Positions 1-64,000 of a DNA stretch of 64,000 nucleotides are shown piece by piece. Origin of the DNA: Pacificibacter marinus (GTDB taxonomy: Bacteria > Pseudomonadota > Alphaproteobacteria > Rhodobacterales > Rhodobacteraceae). The translations under genes and the position numbers were made by a program. The stretch spans positions 372,001 to 436,000 of the forward strand of contig NZ_FNZV01000001.1 in NCBI RefSeq assembly GCF_900109555.1, in the 5' to 3' direction. Position 1 is the stretch's first letter. Every line of letters starts with the position of its first letter. The notes under the pieces are model-generated. The model was not told the origin of the DNA. It was given only the letters and a program-made list of their open reading frames with translations, and made no database searches.

Positions 1-1246
1 AGGATGGCAACGTGCGGTCGATGGGATTTCCATCACGCAGCACAATGCGGTCCGATTGAGGGCGGGAGAAAAATTCGGTCCAAGAGCGGGCGTTGCACAC
101 CACAAAATCAGCCGAGGCGCCGACATTGAAACTTGGTGCTTCAAAGCCACAAGCCAGTGCTGGGTTGGTGATAAACGTGGTGCTCCAATCTGTGCGCCCG
201 TGATCGAGATGACAAATCCGCGTGGCTTCGCGCATCACTTCGATCATATCCAGATCGCCATAGGCGTAAAACGGATCACGGGTGTTGTCTGAGGCAAAAG
301 ACACGTTGACCCCAGCCGCTTTCAATTCATGTACCATGGTCACACCGCGCCACCGCGGCGTGCGCCCCGCCGTGCGATCTTGCAGATACATATTGCACAT
401 CGGCAAAGACACCACGTGCAACCCAGCTTTGGCAACCAAGGCGATGATGTCATTGGCCGTGTCATCGGGCATGACCGAAATGGAACAACAATGCCCCACG
501 GTGACTGTGTTTTTAAAACCAAGATCCAAGACAGTCTGCGCGATGGTGCGCAACGTGTCCGATGTAGGATCATTGGTTTCATCGACATGGAAATCGACAT
601 CTAAATCATAGAGCTGTGCTAGGTGGAAAAAGTCCAACAACCGCTCTTGAAGATCGGGCACAGGATAGGTGACGGCCCCAAGAGTGTGACCGCCGTTTGC
701 AACGATTTTAGCGACATCGGGAAAGAACCCTTCGTCTTTGAAAACGTTATCAATGGCCACAAGGCAGGACGCTTGCAGCGCAATCTTACCAGCCCATTTT
801 TCTTGCAACTTAGCCACCACACCAAAAGACGAAGCAGCCAAATCATCAGCGCTATCGATATGCGTGCGGATGGCTTTCGTGCCATGGGCATAAGCGCAGC
901 GCAGTGCAAAATCCATACGCGCCTCTACGTCGCTTGCCGTCCAATTGGCGTGATCTGCGCGTACTGTTGTCAGCGCGCCCATGAACGATCCATCAGGATT
1001 GCTGGCACGCGGCCAGATGTGCCCCTTGTCGAGATGCGTGTGCATATCAACAAAGCAGGGCAGCACCATAGCGCCTTTCATATCGATTACAGTTTCGGCC
1101 GGTTGCCCAGCGTCCGTTGATGTAATCTTGCCGTCTTTGATCGTGAGATCGGTTGTGATGAGATCACCGTCTTGGCCCATAAGGCAGGCAGGAACAGTGA
1201 TGTTTCGAAGGGTCTTCGCGCCGCTGGGCAGTACGCAAAATTCCAT
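1..1246 (-). CDS. codA: Cytosine-deaminase-family amidohydrolase, 3' end cut by window edge
   Basis: 415 residues are visible and the C-terminus lies outside the window. The open frame starts at ATG 1246, which overlaps the permease stop by one base (TAATG), so the two are translationally coupled. Amidohydrolase metal motifs appear in order: HTHLDK (about residues 69-74), RTHID, HVDETND, GHCCS, and ASDNTRDPFY with the catalytic Asp. These match the CodA subfamily, which deaminates cytosine, creatinine or related pyrimidines in the cytoplasm. It is the last visible gene of an operon with an NMT1/THI5-like ABC transporter, so the substrate is probably an imported aminopyrimidine. Cytosine versus a thiamin-pyrimidine breakdown product cannot be decided from sequence. 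No TPP riboswitch is visible upstream of the operon. Confidence 0.85.
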   Translation of the reverse strand, partial: MEFCVLPSGAKTLRNITVPACLMGQDGDLITTDLTIKDGKITSTDAGQPAETVIDMKGAMVLPCFVDMHTHLDKGHIWPRASNPDGSFMGALTTVRADHANWTASDVEARMDFALRCAYAHGTKAIRTHIDSADDLAASSFGVVAKLQEKWAGKIALQASCLVAIDNVFKDEGFFPDVAKIVANGGHTLGAVTYPVPDLQERLLDFFHLAQLYDLDVDFHVDETNDPTSDTLRTIAQTVLDLGFKNTVTVGHCCSISVMPDDTANDIIALVAKAGLHVVSLPMCNMYLQDRTAGRTPRWRGVTMVHELKAAGVNVSFASDNTRDPFYAYGDLDMIEVMREATRICHLDHGRTDWSTTFITNPALACGFEAPSFNVGASADFVVCNARSWTEFFSRPQSDRIVLRDGNPIDRTLPS

Positions 1247-2103
1247 TAAGTCTCCCGTTTGATCGCGCTCTCATGCCATTTGTGCAATAAAGCGTGGCTG
1301 AGAAGCGAGGCTGCAGTAAAGATCACCACCCCAGTGGCAGCAATCAAAAGAAGGGCGGCAAACATCCGAGGTATATTCAGACGATATCCAGCCTCAAGAA
1401 TGCGAAAGGCAAGGCCAGAACCAATGCCCCCAGTGCCCGCGACGTATTCCGACACGACGGCACCAATCAAAGCAAGACCACCAGCAATACGCAGACCACC
1501 TAAGAAATAGGGCAACGCAGATGGCAGCTGCAAATACCGCAGACGTTGCCAGCGTGTGGCACCATAAATTTTGTAAAGATCACGCAGGTTGTGATCGGTT
1601 GAATTCAACCCAAGCGTGGTGTTCGACAGGATCGGAAAAAACGCCACGATCCATGCGCAAAGCAAAAGCCCTGCAAGACGGTTGTCGACATAGATAAAGA
1701 TAAGCGGCGCAATCGCCACAACAGGCGTCACCTGCAAGATAACGGCAAAAGGGTAAAACGACATTTCAAAGTAACGCGACTGCGTAAACAAAATAGCCAG
1801 TCCAACGCCCCCCACCACAGCAACCCCAAGAGCCATAAGCGTGATTTTGACCGTCACCCACAGGGCACTTGAAAGAATGCTCCAGTCTTGGATCAACGTT
1901 TCAATCACCAGTCCCGGACGCGGCAGAATGTAATGCGGAATTTCATTCACCACCACAATACGGTCCCACGCAAAGATGGCCAAGGCAAGCATCAGAGCAG
2001 GTAAAACCCATTTCGCGATTTTTTCAATCTTTTGAGCGCGCGCGTGGCGCAACTCTTCTTCGTCTACAATCGGTGCGCTTGATACGTTCACTACATCGCT
2101 CAT
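1246..2103 (-). CDS. ABC transporter permease (SsuC/ThiX type)
   Basis: 285 aa inner-membrane permease of the BPD_transp_1 family. It has a cytoplasmic N-terminal tail of about 32 residues, then about six hydrophobic segments. The EAA-type loop lies in the stretch around [18 protein letters not shown], with the conserved G about 15 residues before the next helix. Together with the NMT1-like binding protein this is the transporter class used for taurine, hydroxymethylpyrimidine and other pyrimidines. The start ATG at 2103 overlaps the ATPase stop by four bases (ATGA). Substrate is inferred from the neighbouring deaminase, not from the permease itself. Confidence 0.9.
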
Positions 2104-2903
2104 GCTGAAGCCCTTTCGCCATGCTCATTCATCGCGCCATGCAGCGCATCTGAGGCTTTGCGGCATAGGTCCGCATACCCTGCTGAGGTTCGAAATTCTT
2201 CGGTGCGTGGATACGGCGCATCCACGGTCACTTCCGACGACACTCGGCCAGGGCGCGCGGCCATGACAACGATGCGGTCGGACAAAAAGACAGATTCAAA
2301 AACGGAATGCGTGACAAAAATCACGGTGCATTTCAGCTTGTCACGCAGCATCAACAAATCATTGTTAAGCTTATGTCTGGTGATCTCATCCAGAGCCGCA
2401 AAAGGTTCGTCCATCAAAATAAGACGCGGCTCAGTCACCAACGCACGAGCAATAGATACACGCATTTTCATGCCGCCAGACAACTCCCGGGGATAGGATT
2501 TTTGGAACTTTTCCAAACCCACCATTTTGAGTGCCCAAAGGATTTGGTCGCGCACTTCAAAAAGACTTTTTCCACGCAACCGGTGTGGCAACCACACGTT
2601 TTGTTCGACCGTTGCCCAAGGCATCAAGGTCGGCTCTTGAAACACCACGCCGATATCGCCAGAATTTGTTCCACCTTCCCAAGTGATTTGGCCCGAAGTT
2701 TGACGCATCAAACCAGAAATCAAACGCAAGGCAGTGGATTTTCCGCATCCTGACGGACCAAGCAAGGAAATAAAGTCCCCTTGGTTAACCGTAAGATTTA
2801 GATCGCTGAGAGCCACGACATTGCCGTTGAAAACTTTGTCCACATTGGACATTTGCAATAGCTTGTCGCGCTGCCCCATGGGCGGGATCGAGGGTGTGGT
2901 CAC
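2100..2903 (-). CDS. ABC transporter ATP-binding protein (SsuB/ThiZ type)
   Basis: 267 aa nucleotide-binding subunit. Walker [11 protein letters not shown]-loop ([11 protein letters not shown]), signature LSGGM in place of LSGGQ, Walker [13 protein letters not shown] and H-loop VTHSVFE are all present. The Q-loop and signature variants are typical of the nitrate/taurine/pyrimidine subfamily. The frame opens with GTG at 2903 and has no clear Shine-Dalgarno; ATG 2879 or 2855 are possible alternatives. It powers the permease immediately downstream and sits 105 bases after the binding-protein gene, with a hairpin between them. Confidence 0.9.
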
Positions 2904-2955
2904 AATTAAGAGCCTTTTTGGGGAGAGCCTTAAAAATCGGTTCTCTAGAGTGTGA

Positions 2956-2977
2956 ACAGGGGCGCGACCGCCCCTGT
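2956..2977 (-). promoter_or_regulatory. Intercistronic hairpin after binding-protein gene
   Basis: Perfect 9-bp inverted repeat ACAGGGGCG / CGCCCCTGT with a 4-base loop, between the binding-protein stop (3009) and the ATPase start. No T-run follows on the minus strand. It more likely stabilises the upstream message or attenuates than acts as a full terminator. Confidence 0.6.
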
Positions 2978-3008
2978 CAGGTTCTTGTATTCAATCGTTT
3001 TTAGGAAC

Positions 3009-4004
3009 CTATTTAAGGTCCATACCGACTTTTTTATTCACAAAATCAAGCGTGTAAGATTTTGAATAATCCAGACCCGCCTCGATAACACCAGCGTCGA
3101 CCATCTTGTCGTAGAAGTCTTTGATCTTTTCATCGGTCATAGCGCCAATGCCAAGTTCAAGCGCATCACCACTGTCAACAATGCCCTCAGATTTCATTTT
3201 ATCGATGGCATAAGCGATCTTGTCATCAGACATATCGGGGTTGTCCCCAATGATCATCGCAGTCGCAGCAGCGTTGTCGCCGTAAAGGAAATTGTACCAA
3301 CCTTTGATGGACCCCTCGACGAAACAGGCAACTTCTTCCGGCTTCTCTGCAACGGTTTTTTCCATGACTTCAACTGTCGTAGCGTAGGATGAATACCCTG
3401 CATCTGCGATCAAAAAGAAGTTCGGTGTGAAGCCTGCTTCGGTTTCAATCACGTAAGGTTCTGAAGACAGGTAACCTTGCATACCTTTGTTCTTATCAGC
3501 CACGAAAGGCGCTGGGTTAAACGTGTAAGGTTCACGTTGCTCAACGGTAAATCCGTAGGCTGCAATCATCCATTGGTAATAAGAGGCAAATCCATTGTCA
3601 CCGATCAACAGTGTCAAATCTTTAAGATCTTCAAAGCTTTCGGCCATCCCGGGATGCGCCAAAATACCTTGTGGGTGTTTTTGGAATGCGGCCATGACAG
3701 CAACGATTGGAATGCCTTCTTTGGCTGCGTTGAATGTCTGAAGCAGATCACCCCCCATGTGATAATCAATCTTGCCCGCCAAAAGCAGCGCACGGTTGTT
3801 CACCTGTGGGCCACCCGTGACGATGCTGACATCCAGACCACAGTCCGCGTAAGTGCCGTCAGCAACGGATTGGTAAAAACCACCGTGCTCGGCTTGGGCA
3901 AGCCAGTTGGTGCCAAAGGTTACAGGGGTGAAATCAGCCGCGATAGCAGAGCCAGCTGTCGTCGTTGCAAGCAAAGCGCAGGCAAGTGTTTTTTTGAGGG
4001 TCAT
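3009..4004 (-). CDS. NMT1/THI5-like ABC substrate-binding protein
   Basis: 331 aa periplasmic protein with a signal peptide (MTLKKTLACALLATTTAGSA, cleaved near AIAA-DF). Start ATG 4004 is chosen because GGAAAG lies about 8 bases upstream and the signal peptide begins there; a longer frame to 4049 adds a hydrophilic stub. The body (TFGTNWLAQAEHGGFYQ, then GKIDYHMGGD) is the NMT1/THI5-like fold of pyrimidine and taurine binding proteins. It is the first gene of the operon, followed by ATPase, permease and deaminase. The ligand is probably a pyrimidine such as cytosine or a hydroxymethylpyrimidine, but this is inferred from context. Confidence 0.85.
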   Translation of the reverse strand: MTLKKTLACALLATTTAGSAIAADFTPVTFGTNWLAQAEHGGFYQSVADGTYADCGLDVSIVTGGPQVNNRALLLAGKIDYHMGGDLLQTFNAAKEGIPIVAVMAAFQKHPQGILAHPGMAESFEDLKDLTLLIGDNGFASYYQWMIAAYGFTVEQREPYTFNPAPFVADKNKGMQGYLSSEPYVIETEAGFTPNFFLIADAGYSSYATTVEVMEKTVAEKPEEVACFVEGSIKGWYNFLYGDNAAATAMIIGDNPDMSDDKIAYAIDKMKSEGIVDSGDALELGIGAMTDEKIKDFYDKMVDAGVIEAGLDYSKSYTLDFVNKKVGMDLK

Positions 4005-4138
4005 TGAATGTCTTTCCAAGAGTGCGAGGGGGTGAATTCCAAAATCCACGTTAGTAAGCCTGCAGGGGGAAAGGCCCGCGATCCGTCCTATTCCTTCGCC
4101 TATGAACGCCTAAATGATTAAATTGCAGACGATCTATC

Positions 4139-4150
4139 GACCGTTAGGTC
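4139..4150. promoter_or_regulatory. Candidate operator in divergent promoter region
   Basis: The 264-base divergent intergenic region between the uptake operon and the RidA gene holds a short palindrome, GACC-GTTA-GGTC. No regulator gene lies next to it, so its role is only a guess. Nothing else is recognisable in this spacer, and no riboswitch-like CTGAGA / ACCTGA core was found. Confidence 0.25.
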
Positions 4151-4268
4151 AAAAAATAAGCGATAGTTATGCATTTTTCTGACCAAATCATGAGCATCCT
4201 AGCTGCGCACTGCAATGGCGTGACATCAAAGGTCAATTGAAATTTGATTCTAAAGCATCGGTGAAATT

Positions 4269-4664
4269 ATGAACGAAGCCCTGAACCCAACGACCATCGC
4301 GGCCCCTTTTGGCGCGTACAACCACGGCATCAAAAGCGCTCAGCAGGGCCACATAGTCGTCACATCGGGACAATTGGGATTGGCCCCTGACGGCACCTGC
4401 GCACAGGATGTGACAGGACAAGCGCAACAATGCTTCGCCAATATCGACGCGATTTTGGAACAAGCAGGCTGTGGACGCGACGCTGTGATCCGTATTTCCG
4501 CCTTCGTCACAGCACGTGAAGATTTCGCAACCTACATGGCCGTGCGCGATGCATGGCTGGCAGACGTCACGACCAAGCCAGCCTCGACACTTCTTATCGT
4601 TAGCGGCTTCACACGTGAAGAGTTCAAAGTCGAAGTCGAAGTAACCGCATTTATGGCTGAATGA
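4269..4664 (+). CDS. RidA/YjgF/UK114 family protein
   Basis: 131 aa, the full usual length for the family. RidA proteins are small trimeric cytoplasmic enzymes that hydrolyse reactive enamine/imine intermediates; a subgroup works in pyrimidine breakdown (RutC). Visible family features are PFGAYNHGIKS near the N-terminus, TSGQLGLAPDG, and the C-terminal EVEVTAFMAE, although the usual catalytic Arg of the C-terminal IEV-A-A stretch is not obvious. It is divergent from the deaminase/ABC operon, which fits a role in the same nitrogen pathway. No strong Shine-Dalgarno is seen before ATG 4269. Confidence 0.8.
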   Translation: MNEALNPTTIAAPFGAYNHGIKSAQQGHIVVTSGQLGLAPDGTCAQDVTGQAQQCFANIDAILEQAGCGRDAVIRISAFVTAREDFATYMAVRDAWLADVTTKPASTLLIVSGFTREEFKVEVEVTAFMAE

Positions 4665-5045
4665 GGCGGCCATAAGAAATGGGGGCCTAACGGACCTAGA
4701 CTGAAAGAGCGCCCCAAAATTTGACAACAACTGGCACTTTCGTCTAACCAAGGCCCAGTCCAGCCCCCCGCGCTCAATCAAAGCTTGGTAGCCATCACAA
4801 CATTTTATTCATCAGGAAAATCGTCAGACTGACGTTTTGACTGGAATTTATGGATTTGAGATGCAGCGCTATGACCATCCAAGAGACAACAGACTTGCAG
4901 GTGAAACCTGTAGACAAAATCGCCATTCTCGGCTTGGTCGCGTGGCAACGCGTTGTGTTAAAAGGATGAATTCGCCGCAATCCATTCCTGTTTTTGTGCT
5001 TTGGCATAGATCCAAGGTTTCGAACCCGCACAGGCGGCATGTCTC
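4665..5045. other. Non-coding stretch, nothing recognised
   Basis: 381 bases between ridA and the sigma-factor gene. Only short frames without ribosome sites or family resemblance occur here. A run near 5018-5029 (GGTTTCGAACCC) superficially resembles a tRNA T-arm, but no acceptor or anticodon arm can be folded around it. It should contain the promoter for the haem-uptake operon, which I could not pick out. Confidence 0.5.
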
Positions 5046-5597
5046 GTGACAAACGAAATCGCTAGACCTTTTGATGTTGCGCTCTTGTTCGGCAAACACC
5101 GCGTGGATTTACACCGTTTTTTAAAAAGTCGCGGCTTTGCAGATGATGCGGCGGCCGATGTCTCGCAAGAAGCTTTTTTGCGACTGCTGACCAGCCCGCA
5201 AACGGATGGTATTCGAAACAAGAAAGCTTACCTGTTTCGTATCGCGGCAAATCTGGGTGTCGATATCCAGCGAAAGCAGGCGCGCGAAGGGCGTGTTGAA
5301 AGCCTTGACGAAGGCCGCTTTGAGATTGCCGATGAAAGCCCATCGGTGGAACGCATGCTCATCTCGCGTCAAGAACTTGCCATTCTATCCAAGGCTTTTG
5401 ACGAGGTGCCACATGGACCACAGAGCGTATTTCTGGCCCGTCTCGAAGGATTGACCTTTGCTGAAATCGAACGCAGGCAAGGCGTGCCTTTGAAAACGGC
5501 TTACTCACAGGTGATGAAGGTGACACTGTTTTTAAAATCCCGTCTGGATGATGCACGAGAAATTCCTTTGCCCCTTTCAGAAAAACAGCAAGTCTGA
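5046..5597 (+). CDS. FecI-type ECF sigma factor
   Basis: 183 aa RNA polymerase sigma factor of the extracytoplasmic-function class. Region 2 spans about residues 10-75 (DVSQEAFLRLL, KKAYLFRIAANLGVD). Region 4 spans about 115-165 (PHGPQSVFLARLEGLTFAEIERRQGVPLKTAYSQV cut by me into a typical helix-turn-helix). Start is GTG 5046, since the in-frame alternative ATG at 5039 is in another frame that stops at once. It sits upstream of fecR and an STN-containing TonB receptor, the classic cell-surface signalling trio, so it should direct transcription of the receptor and haem oxygenase genes when ligand is sensed. Confidence 0.9.
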   Translation: MTNEIARPFDVALLFGKHRVDLHRFLKSRGFADDAAADVSQEAFLRLLTSPQTDGIRNKKAYLFRIAANLGVDIQRKQAREGRVESLDEGRFEIADESPSVERMLISRQELAILSKAFDEVPHGPQSVFLARLEGLTFAEIERRQGVPLKTAYSQVMKVTLFLKSRLDDAREIPLPLSEKQQV

Positions 5598-5605
5598 TCG
5601 TCATT

Positions 5606-5657
5606 TATATGAGGGGCTATAAATATTCCAATATATGAGGGGCTATAAATATTCCAA
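5606..5657 (+). repeat. Perfect tandem duplication of a 26-bp unit before fecR
   Basis: Two identical 26-base units lie head to tail at 5606-5631 and 5632-5657, each beginning TATATGAGGGGCTATAAAT and ending ATTCCAA. They fill most of the 88-base gap between fecI and fecR. Each copy carries a TATAAAT-like box, so the duplication may double a promoter element or a binding site, or it may be a recent replication-slippage event. Confidence 0.9.
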
Positions 5658-5685
5658 CGCGCCGCGCGTCTGAAAGCAGAGACAC

Positions 5686-6639
5686 ATGAGAAATTACCAG
5701 CCAGACTGGAACAGTGACGATTTGGAGCCCGATGCAGATCCGGCCCTGCGCGAAGCTGTGCTTTGGCACGAGTTAAAAAATGGCGATACTTTTTCAGAAG
5801 AGACAAAACAAAGGTTTGAAGCTTGGCTTGTCGCCTCGCCCGAAAATGCCCGTAGTTTTGCTGAAATTGATGCAATCTGGCAGGGCGCTAGAGAGCTGCC
5901 CCAATTCGCGGCGCTGCTAAAGAAAAAGAGGCTTGCAAAAATGTCGCGACGTGCTTTTGTGGCTGGTGGTGGCGTAACCTTGTGCGCGGCAGCGAGCGGG
6001 CTATGGCTGTCGAACCACCCCTTTGCCGACTTTAAAACCGCCAAGGGTGAGCTGCGCTATCAAACACTCGCCGATGGGTCGCAGTTAGAGATCGCGGGGC
6101 GCACGGCCGCGTCGGTAGATTTCTCTGAGACACGTCGCCAAATGTCACTGCATCGTGGCGAAATTTGGTTCGATATGAAACAGGCGCAATCGCGGCCCTT
6201 TGACATTGCCATCGGAGACGCGCGCATCCAAGGCGATGGTGCTCAGTTCGCACTGGAAGCCAGCAATGGGAACCATGTCCTGACGGTTGGCAGCCATCAG
6301 ACCGAACTTTTGCAAGGCGACAGGAAACTCAGTGTAAATGCAGGGCAACAAGTCGTGTTCGGTAAAATCCGCGCTGACATATTTGAGGTTGATCTCACTT
6401 CAGAATTGGCTTGGCGCGAAGGTCGTCTCGCCTATGTATCGCAGCCGATGTGGCGCATCGTTGCTGGGCTAAACCGCTGGAGTGGAAAACAGATCGTCAT
6501 ACTGGATGATGCAATTGCCCAACGGCAGGCCACGCTGATTATCGACATCAATCAAATCGATAACGCACTTGACGACCTGCGTCACGCGCTTCCGATCCAG
6601 ACATTTGAGGCCCCTGGCGGATATATTTTTATATCTTAA
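5686..6639 (+). CDS. FecR-type anti-sigma factor / sigma regulator
   Basis: 317 aa. An N-terminal DUF4880-like cytoplasmic segment (about residues 22-62, EAVLWHELKNGDTFSEE) is followed by a membrane anchor near residues 90-108 (FVAGGGVTLCAAASGLWL), a FecR periplasmic domain (about 115-205, LADGSQLEI then LHRGEIWFDM) and a C-terminal DUF4974/STN-like segment (about 245-317). FecR proteins span the inner membrane, hold the ECF sigma factor on the cytoplasmic side and touch the receptor's STN domain on the periplasmic side. Position between fecI and the receptor supports this fully. Confidence 0.9.
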   Translation: MRNYQPDWNSDDLEPDADPALREAVLWHELKNGDTFSEETKQRFEAWLVASPENARSFAEIDAIWQGARELPQFAALLKKKRLAKMSRRAFVAGGGVTLCAAASGLWLSNHPFADFKTAKGELRYQTLADGSQLEIAGRTAASVDFSETRRQMSLHRGEIWFDMKQAQSRPFDIAIGDARIQGDGAQFALEASNGNHVLTVGSHQTELLQGDRKLSVNAGQQVVFGKIRADIFEVDLTSELAWREGRLAYVSQPMWRIVAGLNRWSGKQIVILDDAIAQRQATLIIDINQIDNALDDLRHALPIQTFEAPGGYIFIS

Positions 6640-6732
6640 TTTCAATATGTTAACCTAACAATCCACAATCAAGCGAAATAAACATACTATTTTTGTCAGA
6701 AAAATCCTTTCCTAGACCGTCATTAATGTGAG

Positions 6733-6750
6733 GCCGCAAAAAAATGCGGC
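6733..6750 (+). promoter_or_regulatory. Hairpin in the receptor 5' leader
   Basis: GCCGCA and TGCGGC flank a six-A loop, 29 bases before the receptor start codon. The 139-base spacer 6640-6778 also contains AT-rich DNA suited to a promoter. I could not identify a Fur, Irr or RirA box. Confidence 0.4.
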
Positions 6751-6778
6751 ATAGAACACCGATAGACGGAGTAAAATC

Positions 6779-9379
6779 GTGCGCACCACTGATCAACCAA
6801 TCCAAAAAAGACCCAAAGGGATAATCGGCGCTTTGATGCTTGGCACCACAATTGCTTTTGCCATGGGACCTGCCTTGGGCAGGCCAGTATCGGCTCAGTC
6901 CGCCAGCGAAACCGTTTTGGATTTCGCGCTATCACAACAGCCGTTGCGCCGTGCCGTCGCGGCCTTTTCACGCACAACAGGTATCGGGGTGGCCGCAGAT
7001 GGATCGATACCAACCTCGGTAACCGCAGGCCCTGTTGTGGGCAGCATGACAGTGCGACAAGGGTTAGACCAATTGCTGGCGGGCACCGGCTATAGCTATC
7101 ATTTTTCCGGACCAAACAGCGTTGTTTTGCAAGCACCCAAAGCCGATCCCGACACCCAAGACCTCGCCAATGGTGGATTGCTTCTTGATCCGATCGCGGT
7201 GAATGACAGCTACGGGCGCTACAACCAAGACAGCACCTATGAGGAAGCCGCCTCAATCGTCTATATGGACAGCGGCGATATTCAGCGATTTCGTGGCGTG
7301 TCCACTGGCGACTTCCTAAACGGAGAATCCGGTGTCCTGAATGGCGATAATCGCAACAGCGGCGCCTTGGACGTGAACGTACGTGGCATGCAGGGACAGA
7401 GCCGCGTTCCAGTGGTGATTGACGGCAGTTTTCAAGAGTCGACTGTCTATCGCGGATATTCAGGCATCGCAGGGCGGACCTATCTGGACCCTGATTTTGT
7501 TGGCAGTGTTTCTATTGAAAAAGGGCCTAGCAGCGGCGCGGATGGAGGCGGTGCTACGGGGGGGGTTGTGCGCGTTTCCACACTTAAACCTAACGATATT
7601 ATCGCGGACGGCGAAACCGAGGGCGTGCAGTTAAGACTTGGGGTAACGGGCAACACAACTGACATTCCCGCAGAATTAACGGTAGGTGCCGGGAATGGCA
7701 CAGAGGCACGATTTGATCGTCCTGGTGCGATGGAATTCGGTGAATCGTGGAATGGCAGCATTGCCATGGCTAAGAAATTTGGAAACCTTGAGATTCTGGC
7801 AGCCTATGCACGCCGCCAAACTGGCAACTATTACGCGGGTGAGAGCGGCGCGGGACCAGATGCGGATCAATCGAACCGCTACCAACTGGGCGAAGAGGTT
7901 CTAAACACGTCGCAAAACAACACGTCCGGTCTTTTGCGTGGTATTTATAAATGGGGTAGCGGCCAATCCATCGATCTGAGCTACTCAAGCTACGACAGCG
8001 ACTTTGGAGAACTGATGCCTTCGCAAATCATTCGCTCCGATCTAGGTTGGCAATCTCCATTGAGCCACGTGGAAGTGAAAACGGTCACGGCGCAGTACAG
8101 CTGGAATCCAGAAAACAACAGCTGGATCGATCTAAAGGCTGATCTCTACCACACCAAAAACCTGACCCATATCACCACCGCCTATGGGTTCAGTGGTATG
8201 CCCATTTCCTTGCCTTTTGTTTTCGCCAGTGAAGCCGAACAATGGGGTCTCAATGTGTCCAACAGTTCAGAGCTGATGCTGGCGGACCGCCCGTTGATAT
8301 TGAACTACGGTGTTTCAGGCAAAAGGGAATTCCTCCGCCCCCCCAATGATACGGATAGCTTTTTGCCCGACAGCCCCTATGCGACGCTCGACGAAGAAGC
8401 GCGCGACGGTTGGCGCAACGAAGTTGGGGCCTTTGTCGCAGCGAATTATCAAGCGACAGACAAGCTGACACTGGACGGATCCTTGCGATACATCTGGTCC
8501 GAAACACAAGACAACACTGCAATCTCTTACTCCGTGGATGATGGAGAAGGCGGGGTGATTAAGAAAGAACTCTACAAACATCAAAAAGCAGATGGTTTTG
8601 CCCCGATCGTTTCGGCGCTTTACGAAATCAGTCCTGGCCTGCAAGTTTATGGCAAATATGCCGAAGCCTATCGGACACCTAGCCTGTTTGAGAGCACAAA
8701 AGGCTGGTCAGCGGTCCCGTCCGCCTTTGAAGACTTGAAACCCGAGCATGCCAAGAACAAGGAAATTGGGGTTAATTTCCAAAGCAACGCCCTATTTTCA
8801 GGCGGCGGTCTATTTCAGGCCAAGCTGGCCTATTTTGACAATGACGTGGACAACTACATCACCCGAGACACATCCGCAGGTTACAGGTTTGTCAATATCG
8901 ACCATGCAAGCATGAACGGCTGGGAAGCTTCCGTGAACTTTGACACGGGCAAGTTCTTTGGCACCCTGACCGGATCGAAATATATCGACACCCAATATTG
9001 TGGCATGGACGGTGAATGCAGTTCGGGTGGCACTAAGGGCGGTTATGCCCATATGCACGTGCCTCCAGAAACAAGTGCAACCTTAACGCTTGGTCGTCGC
9101 TTTTTTGACGAAACGCTAGAGCTGGGGGCCCGCTTGACCTATATCGGCAACCGCGCCTCAACTGATTTCATATCCTCAACAGGTGGCACAAACAGCGCAA
9201 TCAACTGGACCCCCTACAAGACGGTGGATCTTTTTGGCAGCTATAAAATCAATGATCATATGGCCATTGATGTCGCTGTCGATAACGTCACAGACAAATA
9301 TTACATGGACAGTTTGACCGTTGGCCTTGTGCCGTCACCTGGGCGAACGATCCGCCTTGGCCTGACTGCAAACTTTTAA
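6779..9379 (+). CDS. TonB-dependent haem-type receptor with STN signalling domain
   Basis: 866 aa outer-membrane receptor. Start is GTG 6779, supported by CGGAG about 9 bases upstream. A signal peptide covers about residues 1-40 (IIGALMLGTTIAFAMGPALG). The STN (secretin/TonB short N-terminal) domain is at about 52-103, a plug at about 150-265 (VNVRGMQGQSRVPVVIDG, then SVSIEKGPSS), and the 22-strand barrel fills the rest, ending in a terminal Phe (GLTANF) as outer-membrane proteins do. The STN domain marks it as a transducer that signals ligand occupancy to FecR. The haem oxygenase just downstream makes haem or a haemoprotein the likely ligand. A siderophore ligand cannot be excluded. Confidence 0.9.
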   Translation: MRTTDQPIQKRPKGIIGALMLGTTIAFAMGPALGRPVSAQSASETVLDFALSQQPLRRAVAAFSRTTGIGVAADGSIPTSVTAGPVVGSMTVRQGLDQLLAGTGYSYHFSGPNSVVLQAPKADPDTQDLANGGLLLDPIAVNDSYGRYNQDSTYEEAASIVYMDSGDIQRFRGVSTGDFLNGESGVLNGDNRNSGALDVNVRGMQGQSRVPVVIDGSFQESTVYRGYSGIAGRTYLDPDFVGSVSIEKGPSSGADGGGATGGVVRVSTLKPNDIIADGETEGVQLRLGVTGNTTDIPAELTVGAGNGTEARFDRPGAMEFGESWNGSIAMAKKFGNLEILAAYARRQTGNYYAGESGAGPDADQSNRYQLGEEVLNTSQNNTSGLLRGIYKWGSGQSIDLSYSSYDSDFGELMPSQIIRSDLGWQSPLSHVEVKTVTAQYSWNPENNSWIDLKADLYHTKNLTHITTAYGFSGMPISLPFVFASEAEQWGLNVSNSSELMLADRPLILNYGVSGKREFLRPPNDTDSFLPDSPYATLDEEARDGWRNEVGAFVAANYQATDKLTLDGSLRYIWSETQDNTAISYSVDDGEGGVIKKELYKHQKADGFAPIVSALYEISPGLQVYGKYAEAYRTPSLFESTKGWSAVPSAFEDLKPEHAKNKEIGVNFQSNALFSGGGLFQAKLAYFDNDVDNYITRDTSAGYRFVNIDHASMNGWEASVNFDTGKFFGTLTGSKYIDTQYCGMDGECSSGGTKGGYAHMHVPPETSATLTLGRRFFDETLELGARLTYIGNRASTDFISSTGGTNSAINWTPYKTVDLFGSYKINDHMAIDVAVDNVTDKYYMDSLTVGLVPSPGRTIRLGLTANF

Positions 9380-9398
9380 ACCCAGTTTTCTTTTTTCA

Positions 9399-9428
9399 CC
9401 TGTCGGGGACCTATGTCTGCCCGACAGG
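9399..9428 (+). terminator. Intrinsic terminator or attenuator between receptor and haem oxygenase
   Basis: Nine-bp perfect stem CCTGTCGGG / CCCGACAGG with a 12-base loop, followed by TTTTCATTT. It lies 20 bases after the receptor stop and just before the haem-oxygenase ribosome site, so it probably reduces read-through into that gene. Confidence 0.75.
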
Positions 9429-9453
9429 TTTTCATTTACACGACAGGTGCGAC

Positions 9454-10050
9454 ATGAACACGACACTCCAGACCCAAATCCTCTTTTCTGACCGCTTGCG
9501 CGCAGCAACCCAGTCAACCCACGAGACTCTGGACCAATCCATCATGGCTGCAAAGCCATTTGAAAACCTCACAACATACGGGCAATTTTTACGGGTCCAG
9601 CACGGCATTCACCGCGACGTAGAACCACTTTATCGCTCTGCGGACTTGGCCAAGATTTTTGACAACCTGCAAGGACGCGCGCGTCTTGGCGCAGTCGAAC
9701 AAGACCTAGCCGATCTCGGAATACATCCACCCGATGAGACGAATGCCCCCGCCACGACTATGCTCGCGCAGCGCGATATGGCACAGGCTCTTGGCTGGCT
9801 TTATGTCATTGAGGGATCGAACATCGGAGCCGCCTTTTTACTTAAATATGCCAAGAAAATGGGATTGTCCGAAACCTATGGGGCGCGCCATATGGCTGAG
9901 CCACCAGAGGGGCGTGCGCCTTACTGGCGATCCGTCAAACAGACTTTGAATTCTGTGGCATTAACACAAGCCGACGAAGCACGCGCCGTCGCAGCAGCAG
10001 AGACCGCATTCAACCGTGTCCGACAACTGGTGCAGCGCCATCTCGGCTGA
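9454..10050 (+). CDS. Biliverdin-producing haem oxygenase
   Basis: 198 aa, the normal length for bacterial haem oxygenases (HmuO/BphO group). The proximal histidine is H23 in TQSTHETLDQ. The distal-helix region carries LYVIEGSNIGAAFLLK (about residues 116-131), which matches the flexible Gly-rich helix over the haem. The enzyme opens haem to biliverdin, CO and free iron in the cytoplasm. As the gene after the TonB receptor, it would release iron from imported haem. BphO-type oxygenases supply phytochrome chromophore, but no phytochrome gene is in the window. Confidence 0.88.
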   Translation: MNTTLQTQILFSDRLRAATQSTHETLDQSIMAAKPFENLTTYGQFLRVQHGIHRDVEPLYRSADLAKIFDNLQGRARLGAVEQDLADLGIHPPDETNAPATTMLAQRDMAQALGWLYVIEGSNIGAAFLLKYAKKMGLSETYGARHMAEPPEGRAPYWRSVKQTLNSVALTQADEARAVAAAETAFNRVRQLVQRHLG

Positions 10051-10098
10051 CCCAGACCGTTTCGGGTATCACGCTATAATAGCTTGGTTGAAAACCCT

Positions 10099-10749
10099 TT
10101 ACTGAGATGTGGCAGCAGACACAGCAAGAAGCGCAGATCCCGCAACACCGTCTATAAGCTTGATCCCAGTGCGTGCTTCAAGGTCGCCGAGCAGTGGGGC
10201 CATACCGGCACACCCCAAGACAACCGCATCGCTGTTATCGTGACGTTGCGCCGCAACAATAGCAGCCGCTAACTTTTCGCGTACGGGTTGAGACCCCGCG
10301 TCGATATCGAGCACCGCGATCCCGCTGGCATGCACTCCAAGACAGTTTTGGCTGAACCCTTGTGCTTTGATGTTGTGTTGGATCACAGGCACGGACAGCG
10401 TGACAGAGGTCACGACAGAAAAGCCCTGCCCCAACATTGCCCCCATGGTAAAGGCCGATTGACCGATGCCCAAAACAGGGCAACGTGCCGCTGCTCTTGC
10501 ACGGTCCAGCCCTGTATCGTCAAAGCATGCAATGACAATCGCATCAGCACCCATGGACTGCGCTTTATCCACCAGTTCCAACACACCGGGAATGGCCGCT
10601 TCGCCATCAGCAGCGCCTTCAATCGCAGGAGGGCCTGTTAGATTGGTCAAACCGGATATTGTGGCAAAAGGCACCGCCCTTTGCGCCACATCCACCACGC
10701 TTTGTGTCATGGCCTCTGTCGCATTGGGGTTTATGTAAACCACATGCAT
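10099..10749 (-). CDS. Asp/Glu/hydantoin racemase family protein
   Basis: 216 aa. The two-cysteine racemase signature is intact: C75 in VIACFDDTG and C180 in VVLGCAGM, and the N-terminus INPNAT is typical of the hydantoin-racemase (HyuE) branch. These enzymes racemise amino acids, hydantoins or related compounds without cofactor. The start ATG 10749 overlaps the permease stop (TGATG), so it is the last gene of a Pot-type ABC operon. The combination suggests import and interconversion of a hydantoin- or amino-acid-like compound. No hydantoinase is present in the window, so the exact substrate is open. Confidence 0.85.
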   Translation of the reverse strand: MHVVYINPNATEAMTQSVVDVAQRAVPFATISGLTNLTGPPAIEGAADGEAAIPGVLELVDKAQSMGADAIVIACFDDTGLDRARAAARCPVLGIGQSAFTMGAMLGQGFSVVTSVTLSVPVIQHNIKAQGFSQNCLGVHASGIAVLDIDAGSQPVREKLAAAIVAAQRHDNSDAVVLGCAGMAPLLGDLEARTGIKLIDGVAGSALLAVSAATSQ

Positions 10750-11585
10750 CAGACGGCCTTTCCTGCATCTGATCCAGACCGAGCGCGACGTTTGCCCATA
10801 AGCCAGACGATCACCAAAAAGATGCCGATGATGCCAAGAGAAAACAGGGTCGTGAAGGTGCCCAAGGCATAGATAACAGGTGTGGTCACATTGGTCGTCA
10901 TTCCGAAAATTTCAAGCGGCAGGGTGTTGTAACTGCCCGATGTCAACAACGTCCGCGCGAATTCGTCGTAGGACAACGTAAAGCCAAACAGTGCGACCCC
11001 GATGAGCGAGGGCGCGATGATGGGCAAGATTACGTGGCGGACGATTTGCCACGATGTCGCCCCTTGGTCACGCGCGGCTTCCTCGTAGGATTTATCGAAA
11101 CGGTTGAAAACGGCGAACATGATCAAAAGTCCAAAGGGCAGTGTCCACGTCAATTGACTGCCAAACCCTGAGGTGGCCCAATGCACTTTGAACCCGAGTT
11201 GATTGAAAATCAGACCAACACCAAGGGACACAAGAATAGACGGGATCACGAGCGATGTGATGGCGAAATAGAACAACACCGCTGATCCCGCGAACCGCTT
11301 GCGAAATGCCAAACCTGCCGACACGGACACAACAACTGTGGTGATCATCACCATAAACCCAAGCGCTAGAGACCGGCGGAACGATCCCCAAATATCGCCC
11401 ACGGCTTGCTGTTCAAACAGTTCACGAAACCAGTTGAACGACGTGCCCCGCATTGGAAACGTCAGCCCGCCTTTTTCGCCCTGAAATGACAAAACGCCAA
11501 TGGTTAGCGTCGGACCGTAGAGAAACAAAAGAAACACACAGAAAAAACCAGAAAGAACGTAGAATGAACGAGAACGCTGTTCCAT
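10749..11585 (-). CDS. ABC transporter permease, PotC type
   Basis: 278 aa inner-membrane permease with six hydrophobic segments. The EAA loop is clear at EEAARDQGATSWQIVRHVIL. It belongs to the spermidine/putrescine/thiamine-type branch. A good ribosome site (AAGGAG, 8 bases) precedes ATG 11585. It pairs with the adjacent PotB-type permease and the PotA/PotD-type subunits in the same operon. The neighbouring racemase argues against simple polyamine uptake. Confidence 0.9.
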   Translation of the reverse strand: MEQRSRSFYVLSGFFCVFLLFLYGPTLTIGVLSFQGEKGGLTFPMRGTSFNWFRELFEQQAVGDIWGSFRRSLALGFMVMITTVVVSVSAGLAFRKRFAGSAVLFYFAITSLVIPSILVSLGVGLIFNQLGFKVHWATSGFGSQLTWTLPFGLLIMFAVFNRFDKSYEEAARDQGATSWQIVRHVILPIIAPSLIGVALFGFTLSYDEFARTLLTSGSYNTLPLEIFGMTTNVTTPVIYALGTFTTLFSLGIIGIFLVIVWLMGKRRARSGSDAGKAV

Positions 11586-11586
11586 T

Positions 11587-12441
11587 TTACAGCTCCTTTC
11601 GGATGTTGACGAAGCGCAATAATAAACCGATCACGATAAGCACTGTACACAAAAGCACCACAGCAGTGGCGGCCGCAGACGGATATTGCAGCAGCGAAAT
11701 ATCGTTTGAAATCAGTCTGCCGACGTTGGCTTTTTGACTACCAGACATAAAGCGCACAGTGATGAAATCCCCCATGACCAACGTCACGACAAAGATCGTG
11801 CCGATCATGATGCCCGGTTTGGTCAAAGGCACAATCACATGCCACAGCGTTTGCAACCCCGTGGCCCCATTGTCATAGGCCGCCTCAATAAAAGACTTAT
11901 CGATCCGCATCATCGTGTTGAAAATCGGCACGACCATAAACAGCGTATAAAGATGCACAAAGGCGAGGATGACGGAAAAATCCGAGTAGAGCAGCCATTC
12001 TAAAGGCTCATCAATAACACCCCAAGATATCAACGCTTGATTGGCAATGCCATTGCGCCCAAGGAACGGAATCCATGAAATCATGCGGATAATATTCGAC
12101 GTCAAAAACGGAATTGTACAAAGCAAAAAGAGTGCCGTTTGCATTGCTTGCGTGCGCACGTGGAACGCCAAGAAATACGCAACAGTAAAGCCAATTGCCA
12201 AGGTAAAGGCCCATGTGATGATTGCGTATTTGAACGTTGCGAAAAAGACTTTGTAGGTGACCGGCGAGCCAAACAGAAAGGCGTAATTGTCGAATTGAAA
12301 TGCGGGGTAAATTGAAAATTCAGTTGCCCCCCAAAAACTCACCACAACGATCATGAAAATGGGAGCAATGAGAAACGCGAGCAGCACAGCCATCAACGGG
12401 GCCGCTTGGAGGTAAGCAATAAAATCGCGAGGTTTGCGCAT
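11587..12441 (-). CDS. ABC transporter permease, PotB type
   Basis: About 284 aa with six membrane segments and the EAA loop at FIEAAYDNGATGLQTLWHVIVP. Start ATG 12441 has GGGAA 6-7 bases upstream; ATG 12453 adds four residues and is also possible. The stop is two bases before the PotC-type start. It forms the heterodimeric channel with the PotC-type permease. Confidence 0.9.
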   Translation of the reverse strand: MRKPRDFIAYLQAAPLMAVLLAFLIAPIFMIVVVSFWGATEFSIYPAFQFDNYAFLFGSPVTYKVFFATFKYAIITWAFTLAIGFTVAYFLAFHVRTQAMQTALFLLCTIPFLTSNIIRMISWIPFLGRNGIANQALISWGVIDEPLEWLLYSDFSVILAFVHLYTLFMVVPIFNTMMRIDKSFIEAAYDNGATGLQTLWHVIVPLTKPGIMIGTIFVVTLVMGDFITVRFMSGSQKANVGRLISNDISLLQYPSAAATAVVLLCTVLIVIGLLLRFVNIRKEL

Positions 12442-12533
12442 CAGGTTTCCCATGTGGTCAGGTGTGGTCGTTGAAAATATCGTCAGGTGAAAGGCGCAGA
12501 CAAAAAGCCCGCGCCCATCATTGTTGATGCGTT

Positions 12534-13796
12534 TTAGGCCGCGATGAATTCATTCCATTTTCGGACCATGTATTGGTTTTCGTCCATGACAGAGTTCCAA
12601 CACGCAACTGCGCCCATGCGATCTGTGAAAGATCCGCCATCGCGCACGTCACCCGCGACAGCAAGCTGATCACCTGTTGGGGATGTGATAACGCCTGTGG
12701 CCGCTTTGCCTTCGTACCAGTAGCCCCATTCGTTTTCAGTCATGAATTCTTTGGAAGTTTCAGGCACAGCAGAGTAATACCCTTGGCGCATCAAATAGCC
12801 GCCAACCCAACCAGACAGATACCAGTTGATGTATTCATATGCCGCTTCAAGTTCCATGCCAGACAGGCTGGCTGAAAGACCAAGGCCACCGCCCCAAGAA
12901 CGGTAACCTTCTTTAAGCGGCTGATACACACATGGCACGCCACGTGATTTGACCGCTGTAATCGCAGGTGACCACATGGATTGAATGACAACTTCGCCAG
13001 AAGCCATCAAGTTCACGGATTCATCAAAAGACTTCCAGAACGCACGGAATTGACCGTTTTGTTTCGCAGCCGTGAAGATCGCGAATGTCTTGTCGATCTC
13101 GTCTTTGGTCATATTGCCTTTGTCGCCGTACTGGATTTCACCCATAGCTTCGCAGACCATCGCCATGTCCATGATGCCGATAGATGAGATGTCCAAGATA
13201 GAAGCTTTGCCCTTGAACTCAGGGTTCAAAAGTTCCGCCCAGCTGTCAATCGGGCGATTGATCAAATCAGGACGAATGCCAAGAGTATCCGCGTTGTAAA
13301 TCGTCGGAATAAGCGTCATCCAACCGGATTCATCCGTGGCAAATTTGGTGCTGCCCGGGCCTTCAACGAAACCAACAGTGTGCGGTGCGGTGCCTTGTGC
13401 AATCACGCTTTCAGGTGTCAATTTACCAGAACGGAACGTGCCCGCGATATTGTCATAGTTGGCAATTTTAGACGCATCCATTGCTTGCAGATTGCCTGTT
13501 GGCCAAACTTTCTTACAAATCCAGTATTCGATGTCTGCAATGTCAAAGCTGTCAGGCTGAGTGGCGGCACGCTGTGTCACGCTGTCGGAATCCAGCGCCG
13601 TCATTTCCAAATTGAACCCTAGATCTTCTTTAACCTTGGTGGCCACATCGTTGAGGTTTGACACCCCTGTGCCGAACTGGCGCAGAGTAATATCTTTGAT
13701 TTCTTGAGCCCACACCATGGGTGCAGCAAGTGTTGACGCGGCGGCTGCTGCGCCCGTTTTCAAAAGAGTTCGGCGGCTATAACGCATTTTAGACAT
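12534..13796 (-). CDS. Pot-type ABC substrate-binding protein with Tat signal
   Basis: 420 aa periplasmic binding protein of the SBP_bac_8/PotD type. The N-terminus SRRTLLKTG followed by an Ala-rich hydrophobic stretch and VWAQ is a twin-arginine signal, so it is exported folded. The mature part begins EIKDITLRQFGTG. GGGA lies about 8 bases before ATG 13796. It comes directly after the ATPase gene and before both permeases. Substrate is not readable from sequence. The cluster partner is a racemase of hydantoin/amino-acid type. Confidence 0.88.
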   Translation of the reverse strand: MSKMRYSRRTLLKTGAAAAASTLAAPMVWAQEIKDITLRQFGTGVSNLNDVATKVKEDLGFNLEMTALDSDSVTQRAATQPDSFDIADIEYWICKKVWPTGNLQAMDASKIANYDNIAGTFRSGKLTPESVIAQGTAPHTVGFVEGPGSTKFATDESGWMTLIPTIYNADTLGIRPDLINRPIDSWAELLNPEFKGKASILDISSIGIMDMAMVCEAMGEIQYGDKGNMTKDEIDKTFAIFTAAKQNGQFRAFWKSFDESVNLMASGEVVIQSMWSPAITAVKSRGVPCVYQPLKEGYRSWGGGLGLSASLSGMELEAAYEYINWYLSGWVGGYLMRQGYYSAVPETSKEFMTENEWGYWYEGKAATGVITSPTGDQLAVAGDVRDGGSFTDRMGAVACWNSVMDENQYMVRKWNEFIAA

Positions 13797-13841
13797 GTGG
13801 TGGTCCCTTGTTGATTGCTTGAGTTGGATTGAGTGTTTCGT

Positions 13842-14816
13842 TTACGCTTGGAGGCGGTGGAGCCGCCCCTCATCCCACGCGAGCATGACCGCATCGCCTG
13901 GATTTTTTGGTGTGTCGAAAAACTTATGATCTGGCATCAACGCAAGCACATCTTCGCCTGCTGCGGTGCGCGCATTGAGGACCACATGAGCCCCTTGATA
14001 TTCAACGGATGTGATCGTCGCGGCCAAGCCCGTAGTCTCAAAACGAATATCATCGGCGCGTAAAGCGACCTTGCCGCCCTCAAAGGCTATGACGTTATGA
14101 CCGCCCATAAAGCGTGCCACGAATTCTGTTTTGGGGGCTGACCACACCTCACGGGCAGGTCCGGATTGTTCAATCACCGCGTTGTTCATGACGACCAATT
14201 CATCGCCAAGCGCCAAAGCTTCGTCTTGACCGTGGGTGACGTGAATGAATGTGATGCCAAGCTCGCGTTGTAGTTTTTTCAATTCGGCACGCATGCGAAT
14301 GCGTAAAAAGGGATCAAGGGCTGATAGCGGTTCATCCAAAAGCAGCACTTTGGGTTTCGTCACCAACGCCCGCGCCAAGGCAACGCGTTGCTGTTGCCCC
14401 CCCGACAGTTGTGCAGGAAGACGCTCGGCCAATGCCGTGAGGTCGACCATTTCTAGCAACTCATTGGCACGCGCATATCGCGAAGGTTTATCCTCGCCCT
14501 TCATACGCAATGAAAAGGCAACGTTGTCACGCACATTCAGGTGCGGAAAAAGCGCGTAGTTTTGAAACATCATCGCGGTGCCACGTTTGGCTGGCGGCAG
14601 ATGTGAGACATCGAACCCATCCAAAACCACAGATCCGTCCGTGACTGTTTCATGACCTGCAATCATGCGCAAAGTGGATGATTTTCCGCAGCCAGAAGGC
14701 CCCAAGAGGCACACATAACTTCCAGCTTTAAATTTGGCATTGATCCGATCAACAGCGAGCGCGTCGCCATATTTTTTCGTCACATTAATCAGTTCAAGAT
14801 CGTAACCGTTGCTCAT
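13842..14816 (-). CDS. ABC transporter ATP-binding protein, PotA type
   Basis: 324 aa. Walker [10 protein letters not shown] (about residues 39-47), Q-loop MMFQNYALFPH, signature LSGGQQQRVALARAL, Walker B VLLLDEPLSALD and H-loop THGQ are all intact. A C-terminal TOBE-like domain occupies about residues 250-324. Start ATG 14816 is preferred (GGAG six bases upstream) over a GTG two codons earlier. It is the first gene of the operon and faces the GntR regulator across a spacer containing a perfect TTGTATACAA operator. Confidence 0.92.
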   Translation of the reverse strand: MSNGYDLELINVTKKYGDALAVDRINAKFKAGSYVCLLGPSGCGKSSTLRMIAGHETVTDGSVVLDGFDVSHLPPAKRGTAMMFQNYALFPHLNVRDNVAFSLRMKGEDKPSRYARANELLEMVDLTALAERLPAQLSGGQQQRVALARALVTKPKVLLLDEPLSALDPFLRIRMRAELKKLQRELGITFIHVTHGQDEALALGDELVVMNNAVIEQSGPAREVWSAPKTEFVARFMGGHNVIAFEGGKVALRADDIRFETTGLAATITSVEYQGAHVVLNARTAAGEDVLALMPDHKFFDTPKNPGDAVMLAWDEGRLHRLQA

Positions 14817-14991
14817 ATCCACTCCATACGCCCACTATCTTGTGCGGGCTGCGTTTGACGTATCGCCCCTCAAGTTCACGCGAATTCACTGTTTGTGGAC
14901 TAGATTTTTCAACGCATAGGCTTGGCAAATACGCGCATTGGCGCTTTTTTGTGCACTTAAACCGCAAATGGTCGCAATATTGTGCTCAAAA

Positions 14992-15001
14992 TTGTATACA
15001 A
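14992..15001. promoter_or_regulatory. Candidate GntR (FCD) operator TTGTATACAA
   Basis: Perfect 10-bp palindrome in the 253-base divergent spacer between the Pot-type operon and the adjacent GntR gene. TTGTATACAA is a typical core for FadR-subfamily (FCD) GntR regulators. It is 69 bases upstream of the regulator's start, a good position for control of both directions. Confidence 0.65.
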
Positions 15002-15069
15002 CTTTGGTTACATCATCTCGCTTGAATTAAATGCGCCGTGATTCCAGTATGGATATGAAGGAAATTCCA

Positions 15070-15756
15070 ATGACCGAAATACCCATTCCAGCCCCCACAG
15101 CACATCAATTATTCGAAAAACTCGAGTTAGCGATTCACGAGCATCAATTGGCACCAGGCACCAAACTCGGCGAAGACGACATCGGGGACATATACGGTGT
15201 GAGCCGAACGACAGTGCGCGCGGCGCTGCAAACGCTCTCGCATCAACGTCTTGTCGAACACAAACGTAACAGGGGCGCTTTCGTCGCGCAGCCCTCTGTG
15301 CGCGAAGCCCGCGAAGTGTTTGAAGCCCGCGCTCTTATAGAGCCCCGCACAGCCTATTCTGCCGCTGAGCGCGCAAGCCCCGAAGACATCCTAAAACTGC
15401 AAGCTCATATAGATGCCGAACATGAAGCCTTGGCAGATGGAAACCACGGGCGGGCCTTGTACTTGTCGGGGCAGTTTCACATCGAAATCGCAAAGATTGC
15501 AGATCAGCAAACGATCGAAACCTTTATCACGCAACTTATGTCACGGTCATCGCTTATTGTGGCACTCTATTGGCAGCGCCGTGCCGCCATGTGCGAAAGC
15601 CATGCTCATGATGCGTTGATTTCAGCCTTTGCCGATCACGATGGTCCACGCGCAGAAGAGTTGATGAAAAACCATCTTGTTGATCTGGTCACCTCACTCG
15701 ATCTGCGCAACAAAGTGTCCGCGCCCTTATCTTTAAAGGATGCCCTTTCAAGATGA
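15070..15756 (+). CDS. GntR-family transcriptional regulator (FCD type)
   Basis: 228 aa. An N-terminal winged helix-turn-helix (about residues 10-75, LAPGTKLGEDDIGDIYGVSRTTVRAAL in shortened form) is followed by an all-helical FCD ligand domain (about 90-215). Start ATG 15070 is chosen because AAGGA lies 7 bases upstream; ATG 15049 and 15031 lack such a site. It is divergent from the Pot-type ABC/racemase operon and overlaps the downstream acetyltransferase by ATGA. It probably represses the transporter operon and responds to the imported compound or a product. Confidence 0.88.
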   Translation: MTEIPIPAPTAHQLFEKLELAIHEHQLAPGTKLGEDDIGDIYGVSRTTVRAALQTLSHQRLVEHKRNRGAFVAQPSVREAREVFEARALIEPRTAYSAAERASPEDILKLQAHIDAEHEALADGNHGRALYLSGQFHIEIAKIADQQTIETFITQLMSRSSLIVALYWQRRAAMCESHAHDALISAFADHDGPRAEELMKNHLVDLVTSLDLRNKVSAPLSLKDALSR

Positions 15757-16628
15757 CCCTCACCCCCTCTCGCACCTCGCCCCTACCTCACAATGTAAGC
15801 TTTCACACCGCAACTTTGGACGAAGTAGAGCAAATGATAGCTTGGGCAGCGGATGAAGGATGGAATCCCGGTCTTGATGATGCACCCGCGTTTCGGGCCG
15901 CCGATCAAGACGGATTTTTCATTGCACGCCATGCTGGACAAACGGTCGCGGCAATTTCGGTCGTCAATCACGATGAAACGATGGCCTTTTTAGGTCTCTA
16001 TCTGTGCCACCCAGATTTTCGCGGCAAAGGCATTGGCCTAGGACTTTGGACACATGCCCTAAAACATGCAGGCACGCGCTGTGTGGGATTGGACGGCGTT
16101 GCAGCACAAGAGGCGAATTACGCAAAGTCAGGCTTTGTCCGCCAAGGGGCAATCACACGCATGCAGGGATTATCGCCAAACCTGTCTGTCACAGGCACCC
16201 GTCCGATAGACATAAACCGCGACCACACGGAAATCGCCAAGCTCGACACACAAGCAAATGGATATGCGCGGCCCAAATTCTTATTACACTGGATCAGCGA
16301 TCACACGAAAAGTCGCAAAACGGTTGTCGCAGAACAAGCAGGCCAACTCACCGGGTTTGCAACTGCGCGACTTTGCCATGACGGGGTAAAAATCGGCCCC
16401 ATCGTTGCGCCAGATGATGAAACTGCTCTAGCGCTTTTGCAAGCCGCAGCAACCGCATTGAATGCACAACAGATTATTGTCGACATCCCCGACTGCCAAG
16501 TCAGCTTGCACAAGACACTGGATGCGCTTGGCTATATCGCCACATTTGAAACAGCCCATATGTTCCGTGGCACACCACCCAAATCCTCAATGCTGTATCG
16601 TGCCGTCGCAACGATGGAATGCGGTTAA
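15753..16628 (+). CDS. GNAT-family N-acetyltransferase
   Basis: 291 aa. The N-terminal GNAT domain (about residues 15-140) holds the acetyl-CoA loop HPDFRGKGIGLGLW. The C-terminal half (about 150-290) looks like the Acetyltransf_18 domain that follows GNAT in YitH-like proteins. Translationally coupled to the GntR gene (ATGA overlap). It may acetylate an amine produced from, or imported by, the neighbouring racemase/ABC system; the acceptor is unknown. Confidence 0.82.
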   Translation: MTLTPSRTSPLPHNVSFHTATLDEVEQMIAWAADEGWNPGLDDAPAFRAADQDGFFIARHAGQTVAAISVVNHDETMAFLGLYLCHPDFRGKGIGLGLWTHALKHAGTRCVGLDGVAAQEANYAKSGFVRQGAITRMQGLSPNLSVTGTRPIDINRDHTEIAKLDTQANGYARPKFLLHWISDHTKSRKTVVAEQAGQLTGFATARLCHDGVKIGPIVAPDDETALALLQAAATALNAQQIIVDIPDCQVSLHKTLDALGYIATFETAHMFRGTPPKSSMLYRAVATMECG

Positions 16629-16646
16629 ACGCGACGGGCATCGCCC

Positions 16647-17333
16647 TTAGGGGTCACTGCTGGATTCGGTATCGCTCGGCCAATCGTTTAAACCTTTGAC
16701 ACGGCGAAAACTTTCTTCGCCGGCCAGCACGTAACGCAAAAGTAAAAGCTCGACATGCGCGGCGTCACGGCTGGAAAAGGCGCGCAACATTTGGCGCTGC
16801 AACTCAACAAGCACCTGCAAGGATTGCGCTTCCCCCAGTGTCGCAAATCGCACCGACTGGATTTGCGCCATATACCGCAAAATCGTGTCGCGCAGCTCGA
16901 CGTTTGGCACGGCCATAATCCACGTACGACGAATGGTTTCAGAAGCGGCGTACAGACTTTCGATGTCGCCCGTTTCTAACGTGCGCTCAGATTGCGCGAC
17001 GGCCGCCTTGAGCACATCAAGATCACTTTGCGTGAGCTTGGCCGTTGCCAAAGCCGCCGCACGAGGCTCTAGCAGGCGACGCAATTCAAAAATCTCTAAA
17101 ATCTGTTTGAGCTGCAGATTGGGCAATGCAAAGCCACGCGTTGTGCTGGTCAAATAGCCTTCGTGCGTGAGCCGCATAAGCGCATCGCGCACGGGCATCC
17201 GCGAAACCTTAAGCTCGGCAGCGATGGCCGTATCAACAAGCCGATCCGTATACGAAACTTCGCCCCGCTGAATGCGCCCAAGATAGGTTTCGTAGATTTG
17301 ATCTTTTATATGGCGCTTCGGCGTATTAGACAT
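16647..17333 (-). CDS. GntR-family transcriptional regulator (FCD type)
   Basis: 228 aa with an N-terminal winged HTH (DTAIAAELKVSRMPVRDALMRL region, about residues 33-55) and an FCD-like C-terminal domain (from about residue 80, FELRRLLEPRAAALA). AGGAG lies 6 bases before ATG 17333. It is convergent with the acetyltransferase and divergent from the amino-acid transporter genes at 17508. The shared spacer contains two GTATAC half-sites, so this regulator most likely controls the downstream ABC/PLP-enzyme operon. Confidence 0.87.
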   Translation of the reverse strand: MSNTPKRHIKDQIYETYLGRIQRGEVSYTDRLVDTAIAAELKVSRMPVRDALMRLTHEGYLTSTTRGFALPNLQLKQILEIFELRRLLEPRAAALATAKLTQSDLDVLKAAVAQSERTLETGDIESLYAASETIRRTWIMAVPNVELRDTILRYMAQIQSVRFATLGEAQSLQVLVELQRQMLRAFSSRDAAHVELLLLRYVLAGEESFRRVKGLNDWPSDTESSSDP

Positions 17334-17393
17334 TTTTACTCCTAGAAACAGTATTCCAATTTTTAATCAGCATTACAAGATATAGGGAAAAAC

Positions 17394-17440
17394 GTATACA
17401 ATAAGCTTTAAGCTTAAACAAAATGTTTGTATCCGTATAC
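17394..17440. promoter_or_regulatory. Paired GTATAC operator candidates
   Basis: GTATAC occurs at 17394-17399 and again at 17435-17440, both inside the 174-base divergent spacer. The intervening DNA is AT-rich and contains AAGCTTTAAGCTT. The hexamer is the centre of typical FCD-GntR operators, matching the divergent regulator. Confidence 0.5.
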
Positions 17441-17507
17441 TGAATGTGTAAACGATATGGGATTAACAGCTTAAAAAGCACACTACACAACAACAGGGAT
17501 TTCACCA

Positions 17508-18317
17508 ATGACCACTAGACGGACGATTCTCACAGGCCTCGCATTTGCCACGATCACTGCCCTTTCAGGCGTCAGCGCTATGGCACAAGACGTTTTGCGC
17601 GTCGGGTCTTACCCCGCAAACCCACCATGGGAATTCAAAAACGAAGCGGGCGATTTCGAAGGCTTTGAAGTCGACATCATCACCGAAGTCGCCAAACGCC
17701 TCGATATGAATGTCGAGATCACGGGTCTTGATTTTCGTGCGCTTTTTGTGGCCTCGGCATCCGGTCGCGTTGATGCGGTTATCTCGTCTTTGACGATCAC
17801 CGAAGAACGTTTAGAAGCGCAATCTTTCACCCAGCCTTATTTCTCTGGCGCACTTGGTGTTGGCACGAAAGACACAGCTGAGATCGCCGGCCTTGCAGAC
17901 CTTAAGGGCAAGCGCATTGGGTCGATCGCAACATCCTTTCCCGAAACATGGCTTAAAGAACGCGAAGATGAGTTGGGATATGCATCCTATTCCAGCTACG
18001 ATTCCACAGCCAACCTGCTAACAGATCTGCGCAGCGGTCGCATCGAAGCCGCCGTCAACGACATTGTCGGGTTGCGATATGCCTTTGCTCAGATGCAAGA
18101 CAGCGGTCTTCAGGTGTCTGTTGAGATCCCGACAGGTGACAAGTTCGCCATCATGATGCCTAAAGAGTCCGAAAACCTTGAGGCAGTGAATGATGCCATT
18201 TCAGCCATGAAAGAAGACGGCACAATGGCCGAAATCTTTGAAAAATGGATGGGCGTTGCGCCCGCGGCGGGCAGCCTTACGGTCACACCTATGCCTGTTC
18301 CCACAACAGCCGAGTAA
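17508..18317 (+). CDS. Polar amino-acid-type ABC substrate-binding protein
   Basis: 269 aa SBP_bac_3 protein. It has a signal peptide of about 26 residues (RRTILTGLAFATITALSGVSAMA). The motif VGSYPANPPWEF and the aspartate in GFEVDIITEVAKRL, which bind the ligand alpha-amino group in this family, are present. The R in SSLTITEER corresponds to the carboxylate-binding region. AGGGA precedes ATG 17508. It is followed by a single permease and a PLP enzyme, so it likely imports an amino acid or amino-acid-like compound used by that enzyme. Confidence 0.9.
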   Translation: MTTRRTILTGLAFATITALSGVSAMAQDVLRVGSYPANPPWEFKNEAGDFEGFEVDIITEVAKRLDMNVEITGLDFRALFVASASGRVDAVISSLTITEERLEAQSFTQPYFSGALGVGTKDTAEIAGLADLKGKRIGSIATSFPETWLKEREDELGYASYSSYDSTANLLTDLRSGRIEAAVNDIVGLRYAFAQMQDSGLQVSVEIPTGDKFAIMMPKESENLEAVNDAISAMKEDGTMAEIFEKWMGVAPAAGSLTVTPMPVPTTAE

Positions 18318-18326
18318 TCCCTTCAC

Positions 18327-18353
18327 GCGGCCCAGCGACACCTGCTGGGCCGC
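18327..18353 (+). promoter_or_regulatory. Intercistronic hairpin after binding-protein gene
   Basis: Perfect 10-bp stem GCGGCCCAGC / GCTGGGCCGC, 7-base loop, 10 bases after the binding-protein stop and ahead of the permease. Followed only by TCGACCCTTT, so it is a stabiliser or weak attenuator rather than a clear terminator. Confidence 0.65.
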
Positions 18354-18404
18354 TCGACCCTTTAAGATGACGTGCCCAATTGCGCCTCTACGACCGGAGC
18401 CCCT

Positions 18405-19076
18405 ATGGAAATTATCGACATTTTCTTCAACATCGACGTGATGCGCCGCGCCTTTCCGATCATCATGCGCGGCCTGTTGAACACGCTGCTTCTTGGTGGG
18501 GCGGCCATTGTCACGGGTGGTATCTTGGGCATTCTGGTGTGCCTCGTACGTCTCTACGCCCCGCGCCCATTCCAGCTTTTGGCCATTTTTTACACCGATA
18601 TTTTCCGTGCCATTCCGGTGCTGGTTGTGCTCATTCTAGTCTATTACGCCCTGCCCTTTACGGGGATCGTTTTGTCCTCTTTTGTGGCGGCGACCGTGGC
18701 CTTGGCCGTGGTGCTAGCGGCCTACACTGCCGAGGTCGTACGTGCTGGGATTGAGGCCGTACCAAAGGGCCAGTTCGAGGCTTGCGATGCCCTTGGCCTG
18801 TCCTTTGCCACCACAATGCGCAAAGTGATTTTACCCCAAGCTTTCCGCATGATGATCCCGCCTTTGGCCTCTTACGGTGTGGCGATCATCAAAGACACGT
18901 CGCTTGCCTCGGTTGTTGCGATGGATGACCTTTTGAAACAAGCCACCGATGCCCAAGCTCTTTTTGCCAACCCCACGCCCCTTTTGCTGGCCGCGCTCAT
19001 TTACATCGCGATCCTTTGGCCGCTTGTGCGTCTGACGGGCTGGCTAGAGCAACACTACAAACGCGGTTACCGCTAA
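18405..19076 (+). CDS. Amino-acid ABC transporter permease (HisM/GlnP type)
   Basis: 223 aa with about five membrane segments and the EAA motif near AGIEAVPKGQFEACDALGLS. Start ATG 18405 has CGGAG 5 bases upstream; the longer frame to 18372 has none. HisM-type permeases need an HisP-type ATPase, yet none is encoded in this cluster or elsewhere in the visible window, so the system must borrow one or its gene lies outside. Confidence 0.9.
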   Translation: MEIIDIFFNIDVMRRAFPIIMRGLLNTLLLGGAAIVTGGILGILVCLVRLYAPRPFQLLAIFYTDIFRAIPVLVVLILVYYALPFTGIVLSSFVAATVALAVVLAAYTAEVVRAGIEAVPKGQFEACDALGLSFATTMRKVILPQAFRMMIPPLASYGVAIIKDTSLASVVAMDDLLKQATDAQALFANPTPLLLAALIYIAILWPLVRLTGWLEQHYKRGYR

Positions 19077-19106
19077 ACCTGAGCCCCTATTCTAACGGAG
19101 ACATCA

Positions 19107-20258
19107 ATGTCCATATTACCAGAAACAGGCGATGCCTATCTGCTGTACCACTCCATCGGTCAATACGATGGAAAGAAAGAAGATATGGCGGCGGGCCTTA
19201 CAGATTTTTCTCAGGTTTGGGGCGCCTTTAATGGCGATCAATGGGGCGATGTTTTGGGCAAACGCCAGCAGTTCATCGACCTTTGGGCCGAACTGATCCA
19301 AGCGCCCAAAGGCACAGTGACCACGACCGAAAGCGTCACGACGGGCCTGATGTCCGTCATCGGAGCACTGCCCGAAGGCACATTGCGCGGCAAAAAGGTT
19401 TTGGTGGCAGAAGACGGTTTTCCATCGTTACACTTTTTGCTGACAGGACTGGCCAAGCGTTTTGAATTCACCCTCACAACCGTACCAATCAGACAGGGCG
19501 GTAACTGGGTCGAAGCCGAAGACATCATATCCGAATGGGACGAAGACGTCGCGCTGGCCTTGCTAACGTGGGTCAGCTCAACCAGTTCTCATCGTCTCGA
19601 CATCCCGCAGCTCGCGGCCCACGGCCGCGCGATGGGGTCACTGATCGGTGTAGATTTAACGCAAGCGGCGGGCCTTTTGCCTTACGATGTGATGGCACCA
19701 AAAGTAGATTTCGCGCTTTCGACGAGTCTCAAATGGATGTGCGGCACGCCGGGGGCTGGGATCATTTACATGGACCACGACCTTTTGCTGCGCTGTGAAC
19801 CCGAACTGCGCGGTTGGTTTTCGCAAGACAATCCGTTTTCTTGGGCGCTGGATGCTTTCAAATTTGCCGATGATGCGCGTCGGCTTGACAGTGGCACACC
19901 TGCAAGCGTTTCCGCCCTCGCCAGCCTTCCGGCGATGAAATGGCGCATGGCCCAAGACAGCGACACTATCGCCGCGCACAACCGTATGCTTACAGCTATT
20001 CTTCAGGCTGGCTTAGAGGAAATGGGCCTTGTTCTTGCAAGCCCATCAGATCCAGAGCAACGCGGGGGCAGCCTTATGGTGACTTTGCCAGACCGCCTGC
20101 CCGCTGCAGATGTTGTGGCGGCCCTGCGAGAAAAGGCGATCTATATGGACAATCGCAGTCAGATTTTGCGGATGTCCCCTGGGGTAATTACAACCAAAGA
20201 TGGCGTGCTTAGAACTCTTGCGACCCTGCGCGAGATCGTGTTCCCAACCCAGAAATAA
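19107..20258 (+). CDS. Kynureninase-like / class V aminotransferase PLP enzyme
   Basis: 383 aa fold-type I PLP enzyme. D183 in GVDLTQAAG should pair with the pyridine nitrogen, and K209 in STSLKWMCGTPGAG is the Schiff-base lysine. The arrangement D-x-x-Q-x-x-G, then DFALSTSLKW, then RGWFSQDNPF follows the kynureninase pattern (DFAVWCSYKYLN and GWFGH in kynureninase). CGGAG lies 8 bases before ATG 19107. It is the last gene of the amino-acid ABC operon and should act on the imported compound, by beta- or gamma-cleavage or transamination. It is shorter and divergent from true KynU, so I do not name it. Confidence 0.8.
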   Translation: MSILPETGDAYLLYHSIGQYDGKKEDMAAGLTDFSQVWGAFNGDQWGDVLGKRQQFIDLWAELIQAPKGTVTTTESVTTGLMSVIGALPEGTLRGKKVLVAEDGFPSLHFLLTGLAKRFEFTLTTVPIRQGGNWVEAEDIISEWDEDVALALLTWVSSTSSHRLDIPQLAAHGRAMGSLIGVDLTQAAGLLPYDVMAPKVDFALSTSLKWMCGTPGAGIIYMDHDLLLRCEPELRGWFSQDNPFSWALDAFKFADDARRLDSGTPASVSALASLPAMKWRMAQDSDTIAAHNRMLTAILQAGLEEMGLVLASPSDPEQRGGSLMVTLPDRLPAADVVAALREKAIYMDNRSQILRMSPGVITTKDGVLRTLATLREIVFPTQK

Positions 20259-20365
20259 GCGCCACTCCAAGCGATGAGACTACCTTCACTAATGCCATGC
20301 TATTTTGAAAAAATTTCCCTATCGACAGCAATATCAAAAATGTTGTGGCTGCATTAACAATACAC

Positions 20366-20401
20366 GTGGGCTGCGGCGGTAGATGAACCACCGCAGCCCA
20401 C
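20366..20401. terminator. Strong hairpin between convergent operons
   Basis: A 15-bp stem with one mismatch (GTGGGCTGCGG / CCGCAGCCCAC as outer part, CGGT / ACCA inner) and a 6-base loop AGATGA. It lies between the convergent PLP-enzyme and xylA genes. No long T-run follows on either side, but its position suits a bidirectional terminator. Confidence 0.65.
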
Positions 20402-20467
20402 GCAAAACGTCTTCAAGTGTTCGAGCCCGTGACCGCCAAATGGCAATCACAGATGTTCTTGTTTGCC

Positions 20468-21769
20468 TTAGAAGTACTTATTCACAAGGTTTTCGAGGCG
20501 TTCTTGGCGACCTGATTTTGGATCAGGATTGAGGTTTTGTGCCAAGACACGGTCATGGATTGTGGTCAAATCATCGGACATAAGAGCCGCGCCATTCGCG
20601 CTGTCCCAACCCGCATACCGCGCATTACGTGCGGCTTCGAGTTTGCCATCTTCCAATATAGCGGCTGCAGCTTTTAGGCCCGCAGCACAAGCATCCATAC
20701 CGCCAACATGCGCAAGGATTAGATCTTCGGCATCAAGCGATTGACGGCGCAGCTTTGAGTCAAAGTTCGTACCACCAGTTTTGAAACCACCCGCGCGCAG
20801 CACTTCGTAATAGGCCAATGCCATTTCAGGCACATTGTTTGGGAACTGATCCGTATCCCAGCCCGATTGATAATCGTTGCGGTTCATATCGATGGATCCG
20901 AAAATGCCCAACTCGCGCGCCAAAGCCAATTCATGCTCGAACGAATGGCCTGCCAAAATCGCATGCCCCTGTTCGACGTTCACTTGAACCTCGCCCTCAA
21001 GGCCGAAATCTTTCAAAAATCCATACACAGTTGCGACATCATAATCGTACTGGTGCTTGGTCGGTTCTTGTGGCTTGGGTTCGATCAAGATCGCGCCTTT
21101 GTAGCCCATCTTATGTTTGTAATCGACGACCATCTGAAGCATCCGGCCCGCTTGCCTGCGCTCGCGTCCCATGTCGGTGTTGAGCAGCGTCTCATAGCCT
21201 TCGCGACCGCCCCAAAGAACATAGTTTTCGCCGCCCAATTTCATCGTGGCGTCCATGCAGGTTTTGATTGTCGCGGCTGAGAAAGCAAAGATATCTGGGT
21301 CTGGGTTGGTTGCAGCACCTGACATAAAGCGTCGGTGTGAAAACAGGTTCGCGGTGCCCCAAAGCAATTTTACGCCAGTTTCATCCATCTTTTCAGCGAA
21401 GTAATCAACGATGGCTTCAAGGTTGGCAGTGGTTTCGGCAAAGGTAGCGCCTTCTGGGCGAACATCTGCATCGTGGAAACAAAAATAGGGTACGTCCAAA
21501 ATCTGGAACATCTCAAATGCGACATCAGCCTTGAGTTTGGCCAATTCCAATGTGTTTCCAAACCAAGGGCGATCAAATGTTTGACCACCAAAGGGATCGT
21601 CACCGGGCCAAGCAAAGGAATGCCAATAGGCTGCCCCAAAACGCAGTTGCTCTTTCATGGTCTTGCCCATGACGATTTCATCAGGGTTGTAGTGGCGGAA
21701 AGCAAACTCGTTATCGCTGTCTGGCCCCTCATATTTGATTGCGGGGATGCCTTTGAAAAAGTCGGTCAT
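20468..21769 (-). CDS. xylA: Xylose isomerase
   Basis: 433 aa, the length of class II xylose isomerases. Catalytic H99 and D102 sit in [12 protein letters not shown]. Metal ligands are visible in [22 protein letters not shown] and [11 protein letters not shown]. It interconverts D-xylose and D-xylulose in the cytoplasm. AAGGA lies 9 bases before ATG 21769. It is the distal gene of a xylFHG-(xylB)-xylA operon. The kinase gene normally needed next, xylB, is reduced to a fragment just upstream, so D-xylulose phosphorylation must be done by another kinase. Confidence 0.96.
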
Positions 21770-21897
21770 ATCAGATGTCCTTTAGAACAGAATAGCTGCG
21801 CGGTAGCGGCTATGAGATTCGGTAAATGTGGGTTTCAGCGCAGGATCAGGCAATGATTTTTAGGATTGGCGGCATGGTAACATGCAGATCACGGCCA

Positions 21898-21993
21898 TCA
21901 CGCCCAGCGGTCAGCCCCAAGAGCCTTGGCATGGCCCTCATCCGCCAAAATCGCTTTTAGGGATGAGGTTCCAAGATCAATGCCCGTGAAGAT
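21898..21993 (-). pseudogene. xylB: Remnant of xylulokinase gene xylB
   Basis: Directly after the xylG stop, the minus strand reads a 32-codon open frame containing TGIDLGTSSLKAILADE and then a stop. That is the FGGY-kinase N-terminus expected of XylB (normally MY-GIDLGTSGLKA). The expected ATG is replaced by ATC and the remaining 1.4 kb of the gene is missing; about 128 bases later xylA begins. Position between xylG and xylA is where xylB usually sits in this operon type. I infer an internal deletion of xylB leaving only its first codons. Confidence 0.7.
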
Positions 21994-22742
21994 CAGGCTG
22001 CGGCCTTTGGGTTTTTGCCCAAAATGATCATAGACAGGATATCATCTTCGGTGACATCCTCAACTCGCTCTGTGCCGACCATCTTGCCGTTTTTCATCAC
22101 GGACACGCGGTCACACAAATCCATCATTTCGCGCGTATCGTGACTGATCAAGAAGATACCCAGACCTTGTTTTTTCAACTCGCCAATCAATTCGGCGACC
22201 ATAGCCGTTTCATGCACACCCAAAGCCGCTGTCGGTTCGTCCATGATCAAGATTTTGGCGTTGAAATACACCGCACGGGCAATGGCAACAGATTGACGCT
22301 GACCACCAGACAAGGCGGACACGGGTTCTTTGAGTTTTTTGAAATTAGGGTTGAGCCGCGCCATGATTTTGCGGGTCTCAGCTTCCATACGACCATCGTC
22401 GACAAAGCCAAGTTTCGTGGTCAACTCGCGCCCCAAAAACAGGTTAGACGCGGCATCAAGATTATCGGCCAGCGCAAGCGTCTGGTATATGGTCTCGATG
22501 TTGTAATCACGGCTGTCAGCAGGGGAATTGATCGTTGCACGTTCGCCTTCGATCCAGATTTCGCCAGAGTCCATTTTATAGGCCCCTGACAGCATTTTGA
22601 TCAGCGTAGATTTGCCCGCGCCGTTGTGGCCCAAAAGACCAACAACTTCGCCTGCATGCAGCTCGATGCTGACATCATCAACCGCATGGACACCGCCAAA
22701 TGCGATTGAGACGTTTTTCATTTCGACTAATGGAGTGCTCAT
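21993..22742 (-). CDS. xylG: Xylose-type ABC transporter ATP-binding protein (single domain)
   Basis: 249 aa single nucleotide-binding domain. Walker A GHNGAGKST, signature LSGGQRQSVAIARAV, Walker B ILIMDEPTAALG and H-loop ISHDTREM are present. Start ATG 22742 overlaps the permease stop by ATGA and has GGGAG 8 bases upstream. A longer frame to 22784 is less likely. Unlike E. coli XylG/RbsA, which have two fused ATPase domains, this one has a single domain, as in FrcA-type systems of alphaproteobacteria. Confidence 0.9.
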   Translation of the reverse strand: MSTPLVEMKNVSIAFGGVHAVDDVSIELHAGEVVGLLGHNGAGKSTLIKMLSGAYKMDSGEIWIEGERATINSPADSRDYNIETIYQTLALADNLDAASNLFLGRELTTKLGFVDDGRMEAETRKIMARLNPNFKKLKEPVSALSGGQRQSVAIARAVYFNAKILIMDEPTAALGVHETAMVAELIGELKKQGLGIFLISHDTREMMDLCDRVSVMKNGKMVGTERVEDVTEDDILSMIILGKNPKAAA

Positions 22743-24034
22743 ACTTTTGCTCCCACGCGCTTGCGATATTGAATGTCGATCCAAACAGCGAGGACAAGAA
22801 CCGCGCCAACGACAATGTTTTGATAGGGCGCATCAACGCCAACCATGGCCATGCCAGATTGCAAAGATTGCATGATCAAAGCGCCGATGATGGCACCATA
22901 AATCGTCCCGATACCACCAGACAAAGCAGTTCCGCCAATAACGGCTGCCGCGATCACGCGCAGCTCGTCCAAGGTGCCGATGTCATTCGTGTGATACCCC
23001 AAACGCGCCGAGGCCACGATGCCAGCCAAAGCGGACAAAACGCCAACCATGGAAAAGATTTTGACCGTCAAAAGGCGTGTATTGATGCCCGAAAGCTGTG
23101 CAGCCTCTGGGTTGCCACCAGTTGCGAATATGTAGCGTCCAAGCCGTGTGCGCAGCGCGATAACAGTCATGACAATGGCCACAACGATCAGCAACAGCAC
23201 AGAATAAGGCAAGCCATATGCGGCAACACAGCCTTCTGCGACATCACAACCAAACAAAGCAGGATCGCGTGCAATGACCCGTTCGGGCACAGTGTAGGCA
23301 TTTAGAATGGCGACAAATCCAAGGATTGCAGCAGCAATCACGGCCATGACCAAGACTTCGGCCCACAAAGGCTTCACAGGGAAACCATGAGCATTTTTGG
23401 TACGTCTTGCCGAGCCAAGCGCCAAAAGCGCCGCAGCCGTCGCAACCAGACCAACAACCCAGCTCCAAAACACGCCAAGCGTGCCACCGATGCCGCCAAA
23501 CAGTACGAATGTTTGATCAAGCGGGCCGATTGTGGCGCCATCTGTCATCCACCAACCGACGTTGCGCCAAATCAAAAGACCACCAAGTGTCACGATAAAG
23601 GCAGGGATCGCTTGATATCCAACCAGCCACCCTTGGGCTGCACCAATCACAGCGCCAGTGATCAGACCTGCAGCAATGGCGATCCAAGGGATCAACGGAT
23701 GCCCCAACTCTAGCCCGATGATTTGCGGCAACCACTGTGTTTGGGTCATAGCCATCACAGCTGTACAGGTCGCAAGCAACGCGCCAACCGACAAATCAAT
23801 GTGACGGGTCACAATCACGAACACCATGCCCGTTGCCATGATCGCCACAGATACAGTCTGGATCGTTAGGTTGAAGATGTTGCGCGGCGTTAAAAAACGC
23901 CCGTCTGTGAGTATATTAAAAACGATGCAAACCGCTAAAAAGGAACCGATCATCCCAAGAAGACGCATATCGACTTGCAAGGATTGCAGGATGTTGCGTT
24001 TGGGCTGCGGTATGGCGGGGTTGTGGTCAGACAT
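22739..24034 (-). CDS. xylH: Xylose-type ABC transporter permease
   Basis: 431 aa CUT2-family permease with about ten or more hydrophobic segments, longer than RbsC (about 320 aa) and as expected for XylH. The conserved cytoplasmic loop region GRYIFATGGNPEAAQLSGINTR is cut here to its recognisable core ATGGNPEAAQLSGI. GGAG lies 9 bases before ATG 24034. It partners the xylG ATPase and xylF binding protein. Confidence 0.92.
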   Translation of the reverse strand: MSDHNPAIPQPKRNILQSLQVDMRLLGMIGSFLAVCIVFNILTDGRFLTPRNIFNLTIQTVSVAIMATGMVFVIVTRHIDLSVGALLATCTAVMAMTQTQWLPQIIGLELGHPLIPWIAIAAGLITGAVIGAAQGWLVGYQAIPAFIVTLGGLLIWRNVGWWMTDGATIGPLDQTFVLFGGIGGTLGVFWSWVVGLVATAAALLALGSARRTKNAHGFPVKPLWAEVLVMAVIAAAILGFVAILNAYTVPERVIARDPALFGCDVAEGCVAAYGLPYSVLLLIVVAIVMTVIALRTRLGRYIFATGGNPEAAQLSGINTRLLTVKIFSMVGVLSALAGIVASARLGYHTNDIGTLDELRVIAAAVIGGTALSGGIGTIYGAIIGALIMQSLQSGMAMVGVDAPYQNIVVGAVLVLAVWIDIQYRKRVGAKV

Positions 24035-24127
24035 GGTCTGTCTCCATCAAAAAAGCGCGACGATTGGACAAGCAAATAGCGCCAGCAGAGCTGGACAAGT
24101 GCGTGTGGATGTATGGGGGAAACGTGT

Positions 24128-24189
24128 GGGTCCCGCCAATGGCGAGACCCGTTGTCGATTGGGCATCATCAAACGATCCGCCCAATCGA
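24128..24189 (-). promoter_or_regulatory. Two tandem hairpins between xylF and xylH
   Basis: Hairpin 1 spans 24155-24189 (perfect 10-bp stem TCGATTGGGC / GCCCAATCGA). Hairpin 2 spans 24128-24150 (10-bp stem with one mismatch, 3-base loop). Both follow the xylF stop at 24195 on the minus strand. Such hairpins normally leave the binding-protein message more abundant than that of the membrane subunits. Confidence 0.7.
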
Positions 24190-24194
24190 GCGAC

Positions 24195-25217
24195 TTAGTT
24201 ACAAGGTGCAGGACCGTCAGTCACGCCTTGGCACAATGCCTCAACAGTGATCCAACCCGCGTCTGTGACAACGCTTAGGTTTGCTGCAGTCACAGGAACT
24301 GGCGCAAGGAACATAGAGTGCAGTTCAGTGCCAGCAGGTGATGTCCACATGGACGATCCGGCAACCATTGCGTTTTCATCAGCAGCCAAAGCTACAGCAA
24401 CTTCACCAGCAACGCGTCCAAGAGCACGCGCATCTTTCCAAACAGACACAGTCTGTGTGCCAAGGGCAACGCGGTTCAAAGCTGCATGGTCGCCGTCTTG
24501 ACCAGACACAGGAATGCCTTCCATGCCTTGTGCTGTCAGCGCAGCAACAACACCGCCAGCGGTACCGTCGTTGGAGGCCACAACAGCATCAACCATGTTG
24601 TCGTTCGCTGTCAGGATTTGTTCCATGTTGCGCTGTGCGTTCGCAGGCAACCAACCATCTGTGTAGGCTTCGTCAACGATTGTGATGTCACCGCTGTCGA
24701 TTGCAGCTTGGATGATTTCTTGTTGGCCACCACGCAAAAAGTCTGCGTTTGGATCAGTAGGCGAGCCTTTGATCATAACGTAGTTGCCAGTTGGCTGAGC
24801 TGCAAAAACAGCGCGAGCTTGCATGCGGCCAACTTCGACGTTGTCGAATGTCAGGTAGAATGCGCGGCTGTCTTCGATCAAGCGGTCGTAAGCAACGACA
24901 GGAATACCTTCGGCGTCTGCAGCATCAATAGCTGGGCCGATGGCTGCGCTGTCTTGCGCCAAGATGATGATGGAATCAACGCCTTGTGCGATCAAACTTT
25001 CAACGTCAGAAAGCTGTTTGGCTGAAGATGACTGTGCATCGGCAGACACATAGGTCGCCCCTGCTGCGTCAAGTGCGGTGCGGATCGCGGCTTCGTCTGT
25101 TTTCCAGCGTTCTTCTTGGAAATTTGACCAGCTCACGCCGACTTTAAGACCGTCTGCAAATGATGCAGAACCGAACCCAGCGACGGCGACAGCCGCTGCG
25201 ATAATAAACTTATTCAT
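24195..25217 (-). CDS. xylF: D-xylose-type ABC substrate-binding protein
   Basis: 340 aa periplasmic-binding-protein family 1 member with a 21-residue signal peptide ending SASFA. The sequence GVSWSNFQEERWKTDEAAI and later VASNDGTAGGVVAAL and PVSGQDGDHAAL are the XylF ligand-site landmarks. A strong GGGAGGATTACA precedes ATG 25217. It is the first gene of the xylose operon, divergent from the ROK regulator. Confidence 0.93.
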   Translation of the reverse strand: MNKFIIAAAVAVAGFGSASFADGLKVGVSWSNFQEERWKTDEAAIRTALDAAGATYVSADAQSSSAKQLSDVESLIAQGVDSIIILAQDSAAIGPAIDAADAEGIPVVAYDRLIEDSRAFYLTFDNVEVGRMQARAVFAAQPTGNYVMIKGSPTDPNADFLRGGQQEIIQAAIDSGDITIVDEAYTDGWLPANAQRNMEQILTANDNMVDAVVASNDGTAGGVVAALTAQGMEGIPVSGQDGDHAALNRVALGTQTVSVWKDARALGRVAGEVAVALAADENAMVAGSSMWTSPAGTELHSMFLAPVPVTAANLSVVTDAGWITVEALCQGVTDGPAPCN

Positions 25218-25288
25218 TGTAATCCTCCCTTAGATTGCCCCCTTTTTACAAGGGAGCGAGTCACCTGACTCGAATCTAAGATGCACTC

Positions 25289-25300
25289 ATTAAATTTAAT
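25289..25300. promoter_or_regulatory. Candidate XylR operator
   Basis: Perfect palindrome ATTAAATTTAAT in the 196-base divergent spacer between xylF and the ROK regulator. The spacer is AT-rich, so chance is possible; position fits repressor control of both promoters. Confidence 0.4.
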
Positions 25301-25413
25301 TTGCAAAATAAAAGATGTAAGTTTTTGTAGAAATATTTCCAAAAACACTTCATTGTGGCGAAACTCAACGTTTCTATCACCAATTACGGCCAATAAAATA
25401 GGAATATGTTTAG

Positions 25414-26691
25414 GTGCTGAAATATAATAAAGATAACTTGATATCAAATGGTTGCGGCCCCCTTCTGCACAGAGACTCGCCCAATTCCACGCCGTTACGG
25501 CAGAAAATCTTTCAACATGTCCGTGCCGTTGGATGTACAGCGCGCGCAGATATCACGCGGTCCCTGCAAATCAGTGCGGGCAGCGCAACGACCCAGACAG
25601 CCGACCTAATTGCTGCGGGCTTGTTACGTGAGACCGATGAACCTGCGCGTGAACATGGGCAGGGCGAACTGGGTCGCGGGCGTCCACGGGTGGCATTGGA
25701 AATCGTGCCAGAGGCGGCTTATGTTATCGGCATCAAATTATCATACACGCAACACTCGGCCGTATTGTGTGATTTTGCAGGAAATTTGATTGCCACCACG
25801 GCGTGCCCCACGTCCGTTATGCGCCGTAGCCCCACGCAAATGTTGGATGAGATTGCAGACTTGATTGAGAACGTGACCCAAAAAGCTGGCATGCAGGCCG
25901 ATGACATCAAAGCCGTCGGGGTTGGGTTGCCTGGGCTTATTGATCAAAACAGCGGGACGATCAGATGGAGCTCATTGCTTGAGGGCGCGCATGTCGATCT
26001 TCACCCAGAGTTTGCCAAGCGGTTTAACGCGCTGTTGTTTTTGGACAACGACACAAACATGCTCACATTGTATGAGCTATGGTTTGGCTCTGGACGCGAT
26101 AAAACCGACTTTGCTGTGGTCACCGTTGAGACGGGCGTTGGCATGGGGTTGGTCGTGAACAATCGACTGTATCGGGGCACGCATGGCATGGGACTTGAGC
26201 TTGGGCACACCAAGGTTCATCTCGATGGGGCCTTGTGTCGGTGCGGTCAGCGTGGCTGTCTCGAGGCGTATTTAGGCGATTACGCCCTCACACGCGAAGC
26301 TCAAACAGCATTAAATGTCAATCACTTAGATGCACGCCGCCCCAAAGAGTTATTGGATTTACTGTTTGAACAAGCCCAAGCTGGCAATACGGCAGCGCAA
26401 ACTATTTTTCGGCGCGCAGGGCGCTATTTGTCGGTTGGGCTTTCAAATGTGATTCAATTGTTTGACCCACCACTTATCATTTTGTCGGGTGAGCGCGTGC
26501 AATGCCATTATCTATATGCGGATGAGGTCTTGGCAGACATGCAAAAGTTAACCTTGTCGAATGATCGACAACCTTGCGAAATCCAAATCCATCCATGGGA
26601 CGATTTGGTCTGGGCGCGTGGCGCCACAGCGGCAGGGCTTTCTGCACTGACCGATACAATGGTTGGCGGGCTAGAGGTTCAAACTCCATGA
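25414..26691 (+). CDS. xylR: ROK-family transcriptional regulator of xylose genes
   Basis: About 425 aa. An N-terminal winged HTH (about residues 28-75, RQKIFQHVRAVGCTARADITRSL region) is fused to a ROK sugar-kinase-like domain. The ROK zinc motif HTKVHLDGALCRCGQRGCLEAY is present in its key residues (H, C-x-C-x4-C). Start is uncertain: GTG 25414 has a weak ribosome site and TTG 25438 is an alternative. Divergent from xylF, so it is the likely xylose-responsive repressor. It overlaps the next gene by ATGA. Confidence 0.9.
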   Translation: MLKYNKDNLISNGCGPLLHRDSPNSTPLRQKIFQHVRAVGCTARADITRSLQISAGSATTQTADLIAAGLLRETDEPAREHGQGELGRGRPRVALEIVPEAAYVIGIKLSYTQHSAVLCDFAGNLIATTACPTSVMRRSPTQMLDEIADLIENVTQKAGMQADDIKAVGVGLPGLIDQNSGTIRWSSLLEGAHVDLHPEFAKRFNALLFLDNDTNMLTLYELWFGSGRDKTDFAVVTVETGVGMGLVVNNRLYRGTHGMGLELGHTKVHLDGALCRCGQRGCLEAYLGDYALTREAQTALNVNHLDARRPKELLDLLFEQAQAGNTAAQTIFRRAGRYLSVGLSNVIQLFDPPLIILSGERVQCHYLYADEVLADMQKLTLSNDRQPCEIQIHPWDDLVWARGATAAGLSALTDTMVGGLEVQTP

Positions 26692-28172
26692 AAATAGCGG
26701 CTTTTGTCATCTGCGGTCTCGCCCTGCCTGTTGGGGCAGACCCCCTGTTTGAGAACCGATCAAACGCCCTGCCCAAACATATTTACGATGGCGGCTGGGA
26801 ACACTTTGTTGGCGGTGGAATTGCGGTTTTTGATTGCAATGGTGATGCATTGCCCGATGTTTTTGCTGCTGGCGGTGAAAACCCTGCCACGCTGATCCGC
26901 AACGACGGGAACTTTACCTTTACCGCGATGGATGTACCCGCGTTAAAGGGGGTAACTGGAGCCTATCCGATTGATATGAATGCAGACGGTCAGATGGATC
27001 TGTTCGTTTTGCGGGTGGGGCAGAACCGAATTCTCAAAGGGATGGGCGATTGTGTTTTCACTGACGCAACAACCACTCTAGGGATTCCGCCCGACAATGA
27101 TTGGAGCACCGCGTTCACAGCATGGTGGGAAAACGACGCAGAACGCCCGACGCTGGTGGTCGGAAATTACGTTGATCGAGATGATCCCGATGGCCCATTC
27201 GAGGCCTGCGACACCAACAGTATTTTGCGCCCCTTTGAACATGGTTACACAAACGAAACCTTGCAGCCGGGATTTTGCCCGCTGTCCATGCTCGCCGCAA
27301 ATGATGCACGCGGCAAGCCAACACTACGCCTGTCCAACGACAGACATTATTATGTAAGCGGTGGGCACGAACAGATGTGGGACATCGCAGACCAACGGTT
27401 TCTGGGCGCAGCAGACGGTTGGAATAACATAGCGCTTTGGGGCATGGGCATCGCCAGTCGCGATTTGAATGGCGACGCGGTTGATGATGTTATGCTCACC
27501 TCGATGGGGGATCAATTGCTGCAATTTGCCATTCCAGGCGGAGGCTATGTCGCGGCAGATTACGCACTGGGCACCTATGCGCAACGCCCCCATATCGGTG
27601 ATGATGGGCGCCCCTCGACCGGATGGCACGCAGAATTTGGCGATATCAACAATGATGGCCGTGCAGATTTGTTTATCGCCAAAGGCAACGTTGACCAGAT
27701 GCCTGGAATGGCGATGCAAGACCCCAACAACCTGTTGATGCAGCGCCCCGATGGAACGTTTTATGAGACGGCTGTGCAGGCTGGCATCGCCTCAACAGAC
27801 CGCTCACGCGGTGCCGCTTTGGTCGATTTTGATCGCGATGGCCGCTTGGATTTGATCGTTTCAAACCGCCGCGCGCCGTTAGAGGTTTATCGCAATGTGA
27901 CCCTAAACACGGGTCATTGGATCACGGTCGAGCTTCAACAAACCGACGCAAACCGCAATGCAATCGGCGCGGTGATGACTGTCACGACAAACGCGCGTTC
28001 GCAAGTTTTACAGCAAACGATTGGCGGCGGTCATGCCGGCGGGCAAATGTTGCCGCGCCACTTTGGTTTGGCCGATGCAACGCAAGCCCAAGTCAGCGTG
28101 ATTTGGCCAGATGGCACCAAGACATCTGAAATGGTGTCGGCCCGCAGCAATGTTGTGATCAAAAAGCCCTAG
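26688..28172 (+). CDS. CRTAC1-like FG-GAP / ASPIC-UnbV repeat protein
   Basis: 494 aa secreted protein. A short signal peptide (MKIAAFVICGLALPVGA) precedes repeats of FG-GAP/VCBS type with calcium-binding DxNxD motifs: FDCNGDALPD, IDMNADGQMDLF, RDLNGDAVDD, DINNDGRADLF, VDFDRDGRLDLI. The C-terminal 65 residues (IGGGHAGGQMLPRHFGL) are an ASPIC/UnbV domain. Start ATG 26688 overlaps the xylR stop, so it is co-transcribed with xylR although unrelated to xylose. It is convergent (4-bp overlap) with a dihaem peroxidase, a pairing also known for UnbV-type proteins. Function unknown. Confidence 0.82.
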   Translation: MKIAAFVICGLALPVGADPLFENRSNALPKHIYDGGWEHFVGGGIAVFDCNGDALPDVFAAGGENPATLIRNDGNFTFTAMDVPALKGVTGAYPIDMNADGQMDLFVLRVGQNRILKGMGDCVFTDATTTLGIPPDNDWSTAFTAWWENDAERPTLVVGNYVDRDDPDGPFEACDTNSILRPFEHGYTNETLQPGFCPLSMLAANDARGKPTLRLSNDRHYYVSGGHEQMWDIADQRFLGAADGWNNIALWGMGIASRDLNGDAVDDVMLTSMGDQLLQFAIPGGGYVAADYALGTYAQRPHIGDDGRPSTGWHAEFGDINNDGRADLFIAKGNVDQMPGMAMQDPNNLLMQRPDGTFYETAVQAGIASTDRSRGAALVDFDRDGRLDLIVSNRRAPLEVYRNVTLNTGHWITVELQQTDANRNAIGAVMTVTTNARSQVLQQTIGGGHAGGQMLPRHFGLADATQAQVSVIWPDGTKTSEMVSARSNVVIKKP

Positions 28173-29527
28173 TCAACGGTGTCAACCGTGGGAACTGCCA
28201 GCCCGCTGGGCACGGAGACAGGTGACCCCAAGCGCCCTGTGATGCTGATCGGGTCTGTGAGTGAATGTAGAAATGCGACGATGGCCGCCACGTCGTCTGC
28301 GCTTAAGCTGGCCGGTGGCGATGTGACCGCGGCCGCAATTGCCGCCACCTGTTCTGGGTCATCCAATACCTTAAAATCGTCGCTTTCAAAATCCGGCACT
28401 ATGGCCTGCGTGCGGTCATAGTGCGCAAGGCTTTGCGCTGGATCACTGTGATCCGCCACAAATTGCGCCAGATCGCGGTGCGCGCCCGCATGGCCATAAG
28501 GTCCGGTCAACGCCACATTTCTCAAAGAAGGCGTGCGAAACGCATAGCGATCTTGTTCGCGCCCTGTCACACGAAAGCGGCCATCATCTCTGGTGTGGTC
28601 TTCGAATGTGGCTGATTTTCCAGGCCCGATTTGCGGCGCTGCCATCGCATGAAATGCATGATCGGTCAAAAACGGCCCCGAATGGCACGTCGCGCAAGCG
28701 CCTTTGCCGTAAAACAGGTCTAGCCCTGTTTGAGCCTGAGCATCAAGAGTATCAGTGCCCCGCAAAACAGCGTCAAACGGCGCGGTGTCAGAGCGCCATT
28801 CGTAAGATACAAAGGCCGCAATCGCGTTTGAAATATCTGTAAACGCGATATCGTCAGGTGTATTTATGTGGGGGAACAGCGCCACGAACCCATCCGCATA
28901 TTCTGGAATATCTGCCACGCGTCGCGCCAGTAAATCCCAAGCGCCGCCCTTGCCCGTTATGATGCCCTGACGCACATTGCGGGCGATGTCGTTTTCACGA
29001 TGCGATCCCGCCATTTCATCACGGCTAAGCACCGGAAACATGGTTTGCGCCGATAAAACCGATACGAACCCGTCCAGCATGTCCGATCCCATTGGCGTGC
29101 GAATGCCGTTTGGCTGGTTTGAATCTGCTTCAAGGCGACCATCGTGAAATAGAGTCGTAAATTCCTTGGCACCTAGGTTGAAAAGCCCGGTGGCATTGCG
29201 GGGAATTCGCTCTTCTGGAACGTTATTCGGATCGACGTGGCGCGACGGCCCCATGCCAATACCGCCATCGCCCAAAGACAACGAAACGCCATCTGACGTG
29301 CCGAGTTTGGGGTGATGACAGGTCACACAGGCAACGTCGCGGTTGCCCGACAGGATCGGATCATAAAAGAGAAGCTGACCCAACTGGGCCTCAAGCAAGT
29401 CCACAGCAACATATGATTGATCAGTCACAGGAGACGGCAAATCTTGCGCCAATGCTGGCATGAGTGATGTCGTAAAAAGAAGAGCTGCACTGGGAATTTT
29501 CATATGAGATGCCAAAGTCAATTTCAT
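28169..29527 (-). CDS. Dihaem cytochrome c peroxidase / MauG-family protein
   Basis: 452 aa periplasmic protein with a signal peptide and two CXXCH haem c sites, C67-H71 (CVTCH) and C278-H282 (CATCH). Two haems with about 210 residues between them is the CcpA/MauG layout. Start is ATG 29527 or ATG 29503; neither has a strong ribosome site. MauG relatives reduce peroxide or oxidise partner proteins. The convergent neighbour with calcium-binding FG-GAP repeats and an UnbV domain could be that partner. Confidence 0.9.
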   Translation of the reverse strand: MKLTLASHMKIPSAALLFTTSLMPALAQDLPSPVTDQSYVAVDLLEAQLGQLLFYDPILSGNRDVACVTCHHPKLGTSDGVSLSLGDGGIGMGPSRHVDPNNVPEERIPRNATGLFNLGAKEFTTLFHDGRLEADSNQPNGIRTPMGSDMLDGFVSVLSAQTMFPVLSRDEMAGSHRENDIARNVRQGIITGKGGAWDLLARRVADIPEYADGFVALFPHINTPDDIAFTDISNAIAAFVSYEWRSDTAPFDAVLRGTDTLDAQAQTGLDLFYGKGACATCHSGPFLTDHAFHAMAAPQIGPGKSATFEDHTRDDGRFRVTGREQDRYAFRTPSLRNVALTGPYGHAGAHRDLAQFVADHSDPAQSLAHYDRTQAIVPDFESDDFKVLDDPEQVAAIAAAVTSPPASLSADDVAAIVAFLHSLTDPISITGRLGSPVSVPSGLAVPTVDTVD

Positions 29528-29711
29528 GCTGGGTTGCGCTCTTACCTATTGAATAGGGTCGAGACGCGCAAAGAAAAAGCGACGTTTTCTGTTTGAATTC
29601 GCCAGCTCTTTGCCCCCCGAAACCAACAAAGGTACATTTTACGCAGCAGTTGTATTTGGCGATTTTTTCACAAAATAGCGACTGATAAACAGTCCCGATT
29701 GAGTGTCCCAA

Positions 29712-31598
29712 TCACAACTTGGGCATTCCTTTGGGGCGCATCAACCGCTTTTGAGCCGCAATTCGGAAGGGTGCATTTGGGGCGCCATAACCATTATAAT
29801 TTCCCCGCCGCTCAACAATTTCAAAGAACATCCCCCCCGCATAGGGCTTGGAATAAAACTGAAAGAATGCCCCTTGTGCATCTTCATCATATAGAATGTT
29901 CCCGGCTTTTAGCGCGGCGAGCATGTCTGTGGGCAGATCGAAACGTGCCACCAAATCGGCATAATAGTTTTCCGACATCGGCAAGGGATCAAAGCCCAAC
30001 TTTGCCATCGCGGCAGCCGTCGCAAAGATATCACGTGTCGATAGGGCAATGTGTTGAACCGAAGCACCAAAGCTGTCGGCCAGAAAGTTTCCGGCCATTG
30101 TGCGATGGGTTTCCGCCCCATTGAGTGTGATGCGCAGTGACCCAGTGCCTGTTTCCAACGCCTGACTGCGCACCAATCCGTCTGGATCCACGACATCGAC
30201 CATTGGTGATTTTTGCATCTGAAAGAGTGTAGTGTAAAACAACGACCAACTGAGCATTTCATCATAGCTCATGGTCTGCGCAAGGTGATCAATGCATTCC
30301 AGACCAGCATCGGTTTTATCGTCTGACGCATGAGCGAATTCAACAGACCATACGTCACTCAAGCCGCTTGATTTATCAATGAAATGCAAAACGCTGCCGC
30401 TTTGACCACGGATAGCAGGAATGCTCAGCTCGCCGGGGCCAATGGCCTGTTCGAAAAGATCAGCGCCCAAAGACTTTGCTCTGGAAACCGTCTGTGCTGC
30501 GGAATCCACCGATATTCCGATGTCGCATACAGTCGTACCGTGCATGGCGTAAGCACTGCTGGCATAGCCTGACGTTTCTCGGTTAATGACAATTCGAATG
30601 TCACCTTGGGTCCAAAGTGAAAGCTTCTTTGCAATGTGATTGCCTGAGTGTTGAAAACCAAGGGTCTTCAAGATGGATTCTAGTGCTTGCGCGTCTTCAC
30701 CTCGTGTCGCGAATTCAACGAATTCGATCCCTTCAACGCTGGAACGCTCAGGCATTTTAACCAAATTTTGGGGTGCAGGCTGCGCGTCCCTTTGTACGTC
30801 ATCCATCAATGCGACAAGAGAACGATAGCCGTCTTTAGCAACAGTCTTAGGGTGTCCGCCACGAAATTGATCGTTGAAAATCTCTAAAGAAATCGGGCCG
30901 TTATATCCTGTCGCCATCACGGCTTTCATAAAGTCAACGATGGGCAAATCACCCTCAAAGGGCATGTTGCGAAAATGGCGGGACCAATAGAGCAGATCCA
31001 TGTCGATCAAAGGTGCATCGGCAAGTTGAACAAAAAATATCTTGTCGCCCGGAATGCGCCGGATCGTTTCTGGATCAATTTTACGTGCCAAAGTGTGGAA
31101 GCTATCAAGCACCAAGCCAACATTTTCATGGTCTGCGCGGCGTACAATTTCCCAAGCATCGCGGTGATCGTTGACATGACGCCCCCACGCGAGCGCTTCA
31201 AACCCGACCCGCAGATCACGCTTGGCTGCGCGTTCGCCCAACGCGTGAAAGTCGGCCGCTGCGCGATCGATACCACCAAGGGCCTCTGGGTGACATGACG
31301 AGCAAACCAATACCAGATCCGTGCCCAATTCCTGCATCAGGTCAAACTTACGTTCTGCGCGGTCAAATGCCTTTGCACGCAGCGGTTCGGGCAATCCTTC
31401 AAAGTCTCGGAAAGGTTGGAACAAAGTGATCTCTAGACCCATTGATCGGATCAGATCGCCCACCTCTCGGGGATTGCCATCGTGGGCGATGAAATCTTGT
31501 TCGAAAATTTCGATGCCATCAAAACCCGCAGCGGCAATTGCTTCAAGTTTTGCGGGCAGGTTGCCAGAGATCGAAACCGTTGCAATAGATGTTTTCAA
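29712..31598 (-). CDS. quiC: 3-dehydroshikimate dehydratase fused to HPPD-like domain
   Basis: 628 aa. Residues 1-270 form a TIM barrel of the AP-endonuclease-2 / sugar-isomerase type (FDGIEIFEQD, CSSCHPEALGG, GFEALAWGRHVNDH, LDSFHTL, SLEIFNDQFRGG). It dehydrates 3-dehydroshikimate to protocatechuate with a divalent metal. Residues about 290-628 form two VOC-like modules resembling 4-hydroxyphenylpyruvate dioxygenase (HIALSTRDIFATAAAM, FFEIVERRGNYNGYG). This fused architecture is known from QuiC1 of pseudomonads. It overlaps the aroE-like gene (4 bp) and is the last gene of the operon. Confidence 0.92.
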   Translation of the reverse strand: MKTSIATVSISGNLPAKLEAIAAAGFDGIEIFEQDFIAHDGNPREVGDLIRSMGLEITLFQPFRDFEGLPEPLRAKAFDRAERKFDLMQELGTDLVLVCSSCHPEALGGIDRAAADFHALGERAAKRDLRVGFEALAWGRHVNDHRDAWEIVRRADHENVGLVLDSFHTLARKIDPETIRRIPGDKIFFVQLADAPLIDMDLLYWSRHFRNMPFEGDLPIVDFMKAVMATGYNGPISLEIFNDQFRGGHPKTVAKDGYRSLVALMDDVQRDAQPAPQNLVKMPERSSVEGIEFVEFATRGEDAQALESILKTLGFQHSGNHIAKKLSLWTQGDIRIVINRETSGYASSAYAMHGTTVCDIGISVDSAAQTVSRAKSLGADLFEQAIGPGELSIPAIRGQSGSVLHFIDKSSGLSDVWSVEFAHASDDKTDAGLECIDHLAQTMSYDEMLSWSLFYTTLFQMQKSPMVDVVDPDGLVRSQALETGTGSLRITLNGAETHRTMAGNFLADSFGASVQHIALSTRDIFATAAAMAKLGFDPLPMSENYYADLVARFDLPTDMLAALKAGNILYDEDAQGAFFQFYSKPYAGGMFFEIVERRGNYNGYGAPNAPFRIAAQKRLMRPKGMPKL

Positions 31599-32446
31599 AG
31601 CGCATCTCCCTGAATAGCGTCGCGAAGTTCCGACGGATTAAGATAAGCATTTGTAAAGATTTTCCACGCATCCAAGCCCTGTTCAAAGAAAAGCTCATAC
31701 CCCGAAATTACCGTAAGACTGGCCAGCTTGGCATCTTGCAAAAACTGTGTTTCTACAGGGGTATAGACAGCATCAAAGGCCCAACTTGCCCCCTGCATAG
31801 CGTCAGCAGGCAAAGAGGATCCACCAATCCCAACCATGCCCAACGGGGTGCAATTGATAAGTCCATCCGCATCTTTGGCGGCAAGGACCGCATCGCTTGA
31901 TGTTTCGATCAATGTGTCGGCCCCAAGGGCGCTCAAAGCCTGAGCAAGAGCCTCTACTTTGGCCGCATCAAGGTCGACACATCGAATGGTTTTCGCATTA
32001 AGGGCAACCAGACCAAAAGCCACAGCCTTGCCCACGCCACCTGTGCCAATAAGGCAAACTGTACCGGGGGGTTGCCCCCCCCGAACACTTCGGTAGGCAT
32101 TCATAAACCCAGTGTAATCCGTGTTGAACCCTTTGGGACCATCAGCGTCGAAAACGACCGTATTGACCGCACCGATGGCACGGACCAACGGGTCGCAAAC
32201 GGTCACTTTGGACGTTACCAATTCTTTGTAAGGGTAAGTGACATTGATCCCGCGAAATCCATCAATGCGCGCTTGCTGAAAGACGTCATCAAACGAAAGG
32301 CCCATGTCCTTGGGGATGAGCCTGTCATATGTGACATCTAATCCAGCCAATCGTCCAGCGGTGCGATGTAGCCGCGGCGATTTAGACCGAACAATATTGT
32401 CGCCGATCAAACCAAGCTTGATGGTATTTGTATGAGTGGATGTCAT
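31595..32446 (-). CDS. Shikimate/quinate dehydrogenase (AroE family)
   Basis: 283 aa. The substrate motif NVTYPYKE keeps the catalytic Lys, NTDYTGF keeps the catalytic Asp, and LIGTGGVGKAVAFGL is the nucleotide-binding glycine loop. AroE relatives oxidise shikimate to 3-dehydroshikimate, or quinate to 3-dehydroquinate. VDLDAAK after the second strand has an Asp at the position that in some members prefers NAD over NADP, which suits a catabolic role. Start ATG 32446 forms TGATG with the tctA stop. It lies between a TTT transporter and QuiC, so catabolic shikimate/quinate use is more likely than aromatic biosynthesis. Confidence 0.9.
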   Translation of the reverse strand: MTSTHTNTIKLGLIGDNIVRSKSPRLHRTAGRLAGLDVTYDRLIPKDMGLSFDDVFQQARIDGFRGINVTYPYKELVTSKVTVCDPLVRAIGAVNTVVFDADGPKGFNTDYTGFMNAYRSVRGGQPPGTVCLIGTGGVGKAVAFGLVALNAKTIRCVDLDAAKVEALAQALSALGADTLIETSSDAVLAAKDADGLINCTPLGMVGIGGSSLPADAMQGASWAFDAVYTPVETQFLQDAKLASLTVISGYELFFEQGLDAWKIFTNAYLNPSELRDAIQGDAL

Positions 32447-33951
32447 CACGATGTCTTTCTAAACAAGCGTTTTTTCAGTATCGCCCAAAGCGGTGTTTGG
32501 CTCACAAAAATCAAAATCACGGCCACGAACAGCACCAAAGAAAGAGGGCTTGTGAAGATGCCATGGAAAAACCGGCCCAGTTCTTCACGCTCAGAAATGA
32601 TGGCACGGCGCCAATTGTCATCAAGCAGACGTGACAGGATGACGCCCAAGATCACAGGCCCCAAAGGATAGCCGTAATGACGCATGAAATAACCAAAAAC
32701 ACCAAAGCCGAGCATCCAATACACATCGGTGATTGAATTGTTCACCGCGTAGGCCCCGACAATCGATAAAAGCAGGATGAGAGGAATAATGATTGACCGC
32801 GGTATCTCAACGATCTTGGTGAATATCTTAATGCCGGTTAGGCCAAAAATTAGCATGAAAATATTTGCGGTGAATAAAGCACCAACAATGAACCAAAACA
32901 TATCTGGCTGATCGATCATCAGCATAGGTCCGGGGTTCAAACCGTGAATGAAAAGCGCGCCAATCATGATTGCGGTGACCGCATCACCGGGGATACCCAA
33001 AGTCATCATCGGAATAAACGCGCCACCAACAGCCGCGTTATTGGCTGTTTCCGGCGCAACCAGCCCTTCCATTGCGCCTTGGCCGAATGGCACCTTAGGT
33101 TTCTTAGTCACCCGTTTTGCGTGATCATAGGCCATCAAAGCCGCGATATCGCCGCCTGTTCCTGGCAAGGCCCCTATAATGACCCCAATGGTTGACGTCT
33201 GCAGGGAAAGCGGCAGGTATTTTTTGACAGTCCCAAACGAGGGGACAATTCTGTCAATCTTTTGGCGAACCGCTTTCATGTTGACGTTTTGCAATTGCAT
33301 CAACGCCTCAGACACGCCGAACATACCGATCATCACGGCGATAAAAGAAATCCCACCTTCCATGATCTGAAAATCAAACGTGAACCGTTCCGTAAACGTC
33401 AGCGGGTCACGCCCTACGGCACCGATGGCAATGCCCAAAGAACCCGCAAAAATACCTTTTATCATCGATCCGCTGGACAAAGACCCAACCAAAAGGATGC
33501 CTAAAACCGCCAACAGCATGTAATCACGTGGCTGAAAGCTCAGCGCGAATTCGGACACAAACGGGGCTGCAAGAGCCAAGACCAAAATACCAATCAAACC
33601 GCCAAAGAAAGACATGACTGTCGTGACGCCGATTGCCTGACCAGCCTCGCCGCGTTGCGCCATAGGATAACCATCCATGGCGGTGGCAATCGCCGAAGGC
33701 GCGCCCGGAATGTTCAGCAGAATTGCTGTACGCGACCCGCCATAAACGCCCCCCATATAGATGCCGACCATCAACGAAATCGCGGGATATACATCCCACG
33801 AAAAAGTAAAGGAAATCAGGATGGACACGGCCATGGTGACCGAAAGACCGGGAATGGCGCCGATATAAATACCAACAAAGGTGCCCACACCGACAAGCAC
33901 AAGCAGATCAAGTTGGGTGAAAACTGTAAATATAGCGAGAAACGTATCCAT
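32446..33951 (-). CDS. tctA: Tripartite tricarboxylate transporter large membrane subunit
   Basis: 501 aa with about ten to twelve hydrophobic segments, the full TctA length. Family landmarks are GAIPGLSVTMAVSILI near residue 30, ALPGTGGDIAALMAYDHAKR mid-protein and MMTLGIPGDAVTAIM. Part of a TctCBA system that takes up carboxylates using an ion gradient. The catabolic genes that follow suggest quinate or shikimate as substrate. Overlaps tctB by one base. Confidence 0.93.
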   Translation of the reverse strand: MDTFLAIFTVFTQLDLLVLVGVGTFVGIYIGAIPGLSVTMAVSILISFTFSWDVYPAISLMVGIYMGGVYGGSRTAILLNIPGAPSAIATAMDGYPMAQRGEAGQAIGVTTVMSFFGGLIGILVLALAAPFVSEFALSFQPRDYMLLAVLGILLVGSLSSGSMIKGIFAGSLGIAIGAVGRDPLTFTERFTFDFQIMEGGISFIAVMIGMFGVSEALMQLQNVNMKAVRQKIDRIVPSFGTVKKYLPLSLQTSTIGVIIGALPGTGGDIAALMAYDHAKRVTKKPKVPFGQGAMEGLVAPETANNAAVGGAFIPMMTLGIPGDAVTAIMIGALFIHGLNPGPMLMIDQPDMFWFIVGALFTANIFMLIFGLTGIKIFTKIVEIPRSIIIPLILLLSIVGAYAVNNSITDVYWMLGFGVFGYFMRHYGYPLGPVILGVILSRLLDDNWRRAIISEREELGRFFHGIFTSPLSLVLFVAVILIFVSQTPLWAILKKRLFRKTS

Positions 33952-34526
33952 CAGGATGCTCCTGCGGACATAAGGTTGCGAAAATACTGAATGAACTCAG
34001 CTTCGGGCAGAACGCCTGCGGGCAAAAGCACGGTAAACACCACACGAAAAACGATCCAGATCACAACCAAAGATCCTAATGCAACGGCCAGCGTGTAACC
34101 CCAGCCCCGCTTGGCAAGCACTTTGATCGCAACAATGAGAAACACTGCAGCCGTCAGGACAAAACCCAGTGGTTGCAAAAGCAAACCGAACACAATCAAA
34201 AAGCCAATAAAAAGAACCACTGTTCCGGGCAGAATATCTTTGGAAAGCGTTTCGGTTGTGACCTTTTTCAAGCGGGCCGTACGCAAGACCACCGCAAAGG
34301 CCGAAATGGCCATCACCAGCGTTGTGGCCATTGGAATGGCACCGGGGGCGGATAAGGCATCAAATCCAGAGATGCCATAGGCACTGTAAAGCAAAAACAG
34401 GCTGGCGAGTGTCAGAAATATTGCGAAAGCCAATTCGCCGGGGCGTTGTTTTTCGACATATCCACCAGGTATTGCATCAGATGTGCCATCGTGATGATCC
34501 ATGTCGCCTCTAAACTCAGGATGCAT
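33951..34526 (-). CDS. tctB: Tripartite tricarboxylate transporter small membrane subunit
   Basis: 191 aa with four hydrophobic segments, typical of TctB. Start ATG 34526 has AAGGAG 7 bases upstream; the frame extends to 34586 without a ribosome site. The long hydrophilic N-terminus before the first segment (HPEFRGDMDHHDG) is slightly unusual. Works with TctA in the membrane. Confidence 0.85.
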   Translation of the reverse strand: MHPEFRGDMDHHDGTSDAIPGGYVEKQRPGELAFAIFLTLASLFLLYSAYGISGFDALSAPGAIPMATTLVMAISAFAVVLRTARLKKVTTETLSKDILPGTVVLFIGFLIVFGLLLQPLGFVLTAAVFLIVAIKVLAKRGWGYTLAVALGSLVVIWIVFRVVFTVLLPAGVLPEAEFIQYFRNLMSAGAS

Positions 34527-34578
34527 GATCCACTCCTTATTAGGGATTGATCCGACTCCTCCGCCGGACTGTAAAGCG

Positions 34579-34605
34579 CCGCCCACAATTGTATGGTGTG
34601 GGCGG
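34579..34605 (-). promoter_or_regulatory. Intercistronic hairpin between tctC and tctB
   Basis: Nine-bp perfect stem CCGCCCACA / TGTGGGCGG with a 9-base loop, 48 bases after the tctC stop. Likely stabilises tctC mRNA relative to the membrane-subunit part. Confidence 0.6.
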
Positions 34606-34653
34606 TACCCAGTTTAAACGGCCTTTAGACCATCCGACAAAGTCGGTTATGCC

Positions 34654-35652
34654 TTATGGACGGGCGATACCGAACTCTTCTGGAGACGTCTTAGCCAAGC
34701 CCGAGTCCTGAAGAAGCCAAGCCGTACCCTGCTGCCACTTCGACAGAAAGGCTGTCGCTTCAGCACCACTGATACCCATCATGGTAAAACCACGATCTTC
34801 CATGAGCTTCATGAAGTCAGGATTTGCAGCCCCCTCTGTGTAAGCGGCGCTCAGTTTGGCCACGACATCATCTGGCGTATCTTTTGGCGCGAAAACACCA
34901 AAGAACGGCCCCCAAGGCAGGTATGTGTTGTAGCCGTCATTGAACGACGTCACGAGCGGCACGTCCGGCAGATTTTCGTTCTGTTCGACATCAAAAATCG
35001 CAATTGGCTTTATCGCACCCGCACGGATGGTTTCAATTGCAGCGCCCAAAACAGCAGGCATTACGTCAATCGCACCACCTTGCAAGGCTGTCAGTGCTGG
35101 ACCATCACCATCATAAGGGACAGCAATTACATCCAGTTCACCTTCGACGGTGTTCATCATAGCGGTGATGACCGACGGAAGACCACCCGGCCCTGTTGAG
35201 CCCAAGCGCAACGCGCCAGGATTGCTTGCGATGTAATCCAGCATACCAGAGTAATCATCAAACGGTGCATCTTTATTGGCCACGAGAATTGGCGTGCCGC
35301 GTGCCAAAATGTTGATAGGTGTGAATTCAGAATAGTCTTTGTCGCCAAGCCCCATCACTTTGTAAAGTAGTGGGTTTTCAGCCCCCATAAGCAACGTGTA
35401 GCCGTCAGCTTTTGCCCCAGCGACATGGTTGAGCGCGATAGCACCAACTGCTCCGGTCATGTTCTGCATAACAACCGTCCCACCAAGCGCCGCTTCGGCG
35501 TGCGGTGTGACCGACCGCATCACGGTATCGGTTGATCCACCAGCACTCCATTGAATGATGCCTTGAATTTCTTTGGTTGGGTAATCCTGAGCCACTGCAA
35601 TGGTGGTGCTTAGTCCAAGCGCAATTACTGCGCTGATCAGTTTACGAGACAT
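34654..35652 (-). CDS. tctC: TctC-type periplasmic binding protein
   Basis: 332 aa with a 21-residue signal peptide (MSRKLISAVIALGLSTTIAV). The Bug/TctC landmark QDYPTKEIQGIIQWSAGGSTD follows, with the ligand-capping loop QWSAGGSTDTVMR. Start ATG 35652 has GGGAGG 8 bases upstream. First gene of the operon tctC-tctB-tctA-aroE-quiC and divergent from a TetR regulator. Quinate/shikimate or a related carboxylate is the inferred ligand. Confidence 0.9.
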   Translation of the reverse strand: MSRKLISAVIALGLSTTIAVAQDYPTKEIQGIIQWSAGGSTDTVMRSVTPHAEAALGGTVVMQNMTGAVGAIALNHVAGAKADGYTLLMGAENPLLYKVMGLGDKDYSEFTPINILARGTPILVANKDAPFDDYSGMLDYIASNPGALRLGSTGPGGLPSVITAMMNTVEGELDVIAVPYDGDGPALTALQGGAIDVMPAVLGAAIETIRAGAIKPIAIFDVEQNENLPDVPLVTSFNDGYNTYLPWGPFFGVFAPKDTPDDVVAKLSAAYTEGAANPDFMKLMEDRGFTMMGISGAEATAFLSKWQQGTAWLLQDSGLAKTSPEEFGIARP

Positions 35653-35721
35653 TTTCGTCCTCCCTAGGTGTTTTTTTAGTCGACGATTCGCTCCTCGCAT
35701 CGCCTCCACATACCTCCTTAT

Positions 35722-35768
35722 GTACCTCTGGGTTAATTTGTCAACAGAATGTACCCAAGGGTTAATTT
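35722..35768. promoter_or_regulatory. Direct-repeat operator in tctC / TetR divergent promoter
   Basis: GTACCTCTGGGTTAATTT (35722-35739) and GTACCCAAGGGTTAATTT (35751-35768) match at 15 of 18 positions, 29 bases apart. Both lie in the 159-base spacer between tctC and the TetR gene. Each contains an ACCC-N-GGGT-like half palindrome. TTGTCA at 35738 could be the -35 box of the TetR promoter, so the repeats would overlap it. Confidence 0.6.
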
Positions 35769-35811
35769 TGTGCTACTGCTTAAGAATCACAAGAAACTGA
35801 GAGGCATTGAA

Positions 35812-36507
35812 ATGGATAAAGATACTGATACAGCAGGACAAAAGCGAAAGACCACTTGGAAAAAAGACCCAGCAGCTGTCAAAGAAAATATCCTAACAAT
35901 CGCTACTGAAGAATTTGCAGCGCATGGTTTGTCAGGTGCAAATATCAACGAAATTGCTCGAAAGACAGCGACGTCAAAACGGATGATTTACTATTATTTT
36001 GGCGACAAAGAAGGGCTGTATCAACACGTGCTTGAGCGGGTGTATTCGTCACTTCGCAACGAAGAACAGATGCTGAATGTTGCAGACCTTGCCCCCATCC
36101 CTGCCCTGCGCCGCCTGACAGAGGCAACGTTCGATTCACACGTAAACAACCCTCAGTTCATCCGCCTTGTGATGATCGAAAACATTCACAATGCAGAGTA
36201 CGTTAAAAAATCAAAAAGTATCCCAAAGCTGAACAAAGCCATCATAGACAAACTGACTGACGTTTGTGAACGCGGCAAAGCAAGTGGTGTTTTGCGCGTG
36301 GATGCTGATCCACTCGAACTCCACTGGATGACCAGTTCGGCAAGCTTCTACAATGTCTCGAATATGGCAACGTTTTCAACATCTTTTGGGGACAGCCTTT
36401 ATACAGAACAAGGCCAGAAAAGATTGCGCCAACGCGTTGTCGATATGGTTCTAGGGACCGTGGTTATTGGGTATCAGCCAGACACACCCAGTTCCAATTG
36501 CGCCTGA
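35812..36507 (+). CDS. TetR-family transcriptional regulator
   Basis: 231 aa. N-terminal TetR helix-turn-helix at about residues 22-70 (ILTIATEEFAAHGLSGANINEIA then SKRMIYYYFGDKEGLY). C-terminal ligand domain ends in a TetR_C-like helical bundle. Start ATG 35812 has GAGAGG about 10 bases upstream. Divergent from the tctCBA-aroE-quiC operon and probably its repressor, with the two direct repeats in the spacer as operators. Confidence 0.88.
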   Translation: MDKDTDTAGQKRKTTWKKDPAAVKENILTIATEEFAAHGLSGANINEIARKTATSKRMIYYYFGDKEGLYQHVLERVYSSLRNEEQMLNVADLAPIPALRRLTEATFDSHVNNPQFIRLVMIENIHNAEYVKKSKSIPKLNKAIIDKLTDVCERGKASGVLRVDADPLELHWMTSSASFYNVSNMATFSTSFGDSLYTEQGQKRLRQRVVDMVLGTVVIGYQPDTPSSNCA

Positions 36508-36608
36508 AACCAATGAAATAGGCGTCAACGGTTCTGTCGCAATCCTAAGCTCGCTTGATGCGATCTATCTGCTGTAATCCTAACCTGCGGACGCTAAGGC
36601 CAAATTCG

Positions 36609-37475
36609 TCATTTAGAAGATGCATCTATGGCAGTTCGATAAAGTGAAATCTGCTCTGCGACATAGTCCAAAAATGCATCACCATCCTTGTCACCAAGGT
36701 CCTTATCACCACAATCCAAAACGGCCTGAAACGTATCAATCAACGCTGTGGCAACGATGACACCATCCGCCACCTGCCCGACGTCCGCCGCCATCTTGGG
36801 TGTTTTCACACCAAACCCGACCATGACAGGCAATGTGCTTACCTCTCGGCAGCGCGCCACACCTTGTGCAATCGCGTCAATAGATGCCGAAGGGCCGCCA
36901 GTTGGGCCCACCACGGGGATGCAATACAAAAAGCCGCCCACAGCCGGATGATCTGACGTGAAATCCTTGGCCTCAAGTGTCGGGGCCGCCATAGGAATCA
37001 TGAAAATCCCCTGTTCCGCCAAAGCATCAAGCAAAGCGTTTGCTTCTCGTAAAGGGAAATCACCAGCGATTAACCCATCCACACCAGCAGCGGCGGCACG
37101 TTCGGCAAAACGCTCATACCCCATCACAGCCAATGGGTTGGCATAGCCCATCAACACCAGTGGTGTCGTCGTATCGGTTTGGCGAAACGCCGCGCAAAGC
37201 TCCAGCGTACGGGTCAAATTTCCGCCTGCAGCAAGTCCGCGAATGTTGGCTTTTTGGATGGTCGCGCCATCAAGGATAGGGTCCGAAAACGGGTGACCAA
37301 TTTCGATCAGGTCAATGCCAGACGCAACGAACCTATGCATCAAAACCAGAGACGCCTCAAATGACGGATCACTCGCAACCGTGTAGGTCACAAACGCAGG
37401 TCTGCCCTCGCGTTTGAGCCGCTGAAACATCACATCAATCCGGCGCGTGTCAGGTGTCGTTGCGGCTTGCATCAT
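36609..37475 (-). CDS. TrpA-like aldolase (tryptophan synthase alpha homologue) 1
   Basis: 288 aa TIM barrel of the TrpA family. Both catalytic acids are kept: E58 and D69 in EIGHPFSDPILDGATIQ (E49 and D60 of Salmonella TrpA). Active-site positions F22 and Y175 correspond to Tyr31 and the Tyr of GFLYCIP; the GFG and PTG loops are present. The last phosphate loop is altered (VATAL instead of SGSAI). TrpA cleaves indole-3-glycerol phosphate by retro-aldol to indole and glyceraldehyde-3-phosphate. Four-base ATGA overlap with the TrpB-like gene. The operon has no other trp gene; it carries a sugar ABC transporter and kinase, so a catabolic aldolase role is more likely than tryptophan synthesis. 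Confidence 0.85.
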   Translation of the reverse strand: MMQAATTPDTRRIDVMFQRLKREGRPAFVTYTVASDPSFEASLVLMHRFVASGIDLIEIGHPFSDPILDGATIQKANIRGLAAGGNLTRTLELCAAFRQTDTTTPLVLMGYANPLAVMGYERFAERAAAAGVDGLIAGDFPLREANALLDALAEQGIFMIPMAAPTLEAKDFTSDHPAVGGFLYCIPVVGPTGGPSASIDAIAQGVARCREVSTLPVMVGFGVKTPKMAADVGQVADGVIVATALIDTFQAVLDCGDKDLGDKDGDAFLDYVAEQISLYRTAIDASSK

Positions 37476-38671
37476 GGCGTGGTCTCTTCCAGTAAAGTTT
37501 CGATATCTTTATCGCCAGAAGATTGCGCCATCACGACGATAGATTGATCTGGGGACAATTGCGCGGCAAGCTGCTCTGCTGCGGCCAATGCGTGCCCTGC
37601 TTCAAGACACAGCAAAATGCCCTCGCGCTGCGCAAGACGCAAAACCGCGTCCTTTGCTGCGGCGTCTGAAATGGCCATTGTTTCTACACGGCCAGTTTCG
37701 ACAAGATCAGCCAATTGCGGCGACGAACCGGGATAGGACAGTCCCGGAGCAATAGATCCCGTCGGAATAATTTGACCGTGCACATCAGACAAGACCATCG
37801 TTTCAGCCCCATGAAAGATGCCGCGACGCCCACGTCCTAAACGCGCCGAATGTGCGCAAGCTTCGCCGCCTGTGCCTGCGCCTTCGACGGCCACCAAGCG
37901 TGCTTGTGTGTCCCCCAAAAAGGCGGAAAACAACCCGATGGTAGAAGACCCGCCGCCCACAGCTGAAACATAGATTGCGGGCGCCAGCCCGTGGTCGATC
38001 AATTGCAGACGAGTTTCTCGCCCGATCACAGCTTGGAAGGCTGCGACCATTTCAGGGTAAGGGTGCGGGCCAATCGGGGCGCCAGCCACATAGGTGGTTG
38101 TGTCGCTATGCCCCATCCAATGGCGTGTCGCAGCACTGGTCGCAGCACTCAGCGCACGGTCCGCATCTTTCACGATCTGAACCTGCGCCCCAAACAAACG
38201 CATTTTGTTAACTGCACTGGGTTGGCGTGCGGCGTCACTTGCGCCGATGTAGATTGTGCATTCCATCCCGAAACGTGCCGCGACCGCCGCCGTTGCGATT
38301 CCGTTTTGCCCAGATCCAGTGTCACACACGACAGCATTGAGCCCCATGCGCTTGGCCAACAGGCATTGCCCCACAGCGGAATTGGCATAATTGCCGCCGT
38401 TGAAAGTTAGATCATCGCGTTTCAAGACAATTTGAGCACCGCCTTCGCGGGTCGAAAAGCGTGGAATGTCGAAAAGTGGCGTTGGTCGGCCCACGTAACG
38501 ATTGAGAAGCAAAGTCAGCGTTTCGCGGAACTCCGCATCGCGCCATGCGTCTTGAAACGCGGTTTCTAACCGATCCAGAACCGGCAACAAAACCGGTGCC
38601 ACGAATTGTCCGCCGAAGCTGCCGAAACGACCCGCTTTGGCGATGATGTGTGTCTCATGGCCCATGGTCAT
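37472..38671 (-). CDS. TrpB-like protein lacking the PLP lysine (probable pseudoenzyme)
   Basis: 399 aa, full TrpB length, aligning without gaps to Salmonella TrpB over the core. In true TrpB the PLP lysine K87 lies in GGAHKTNQ; here the same stretch reads GGNYANSA, so H86 becomes Asn94 and K87 becomes Tyr95 (codon TAT at 38387-38389). Glu109 is Asp (CDTGSGQNG) and the pyridine-N serine region LSGRGDKD reads QSSGDKD. The phosphate loop GGGSSTIG, the domain KMRLFGAQV and GPHPYP are kept. It therefore probably cannot make tryptophan and may instead hold or activate a TrpA-like partner. Four-base overlap with permease and TrpA-like genes on both sides. Confidence 0.85.
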   Translation of the reverse strand: MTMGHETHIIAKAGRFGSFGGQFVAPVLLPVLDRLETAFQDAWRDAEFRETLTLLLNRYVGRPTPLFDIPRFSTREGGAQIVLKRDDLTFNGGNYANSAVGQCLLAKRMGLNAVVCDTGSGQNGIATAAVAARFGMECTIYIGASDAARQPSAVNKMRLFGAQVQIVKDADRALSAATSAATRHWMGHSDTTTYVAGAPIGPHPYPEMVAAFQAVIGRETRLQLIDHGLAPAIYVSAVGGGSSTIGLFSAFLGDTQARLVAVEGAGTGGEACAHSARLGRGRRGIFHGAETMVLSDVHGQIIPTGSIAPGLSYPGSSPQLADLVETGRVETMAISDAAAKDAVLRLAQREGILLCLEAGHALAAAEQLAAQLSPDQSIVVMAQSSGDKDIETLLEETTP

Positions 38672-39600
38672 CGCCCCTGCGCACCGGTTCGGCGCACCAA
38701 CACGGCAGCCAGAATGATCAAGCCAGTGATAATATCTTGCATAAACGTAGAGACGCCAAGGATTGTCAGCCCATTGCCCACCACCGCGATGATCGCCGCG
38801 CCAACCAGCGTGCCGGGAACATTTGCCTCCCCTTCACGAAAGGCCGTCATCCCCAGAAAAACAGCGGCATAGGCAGACAATAAGAAACCTCCACCGCCCG
38901 TTGGGCTGGCGCTGCCGATGCGTGCCGTGAGCAACATCCCAACAAGTGCCGCCAAAACCGCAGATGCGATAAAGGCAACCATGGTGTTGGATACAATCCT
39001 CACCCCCGCCAAACGTGCAGCTTCTCGGTTGCCCCCAATCGCATAAAGGCGGCGACCGATTTCGATTTTATCAAGCACCAGCCAAGCCATGATCGCCACG
39101 CCGATCAACCAAAACGTCAAGATCGGGATGCCAAAGCTTTTGCCACGTGCAAGATCGCGAAAGCCTGCGGGAATATCGCCAAACAACGTCGCGCCATTTG
39201 AAAGCCAAAATGTAATGCCGCCGATGATTGTCCCAACCGCGAGCGTCGTGATGAATGACAGGACTTCAAACCGCGCAACGATGAACCCCGAGACAGCGCC
39301 AAACACACCCGCAGCAGCAAGAACCGCAAGGCAAGCCAGAGGCGCGGGGACCCCCAGCTTGAATAAGAACACCGAAAAGATGCCGCCAAAGGACACGACA
39401 GAAGCGGTCGACAGGTCGAATTCTCCGACGGCCATCACCACAGTGGCACCGATTGCAACAATCGCCAAAAGGGTCATTTGCTGCGTGATATTGATAAGAT
39501 TGGACGCAGTGCCAAAAGCCTGCGGGGATGCGATTGAAAAGGCGGCGATGATCGCCACAAGCGCCACCAAGGTCCCGTAGCGGCGGACAAAGGTTGTCAT
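38668..39600 (-). CDS. Ribose-type (CUT2) ABC transporter permease
   Basis: 310 aa RbsC-like permease with eight to ten hydrophobic segments. Characteristic motif GGNREAARLAGVRI and early AVGEFDLSTASVVSFGG are present. Translationally coupled (ATGA) to both the ATPase upstream and the TrpB-like gene downstream. This tight coupling of a sugar-type transporter with trp-like genes is unusual. Confidence 0.92.
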   Translation of the reverse strand: MTTFVRRYGTLVALVAIIAAFSIASPQAFGTASNLINITQQMTLLAIVAIGATVVMAVGEFDLSTASVVSFGGIFSVFLFKLGVPAPLACLAVLAAAGVFGAVSGFIVARFEVLSFITTLAVGTIIGGITFWLSNGATLFGDIPAGFRDLARGKSFGIPILTFWLIGVAIMAWLVLDKIEIGRRLYAIGGNREAARLAGVRIVSNTMVAFIASAVLAALVGMLLTARIGSASPTGGGGFLLSAYAAVFLGMTAFREGEANVPGTLVGAAIIAVVGNGLTILGVSTFMQDIITGLIILAAVLVRRTGAQGR

Positions 39601-41153
39601 ACTTGGGTCTCTTTCTCTGTCTGGTGTTGAAAGGCTGCGTCAATGACGCGCGTTGGAGTAAGGCTGTCGCCGGTCAGTTCGGCGGTGATTTCACCGCTTG
39701 CAAGCACAAGCACACGTGCGCTCAGCGCCATAAGTTCGTCCATGTCACTGGTCGTCATCAGCACGGCCGCCCCCTGTGCCGCAAAGCGACGTGCAAGCGC
39801 GTGAATTTCTGCTTTGGCACCGACATCAACGCCGCGACTTGGTTCATCAAGGATAAGCAATCGTGTTGCCTGTCCGAACCAACGCCCGAACAAAAGCTTT
39901 TGTTGATTGCCCCCCGACAGTGTCAGTGGGCCATCCCAAGGCGAGCCCATTTTAACCGATAATGTTGATTGTACAGCTTCGCTGCGTTCAACCATCTTAC
40001 GGCGGCTTGTCCATGGCATCCCCGCCTGATGGCGGACTTTGGGCAGTTGCGACACAGCAAGATTATCAGCGATTGAGCGACTGGTGATCAGCCCTTCATT
40101 GCGCCGATCCTCGGGGACATAGGCCGCGCCTTTGGCAATACGATCACTGATACGACCAGCGCGCAGCACTTTGCCATCCAGCTCGATCTGTCCGCCAGCA
40201 TGTGGCTGTGCGCCCCAAATCAGTTTCATCAATGAAGATCGCCCAGCGCCCACCAAACCGTAGAGACCGAGAATTTCGCCAGCCCGAATATCGAAAGACA
40301 CTTGAGTGCCGCGAGATCCGTAAGGCACATCGCGCACACGCAACACCACAGGGCTATCGGGCGCGGGCATCTGTGCAGCGCCGCGCACCTCTTCGCGTCC
40401 AGACATCAGATGTACCAGCCCAGCGCGATCCGTCTCGGCAATACGCCCTGCCCCGACAGTGCAGCCACTGCGCAGTACCGTAAAGCTGTCGCAAATCTGC
40501 ATAACCTCATCAAGGCGGTGCGAGATGAAAATAACAGCCACGCCTTTGTCCGACATCTTTTTGACGGCTTCATGCAGACGTGCGGCTTCGCCATCAGACA
40601 AAGATGCGGTAGGCTCATCCATGACGATCAAACGCGCAGGTGCGCCAATGAGCGCGCGGATGATTTCAACCAATTGCTTTTGCCCTGTCGTCATTTGCCC
40701 CACAGGAATATCCAGCGGCAAATCAGGCGCAATACTGCGCGCGGTCTCTTCAATCGTGCGCCGCATGGCTGCGCGGTCAATGAACGGCCCCTTGCGTGGA
40801 TATGGTCGCCCGATGAACGCGTTTTCTACGGCCGTGAAATACGGCACAAGGCTAAGTTCTTGGTGGATAAACCGAAAGCCCAAAGACTCGGCATGTTGCA
40901 CCCCAGCGATGGTCACGGGCAAACCATCGACCAATATTTCACCCGCATCAGGCACGATCAGCCCTGACAGGGTTTTGATCAAGGTCGATTTGCCTGCACC
41001 GTTTTCTCCGACCAAGCTGTGAACGGAGCCAGCCTCAACCACGAGGTCAGCACCATCAAGCGCCTTGGCGCCGCCAAAGTGCTTTTTCAATCCACGCAGC
41101 GTCAAAAAGGCATGATCTGCGCGCAAGGTTAGATCCGGCTCCGGCTTTGTCAT
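39597..41153 (-). CDS. Ribose-type ABC transporter ATPase (two domains)
   Basis: 518 aa RbsA/MglA-type protein with duplicated nucleotide-binding domains. N-domain has Walker A GENGAGKST, signature TTGQKQLVEI and Walker B LIVMDEPTASLS. C-domain has degenerate Walker A GLVGAGRSS, signature LSGGNQQKLLFGRW and Walker B LLILDEPSRGVD. Two-domain structure is usual for CUT2 systems, in contrast to the single-domain xylG of this window. Overlaps the binding-protein gene by four bases. Confidence 0.93.
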   Translation of the reverse strand: MTKPEPDLTLRADHAFLTLRGLKKHFGGAKALDGADLVVEAGSVHSLVGENGAGKSTLIKTLSGLIVPDAGEILVDGLPVTIAGVQHAESLGFRFIHQELSLVPYFTAVENAFIGRPYPRKGPFIDRAAMRRTIEETARSIAPDLPLDIPVGQMTTGQKQLVEIIRALIGAPARLIVMDEPTASLSDGEAARLHEAVKKMSDKGVAVIFISHRLDEVMQICDSFTVLRSGCTVGAGRIAETDRAGLVHLMSGREEVRGAAQMPAPDSPVVLRVRDVPYGSRGTQVSFDIRAGEILGLYGLVGAGRSSLMKLIWGAQPHAGGQIELDGKVLRAGRISDRIAKGAAYVPEDRRNEGLITSRSIADNLAVSQLPKVRHQAGMPWTSRRKMVERSEAVQSTLSVKMGSPWDGPLTLSGGNQQKLLFGRWFGQATRLLILDEPSRGVDVGAKAEIHALARRFAAQGAAVLMTTSDMDELMALSARVLVLASGEITAELTGDSLTPTRVIDAAFQHQTEKETQV

Positions 41154-42070
41154 TTACAGTCGACTCCGAGACTTTCCACGGTGATCGGAACCGCCGCCAC
41201 GTAGATTTCGTCGCTTTCAGCGGTGCCACCTGCGAGAATTGTCTCAAGTTGCTGCGCGCCGATTTGCGCCATGCCTGCAAAATCTTGCCGCAAAGACATT
41301 TTGTAATGGGTGCAAGACTCGATCATATCCACGGCTTGCTCGTTGCCGTCGATCCCCATGATAATGGCTTTTGACTCTGGTGCTTCTGCTTCAAAAGCCA
41401 GTTCAGCGCCGATGCCTGGATCGTCAAACGCGGCCCAAACGCCATCAATTTGATCGCCATATTGGCGCAGGATGTTTTCCATCGCCACACGCCCATTGTC
41501 CACGGGGCCCGGTACCTGAACAAAATGTTCGGCAATCACATTGATATCGGGATATCTGGCCAATGTTGCGTCCAGACCCAATTCACGTTGGTAGACACCC
41601 GGATGGGCCGAATGGAAGAACTTGACGATATTGCCTTTGCCGTCGAGCGCCGTGAACAAGGCTTCGGACAATTGCACACCAAGATCAAAGTTGTTCGATG
41701 TCACATTCACAGCGACATTTTCAGCCTTTGCCCCATCAAGCGAGATCACTGGAATGCCCGCGTCAGCCGCCAATGCCACTTGATCCGCGATCAATTCAGC
41801 CGTAGTTGAAACCAACACAATCGCATCCGCTTTTGCGTTAACCGTGTCTTCCATACGCGAGGCCAACTGCGCGAAATCATTGCGGGTGTCGATAACCGTC
41901 ACGTTCCAACCACGCGCCTCGCCCTCGGTTTTGAACGCCTGAACCATATCGTTTGTGGGAATGGAACTCATGTAAGGCGTCAAAATATTGACATCCGTCG
42001 CGAGCGCAGGAAGGCTGCTACAGGTCGCAAGCGTCAGCGCAGTAAGAGAAACTTTCAAAGTCGTCATCAT
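41150..42070 (-). CDS. Sugar-type periplasmic binding protein (family 1/4)
   Basis: 306 aa with signal peptide (MMTTLKVSLTALTLATCSSLPALA) and the two-lobed periplasmic-binding fold of RbsB type. Recognisable elements are GWNVTVIDTRNDFAQLASRMED, KADAIVLVSTTAEL, PVISLDGAK, and FDDPGIGAELAFEAE. AAGGAG lies 5-6 bases before ATG 42070. Substrate unknown. Family members bind pentoses, hexoses, polyols and autoinducer-2. Its neighbours suggest a phosphorylatable polyol or glycosyl compound. Confidence 0.9.
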   Translation of the reverse strand: MMTTLKVSLTALTLATCSSLPALATDVNILTPYMSSIPTNDMVQAFKTEGEARGWNVTVIDTRNDFAQLASRMEDTVNAKADAIVLVSTTAELIADQVALAADAGIPVISLDGAKAENVAVNVTSNNFDLGVQLSEALFTALDGKGNIVKFFHSAHPGVYQRELGLDATLARYPDINVIAEHFVQVPGPVDNGRVAMENILRQYGDQIDGVWAAFDDPGIGAELAFEAEAPESKAIIMGIDGNEQAVDMIESCTHYKMSLRQDFAGMAQIGAQQLETILAGGTAESDEIYVAAVPITVESLGVDCK

Positions 42071-42091
42071 ATATCTCCTTATAAGTTGGGG

Positions 42092-43579
42092 TTAAGTTGG
42101 CATCTTTTTATGATGCTCTTTGGTGTTGAAAACAGTAATCGGTTCCAGCGCGTCAATCGCGCGCAAATAGGCCTCAAACATGGCGTCATATCGGTCTTTT
42201 TGGCGAAGGTCTGGTTCGAAAATCGCCTCGACCCGCGTCATGTTTGGCACGGCACTTTTGATATCAGGAAACGCGCCCAAACCAACGGCAGCCATAATCG
42301 CAGCGCCAAGACACCCGACATCGCCATATTCGAACCTATGCAGCGCAATACCCAGAACGTCTGCACGAATCTGGCTCCATAAATCTGAGCGCGCACCGCC
42401 ACCGCCGTATAGCAAATAGTCAGGCCGCGTTCCTGCAGCTTGGATCAAAGCATCAAACAAATGACGCGCGGACAGGGCAACGCCTTCCAAGACCGCCATG
42501 GCAAACTCCGGACCTGCCGATCGGCTGTCCAGCCCGATAAACGATCCACGTATGTTAGAATTCCAAATTGGCGCACGCTCGCCTTCGAGTTGCGGCAAGA
42601 AAAGCACGTTGCTTTGCGCACGGTCCGCTTGCTCAGCCAGCGCGATCAATTGCGCAGGTGTCTTTTCCACAACGTCGCCCCACCAACGCAGACTGTCCGC
42701 GCCACTTTGGGTTGGGCCTGCGTTCACCACCAGCTTGTCTACCGTGGCAAATGTGACAACCCCAGGCGCGCCAATACGTTCGCTGCCCACCACTGACAAA
42801 ATTTCACTTGTACCGCTGACATACATGCCCTGCCCCGGCGCAAAAACACCGCAGCCAAACAGGTTGCCCCATGCATCCATCGTGCCGGCAACCACAGGCA
42901 CTTTGCGTACATGACTGCCAAGCGCCATCTCTCCTACGACATCGGTGAAAAAGCGCAATGGGGGCAACCGCTCTGCAGCCCCCGGCATCAAATCAAGAAG
43001 TGGTGCGATGTATTCCAGATCCGCGCCCACCTGGCCGAAAGACGTGATGGGATCAGAAACGGCAGCCCCCGTCAGTTTGAAGAGGCAATAATCCTTGGGC
43101 GACAAAACATAGCGCGTGCGATCCCAAATATCAGGATGTGTTTGTGCCATCCATTGCATTTTGGCCATAACATGACTTGCGCCAATCGGCATATCCGTGC
43201 CCCACCAAGCCTGTTTGAGCGCTGGCGAAATACGATCATTCAGACCCTTAGCTTGATCAGCCGAACGCACATCTTGCCATGTGATTGCGGGACACAGCGG
43301 TGTGCCTGACGCATCAACAAACACTTCAGTATTGACCTGACTGCACATGCCGATGGCCGCCACGCAATTGGGATCGCGGTTCTGAAGCAAGGCATCGATC
43401 GCATCGCGAATGCCATCCAGCCAATCTTGTGGATTTTGCTCCACCAATCCTGGGCCAGGGCGCGAGGTGGGATAGGACCTGCTCCAATGATCCACAACCG
43501 TACCATCAATGCCAAACAGACCCGCCTTCACGGCTGTTGAGCCGATGTCAAAACCGATGATTAATGTATCGTCACGCAT
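42092..43579 (-). CDS. FGGY-family carbohydrate/polyol kinase
   Basis: 495 aa, full FGGY length. The N-terminal ATP-binding loop is GFDIGSTAVKAGLFG. GTMDAWGNLFG carries the catalytic aspartate, and YGGGGARSDLWSQI is the adenosine/FGGY signature. Closest type looks like xylulokinase; the family also includes glycerol and erythritol kinases. Start ATG 43579 overlaps the TrpA-like stop by 8 bases; a GTG three codons earlier is possible. It would phosphorylate whatever the ABC system imports. It could also replace the lost xylB of the xylose operon. Confidence 0.9.
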   Translation of the reverse strand: MRDDTLIIGFDIGSTAVKAGLFGIDGTVVDHWSRSYPTSRPGPGLVEQNPQDWLDGIRDAIDALLQNRDPNCVAAIGMCSQVNTEVFVDASGTPLCPAITWQDVRSADQAKGLNDRISPALKQAWWGTDMPIGASHVMAKMQWMAQTHPDIWDRTRYVLSPKDYCLFKLTGAAVSDPITSFGQVGADLEYIAPLLDLMPGAAERLPPLRFFTDVVGEMALGSHVRKVPVVAGTMDAWGNLFGCGVFAPGQGMYVSGTSEILSVVGSERIGAPGVVTFATVDKLVVNAGPTQSGADSLRWWGDVVEKTPAQLIALAEQADRAQSNVLFLPQLEGERAPIWNSNIRGSFIGLDSRSAGPEFAMAVLEGVALSARHLFDALIQAAGTRPDYLLYGGGGARSDLWSQIRADVLGIALHRFEYGDVGCLGAAIMAAVGLGAFPDIKSAVPNMTRVEAIFEPDLRQKDRYDAMFEAYLRAIDALEPITVFNTKEHHKKMPT

Positions 43580-44348
43580 CAAGGCCACTCCGCAAATCTA
43601 TCAATAAAGACGCCAACGCCTGCGGCCCCTCAAGTGCGGCCCGCAAAACTTGCGATCCGACAATCACCCCATCTGCGCCAAACGCAAGAGCCTCGCGTGC
43701 TTGCATCCCATTCGAAATTCCAAATCCCAACAAGATTGGAACACTCACACCAGCGGCACGCAGATGCGTGATCCTATTGCGGCTTTCAGGGTCCAGAACT
43801 TTTCGCGGTCCTGTCTGGCCTGCACTCGCCTGCAGCATAACGTAAAACGCTGCCTTTTGGGCAGCCGTCACCCCCTGCTCTGTAAGCGGCACTTCAATAA
43901 ACGCCGAAGGAGCAACACCCGCGCCAATTGCAGTGTTCTGGATTTGTTGTGTAATAGCGTCATTGTTGCGAGAGACGATCAGACAACTGTCTAACCCCGC
44001 CCAAAACTCAGCATCAGCATACCCAGCATGTTCAGCTTCACCATAGCCCATCAGCAAGGCTTTCGGAGCGATAGTGCGCTTGGCCAAGCGTTCCATAATC
44101 GCATCCAAATTTGCCCGAGCGCGGTCAGAATTGGCGCGTTTCATAGAGGCGCGTACATCTGGCCCATCCATAAACGGATCGACGGCTGACAGCCCAATTT
44201 CCAACACATCGACCCCTTGGTCGGCATAAACGTCGATCATATCCAACGGTATTTTAGGATCTCCCAGAGGGAAATAGCAGCTCAACAGCGGCTTGTCGCT
44301 TTCGAAGTGAGGCGAGGCTTTCCGTAAAGATCGTCGCGGCATCTGCAT
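43572..44348 (-). CDS. TrpA-like aldolase 2
   Basis: 258 aa TrpA-family TIM barrel. E50 and D61 in EIGLSAVDPFMDGPDV match the catalytic pair E49/D60. The phosphate-binding loops SAGQTG, GFGIS and GVIVGSQV are closer to canonical TrpA than in copy 1. The proline/serine of the usual PFSDP is AVDP, and Tyr175 is Met. Start ATG 44348 has AAGGA five bases upstream; a TTG at 44369 is less likely. First structural gene of the operon, directly before the FGGY kinase. Paralogue of the TrpA-like gene at the distal end; sequence differences suggest division of labour. Confidence 0.82.
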   Translation of the reverse strand: MQMPRRSLRKASPHFESDKPLLSCYFPLGDPKIPLDMIDVYADQGVDVLEIGLSAVDPFMDGPDVRASMKRANSDRARANLDAIMERLAKRTIAPKALLMGYGEAEHAGYADAEFWAGLDSCLIVSRNNDAITQQIQNTAIGAGVAPSAFIEVPLTEQGVTAAQKAAFYVMLQASAGQTGPRKVLDPESRNRITHLRAAGVSVPILLGFGISNGMQAREALAFGADGVIVGSQVLRAALEGPQALASLLIDLRSGLDA

Positions 44349-44498
44349 GTCTATCCTTGTCAAACCCAACGCGATTTACCGCATTCGGCAGTGCTTTAAA
44401 GTTAAAGGAAAGAGAAATGAGATGTTGGGTTTGGTCAAGAGACAGAATGCGACACGCAACCGTATTGTGCAGGATGCGGATAAAACTACAGGCACGCG

Positions 44499-45458
44499 CT
44501 ATTCTTTTAAACCAAAACCTCTCCGTCGGTCGGCCAAAGGGAGCACCCCAAAGGTTTTTCGGTACTGCCCCGAGAACCGGCTTTGATGCGGCATACCAAC
44601 TTGTTTGGCCACATCCGACAAGGGCAAGTTTCCAGTTCGGATCAAGTGACGCGCAGCGTCCATGCGGATACGCATCAACACCTCATAGGGTGGCTTTTGA
44701 TAATACCGCTGAAACCCGTCATAGAGAGCCCGCTCAGAAACGCCGACATCTTGCGCCACATCTGCAATCGCCACAGGCATGTGAAAACGCCCACGTAAAA
44801 TTTCAACAGCAAGGTGGACATGACGCGGTGTGGCATAAAGGCGTTCGGGCACGGGTGACCCATCGCGAAAATACGGTAAGTTTGAAATCAGCAAATCAAC
44901 GACAGTATCAATCTTGCGCTGAAACGCCTCTGTGTCGGCAGAATCGAAGCGATCCACAACATGTGCCAAACCACGCATCGCCTGCGTCAGAGATTTCCCG
45001 TGTGCTGTCGCAAGTTCGACCACAGGATCAAACACAATGTCCGCACTCATCCGACGGTGCGCCCGCGCTTCAAACGCAGTTTGGATAGACCTTTGGCTTA
45101 TTTGCAGCATCCATTGGTAAGTATCAGGACGCCACCGCGAACGAAATTTCTGCCCCGGCGACAAAAAGAGCGCCCGTCCCGGAAGAGACAGCGCTTGCTG
45201 CTGACCAATGGCGATATCAACGCCACCCCGAAGGGGCATCTCGAACATGTAAAAATCTTCAAACCCATTCGCTTGTACTTCGATCTCAGAGCCATAGCTC
45301 AAAGTATTGAAAGCTTGTTTGCCCAAAGAAGCCGAGACATGAGAAAACTCAACAGAACGCATACCAAATGGCACCAAACGATGGCGGCAAAACGATTGTG
45401 AAAGATGCGCTTCTGCATCTTCGAAGCGACCACTGGAAAAGGTGAGCGTAGAGTTCAT
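44499..45458 (-). CDS. AraC-family transcriptional regulator
   Basis: 319 aa. The N-terminal AraC_binding_2-like domain (about residues 40-190, GFEDFYMFEMPLRGG) is followed by a C-terminal double helix-turn-helix (about 220-315, VAIADVAQDVGVSERALYDGF and LSDVAKQVGMPHQSRFSGQYRKTFG). Start ATG 45458; the open frame extends 36 codons further without support. It lies 150 bases before the TrpA-like/kinase/ABC operon on the same strand and probably activates it. Confidence 0.87.
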   Translation of the reverse strand: MNSTLTFSSGRFEDAEAHLSQSFCRHRLVPFGMRSVEFSHVSASLGKQAFNTLSYGSEIEVQANGFEDFYMFEMPLRGGVDIAIGQQQALSLPGRALFLSPGQKFRSRWRPDTYQWMLQISQRSIQTAFEARAHRRMSADIVFDPVVELATAHGKSLTQAMRGLAHVVDRFDSADTEAFQRKIDTVVDLLISNLPYFRDGSPVPERLYATPRHVHLAVEILRGRFHMPVAIADVAQDVGVSERALYDGFQRYYQKPPYEVLMRIRMDAARHLIRTGNLPLSDVAKQVGMPHQSRFSGQYRKTFGVLPLADRRRGFGLKE

Positions 45459-45575
45459 GGGCCTGCAATGCTTAGGTAAGTGCAGACACAGCCGTGGGAC
45501 TGTCTGCGTGCAACAAGTATGCGTCAGAATCAAAATCTTGCAAGTGCAGGCATCATACGTGTGCAAATTGGGCGA

Positions 45576-46601
45576 TCAGAACGACCCAGCCCCATCCATT
45601 CGATGGGCCGCCCGAAGGGTCTCAACTGGCGTGCAACCATACTTTTTGCGATAAATCTCAGCAAACCGTCCAAAATGGAAAAAGCCAAGCTCGGCAGCAA
45701 CACCCGTCACGCGCGTCTCTTGAGAGGGGTTGGACAATTCCTCCCATGCCTGTTCAAGTCGCAAATCACGCAGAACAGTCATCGGCGAGCGTCCGTATCT
45801 AGTTCGAAACGCCCCTTGCAGATTGCGCACGCTGGTCCCTGCGGCACCCGCGATATCTTCAATCATGATCGGTGCACGCAGATGCTCGCGCATATAGCTT
45901 TCGGCGGTACGGATAATGCGCGGCATCGGGCCCGTTTGCCCCAATGAGACATCAGGTAAATTGTGCGATTGGGTTTGCAGCAGTCCGACCAACAAGGTGC
46001 GCTCTAACTGCTTACTCAAAAGTGTCCCTCCTCCCAAAAGCACATCGCCTCGCTCTGCTTCTTTCATCACATAATTCACAATCCCCAGAAACGCTTTGCC
46101 TTCCCCGCTGCGCACATCGTTGGCACCCGCGAATTGAAGCGTGGCCCCTGCCGGCAAACCAATCTCGGCACGCGCCACCTCGATCAAAGCGCGCTTTTCA
46201 ATTTGGATCATCACCTGCACACAACATTCGCTCCAAATCATAGTCGTCTGAGCTTCGGGGTTGATCACGCCACTGGTCCCCCCCCCAATGTCATGCTGGT
46301 TGGCCCCGTTGTTAATCGACGCATGCCCCCGAACCGGAAACTGGAACAGATAGAAGTCCTCTAAAGCGCCGGGTGAGATCAAAGTCTTGGCGCCATACGT
46401 CATGACGTTGACCGACAAATCCGTGCCACTGATGCGGTTATGCTGCGCAGCAAAACGCTGCTGGCCCATGATTTCGAGCCGATGATCACAATAAACCTCG
46501 GCCACCTCGGCACGTGCTTCATCAATATCATAACTCGCGAAAAGCGCATGATTGCTCATCGGAAGCGTGCTGATGTTTGCGGTTGAGTGAAACAGATCCA
46601 T
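45576..46601 (-). CDS. AraC-family transcriptional regulator (IifR-like context)
   Basis: 341 aa. N-terminal AraC_binding_2 domain (GALEDFYLFQFPVRG) and C-terminal AraC HTH (IEDIAGAAGTSVRNLQGAFRTRYG, then FFHFGRFAEIYRKKYG). Start ATG 46601 is fixed by a very strong AAGGAGG 4-5 bases upstream; the open frame reaches 46961 but without a site. Divergent from the SDR/flavin-monooxygenase operon; in the Acinetobacter iif indole operon an AraC regulator holds the same place. It is homologous to the AraC gene downstream, so the pair may be a duplication split between the two operons. Confidence 0.87.
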   Translation of the reverse strand: MDLFHSTANISTLPMSNHALFASYDIDEARAEVAEVYCDHRLEIMGQQRFAAQHNRISGTDLSVNVMTYGAKTLISPGALEDFYLFQFPVRGHASINNGANQHDIGGGTSGVINPEAQTTMIWSECCVQVMIQIEKRALIEVARAEIGLPAGATLQFAGANDVRSGEGKAFLGIVNYVMKEAERGDVLLGGGTLLSKQLERTLLVGLLQTQSHNLPDVSLGQTGPMPRIIRTAESYMREHLRAPIMIEDIAGAAGTSVRNLQGAFRTRYGRSPMTVLRDLRLEQAWEELSNPSQETRVTGVAAELGFFHFGRFAEIYRKKYGCTPVETLRAAHRMDGAGSF

Positions 46602-46635
46602 ACGCCTCCTTCCAAGAGATTGATTGAGCCTTAAA

Positions 46636-46647
46636 GCAATTAATTGC
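46636..46647. promoter_or_regulatory. Palindrome in the AraC / SDR divergent promoter
   Basis: Perfect 12-bp palindrome GCAATTAATTGC in the 141-base spacer. A second element, TTTGGCCAAAC at 46696-46706, resembles CTTGACCAAAC (minus strand, 44429-44439) upstream of the TrpA-like operon, sharing TG-CCAAAC. These are candidate AraC targets; chance cannot be excluded. Confidence 0.35.
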
Positions 46648-46742
46648 GTAATTCGGATAGTGGTTGCGCACAAAGGATAGCGCAGGTTTCGACACTTTGG
46701 CCAAACTTTTCTCACAAAATTGAAACAGGATGGAACACTGGC

Positions 46743-47519
46743 ATGCGTGGATTGACAAACAAAGTGGCAATAGTACCCGGCGGTGCAACAAAAATTGGCG
46801 TAGCTGTCGTCGATGCTTTCAAAGCACATGGCGTGAAAGTTGTTGTTGCAGATATTGACGCCGAAAGCGGTGCAAAGCTGGAATGTGATGGTGTGAAATT
46901 TGTGCGCGCTGACCTGCGCTCGGATGAAGATCTTGCGCGCGTGGTTGCTGAGACCAAACAAGCGTATGGCCGGATCGATTTTTTGGTCAACGTGGCAGCG
47001 ACGTACCTAGATAACGGCGCTGAAAGCACGCGCGCTGAATGGTTGGAGGCGCTGGATGTGAACCTTGTCGGTTCTGTGATGTTGATGCAGGCAGCCCACG
47101 ACGAGCTTAAGAAAAACAAAGGTGCTATCATCAACTTTGGATCAATTTCTGCACGCGTGGCTCAAGCTGGACGCTGGCTTTACCCTGTTTCCAAAGCCGC
47201 CATTTTACAACTCACCCGCAATCAAGCGATGGACTTGGCCCCAGACGGAATTCGCGTCAACGCGGTGTCGCCGGGCTGGATTTGGTCAAACATCATGGAC
47301 AATTTGTCCGGTGGTGATCGTGTGAAAACTGACAAAGTTGGCGCAGATTTTCATCTGCTCCCGCGTGTGGGCGACCCCGAAGAAGTCGCCAATGCCATCA
47401 TGTTTTTATGCTCTGACGAGGCCAGCTTTATCACTGGCACCGATTTGCGTGTCGACGGTGGGTACACCGCAATGGGACCAGAAGCTGCCATCGCAGCAAT
47501 TCCGCGACTCATCGACTGA
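46743..47519 (+). CDS. Short-chain dehydrogenase/reductase
   Basis: 258 aa classical SDR. The nucleotide loop is degenerate (VPGGATKIGVAVV in place of TGGxxGIG). The catalytic set is S in NFGSISA, Y in RWLYPVSK and its K four residues on. Ends with FITGTDLRVDGGY, the usual SDR C-terminal motif. Start ATG 46743 begins at MRGLTNKVAIV, typical for SDRs. First gene of an operon with a StyA/IifC-type monooxygenase and flavin reductase; the equivalent SDR of iif operons (IifB) oxidises the indole dihydrodiol. That role is inferred. Confidence 0.85.
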   Translation: MRGLTNKVAIVPGGATKIGVAVVDAFKAHGVKVVVADIDAESGAKLECDGVKFVRADLRSDEDLARVVAETKQAYGRIDFLVNVAATYLDNGAESTRAEWLEALDVNLVGSVMLMQAAHDELKKNKGAIINFGSISARVAQAGRWLYPVSKAAILQLTRNQAMDLAPDGIRVNAVSPGWIWSNIMDNLSGGDRVKTDKVGADFHLLPRVGDPEEVANAIMFLCSDEASFITGTDLRVDGGYTAMGPEAAIAAIPRLID

Positions 47520-47563
47520 CATCACCCACAAAACAACAAAAATAACGCCAACAGGAGATAAAA

Positions 47564-48793
47564 ATGAAACGCATTACCATCATCGGAGGGGGCCACTCTG
47601 GCCTACAATTGGGCATTGGCCTGTTACAAAAAGGCTATGATGTCAAAGTCATCCAAGACCGCACTGCAGATCAAATTGCGAACGGCCGCGTCACCTCTTC
47701 GCAATGCCAATTCGATGCCTCACTACAACACGAGCGCGATTTGGGCCTACATTTTTGGCAAGACGACTGCCCACCAGTCGAAGGTATTGCTTTTGCGGTT
47801 GCAAACCCCGAAGGGCCGGGCAAGGCCATCGACTGGGCCGCACGTCTTGAAAACCCCGGACAATCTATTGATCAGCGTGTTAAAATTCCACGCTGGCTGG
47901 CGGAGTTTGAGCGCCTTGGTGGTAAACTTGAGATCAGACTTGCCGATATCCCTTTGCTCGAATCCGAAGCAAAATCCCGCGATTTGGTCATCGTTGCCTC
48001 AGGAAAAGGCGATATCAGCAAACTGTTTGAACGCGATGCTGAGCGCTCGCTATTTGATGCGCCACAACGCGCTTTGGCCTTGACTTACGTGCACGGTATG
48101 ACGCCGCGTGATGAATTTTCTGCTGTAAATTTCAACCTCATTCCAGGTGTAGGCGAGTACTTTGTATTCCCGGCTTTGACCAAATCTGGCCCTTGCGACA
48201 TCATGGTATTCGAAGGCATTCCAAATGGCCCCATGGACTGTTGGCATGACGTGAAAACACCAAAAGATCATCTGGCAAAATCCCAAGAAATTCTACGAAC
48301 TTATTTGCCTTGGGAAGCCGACCGTTGCGGTACTGTTGAACTGACAGATGAGGCAGGAATGCTTGCTGGGCGTTTCCCGCCAACGGTGCGCAAACCTGTC
48401 GGAATACTGCCATCAGGTGCAAAAGTCCTTGGGCTTGGCGATGCGGTTTGCTTAAACGATCCGATCACGGGACAAGGCGCGAACAACGCCTCAAAGGCAG
48501 CAATGGTGTATCTCGATGCCATTTTGCGCCACGGTGATCAGCCCTTTGATGAACCTTGGATGGCGGCAACGTTTGAACGGTTTTGGGAATATGCTCAATG
48601 GGTTGTACGCTGGACAAACATGATGCTTTTGCCACCGCCCCCCTTTGTTTTGGATATCATGGGGTCCGCACAAGGACTGCCAGACCTGGCGGGACGTATC
48701 GCAAATGGGTTTGATGACCCGCGTGATTTCTTCCCATGGTTTGCTGAACCCGCTGCGGCCACAGACTACCTTTCCAGCCTTCGAGCCGCGTAA
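47564..48793 (+). CDS. Styrene/indole monooxygenase-type flavoprotein
   Basis: 409 aa FAD-dependent oxygenase component of the StyA/IndA/IifC family (group E flavoprotein monooxygenases). The N-terminal Rossmann loop is IIGGGHSGLQLGIGL. SSQCQFDASLQHERDLG is the family hallmark near residue 50. GLGDAVCLNDPITGQGANNAS is the second FAD motif, with substrate-site residues following. Using reduced FAD from its partner reductase it epoxidises styrene or indole. AGGAG lies 7 bases before ATG 47564. The neighbours (SDR, AraC) are those of indole-oxidation operons rather than styrene operons (no StyC/StyD). Confidence 0.87.
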   Translation: MKRITIIGGGHSGLQLGIGLLQKGYDVKVIQDRTADQIANGRVTSSQCQFDASLQHERDLGLHFWQDDCPPVEGIAFAVANPEGPGKAIDWAARLENPGQSIDQRVKIPRWLAEFERLGGKLEIRLADIPLLESEAKSRDLVIVASGKGDISKLFERDAERSLFDAPQRALALTYVHGMTPRDEFSAVNFNLIPGVGEYFVFPALTKSGPCDIMVFEGIPNGPMDCWHDVKTPKDHLAKSQEILRTYLPWEADRCGTVELTDEAGMLAGRFPPTVRKPVGILPSGAKVLGLGDAVCLNDPITGQGANNASKAAMVYLDAILRHGDQPFDEPWMAATFERFWEYAQWVVRWTNMMLLPPPPFVLDIMGSAQGLPDLAGRIANGFDDPRDFFPWFAEPAAATDYLSSLRAA

Positions 48794-48794
48794 T

Positions 48795-49286
48795 ATGTCT
48801 ATCGATATTCAAACATTTCGGGATACGATGGGTCTGTTTCCCGGCGCAGTCACGCTGATCACAACCGGTCAAGGGGCACTGCGTCGTGGGATCACGGCCA
48901 CGGCCGTGTGTTCCGTCTCGGACAGTCCGCCAAGCCTGTTGGTTTGCGTCAATCGTAAAACCGGAACTTGGGCTGAAATCGTCAGGTCCGGATTATTTTC
49001 CGTCCAGCTATTGGGACAGGATCATGCCGATATCGCCATGGCCTTTGCAGGGGCAAAAGGGGTCAGCGGGTTGGACAAGTTTGACACCGGAAACTGGACC
49101 AGCTGTGCAGCAGCACAACCCCGTTTAACCGATGCTCTTGCGAGTATATCTTGCCAAGTCAGCAGCACCACCGAGGCCGGCAGTCATACGGTGTTTATCG
49201 CACAGATAAAAGATGTCGCTGTCGCAAACGGTGAAGCACTGATCTATGCCCAAGCAAAGTTCCAACGCCTCGCCATAGCGCATTAA
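48795..49286 (+). CDS. Flavin reductase, partner of the monooxygenase
   Basis: 163 aa flavin-reductase-like (StyB/HpaC) protein, full length for the family. Motifs FRDTMGLFPGAVTLITT, GITATAVCSVSDSPPSLLVCVN and FSVQLLGQDHADIAMAFA are typical. Reduces FAD with NADH and passes it to the oxygenase encoded one base upstream (48793 stop, 48795 start). A longer frame to 48645 lies inside the oxygenase gene and is not real. Confidence 0.9.
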   Translation: MSIDIQTFRDTMGLFPGAVTLITTGQGALRRGITATAVCSVSDSPPSLLVCVNRKTGTWAEIVRSGLFSVQLLGQDHADIAMAFAGAKGVSGLDKFDTGNWTSCAAAQPRLTDALASISCQVSSTTEAGSHTVFIAQIKDVAVANGEALIYAQAKFQRLAIAH

Positions 49287-49304
49287 GAAACCTAACGTTT
49301 CCAA

Positions 49305-49335
49305 AGAAAGGCCTCGAGCCTCAAGGGGCCTTTCT
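49305..49335 (+). terminator. Terminator after flavin reductase operon
   Basis: Nine-bp perfect stem AGAAAGGCC / GGCCTTTCT, 13-base loop, 19 bases after the stop. Nothing else is recognisable between here and the XRE gene stop at 49475. Confidence 0.6.
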
Positions 49336-49474
49336 ATCAAACCCACTCCTTTATCCCACCAATCACGACAATACTTGCTCATACAAAAAAAGAGCGATCC
49401 GGTGAGGATCGTAACGGGTCTAAGCGAGCGGAATCAACATCCCGTAATGTCGTTTTCGATAGGATATGACAGCG

Positions 49475-50317
49475 CTACTCTTGCATGAGTGAACGAATAT
49501 AGGATGGTGCATTGCGCGCATCCACAACCGCTTCTCTGACGAGCCAATCAAAGTGACTTGAGAGAGATTTCACACGTTCAATTTCACGAAAGGCAAGATA
49601 GCATTGCCCCACATAAATCACCGCTAAATTTGGTCCAAAAACTGTGACCGGCGAGCTAAAGACCCGATGCGCGTCAAATAAGAACACGCGCAACCTTGGG
49701 AACATTTGGTCGCATTGGTCAGCAATAAAGTTCAATTGTTCGTATCGAACACTTTTATCAGCGCCTTTGTAGTATGCCGTTCCGGCAGCACATGCCTCAA
49801 TCTCGTGAAGGGGCAGAGCAATTTCATAATCAGAAACCCCAGACGACAACCATTCAAGTTGATCCTGCATTGCACGATATGCCTCTGGCAAACGATGCTC
49901 TTGAAAGGCCTCGCATTCCCAATGCAGCATCCGTTTGGTTTTCAAAATATCAGGCAAAGTCGCGGGCACATGACGCACTTTATAACCTGCGGCTTCTTGG
50001 TGCCATTCAAGAAGTTGCTCATCCGCCGATGTGCGCTCGGCAGGACTGAGAGACAGAGCCGCGGCAACAATATCACCGGGGGATTCTGGCCTATTTGTCA
50101 AACCAAGCAACCAGTCGGTACTCACCCCCAAAACATCAGCAACATCTGCTGTCAGCTGTGCATTTGGCAATCTCGCGTGATCTTCTTTTAGAAGTTGCCC
50201 TATGGTGGACCGATCCACATTAGCGTCTCTGGACAGCGCACTTTTGGTAACGCCTTTAACTGACATTGCTTCCTGCAGGCGTTTTCGAAACAGGTCTGCG
50301 CGATCACGTTTGTCCAT
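49475..50317 (-). CDS. XRE-family transcriptional regulator
   Basis: 280 aa. N-terminal HTH_XRE at about residues 10-70 (LQEAMSVKGVTKSALSRDANVDRSTIGQLL cut by me, then ADVLGVSTDWLLGL). The remaining 200 residues form an alpha/beta domain I do not recognise; it contains FWECEAF-like Trp-rich stretches and ends ARNAPSYIRSLMQE. Start ATG 50317 has AGGTG 8 bases upstream; GTG 50326 is an alternative. A perfect inverted repeat lies 34-56 bases upstream, suggesting autoregulation. Divergent from a DUF2061 gene. Confidence 0.83.
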   Translation of the reverse strand: MDKRDRADLFRKRLQEAMSVKGVTKSALSRDANVDRSTIGQLLKEDHARLPNAQLTADVADVLGVSTDWLLGLTNRPESPGDIVAAALSLSPAERTSADEQLLEWHQEAAGYKVRHVPATLPDILKTKRMLHWECEAFQEHRLPEAYRAMQDQLEWLSSGVSDYEIALPLHEIEACAAGTAYYKGADKSVRYEQLNFIADQCDQMFPRLRVFLFDAHRVFSSPVTVFGPNLAVIYVGQCYLAFREIERVKSLSSHFDWLVREAVVDARNAPSYIRSLMQE

Positions 50318-50350
50318 TATTTTCACCTATGCAGATAATAATCATCATAA

Positions 50351-50373
50351 GTGAATTTATGCAGCAAATTCAC
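50351..50373. promoter_or_regulatory. Candidate operator of the XRE regulator
   Basis: Perfect inverted repeat GTGAATTT-N7-AAATTCAC in the 124-base spacer between the divergent XRE and DUF2061 genes. Site size and spacing fit a dimeric lambda-repressor-like HTH protein. Confidence 0.6.
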
Positions 50374-50441
50374 ATAATGTCCATGCCCCCACATTAAGAG
50401 TACCTCAATGAAAGCTCGAATAACGACGCGGAGATAAACCA

Positions 50442-50663
50442 ATGGACAGCAAAACCAGAATCCTCATCAAAGCCATAACGTGGCAAGTCATGGGCCTTGT
50501 CTCGATGATGTTGATTGGTTTTTTGTTCACCGGCTCGTTGGCCGCAAGTGGCGGCATCGCCGTTGTTGGCGCCGTGACTGGTTTTGTCTGTTATTTTGTA
50601 CATGAAATAGCTTGGTCCAGAATTTCTTGGGGCCGAGGCATTCTAGGCGCAATCAAGAAATAA
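50442..50663 (+). CDS. DUF2061 membrane protein
   Basis: 73 aa. The pattern KTRILIKAITWQVMGL-SMMLIGFLFTGS-A-GGIAVVG and C-terminal HEIAWSRISWG is the conserved DUF2061 family (small two-helix inner-membrane proteins of unknown function, sometimes fused to APS kinase neighbours). Two hydrophobic segments at about residues 15-35 and 40-58. CGGAG about 9 bases before ATG 50442. Divergent from the XRE regulator, which may control it. Confidence 0.85.
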   Translation: MDSKTRILIKAITWQVMGLVSMMLIGFLFTGSLAASGGIAVVGAVTGFVCYFVHEIAWSRISWGRGILGAIKK

Positions 50664-50810
50664 CATCTGGGCACACCCTCCTGCTCTGCCCCCGAGAACA
50701 TCTAGCCTCAGGCGGTCCAAGGTTGGGGACAAGTGCAGACCGAAAAAGACTTTGCAACACCAGACGCCAGCAAAAAAGTTTAAGGTTATATTTGCATCAA
50801 TCTATTAAAG

Positions 50811-51320
50811 TTAATCAATTTTATTGGAAATTTGATCGGTATCAACAGCCGTTAAATAGGTCCGAAGCAAATCATTTAAGCTGACACGCTCGCCTTCCGT
50901 CAGTCCGCTCACAAGCCTTTTTTGTGTTGTCACATGATCGGTCACAGCCGCATCAATGATCTGCTGCCCCTTTGCTGTAAGCTGGACAAGTACACTCCGT
51001 TTGTCGCTTCGGTTTCGAACACGGACAACCAGAGCATCTTTTTCAAGTTGGTCTATACGATTGGTCATTGTCCCAGACGTTACCATCATAGTGGCAAGAA
51101 GTTGGTTGGGGGACAGCGCATAAGGTGGCCCCGACCGCAAGAGCGTCGCAAGCACATCAAAGCTCGCGGCATTCAGCCCGTGCCTGGCAAAGGTTTTGTT
51201 CATCTCATCGGAAAGATGTGCCGAGACACGGATCACATGCCCGATCAGCGACATAGGTTCTGTGTCAAGATCAGGGCGCTGCTTTGCCCATTGGGCTCTA
51301 ATTTCATTCATATCAAACAT
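50811..51320 (-). CDS. MarR-family transcriptional regulator
   Basis: 169 aa winged-helix regulator. DNA-binding segment LSPNQLLATMMVTSGTMTNRIDQLEKDALVVRVRNRSDKRSVLVQLT in key parts: MVTSGTMTNRI is the recognition helix and RNRSDKR the wing. Divergent from an EamA-type exporter across an 80-base spacer with two 14-18-bp palindromes. It most likely represses itself and the exporter until a small phenolic or similar ligand is bound. Confidence 0.9.
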   Translation of the reverse strand: MFDMNEIRAQWAKQRPDLDTEPMSLIGHVIRVSAHLSDEMNKTFARHGLNAASFDVLATLLRSGPPYALSPNQLLATMMVTSGTMTNRIDQLEKDALVVRVRNRSDKRSVLVQLTAKGQQIIDAAVTDHVTTQKRLVSGLTEGERVSLNDLLRTYLTAVDTDQISNKID

Positions 51321-51343
51321 GGGATTATTCCATCTTAAATTTA

Positions 51344-51385
51344 TCTTGACGTCAAGACTTATATATCTATCTTGACGTCAAGATA
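51344..51385. promoter_or_regulatory. Twin palindromic MarR operators
   Basis: TCTTGACGTCAAGA at 51344-51357 and TATCTTGACGTCAAGATA at 51368-51385 are perfect palindromes with the same 14-bp core, centres 26 bp apart. They fill the promoter spacer between the divergent MarR and EamA genes. The second ends six bases before the EamA ribosome site AAGGAGG. Confidence 0.85.
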
Positions 51386-51400
51386 AATAAGGAGGCTTGG

Positions 51401-52276
51401 ATGCCACGCAATTTTGATCTCGCTTTAACGGCCATTGCCCCGGTGATTTGGGGCAGCAGCTATATTGTTACGACACAACTTTTGCCAAATCTCGACCCGC
51501 TAACGATTTCCCTTTTGCGCGCCCTGCCAGCAGGGTTGTTTTTATTGTGCTTGGTGCGACAGCTTCCAACAGGGCGTTGGATTCCCAAAATGTTCATTCT
51601 GGGGGCATTGAATTTCTCAATATTTTGGTCGCTTTTATTCTTTGCGGCGTATCGCTTGCCCGGTGGTGTGGCTGCGATCATGGGGGCGCTTCAGCCCTTT
51701 TTTGTGATCTTCGCTGCCCGCATTCTTTTGGCTGCGCCAATCCGTGCATTGTCCCTGATCGCCGTTGCGACAGGTGGCGTGGGCGTTGCATTGCTTGTCT
51801 TGACCTCAGATGCTGGGCTTGATCCCTTAGGGGCCATCGCAGGAATAGTCGGGTCAGCCAGCATGGCTTTGGGAACGGTGTTGAGTCGCAAATGGCACCC
51901 CCCTGTTTCAGCGTTAACCTTCACCGCATGGCAGCTGGTCGCGGGAGGGCTGTTACTGCTGCCATTTGCTTTCTTTGCACCCACAAACTGGTCCACGATC
52001 ACTGGTATGAACATTTTGGGTCTTGGCTATCTCGGCTTGATTGGTGCAGGTCTAACGTATGTTATTTGGCTGCGGGGCATTGCCCGCTTGCAACCTGCTG
52101 TCGTCTCAATTCTTGGGTTCTTAAGCCCCTTGAGCGCCACTTTGCTTGGGTGGTTCATTTTAAAGGAAGCTTTAGGTGTGCCCCAAGCAATCGGCATGGC
52201 TGTCGTGTTGGTGAGTGTTTTTTTAGGTCAGTACGCGCTGCGACCTCGGCCCGCACACAAACCATTGGCGACATAA
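51401..52276 (+). CDS. EamA/DMT-superfamily transporter
   Basis: 291 aa with ten hydrophobic segments and the EamA duplication: APVIWGSSYIVTTQLLP near the N-terminus and a second half from about residue 145 (AIAGIVGSASMALGTVLSRK). DMT proteins export amino acids, metabolites or toxic compounds across the inner membrane. AAGGAGG lies 6 bases before ATG 51401. Substrate unknown; MarR control suggests an effector-inducible efflux role. Confidence 0.9.
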   Translation: MPRNFDLALTAIAPVIWGSSYIVTTQLLPNLDPLTISLLRALPAGLFLLCLVRQLPTGRWIPKMFILGALNFSIFWSLLFFAAYRLPGGVAAIMGALQPFFVIFAARILLAAPIRALSLIAVATGGVGVALLVLTSDAGLDPLGAIAGIVGSASMALGTVLSRKWHPPVSALTFTAWQLVAGGLLLLPFAFFAPTNWSTITGMNILGLGYLGLIGAGLTYVIWLRGIARLQPAVVSILGFLSPLSATLLGWFILKEALGVPQAIGMAVVLVSVFLGQYALRPRPAHKPLAT

Positions 52277-52287
52277 TGCTTTAAGTA

Positions 52288-52320
52288 ATAGGGGCGCAAC
52301 CCAACGTGGCGCGCCCCTAT
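52288..52320. terminator. Bidirectional hairpin between convergent genes
   Basis: Perfect 10-bp stem ATAGGGGCGC / GCGCCCCTAT with a 13-base loop between the EamA (+) and dctM (-) stops. No T-run on either side; position suggests a shared transcription end. Confidence 0.6.
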
Positions 52321-52347
52321 CCTGTCTCGGTTAAAGACTTATGTCGG

Positions 52348-53625
52348 TTAAAACAATGACGGAAGCCAAAGTGAAACAGCGGGCACATAAGTGACCAAAA
52401 TCAACGCCCCGAGAATGGCCAAATAGAATGGCCAGATTGTCTTGAGCGCCTCTTCGATTTTGATATTCCCAACAGCACATCCAACGAACAAACACGTTCC
52501 GACAGGTGGCGTACAGAGACCCAAGCCAAGGTTCATCAACATCATGATCCCAAATTGCGTGGGGTCCATGCCAAGACCAACAGCAATGGGCAGGAAGATC
52601 GGCGTACAGATCAAAATCAACGCGGCCATGTCCATGATCATACCTAAGAGCAACAAGATCACGTTGATCATCAAAAGAATGACAATCGGGTTGTCTGAAA
52701 CGGTGACAAGCGTGTTGCTTAGTCTTTCAGGAACTTGGTACAGCGCCAAAAGATAGGCAAAAGAGCTAGCAAATGCGATCAATATCATCACCATCGCAGT
52801 CGTGCGAACTGTTCCGGTGACCGATAAAACAAAAGCTTTCCAACTCAAACTGCGGTAGAAAAAGGTCGTCAAAAGCAGGGCATAAATGGCACCAAAGGCG
52901 CCAGATTCAGTCACGGTAAAGACACCAGAAAGCGTACCACCAACGATGATAACTGCAGTCATGAAACCGGGGATCGCAGCACCTGCGGCACGCGCTACTT
53001 CGCCCCAGCCTGGGAACGGTTCTGACGGATAATTGTGTTTGATTGACAAAACATAGGCCGCAATCGCGAGACTGGCACACATCAAAATACCGGGAATAAC
53101 CCCTGCCAAAAACAGTTTAGACACGGACAATCCGCCGCCGGCCGCCACAGCAAAGATAATCATGTTGTGACTGGGGGGAATGACGACGCCTGCAATGGAT
53201 GACGTGACGGTCACGTTGATCGCAAAGTCAGGGCGATAGCCGCGCTCTTTCATAACCGGCACAAGAATCGACCCCAATGCGGAAATATCGGCCACGGCCG
53301 AACCAGAAATGCCACCGAACAACATACTGGAAAAAATGTTTACCATTGCAAGGCCACCTTTGAAGTGCCCCACAAGCGCTGACGCCAATTTCACCAGTCG
53401 CACTGCAATTCCGCCGCGCAGCATGATTTCACCAGCCAAAACGAAAAAAGGTATCGCCAAAAGGGAAAAAACGGAAACGCCAGCCGTTGCCCGCTGGAAC
53501 GTGATCAGCATTGGAAAGCCTTCGAACCAAAAGGCAGAAGCAGCTGCGATGCCCATGGCAAATGCGACAGGCACGCCCAATACGACGCCCATCCCGAAAA
53601 CGAGCATCAAAATAGTAAGACCCAT
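52348..53625 (-). CDS. dctM: TRAP transporter large membrane subunit
   Basis: 425 aa DctM with about twelve hydrophobic segments. Landmarks: FGGISGSAVADISALGSI near residue 110, VIPPSHNMIIFAVAAGG, and MLMNLGLGLCTPPVGTCLFVGC near the C-terminus. AGGAG lies before ATG 53625, one base after the dctQ stop. Uses the Na+ gradient to bring in the dctP ligand. Context (KDG kinase, KdgF, uronate reductase) suggests unsaturated or plain uronates. Confidence 0.94.
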   Translation of the reverse strand: MGLTILMLVFGMGVVLGVPVAFAMGIAAASAFWFEGFPMLITFQRATAGVSVFSLLAIPFFVLAGEIMLRGGIAVRLVKLASALVGHFKGGLAMVNIFSSMLFGGISGSAVADISALGSILVPVMKERGYRPDFAINVTVTSSIAGVVIPPSHNMIIFAVAAGGGLSVSKLFLAGVIPGILMCASLAIAAYVLSIKHNYPSEPFPGWGEVARAAGAAIPGFMTAVIIVGGTLSGVFTVTESGAFGAIYALLLTTFFYRSLSWKAFVLSVTGTVRTTAMVMILIAFASSFAYLLALYQVPERLSNTLVTVSDNPIVILLMINVILLLLGMIMDMAALILICTPIFLPIAVGLGMDPTQFGIMMLMNLGLGLCTPPVGTCLFVGCAVGNIKIEEALKTIWPFYLAILGALILVTYVPAVSLWLPSLF

Positions 53626-53626
53626 C

Positions 53627-54157
53627 TTAGGACTCCTGCAAAATAGGGTTAGGATGCCATTCGGAGAACGTCACAATCCGAATGAGGCCACGGATACCCG
53701 CGTTCAAAACGATCAATGCGCCACACAAAGTGATCGCCAGAGTTCGAAAGCTCTCAGGAATGTTGAGCATTGGCAGGAATGAATCCCAGCCGAATTTCAT
53801 CAACGCAATTCCAGCCACGAACATCACGGCCCCAAAGATTGCAAGGATCAGGTCGATCCCGATAATCACAACCTTTTGCGCGGAATCGGGCAACATATCG
53901 CGAAACAAAGTAACACCGAGATGGGTGTCTTCTTTGACGCCCGCAGCAGCCCCCAGAAAGGCGATGTAGCAAATAAGCAATAAGGCAAGCTGTTCGACCC
54001 AAGTCGGTGTAACGTTTAGAACGTACCGCCCAAAAACCAGCCACCCGAACGTGGCAACAAGAACGACCAAAGCAACAGACGCTGTAAAAATGCTTGCTCG
54101 CTGGACCACGGTAAGTGCGGTTTCACTACGCACTATTAAAGATTTAAGACCACTCAT
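53627..54157 (-). CDS. dctQ: TRAP transporter small membrane subunit
   Basis: 176 aa with four membrane segments, typical of DctQ; the family motif around RYVLNVTPTWVEQLALLLICYIAFLGAAAGVKED appears in parts (TWVEQLA, FLGAA, KEDTHLGV). Start ATG 54157 has GAGG 7-8 bases upstream; the frame runs on to 54232 through a terminator hairpin, so the longer start is unlikely. Confidence 0.9.
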   Translation of the reverse strand: MSGLKSLIVRSETALTVVQRASIFTASVALVVLVATFGWLVFGRYVLNVTPTWVEQLALLLICYIAFLGAAAGVKEDTHLGVTLFRDMLPDSAQKVVIIGIDLILAIFGAVMFVAGIALMKFGWDSFLPMLNIPESFRTLAITLCGALIVLNAGIRGLIRIVTFSEWHPNPILQES

Positions 54158-54191
54158 TCTCGCCTCGTGTCGTTTTATGGGCTGATGAAAA

Positions 54192-54222
54192 ACGACCCGC
54201 GTCAGATTTTGATGCGGGTCGT
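54192..54222 (-). terminator. Intrinsic terminator/attenuator between dctP and dctQ
   Basis: Nine-bp perfect stem ACGACCCGC / GCGGGTCGT followed on the minus strand by TTTTTCATC, 20 bases after the dctP stop. It fits partial termination, keeping binding protein in excess of the membrane subunits. Confidence 0.8.
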
Positions 54223-54241
54223 ATGGTTTCACAAAGTTGTT

Positions 54242-55225
54242 TTAGCTTGCGTCGCGGATCATGTTGACCAAGTCAGCCAGATCCGGATTGTCCGCAAGGA
54301 ACTTTTCATAAACCGGCGCCATTGCATTTTGGAATGGAGCTTTGTCAGCAATCGTATTTACGACAGTGCCACCGGCCTGAACGATTTCCATGCTGGCCGC
54401 TTCACGCGCCTGCCACAACTCACGCTGCAAGTTGGCGCTGGTGCGGCCCGCTTCCATGACGATGGTTTGTTGATCAGGTGTCAGTTTATCCCAAGATACT
54501 TTGGACATGCACAGACATTCTGGAATGATCAAATGCTCGGTCAAAGAATAGTAAGACGCAACCTCGAAGTGGCTGGTGGATTCGTAAGATGGTGGGTTGT
54601 TTTCCGCACCATCAACAACGCCAGTCTGGATTGACTGGTACACTTCGGCGAATGCCATAGGTGTCGCGTTGCCATCCATTGATTCAACCATAGAAACGAA
54701 CAAATCATTGTTCATCACGCGGATTTTCAAGCCTTCAACATCAGCAGGCGTATTGATTGGGCGTACTGAGTTATAAAATGAGCGCGCGCCAGCGTCATAC
54801 CAACCCAGCGGAACGATACCGCGTTCAATCATGCCAGCGCCGATTGCATCGCCAACTTCGCCGTCCATCAGTTCATACATCTGTGGGATGCTGCTAAAGA
54901 TAAAGGGCAAGGAAACAACGTTGGTTTCAGGGATAGATGTTCCCATTGGCCCAAGGCTGAATTCACCAAAGTCGATCACGCCAAGACGGATTTGTTCAAT
55001 CGCATCAGGCTGGCTGCCTAGAACGCCGTTGTGGAATGTTTTTGCGGTCAGATCACCGTCTGTACGCTCGGCAACCTCGGCTGCGAAAGATTCCATCGCG
55101 ATGGAAACAGGGTAATCCTCTACGTGGATATTCCAGCCGCGCAGTTCTTTTGCTGAAGCTGATGTAGCGGCGAAAGCCAAGCAGCTACCGATTAGGGCGC
55201 CGCGAATTGTAAAAGCCAGTGTCAT
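54242..55225 (-). CDS. dctP: TRAP transporter substrate-binding protein
   Basis: 327 aa with a 25-residue signal peptide (FTIRGALIGSCLAFAATSASA). The DctP ligand arginine lies in the GLKIRVMNNDLFVSMVE stretch (IRVMN), and AEVYQSIQTGVVDGAENNP is the family signature. GGGAGG lies 6-7 bases before ATG 55225. Upstream there is a perfect GGTATACTAGTATACC site, also found before the GntR/reductase genes, so this transporter belongs to the uronate regulon. Confidence 0.93.
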   Translation of the reverse strand: MTLAFTIRGALIGSCLAFAATSASAKELRGWNIHVEDYPVSIAMESFAAEVAERTDGDLTAKTFHNGVLGSQPDAIEQIRLGVIDFGEFSLGPMGTSIPETNVVSLPFIFSSIPQMYELMDGEVGDAIGAGMIERGIVPLGWYDAGARSFYNSVRPINTPADVEGLKIRVMNNDLFVSMVESMDGNATPMAFAEVYQSIQTGVVDGAENNPPSYESTSHFEVASYYSLTEHLIIPECLCMSKVSWDKLTPDQQTIVMEAGRTSANLQRELWQAREAASMEIVQAGGTVVNTIADKAPFQNAMAPVYEKFLADNPDLADLVNMIRDAS

Positions 55226-55298
55226 TTATTCCTCCCAGATTAAATTATGTGCTTGCGTGTCTCCTTAGAACCGTTGGTCCTCTCCCGTCACGCCAACA

Positions 55299-55314
55299 GG
55301 TATACTAGTATACC
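55299..55314. promoter_or_regulatory. GntR operator upstream of TRAP operon
   Basis: Perfect 16-bp palindrome GGTATACTAGTATACC, 74 bases before the dctP start. The same core recurs three times at 58428-58473. The remaining part of the 198-base spacer shows no gene. Confidence 0.8.
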
Positions 55315-55423
55315 TTTAGAGTTATCCTGTCAAACTTCTCCTTTGCTGCTTGTGAATATTTCGTGGAAACTCGTTGAATATCGGAACGAATGACGGCTTT
55401 CGCACGCCATTCGTTCCGAACAG

Positions 55424-55942
55424 TTACACAGTGCCGCGTGGAGGGCGGTCATTTTGTTTTGTAAAGATCATGCCATCCAGCAATTCACCCAACTCAGGGC
55501 GTGCAGATGGTCCGTTTGAAATTGAAATCAACAAAAGGCTGCCATCGGGTCGAATCACAAACGTACCCGGTTCAGCGAATCGACGCTCGGCTTCTGACGC
55601 CGAAAGAGGTTCGGTCACAAACACACCAAGCTGTGCCATTTGATCTTCTGTCAGGCCGTAGCCCAGTTCGAAATTCCAGCCAAATTCCTTTTGGTCGGCC
55701 TCTGCTTTTTCCAAGCTGTCAGCAGAGACAACAGCAATATCAAAGCCAGCTTCAGACCAATCAGCCCGCATGTCATTCAAAATATTAAGGTACTTTTTGC
55801 ACCGCGGGCAGTGCTTGCCCCGATAAACGACCAACAACGTCCAGTTGTTTTTGGTGCCGCCGACTGAGACTTCTCCACCGCCTAAGCGAGGGAATGACAT
55901 TGGCGCAAGAATGCTTCCGGCAATTGGTTTTGGTGTGGGCAT
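55424..55942 (-). CDS. AhpC/TSA-family thioredoxin-fold protein
   Basis: 172 aa with a thioredoxin-like fold: TLLVVYRGKHCPRCKKYLNIL places a C-x-x-C (CPRC) at about residues 44-47, where peroxiredoxin-like redox proteins have their active site. GTFVIRPDGSLLL is the cis-Pro region strand. CGGAG lies 9 bases before ATG 55942. It sits inside the uronate cluster between TRAP genes and KDG kinase, which is unexplained; a role against carbonyl or peroxide stress is possible. Confidence 0.8.
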   Translation of the reverse strand: MPTPKPIAGSILAPMSFPRLGGGEVSVGGTKNNWTLLVVYRGKHCPRCKKYLNILNDMRADWSEAGFDIAVVSADSLEKAEADQKEFGWNFELGYGLTEDQMAQLGVFVTEPLSASEAERRFAEPGTFVIRPDGSLLLISISNGPSARPELGELLDGMIFTKQNDRPPRGTV

Positions 55943-56133
55943 GATTTTTTCTCCGGTATTTGGAACTGAATGCAGTCTAGTTTAGTTTTGTCGTTGTCAG
56001 TGATAAAACGCACAAGCGTGTTAGAATCTGTTGGCGGGTACAGCGCCAAGATCGAGACCCCGTGATTGATCTCTTCAAGAATAAAGGCCTCAAACAAATT
56101 CATCTCGGCATTTATGCGCCCTCTATGTAAAAT

Positions 56134-57045
56134 TTACGGATCAAGGTGAACAGGATCGATGGACACCAGCGCTCCCTTCCCTTGCACGACGGCCCCTGCC
56201 AATCGGCAAGCTAACGTGATGCTCTTCTCCATAGGTATATTGTCTTGTAATCCAGCCAAGATACCTGCGTTGAAGCTGTCACCCGCAGCTGTGGTGTCGA
56301 CAACATGTTTCAATGGTGGCACAGAAACGTTTCCAAAGGCAGCACCTTCGCGGTGATGCACAGCATCAGCACCGTTTTTGACAACAATAGTGGTCGCACC
56401 CGCTGCGGCGTAACGATCTGCGGTGGCCATAGGATCAGCATCCTTAAACCACGCAGCTTCATCTTCAAAAGACGGCAAGGCAATGTCACTTACAGCGGCC
56501 CCCTGCATGATCGCCTCAGTCATTTCAGACGGGCTTGACCACAAATGCGGTCTCAAGTTGGGATCAAAGGCAATCGTTTTTCCGGCAGCACGCGCTGTCC
56601 GCAGCGCAGTCACTAAAACCTCACGAGACGTCGCATCCAAAATAGCCAGTGTGATCCCTGAAAAATAGACAAGATCAACGTCGATCATTGCCTGCGCAAG
56701 CGCGTGCGGGTCTGCCGCAAGTTGCCGCGCCGCCGACTGCCCGCGCCAATATGAAAAGCTGCGTTCGCCGTTGATCAGCGAAATCATGTACAAACCAACT
56801 GTACTGCCAGTCACGGTCTGCACATAGGTGTCGTCAATACCGCTCGCCAAAAAGGCATCCCGCATCCGTAAAGAAACATCATCGGCCCCAACTGCAGTGA
56901 AAAACGACACATGCATATCGGGTCGCAACCGCGCGAGATACCACGCGGTGTTAAACGTATCGCCCGCAAAACCAAGGTGGTAGTCACCCTGTGTCGCTGC
57001 AGGCGCAAGTTCGGCCATACATTCACCAATCGCGAGGACGCGCAT
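56134..57045 (-). CDS. kdgK: 2-keto-3-deoxygluconate kinase (PfkB family)
   Basis: 303 aa PfkB kinase. N-terminal GECMAELAPA and GFAGDTFNTAWYLARL are KdgK-type landmarks; C-terminal DTTAAGDSFNAGILAGL holds the catalytic Asp and anion hole. Phosphorylates KDG to KDPG, which an Entner-Doudoroff aldolase would cleave (no aldolase in the window). Lies downstream of the kdgF-like and SDR genes in the same direction. Confidence 0.9.
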   Translation of the reverse strand: MRVLAIGECMAELAPAATQGDYHLGFAGDTFNTAWYLARLRPDMHVSFFTAVGADDVSLRMRDAFLASGIDDTYVQTVTGSTVGLYMISLINGERSFSYWRGQSAARQLAADPHALAQAMIDVDLVYFSGITLAILDATSREVLVTALRTARAAGKTIAFDPNLRPHLWSSPSEMTEAIMQGAAVSDIALPSFEDEAAWFKDADPMATADRYAAAGATTIVVKNGADAVHHREGAAFGNVSVPPLKHVVDTTAAGDSFNAGILAGLQDNIPMEKSITLACRLAGAVVQGKGALVSIDPVHLDP

Positions 57046-57063
57046 AGTCTGTACCCCTAAAGT

Positions 57064-57375
57064 CTATAAAAAATCGTCACGGCGCGGCGTAAAACAATCG
57101 ATCAATGTGCCCGGTTCAAGACAAACACATCCATGTAGTTGCTCGGATTCGACCACAAAGCTATCGCCTGCTTTCACCTCATGTTCTCGGTCCCCCAACG
57201 TAAAACGAAACCGACCGCTTTCTACATAAGTGGACTGTACGTGTGGGTGATTGTGTAGTGCGCCGATGCTGCCTTCCGCACCAAAGCGAAAGGCAACAAC
57301 CATCAGGTCGCGATGATCAGATAACACTTGGCGTGTCACGTTTTCACCAGTTGAAACAATCGGATAGTCAGACAT
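57064..57375 (-). CDS. kdgF: Cupin, KdgF-like (unsaturated uronate ring opening)
   Basis: 103 aa single-domain cupin, the length of KdgF/RemF proteins. Metal ligands are visible in GALHNHPHVQSTYVESGRF (H, H, Q region) and the second motif QLHGCVCLEPGTLID (H). KdgF speeds linearisation of 4,5-unsaturated monouronates released from pectin or alginate. Flanked by kdgK and a KduD/DehR-like SDR, which is the expected company. GAGG before ATG 57375. Confidence 0.85.
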   Translation of the reverse strand: MSDYPIVSTGENVTRQVLSDHRDLMVVAFRFGAEGSIGALHNHPHVQSTYVESGRFRFTLGDREHEVKAGDSFVVESEQLHGCVCLEPGTLIDCFTPRRDDFL

Positions 57376-57395
57376 TTAAGGTCCTCACCGCGTCG

Positions 57396-58139
57396 TTATG
57401 AAAACAGCATGCCGCCGTTTAGATCAATGTTCGTGCCCGTGATGAAAGCAGAGTCGTCACATGCGAGGAACAACACAAGGTTTGCGGCATCATCAGTGTG
57501 GCCTTGGCGTTTCAACGGGGCTGCAGCTTCGAATCCGCGACGACCTGCATCTGGTGTGTGAATGTTGTGGAAATCGGTATCGATCATACCTGGGCACAAA
57601 GCGTTTACACGAATTTTTGGCCCAAGCTCTTTGGCAAGCCCGCGCGTCATAGTCATGATAGCACCTTTAGATGTTGCATATGCAACAGCACCTGGTCCGC
57701 CACCATCACGTCCGGCTTGGCTGGCAAGATTAACAATCGCACCCGTTTCCATATGTGCCAGACATGCTTTCGTGATCATGAACGTGCTGGTCAAGTTCAG
57801 GTCCATGACTGCATTCCAATGATCGAGCGGCATCTCAGAAATGGTTTTGCGAGAAATCAGACCACCCGCGTTGTTGACCAAAATATCAACGCCGCCAAAG
57901 TCAGCAGCAGCTTTTGAAACCAATGCGTCGACATCTGCTTGCTTGGTCAAATCACCCTGCATCGCAAAGGCACGTCCGCCTTGCGCAGTGATTTGTTCAA
58001 CAGCTTTGTCAGCGCCTTCGCTGCTTGAAAAATAGTTGATCGCGACGCTGGCACCTTCTGATGCAAGCTTGAGGGCGACAGCCAATCCGATGTCACGTCC
58101 ACCACCAGTTACAATCGCGGATTTACCTTTAAGTTTCAT
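57396..58139 (-). CDS. SDR reductase, KduD / DEH-reductase type
   Basis: 247 aa classical SDR. Nucleotide loop TGGGRDIGLAVAL, NNAGG, catalytic S in NLASQAG, Y and K in AYATSKG, and C-terminal FITGTNIDLNGG are all present. AAAAGGAAA lies about 6 bases before ATG 58139. Next to KdgF and KDG kinase it probably reduces DEH or 2,5-diketo-3-deoxygluconate to KDG. Alginate-type (DEH reductase) versus pectin-type (KduD) cannot be told from the sequence alone. Confidence 0.85.
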   Translation of the reverse strand: MKLKGKSAIVTGGGRDIGLAVALKLASEGASVAINYFSSSEGADKAVEQITAQGGRAFAMQGDLTKQADVDALVSKAAADFGGVDILVNNAGGLISRKTISEMPLDHWNAVMDLNLTSTFMITKACLAHMETGAIVNLASQAGRDGGGPGAVAYATSKGAIMTMTRGLAKELGPKIRVNALCPGMIDTDFHNIHTPDAGRRGFEAAAPLKRQGHTDDAANLVLFLACDDSAFITGTNIDLNGGMLFS

Positions 58140-58197
58140 GCTTTTTTCCTTTTATGCTGAGATGGTCAACTGTGTGCCGCCATCGAATATTTGAGCA

Positions 58198-58353
58198 CTA
58201 CAACCTTACAGTTGCGGCCATTTGCGTTTGTGAAAGAGAGGGCGCAGTCTTACTTTTGACGCGGTCACATACGGCATGTTGATCGTCAAACCGCCACAGC
58301 CGATTGAAACGTACAAAGGGCTTTGCGATATTTTTCAAACTTACTCCAAGCAT
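58198..58353 (-). pseudogene. Gene-start remnant with strong ribosome site (ABC-ATPase-like N-terminus)
   Basis: ATG 58353 is preceded by AGGAGGG with a short 3-4-base spacing, one of the best ribosome sites in the window, yet the frame ends after 51 codons. The first residues MLGVSLKNIAK resemble the N-terminus of sugar ABC ATPases of the UgpC/MalK type; the rest does not match that family. I read it as a deleted transporter gene. The 596-base spacer 58140-58735 otherwise holds only the operator cluster. Confidence 0.35.
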
Positions 58354-58427
58354 GATCCCTCCTCTGAATGCGCCACCTCCTCGTGGTGCATTTGAATCGA
58401 ATGGTTGATTCGTCTTACTTGCTATCT

Positions 58428-58473
58428 GGTATACTAGTAACCATACTGGTATACTAGTGAGAAATGGTATACA
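58428..58473. promoter_or_regulatory. Three tandem GntR operator copies
   Basis: GGTATACTAGTAACC (58428-58442), GGTATACTAGTGA (58448-58460) and TGGTATACA (58465-58473) repeat the core of the perfect palindrome at 55299. Spacing of about 18-20 bp places them on nearly the same helix face. They lie between the SDR operon and the divergent GntR gene. Confidence 0.8.
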
Positions 58474-58735
58474 TTTTTCCAAACTTACAAAATGGATAAA
58501 AATTAAGGATTATCTAAGCATATTCATAGTCAGAGAATACGCAGAACGGATTGAAGCATGCGACTTGTGGGCATCGTCACTGATCCAAAGCGCCCGACCC
58601 CTTCCATTTCCCTGCGGGTTATGATCGAGATGCAAAGAAATATGTAAGGCCTCGGCAGACACAATCTCGCGGAGTGACACTCGCACTAAATGGCCGCGAT
58701 AATCCGGCCCAAGAAACCAAGATGGAGACGATGTA

Positions 58736-59428
58736 ATGGGGCAAGCAATCCAACGCGGCGAACGACGCACAAACGTGGATGACATTTTCGATTACCTGCA
58801 CGAAGAAATCCTGTCACTTAACTTACGACCTGGCGACAAGATTTCAGAGGCAGATATTGCGTCCCAATTCGGAGTCTCACGCCAGCCCGTACGCGATGCG
58901 TTCAGCCGTCTCGCCAATCTTGACCTGTTGCTGATCCGCCCACAACGCGCGACAGAAGTAAGACGCTTTTCAATGCGTGAGATCGAGAAATCTCGGTTTG
59001 TGCGTGCGGCAGTCGAAAGCAAAGTTCTACAACGTGCGGCAGAATACTGCGATACCCAAGGGGCCGCACAGCTAGATGCAGCACTTGCACAGCAAGAAAA
59101 AGCCATCAAAGAAAAAGACTTCGATAGCTTTGGCGCGCTCGACTACGAATTCCATAAAGCGCTTTGTGAAATCGCACAGGCAGACTTTGCTTTCGACGTC
59201 ATCATGAGTGAAAAATCCAAGGTAGATCGCTTGTGTATGCTGGGCCTTTCCAAAGAAGATCGCATGCCAGAGCTGGTGGCAGATCACCGTGCGATAGCCG
59301 ACGCAATCAAAGATCATGACCCCGAAAAAGCCATCGAATTTGGAATGCGCCACCTTTCTCGGTTGGACAAAACAATTGAAAGCATTTCCGCGACCAAAGC
59401 GAGCTATTTCGAGCACGCTGATGAGTGA
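58736..59428 (+). CDS. GntR-family regulator (FCD type) of uronate genes
   Basis: 230 aa. Winged HTH at about residues 15-75 (LRPGDKISEADIASQFGVSRQPVRDAFSRL as the recognition region), then an FCD domain (about 85-215) with metal-binding His in the DYEFHKAL and H in MRHLSRLD. GGAG lies about 9 bases before ATG 58736. Divergent from the SDR/kdgF/kdgK genes; GGTATAC-type operators occur in this spacer and before dctP, so it is the likely repressor of both operons, released by a uronate intermediate. Confidence 0.9.
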   Translation: MGQAIQRGERRTNVDDIFDYLHEEILSLNLRPGDKISEADIASQFGVSRQPVRDAFSRLANLDLLLIRPQRATEVRRFSMREIEKSRFVRAAVESKVLQRAAEYCDTQGAAQLDAALAQQEKAIKEKDFDSFGALDYEFHKALCEIAQADFAFDVIMSEKSKVDRLCMLGLSKEDRMPELVADHRAIADAIKDHDPEKAIEFGMRHLSRLDKTIESISATKASYFEHADE

Positions 59429-59788
59429 GACGACCCTGTAGCCCCCGTATCCAAGATCGCATTGCCGCCAAGCACTTCGAAGAGGTCGATGTAAAACAAC
59501 GCGAATTGCAGTCCCTACTGACATGATGAAAGTAGGCGTTCAACGTCGGCTTGTGGATAATAATCTCGTTAGTTCAGTGCTAGATGGTTTAAACGAGAAA
59601 TTGGTCGGCACAAAAATACTGTCTTTGTGCTTCGTTGTGTCCATATTTAACTTTGCTCCTATCTCATTATATTCTTGTTCACTTCCCCCGTGCCTTGAAC
59701 AAAACCGTGCTGTAGTATTTCCATACGAGTCTGCGCACCGACATGGCGCAACCGACTAGGCAAAAGAGTCGGCATTAGAGAGTAACTG
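59429..59788 (+). other. Non-coding, probably decayed DNA
   Basis: 360 bases after the GntR stop. The first part can be read as RIQDRIAAKHFEEVDVK followed by a stop, which faintly resembles a regulator C-terminus. Otherwise only short frames are seen. No promoter or RNA gene recognised. Confidence 0.4.
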
Positions 59789-60120
59789 ATGCGATTACGA
59801 CATATCGAGGTCTTTTCGCGATCTTTCGCAATGGATCTGTAACGAGACCTAGAAACGATGCGACGGCATGTAGCCAGCCTGCGCAATGAGCTGTCGTCCA
59901 ATCCGCATCGTTTGCCTTCCCAGTTTAGGTCAATGGCTAATTCCACAAAACACGAACGTGAAATGCTTGATGGCTTTGCGCACGCGCGAATTCGATTTAG
60001 CCTTCACTTTTGGTCCGCCCCCCCAGCATTTCGCAAAAACATGCTCTGCCGACAAAACTGTCGTCAACTCTCACTTTGGGAATATCCACTCACGTGCTGT
60101 ATTTCAAAACTGATGCGACA
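59789..60120 (+). pseudogene. LysR-family regulator pseudogene
   Basis: ATG 59789 reads MRLRHIEVFSRSF, the typical start of LysR regulators, but stops at TAA 59840. Further on, a different frame gives IRIVCLPSLGQWLIP (about 59899-59943), the start of a LysR ligand domain, and then in that frame after a shift EFDLAFTFGPPPQHFAK (about 59982-60030). About 300 aa would be expected; only about 110 codons remain, with frameshifts and internal deletions. The original target is unknown; it faces the phosphodiesterase/Ugp genes. Confidence 0.65.
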
Positions 60121-60131
60121 GTAAAACGTGA

Positions 60132-60956
60132 CTACCGAACCATCGTCAATTGATCCCAATCGGCATAGTCGGGTGATCCTTCACCGCGAATTTCGCCTGC
60201 ATAGCCATATTCGACCATATGTACCATTGTGGTGGTCTCGCTTGCGAAAATGACGCTGTAACTTTCGGTCAAGTCCGCACCTGATAAAAGCTTGGTTGCC
60301 GCAAAGTCTGGCCAGCCCGCATGATTTGTGCCGCGCGGGGCCGAAAATGGAATGCCGTGAAGAGATCCAGACAAATGCATATGGCAATGCCCATGAAAAA
60401 TATGGCGGATTTTTCCCGCATGTGGCGCGACAGTGGCTGCAAATCGATCAGCATCCAAAAGCATGATTTCGTCCATAGGCGCAATTTCGATTGGCACGGG
60501 ATTGTGGTGCATGAATATCCAAACGGGACCTTCCAAAGTGTCCAAAGTTTGTTCTAGCCACGCGGCACGCTTTTCGCAAAACTGGCCTGCGTGCGTGTCT
60601 TGGCCCCATGTGTCCAACAAGATGCCATGACCCAAAGACAGCGGGATCACGCTTTGCACAAAACCATCTGAGCCTTCGGTTTCAGGGAACACTTGCAAAA
60701 AGGTCTGCCGATCATCGTGGTTCCCAATACAAAGGTGAACCGGCAGAGCGACCTCGCCCAAATAAGCCTTAAGGCGTTCGTAATCAGCCGCGTCCCCCCA
60801 GTCCGACAAATCGCCCGTAATGATCAAAGCCTCGGCATCTGGATGATGGGTGATCGCATGGTTCAAGGCCTTGGCAAAATTCGCATTCGGGTCACGCCCG
60901 CCAATGGTTTTGCCAAGCGCGGTCAAATGAATATCAGTGATTTGCAACAGCTTCAT
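60132..60956 (-). CDS. Metallophosphodiesterase (class III / GpdQ-CpdA type)
   Basis: 274 aa calcineurin-like phosphoesterase. All metal motifs are present in order: DIH near residue 8, GDLSD, GNHDD, MHHNP and GHCHMH. The family hydrolyses cAMP (CpdA) or glycerophosphodiesters (GpdQ) with two metals. It follows a Ugp-like ABC operon on the same strand, so cleavage of imported glycerophosphodiesters to glycerol-3-phosphate is the most coherent role. No signal peptide, so it acts in the cytoplasm. Confidence 0.87.
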   Translation of the reverse strand: MKLLQITDIHLTALGKTIGGRDPNANFAKALNHAITHHPDAEALIITGDLSDWGDAADYERLKAYLGEVALPVHLCIGNHDDRQTFLQVFPETEGSDGFVQSVIPLSLGHGILLDTWGQDTHAGQFCEKRAAWLEQTLDTLEGPVWIFMHHNPVPIEIAPMDEIMLLDADRFAATVAPHAGKIRHIFHGHCHMHLSGSLHGIPFSAPRGTNHAGWPDFAATKLLSGADLTESYSVIFASETTTMVHMVEYGYAGEIRGEGSPDYADWDQLTMVR

Positions 60957-60977
60957 AATGAGTCTCCAAATAAAAAT

Positions 60978-61005
60978 GCGGCCACCGATGATTTACGATG
61001 GCCGC
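60978..61005 (-). terminator. Terminator/attenuator after the Ugp-like binding-protein gene
   Basis: Ten-bp stem GCGGCCACCG / CGATGGCCGC with one mismatch and an 8-base loop, followed on the minus strand by ATTTTTATTT. It lies 8 bases after the binding-protein stop and ahead of the phosphodiesterase gene. Confidence 0.75.
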
Positions 61006-61013
61006 CAGTCTGT

Positions 61014-62267
61014 TTAGTCGAGAAGGTCTTGAACTTCTTCACTCAGTTGCTCTTGCAGCTCTGCCATATCGTCGTATTCACCTGTCACGATGCCCTCAAG
61101 ACCATCGTAGATCACCTGCGTTGCAGCCAAGCCGTTATCGCCCGGGTAGGCTTGCCAATCGCGCAGCAATGGAAGTTGACGTACTGCCGTCGCTTTGGCT
61201 GGGTTCTCAGCATAGAAATCCTTGAGGATGATTTCGTTCGCGGCTTGGTTCGGTGGCATGTAGCCTGTTGTGCGTGCAACTGCAGCGGCCCCTTCACCAG
61301 ATGTAATGAATTTCAACCACTGCCAAGCTGCGTCCAACACAGCCGGATCTTGAGATGTGGATGTGAGCATCGCGGCGTTCCCGCCAGCCGGCAATCCCAA
61401 AGGACCACCCGCAGCCATGCCGGGAAATTCATTGGTGATCAAAGTGAAATCGCCCATGGAGCGTTCAACCGCACCGACAGCAGACGTCGACCAGAACATC
61501 ATGCCGATTTCGCCAGCAGAAAAAGACGACAAAGCGGCTTTCCATTCAATGTTTTGCATATCGCATCCATCGAACAGGGCCTTCATTTGCTCAAGGGATT
61601 TTAGACCCTCAGCGCTGTCGAGATTAAAGTCATTGCCGATCACTGTTGGCGTGTCTTGGGACCACATCAAAGCTTGCAAGAACCAGTTGCCCGTGATGTT
61701 CCAGCCCCAAAACATTGGGTTGTCGACGCCCGCATCTGTCAATTTACGACAGGTCGCGATAACTTCGTCCCATGTTTTGGGCAGATCAGAGACGTCCGTA
61801 ATGCCAGCCGTGGCCATCACTTCCATGTTGTAATACCCCACTGGAAGCGAAATCGAAAATGGCAGACCGTAGACCTCATCGTTGAAAGTGCCCAAATCAA
61901 GCATGGCTTGGTGGTAACCATCTTTGGCAAAATCTGCCTCTTTGGCGATAAAAGATTCGAGCGGTTTGGCGATGCCTTTGTCAACGAGGATCGCTTGGCG
62001 GTTCAGGCCCTGCATCGTCACGTCAGGCAATTCACCGGCCACAGCTTCGCGCAAAATCGTGTTGTTCGCGTCCTCGTAGTTTTCATAAGTCGCGCGGAAC
62101 TTTACGTCGATGTTCGGGTGCGCCTCATGAAACAGCGGCATAATGTTTTCATAGGTGACATCAAAAAGATGGCTGTAGGGGTAAGCGAATTCGATTGTGA
62201 CCTTGTCATCGGCCATTGCGGCAGACGCGCTGAGCATCAGTGCCATTGCAGTTGTCAGATTTTTCAT
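61014..62267 (-). CDS. ABC transporter substrate-binding protein (UgpB-like, family 1)
   Basis: 417 aa SBP_bac_1 protein. Signal peptide MKNLTTAMALMLSASAAMA. The mature part starts DDKVTIEFAYPYSHLF. Start ATG 62267 has GGAGAGAG about 7-9 bases upstream; the longer frame to 62318 has none. FWGWNITGNWFLQALMWSQD and later GGNAAMLTSTSQDP are typical of the glycerol-phosphate/oligosaccharide binding group. Here the order is permeases first, then binding protein, then phosphodiesterase. No ATPase gene is in the visible part. Confidence 0.88.
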   Translation of the reverse strand: MKNLTTAMALMLSASAAMADDKVTIEFAYPYSHLFDVTYENIMPLFHEAHPNIDVKFRATYENYEDANNTILREAVAGELPDVTMQGLNRQAILVDKGIAKPLESFIAKEADFAKDGYHQAMLDLGTFNDEVYGLPFSISLPVGYYNMEVMATAGITDVSDLPKTWDEVIATCRKLTDAGVDNPMFWGWNITGNWFLQALMWSQDTPTVIGNDFNLDSAEGLKSLEQMKALFDGCDMQNIEWKAALSSFSAGEIGMMFWSTSAVGAVERSMGDFTLITNEFPGMAAGGPLGLPAGGNAAMLTSTSQDPAVLDAAWQWLKFITSGEGAAAVARTTGYMPPNQAANEIILKDFYAENPAKATAVRQLPLLRDWQAYPGDNGLAATQVIYDGLEGIVTGEYDDMAELQEQLSEEVQDLLD

Positions 62268-62372
62268 TAGTCTCTCTCCAGTTGCCTTTGGGCTCGGGTT
62301 GATTTGGCGATTGGCCAAGCCCAGTTATGTCCCTTTCGGGATACGGGTGATGGGGCGTCCCTTTGGGGCGTC

Positions 62373-63266
62373 CTACTTCATTCCAGACAGTGTGATCCCT
62401 TCAATGAAGCGGCGTTGCGCCAGCATAAATGCCACGATCAAAGGCATGACGATGACGACCGCCGAAGCCATCATCGGGCCAAAGTTGTCGCCATCCGCGT
62501 CGCCTTTGAATTCGCGCAACCCCAGCGGTGGCGTAAACAGGTCACGGTTGCCGGTGATGACAATGCGCGGCCAAAAATAATCGTTCCAATGGGCGACAAC
62601 GCTAAAGATCGCGAAGGCCATCAATGCTGGGATTGCAGTGGGCAGCATGACATTCCAGATGATGCTGTACTCAGACATGCCATCCATCCGCGCGGCATCG
62701 ATCAAATCATCGGGCACCGTCATGAAAAACTGGCGCATCAAAAAGATTCCGAAGACGCTGATGGTCCATGGGATCACCAAAGCCGCGTAGGAATTGGTTA
62801 ATCCCAACTTGGCAAGCATGATATACAACGGCAAAGCGATAGCGTGCACAGGGATGAGCAAGCAAAACAGCACCAAGCCAAAGACAGCTTCACGCCCCCA
62901 AAAACGCAGTTTGGCCAAAGCATAAGCACAAGGTAAAGCGACGACGACTTGGATGACAAAGATGGACCCCGTCACGATCAACCCATTCATCAAATAGCGC
63001 AGCAACGGCGCTTTGGAAAAGGCGGTGACGTAGTTATAGATAAAGGGCGTGACCATACATGCATCAACCGGATTACCGCGTTTGATGCAGTAATCATCGC
63101 GAAACAACTCTTGTGCACCAAAGATGCCGCCAGTGTTTGTCATAATCTCATGCGGGCTTTTGAAGCTATAAGTCAGCATCACATAGAACGGCAGCAACAC
63201 GATGATAGCCCCTAAAATAAGCACCGCGTGTTTCACGGTCTCTCGGGTTGAAAAGCCATTAAGCAT
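62373..63266 (-). CDS. ABC transporter permease (UgpE/MalG type)
   Basis: 297 aa with six membrane segments and an EAA-like loop at LIDAARMDGMSEYSIIWNVMLPTAIPALMAF (core DAARMDGMSEYSIIWNVMLP). A long periplasmic insert after the first helix contains CIKRGNPVDACMVTPF with two cysteines, larger than in most MalG relatives. Start ATG 63266 overlaps the upstream permease by 8 bases. Confidence 0.9.
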   Translation of the reverse strand: MLNGFSTRETVKHAVLILGAIIVLLPFYVMLTYSFKSPHEIMTNTGGIFGAQELFRDDYCIKRGNPVDACMVTPFIYNYVTAFSKAPLLRYLMNGLIVTGSIFVIQVVVALPCAYALAKLRFWGREAVFGLVLFCLLIPVHAIALPLYIMLAKLGLTNSYAALVIPWTISVFGIFLMRQFFMTVPDDLIDAARMDGMSEYSIIWNVMLPTAIPALMAFAIFSVVAHWNDYFWPRIVITGNRDLFTPPLGLREFKGDADGDNFGPMMASAVVIVMPLIVAFMLAQRRFIEGITLSGMK

Positions 63267-64000
63267 AGTGGGTTCTCCGTTCGACCAACCAGCGTTGGAT
63301 CAGGGTCAAGATCATCACAAAACCAAGGAACACCATGGTAATGGCAGCCCCGATCCCCATGAGATTTTGTTGGATTGCTTTTTCGTAAATCGCAAACATC
63401 ATGACATAAACGGATTTGGATGGGCCGCCGCCTTGGGGGTAAAAGGCCTCGACCGTGTCAAAAACCTGAAACGATCGGATGAAACTGATGGTAACAACAA
63501 AGACTGTTGTGGGCCCTAACATCGGCCATGTAACCAAACAGAAACGATCCCAAGCAGACTGCGTCCCGTCCATTTCAGCCGCGTGATATAAATCGCGTGG
63601 TATCCCTGTCAAACCAGCCAAATACAGCACCATATTGAAGCCAAACCCCTGCCATATGCCAATAAAACTCACGGTCCAAATCGCGTAATCGCGATCCGTG
63701 AGCCAAAGTGGAAATGTGCGTGCGCACCCTTTGGCGTACCATGTCCAGCCTTCCAAAAAGGTGCCACAACCACGCTCTAACGTGGCGTTGATAATCCCGA
63801 TGGTGGGATGGAATGCGAATTCCCAAACGATCGCCATCGCAATCAAAGCGGACATGACGGGAAGAAAGTAAATCGTTTTGTAAACCTCGCCAAAGCGGGT
63901 CAAAGAATTGATCAACAAAGCTGCCCCAAGTCCCAAGCCCACCGTCATCGGCACAACCAAAAAGACATAGCGAAAGGTCGCGCCAAACATCTTGGCATAG
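63259..64000 (-). CDS. ABC transporter permease (UgpA/MalF type), 5' end outside window
   Basis: The frame stays open to the window edge; 247 residues are visible, lacking the first helix. The EAA loop is DLYHAAEMDGTQSAWDRFCLVTWPML in core form (AAEMDGTQSAWDRF). A periplasmic insert contains CGTFLEGWTWYAKGCARTF with two cysteines, mirroring the cysteine insert of its partner. It forms the channel with the UgpE-type permease. Confidence 0.88.
   Translation of the reverse strand, partial: YAKMFGATFRYVFLVVPMTVGLGLGAALLINSLTRFGEVYKTIYFLPVMSALIAMAIVWEFAFHPTIGIINATLERGCGTFLEGWTWYAKGCARTFPLWLTDRDYAIWTVSFIGIWQGFGFNMVLYLAGLTGIPRDLYHAAEMDGTQSAWDRFCLVTWPMLGPTTVFVVTISFIRSFQVFDTVEAFYPQGGGPSKSVYVMMFAIYEKAIQQNLMGIGAAITMVFLGFVMILTLIQRWLVERRTHYA

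Follow-up and report, generated by a model that had tools for sequence, protein, structure and literature searches.

The window analyzed here, a stretch of 64,000 nucleotides to which all positions below refer, contains two operons separated by two regulatory genes, and every gene named in the first-pass annotation lies at the positions and on the strand assigned to it there. The trp-like operon on the (-) strand encodes TrpA2, a divergent predicted TrpA-type lyase (43572-44369; PF00290, 77 bits), an FGGY-family sugar/polyol kinase (42092-43588; FGGY_N/FGGY_C, 107/106 bits), a periplasmic sugar-binding protein (41150-42070; PF13407, 119 bits), a two-domain sugar ABC ATPase (39597-41153; two PF00005 stretches, AraG/XylG/RbsA type, under the equivalog cut-offs), a CUT2-type sugar ABC permease (38668-39600; PF02653, 115 bits; top NCBIfam match ribose permease, under its cut-off), a TrpB-like pseudoenzyme (37472-38671) and TrpA1, a predicted TrpA-type indole-glycerol-phosphate lyase (36609-37475; PF00290, 220 bits). 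Four junctions of this operon are 4-base ATGA overlaps, TrpA1 is translationally coupled to the TrpB-like gene, and the TrpA2 reading frame overlaps that of the kinase. The intergenic region between TrpA2 and AraC2 (44499-45566, (-)), the proposed regulator of the trp-like operon, carries the operator-like motif TATCCRYATCCTGCRNAA (44465-44482, (-)). A second regulator, AraC1 (45576 to approximately 46601, (-)), is, like AraC2, composed of PF14525 and HTH_18 and is divergent from the monooxygenase operon. The latter, on the (+) strand, comprises an SDR dehydrogenase (approximately 46743-47519; adh_short_C2, 204 bits), an indole-type (group E) flavoprotein monooxygenase (47564-48793; Smoa_sbd, 155 bits) and a flavin reductase (approximately 48795-49286; PF01613, 124 bits) in the positions of IifB, IifC and IifD, respectively. 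The starts of AraC1, SDR and flavin reductase have been re-read by eye within longer mechanical ORFs. In the profile search the Pfam and NCBIfam matches of the locus proteins were far above chance.

The seven-gene core is complete and identically ordered in all nine alphaproteobacterial genomes in which it was found. The cluster appears to be rare among bacteria. A class-wide draw of 385 genomes contained it once, in the genome of the window itself; on plasmids, matches to the TrpB-like protein were present in 127 records and to TrpA2 in 36, none reaching 60% identity, and 83 pattern stretches on viral contigs included no relative. The initial remark that no pathway with this gene set had been described agrees with the literature search, which gave no description of it among the matches listed.

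The TrpB-like protein scores above the TrpB homology cut-off (TIGR00263, 416.6 versus 392 bits). The PLP Schiff-base lysine, which we take to be K87 in S. typhimurium numbering, is replaced by tyrosine (residue 95 in the window copy) in 9/9 operon copies and kept in 55/55 other TrpBs compared, so that the early label of a dead TrpB was right at the key residue. Further changes are H86 to Asn, H115 to Asn and D305 to Ser (Ser or Ala across the copies); the K167 position is Ser in all seven copies counted, and the indole-activating Glu (E109) position is occupied by Asp in seven copies and Glu in two. Judged from these residues, the protein cannot hold PLP via lysine and should not make tryptophan. 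In the phylogenetic tree the operon TrpB-likes form one clade (100/100), separate from 47 other TrpBs. The dN/dS values of 0.03-0.07 (dS being saturated in the G000-G010 pair) indicate strong purifying selection, hence the gene is maintained; decay was considered and rejected on these values and on the complete reading frames in 9/9 genomes, including G597, for whose matched region the search had indicated a single stop.

TrpA1 exceeds the trpA equivalog cut-off (TIGR00262, 194 versus 102 bits) and keeps the equivalents of E49, D60, Y102 and Y175, in what we take to be the usual TrpA numbering, in all nine copies. TrpA2 falls under the same cut-off (81.8 versus 102 bits); all nine copies retain the E49/D60 pair together with the TGPR and VGS segments and have Met at the Y175 position. 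Given this Met and the low score, TrpA2 may act on a different ring. In structural comparison its model (pLDDT 87.7) matches BX1 best (Z 29.2), on a par with TrpA (Z 28.2). Both E49 and D60 are reported to be required for TrpA activity (PMC12930369). That both TrpAs retain their catalytic residues while the TrpB-like protein is without the PLP lysine fits the release of free indole, and the presence of two different TrpAs suggests two substrates or diastereomers.

The transporter has the three components of a CUT2 sugar ABC system (Peripla_BP_4, two-domain ATPase, BPD_transp_2). The fold of the modeled binding protein matches CUT2 binding proteins, the nearest being ribose/arabinose-type binders, the model being too modest (pLDDT 73.9) for a ligand to be read from it; the nearest solved sequences are 4rs3 and 5hko, presumably polyol complexes. 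The GTMDAWGN region of the kinase is invariant in 9/9 copies and the nearest family is xylulokinase (XylB TIGR01312, 251 bits, under the cut-off of 380). Neither the xylulokinase match nor the ribose/arabinose-type fold is diagnostic of the substrate. The same logic might serve another phosphorylated indolyl or aryl polyol, such as an indolyl alditol with a longer chain, an indole substituted on the ring or an electron-rich arylglycerol, with TrpA2 as its lyase and the monooxygenase acting on the freed ring. The Met of TrpA2 beside an intact E49/D60 pair and phosphate-site segments, the fold and sequence matches of the binding protein and the presence of two unlike TrpAs all speak for such a substrate, but the indole-site residues of TrpA1 are canonical and the oxygenase carries four of six positions of the indole-monooxygenase fingerprint and not the styrene one, as detailed below; we regard this alternative as possible but clearly less probable than the reading preferred below.

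The best solved relative of the monooxygenase is 7z4x (593 bits; the two entries under the name styrene monooxygenase score 125 and 135 bits), and its score against StyA NF045732 (207.6 bits) is under the cut-off of 550. The fingerprint S46-Q48-M50-V/I73-I76-A96 has been described for indole monooxygenases of group E (PMC13101512). With positions numbered by eye, S46, Q48, V73 and I76 (four of the six) are present in 9/9 partner monooxygenases, M50 in five, with Gln in the other four, and the A96 position, where indels blur the alignment, holds Ser, Asn or Gly; the styrene-type fingerprint is not carried. The SDR accompanies the monooxygenase in 9/9 genomes, and the iif-type set of AraC regulator, SDR, monooxygenase and flavin reductase occurs together in the window and its relatives.

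Such an indole-monooxygenase-type gene is present in all nine operon genomes, as compared with 12/393 other genomes in the draw from the window's family (at least 66% identity) and 21/292 in the draw from the Martelella family (at least 64% identity). The 5/5 co-occurrence in a 297-genome draw has a chance probability of 3.5e-6, a figure that treats related genomes as independent and includes three genomes already known; for the two newly found genomes alone the value is 253/43,071, approximately 0.006 by hand arithmetic. Within the window's genus co-occurrence alone is not significant (3/3 versus 6/17, p 0.07). The two operons adjoin in 4/9 genomes and do so in three arrangements: divergent, as in the window; with the monooxygenase operon at the opposite end of the trp-like operon, as recorded for P. 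marinus; and, in G713 and G597, as one co-directional 11-gene run (FlavRed-SDR-SMO-AraC2-TrpA2-FGGY-SBP-ATPase-Perm-TrpBL-TrpA1). They are non-adjacent in five genomes, namely Martelella and G005, HF9A, AFS022961 and AFS011520, the last four with no regulator swap seen. The first-pass annotation had allowed that the adjacency might be coincidental, and had named as grounds for abandoning its idea that the trp-like operon never lies near indole oxygenases in other genomes; the adjacency in four and the monooxygenase-type gene in all nine speak in favor of that idea, and on the co-occurrence counts together with the three arrangements chance linkage was rejected.

The AraC2 proteins of the nine genomes form one clade (100/100). 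Their gene adjoins TrpA2 in 8/9 loci; in Martelella, whose AraC2 is sister to that of G713 (97/96), it is found beside the monooxygenase instead, although the operator-like motif stays before TrpA2. The pattern TATCCRYATCCTGCRNAA, drawn by eye from these loci, is exact in eight of the nine and has a single match in the window at up to 2 mismatches, with 0.05 expected. Next to the monooxygenase operon an AraC1-type gene is present in 8/9 genomes, the exception being G713, where none was seen. The motifs of the two promoters differ. An operator common to both operons was considered and rejected, the best 18-base inter-promoter matches being no better than 20 shuffles except in G010 (15 versus a shuffle maximum of 13), and a pattern drawn up for the monooxygenase-side promoter matched only 2 of the loci.

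These data bear on the idea that TrpA1 and the TrpB-like protein form a sensor or regulatory complex for ordinary sugar uptake, the oxygenase being a coincidental hitch-hiker. The lost PLP lysine and the ordinary pentose families found as best matches of kinase and transporter would suit it, but the catalytic residues kept in both TrpAs (9/9), the three linkage arrangements with the regulator swap, and the 5/5 co-occurrence, with its reservations, make it the least probable of the explanations weighed.

Tryptophan scavenging, in which imported indoleglycerol is rephosphorylated, indole is passed to the normal tryptophan synthase and the monooxygenase merely clears excess indole, is scarcely more probable. 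G005 and G010 also hold ordinary Lys-bearing TrpB genes and the operons are apart in five genomes, but the co-directional runs and the 9/9 co-occurrence point to degradation, and plain scavenging would need no dedicated TrpA. That only one TrpB match was obtained in the genome of the window had suggested the lack of a normal tryptophan synthase; this was rejected, as the trp genes are taken to be hidden in contig C26. A third TrpA match lies there in a stretch (approximately 250,000-273,000) where T makes up only 4-7% of one strand, the flanks being normal where examined. Nine short alignments to the syntenic G010/G005 region show A kept at 577/598 positions, and T corresponding to A, C, G and T in 97, 129, 95 and 93 cases; the changes look like replacement by the alphabetically lower of two bases. 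We take this low-T stretch as an assembly artefact, at the cause of which we can only guess.

The reading we prefer, at a probability of roughly 0.55, is that the locus serves the inducible catabolism of an indol-3-yl polyol, with indole-3-glycerol as the most likely substrate. The polyol would be imported by the binding protein and the ABC transporter, and the FGGY kinase would then phosphorylate its terminal hydroxyl, yielding indole-3-glycerol phosphate or one of its homologues. Retro-aldol cleavage of this ester by TrpA1 and TrpA2, through E49 and D60, would give indole and glyceraldehyde-3-phosphate; the TrpB-like protein would be retained as the structural partner and allosteric switch that activates TrpA1 for indole release. 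The indole would then be oxidized by the monooxygenase, flavin reductase and SDR (iifC/D/B type), encoded adjacently or elsewhere in the genome, and the triose phosphate would enter glycolysis. The original interpretation gains support in its linkage to indole oxidation and in the TrpA catalytic residues; the substrate, the specificity of the kinase and the activities keep the standing they had. The genes with their order and conservation, the residues lost and kept, and the linkage and co-occurrence of the operons are observed; the substrate, the kinase target, TrpA1 activation and the direction of flux we infer. Natural sources of indoleglycerol were sought in the literature, which led nowhere among the matches listed.

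K167 and D305 of TrpB are tied to alpha-beta signalling. Both are lost here and the Asp-to-Glu change of the plant proteins discussed below is unmatched, so activation of TrpA1 may fail or differ. The role of allosteric activator of TrpA1, absent from the earlier account, is one the TrpB-like protein may have by analogy with plants (PMC12727527). The more specific proposal, in which undescribed bacterial indolyl-polyol catabolism employs a cofactor-less TrpB pseudoenzyme to activate its alpha partner, mutated independently of and in parallel to plant TSB-like/TSA, and a further, non-canonical TrpA handles another substrate or stereoisomer, is to us an even bet. If true, marine and soil bacteria would have an undescribed route for using indole-carrying polyols, e.g. 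dephosphorylated tryptophan-pathway intermediates; a bacterial tryptophan-synthase pseudoenzyme kept by selection without its PLP lysine would be a natural test of beta activating alpha, and the operon would supply a kinase-lyase pair for indole production.

Pentose and polyol operons that pair a CUT2 ABC transporter with an FGGY kinase follow a transporter-kinase-aldolase logic under AraC control; a sugar-phosphate aldolase acts there, whereas the trp-like operon has a TrpA-type lyase. In the known iif pathway the cofactor-independent oxygenase IifA is needed for anthranilate. The iif, ind and ipo-dho indole-degradation clusters share with the monooxygenase operon the AraC regulator, SDR, indole monooxygenase and flavin reductase, but in the accessible parts of their descriptions they start from free indole, and an importer, kinase, TrpA or TrpB-like protein is not mentioned there (PMC6221969, PMC12538310). 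The stand-alone indole-glycerol-phosphate lyases BX1/IGL have the TrpA fold and yield free indole, and the TrpA2 model resembles BX1 as closely as TrpA; TrpA2 differs in the absence of Y175, in its identity to BX1 of only 20-22% in structural alignments and in its kinase and transporter neighbors. In core eudicots the TSB-like protein is a dead TrpB that activates TSA and releases indole, with Ala (Ser/Pro) in place of E105 and Glu in place of D300 in T. maritima numbering (PMC12727527). Plants and the operon alike have kept a TrpB paralogue without tryptophan synthesis, TrpA activation being demonstrated in the former and proposed by analogy in the latter. The operon copy has Tyr for the PLP lysine, Asp or Glu at E109 and Ser or Ala at D305, with the plant changes unmatched, and it belongs to a catabolic import operon, whereas plant TSB-like serves defence biosynthesis.

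On the (-) strand of the window the trp-like operon encodes, in this order, TrpA2, an FGGY kinase, a binding protein, a two-domain ATPase, a permease, a TrpB-like protein and TrpA1. The AraC2 gene precedes TrpA2, ATGA overlaps are found at four junctions and the kinase gene is overlapped by that of TrpA2. The divergent (+) operon comprises the genes for an SDR, a flavoprotein monooxygenase and a flavin reductase and has its own AraC gene, AraC1. The first-pass annotation proposed that the locus imports and phosphorylates an indolyl polyol, which would be cleaved by TrpA to indole and then oxidized. The neighboring operon (29712-34586), with a sugar-isomerase/HPPD fusion, a shikimate-dehydrogenase-like gene and TctABC-type genes (two of them recognized by eye), is probably devoted to aromatic-acid use and unrelated to the trp-like locus.

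The TrpB-like protein scores 417 bits with the TrpB profile (cut-off 392), and the GAHKINN segment of TrpB is aligned with GGNYANS. The PLP lysine is replaced by Tyr in all nine operon copies and retained in 55/55 TrpBs encoded outside the operon. In S. typhimurium numbering, H86 and H115 are both Asn, K167 is Ser (seven operon copies counted), D305 is Ser or Ala, and position 109 (E109) is Asp in seven copies and Glu in two. The loss of D305 and K167 speaks for altered coupling. A simple Nei-Gojobori script gave dN/dS of 0.028-0.065 for TrpB-like (three pairs), below the values for both TrpA1 (0.09-0.12) and TrpA2 (0.10-0.24). In the tree a long branch leads to a single 100/100 clade of the nine TrpB-like proteins, separate from 47 other TrpBs (eight of the 55 were left out: six near-copies, one incomplete and one not needed). 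An ordinary TrpB with Lys is also present in the operon genomes G005 and G010 (judged to be P. marinus F2R14), at 42-43% identity. The window genome's own trp genes are probably hidden by a stretch of about 23 kb (contig C26, ~250,000-273,000; L096, L097, L034) with 4-7% T on one strand, where, compared with relatives, each base looks as if the alphabetically lower of two had been written in its place; the flanks are normal where examined; this is probably an assembly or ambiguity-code artefact.

By profile score TrpA1 belongs with ordinary TrpAs, and TrpA2 is remote (77 bits, with Met in place of Y175). The pair E49 and D60, catalytic in IGP cleavage (PMC12930369), is kept in both proteins in 9/9 genomes. 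The predicted TrpA2 model (pLDDT 87.7, from a 6-row alignment) matches BX1 (1tjr; Z 29.2, rmsd 2.2, 242 aligned) and TrpA (3cep; Z 28.2, rmsd 2.3, 240 aligned), the two being tied as structural matches of the model.

The best solved relative of the window monooxygenase is 7z4x (593 bits), an indole monooxygenase; the two entries named styrene monooxygenase gave 125 and 135 bits. Of the indole-monooxygenase fingerprint published in PMC13101512, S46, Q48, V73 and I76 are found in all nine operon genomes, and position 50 is Met (M50) in five and Gln in four.

TrpB-like genes (called at E <= 1e-105 or 1e-110) occur in 3/20 genomes of the genus, in 1/394 of the family draw and 1/385 of the class draw (the window's own genome each time) and in 5/297 of the family draw around Martelella. 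Of the 34 loci found by a contig scan with two peptide patterns, five have 70-86% identity and the remaining 29 lie at 39-46%; the total is a lower bound since the patterns miss divergent members. All nine operon genomes have the complete seven-gene core with an unchanged gene order: the window's, G010, G005, Phaeobacter sp. HF9A, Rhizobiales AFS022961 and AFS011520, Martelella mediterranea IOP_24, G713 and G597. Transposase-like ORFs, seen by eye on both flanks of the locus in P. marinus F2R14 (L035 1562-2383 and 15743-16249) and ahead of it in HF9A (L038 1778-2635), suggest horizontal movement. Other neighbors are a pyrroline-5-carboxylate reductase-like gene after TrpA1 in G005 (L036 10935-11735; 272 bits, cut-off 254) and, adjoining the operon in AFS011520 (L068 12185-18838), an IclR-like regulator and nucleoside-type ABC transporter (by eye), together with an enzyme of the cyanuric acid amidohydrolase family (442 bits, cut-off 360).

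The monooxygenase gene is present in 9/9 operon genomes, at 67-79% identity to the window's in the six others first searched and at 66-68% in G713 and G597. Its background frequency is 15/394 in the window's family draw (13 at >=66%, own genome included), 35/297 in the draw around Martelella (26 of them at >=64%, among which are all five operon genomes) and 9/20 in the genus, all three operon genomes included (p 0.07). One of these nine genes, G018:C1:266074-267311, is in two pieces, perhaps through a frameshift. In the window the two operons are direct neighbors; in P. marinus F2R14 they adjoin as well, with the monooxygenase operon at the opposite end of the trp-like one, and G713 and G597 have them as a single co-directional run of eleven genes. 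No AraC2 lies beside the trp-like operon of Martelella; its orthologue adjoins the monooxygenase and falls inside the nine-row AraC2 clade (100/100) as sister to that of G713 (97/96), as if a G713-like fused cluster had been split after AraC2. The operons are non-adjacent in G005 (~484 kb apart) and in HF9A, AFS022961 and AFS011520 (different contigs). An 18-base motif upstream of TrpA2, its pattern drawn by eye from the operon loci themselves, is exact in 8/9 of them, Martelella included, degenerate in G597, and the sole match with <=2 mismatches in the 64-kb window.

Near the monooxygenase operon of G005 a salicylyl-CoA 5-hydroxylase/oxidoreductase-like gene (L078 5187-7565) encodes a protein of 1211 bits (cut-off 1078 for bifunctional salicylyl-CoA 5-hydroxylase). 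This is a weak hint at an anthranilate route in which the protein could act, for example the 2-aminobenzoyl-CoA route noted in PMC6221969.

Among the matches listed in the open-licence literature, none dealt with such a set of genes, with a TrpB pseudoenzyme from bacteria or with the catabolism of indoleglycerol. AraC-controlled indole degradation has been described in PMC12538310, whose abstract and consulted passages mention no importer-kinase-TrpA set. According to PMC12930369, TrpA alone is very poor and is switched on by TrpB, whereas BX1 is active alone. In core eudicots TSB-like, a TrpB inactivated through other residues, activates TSA and frees indole (PMC12727527); the bacterial TrpB-like protein may play the corresponding role, activating TrpA and freeing indole.
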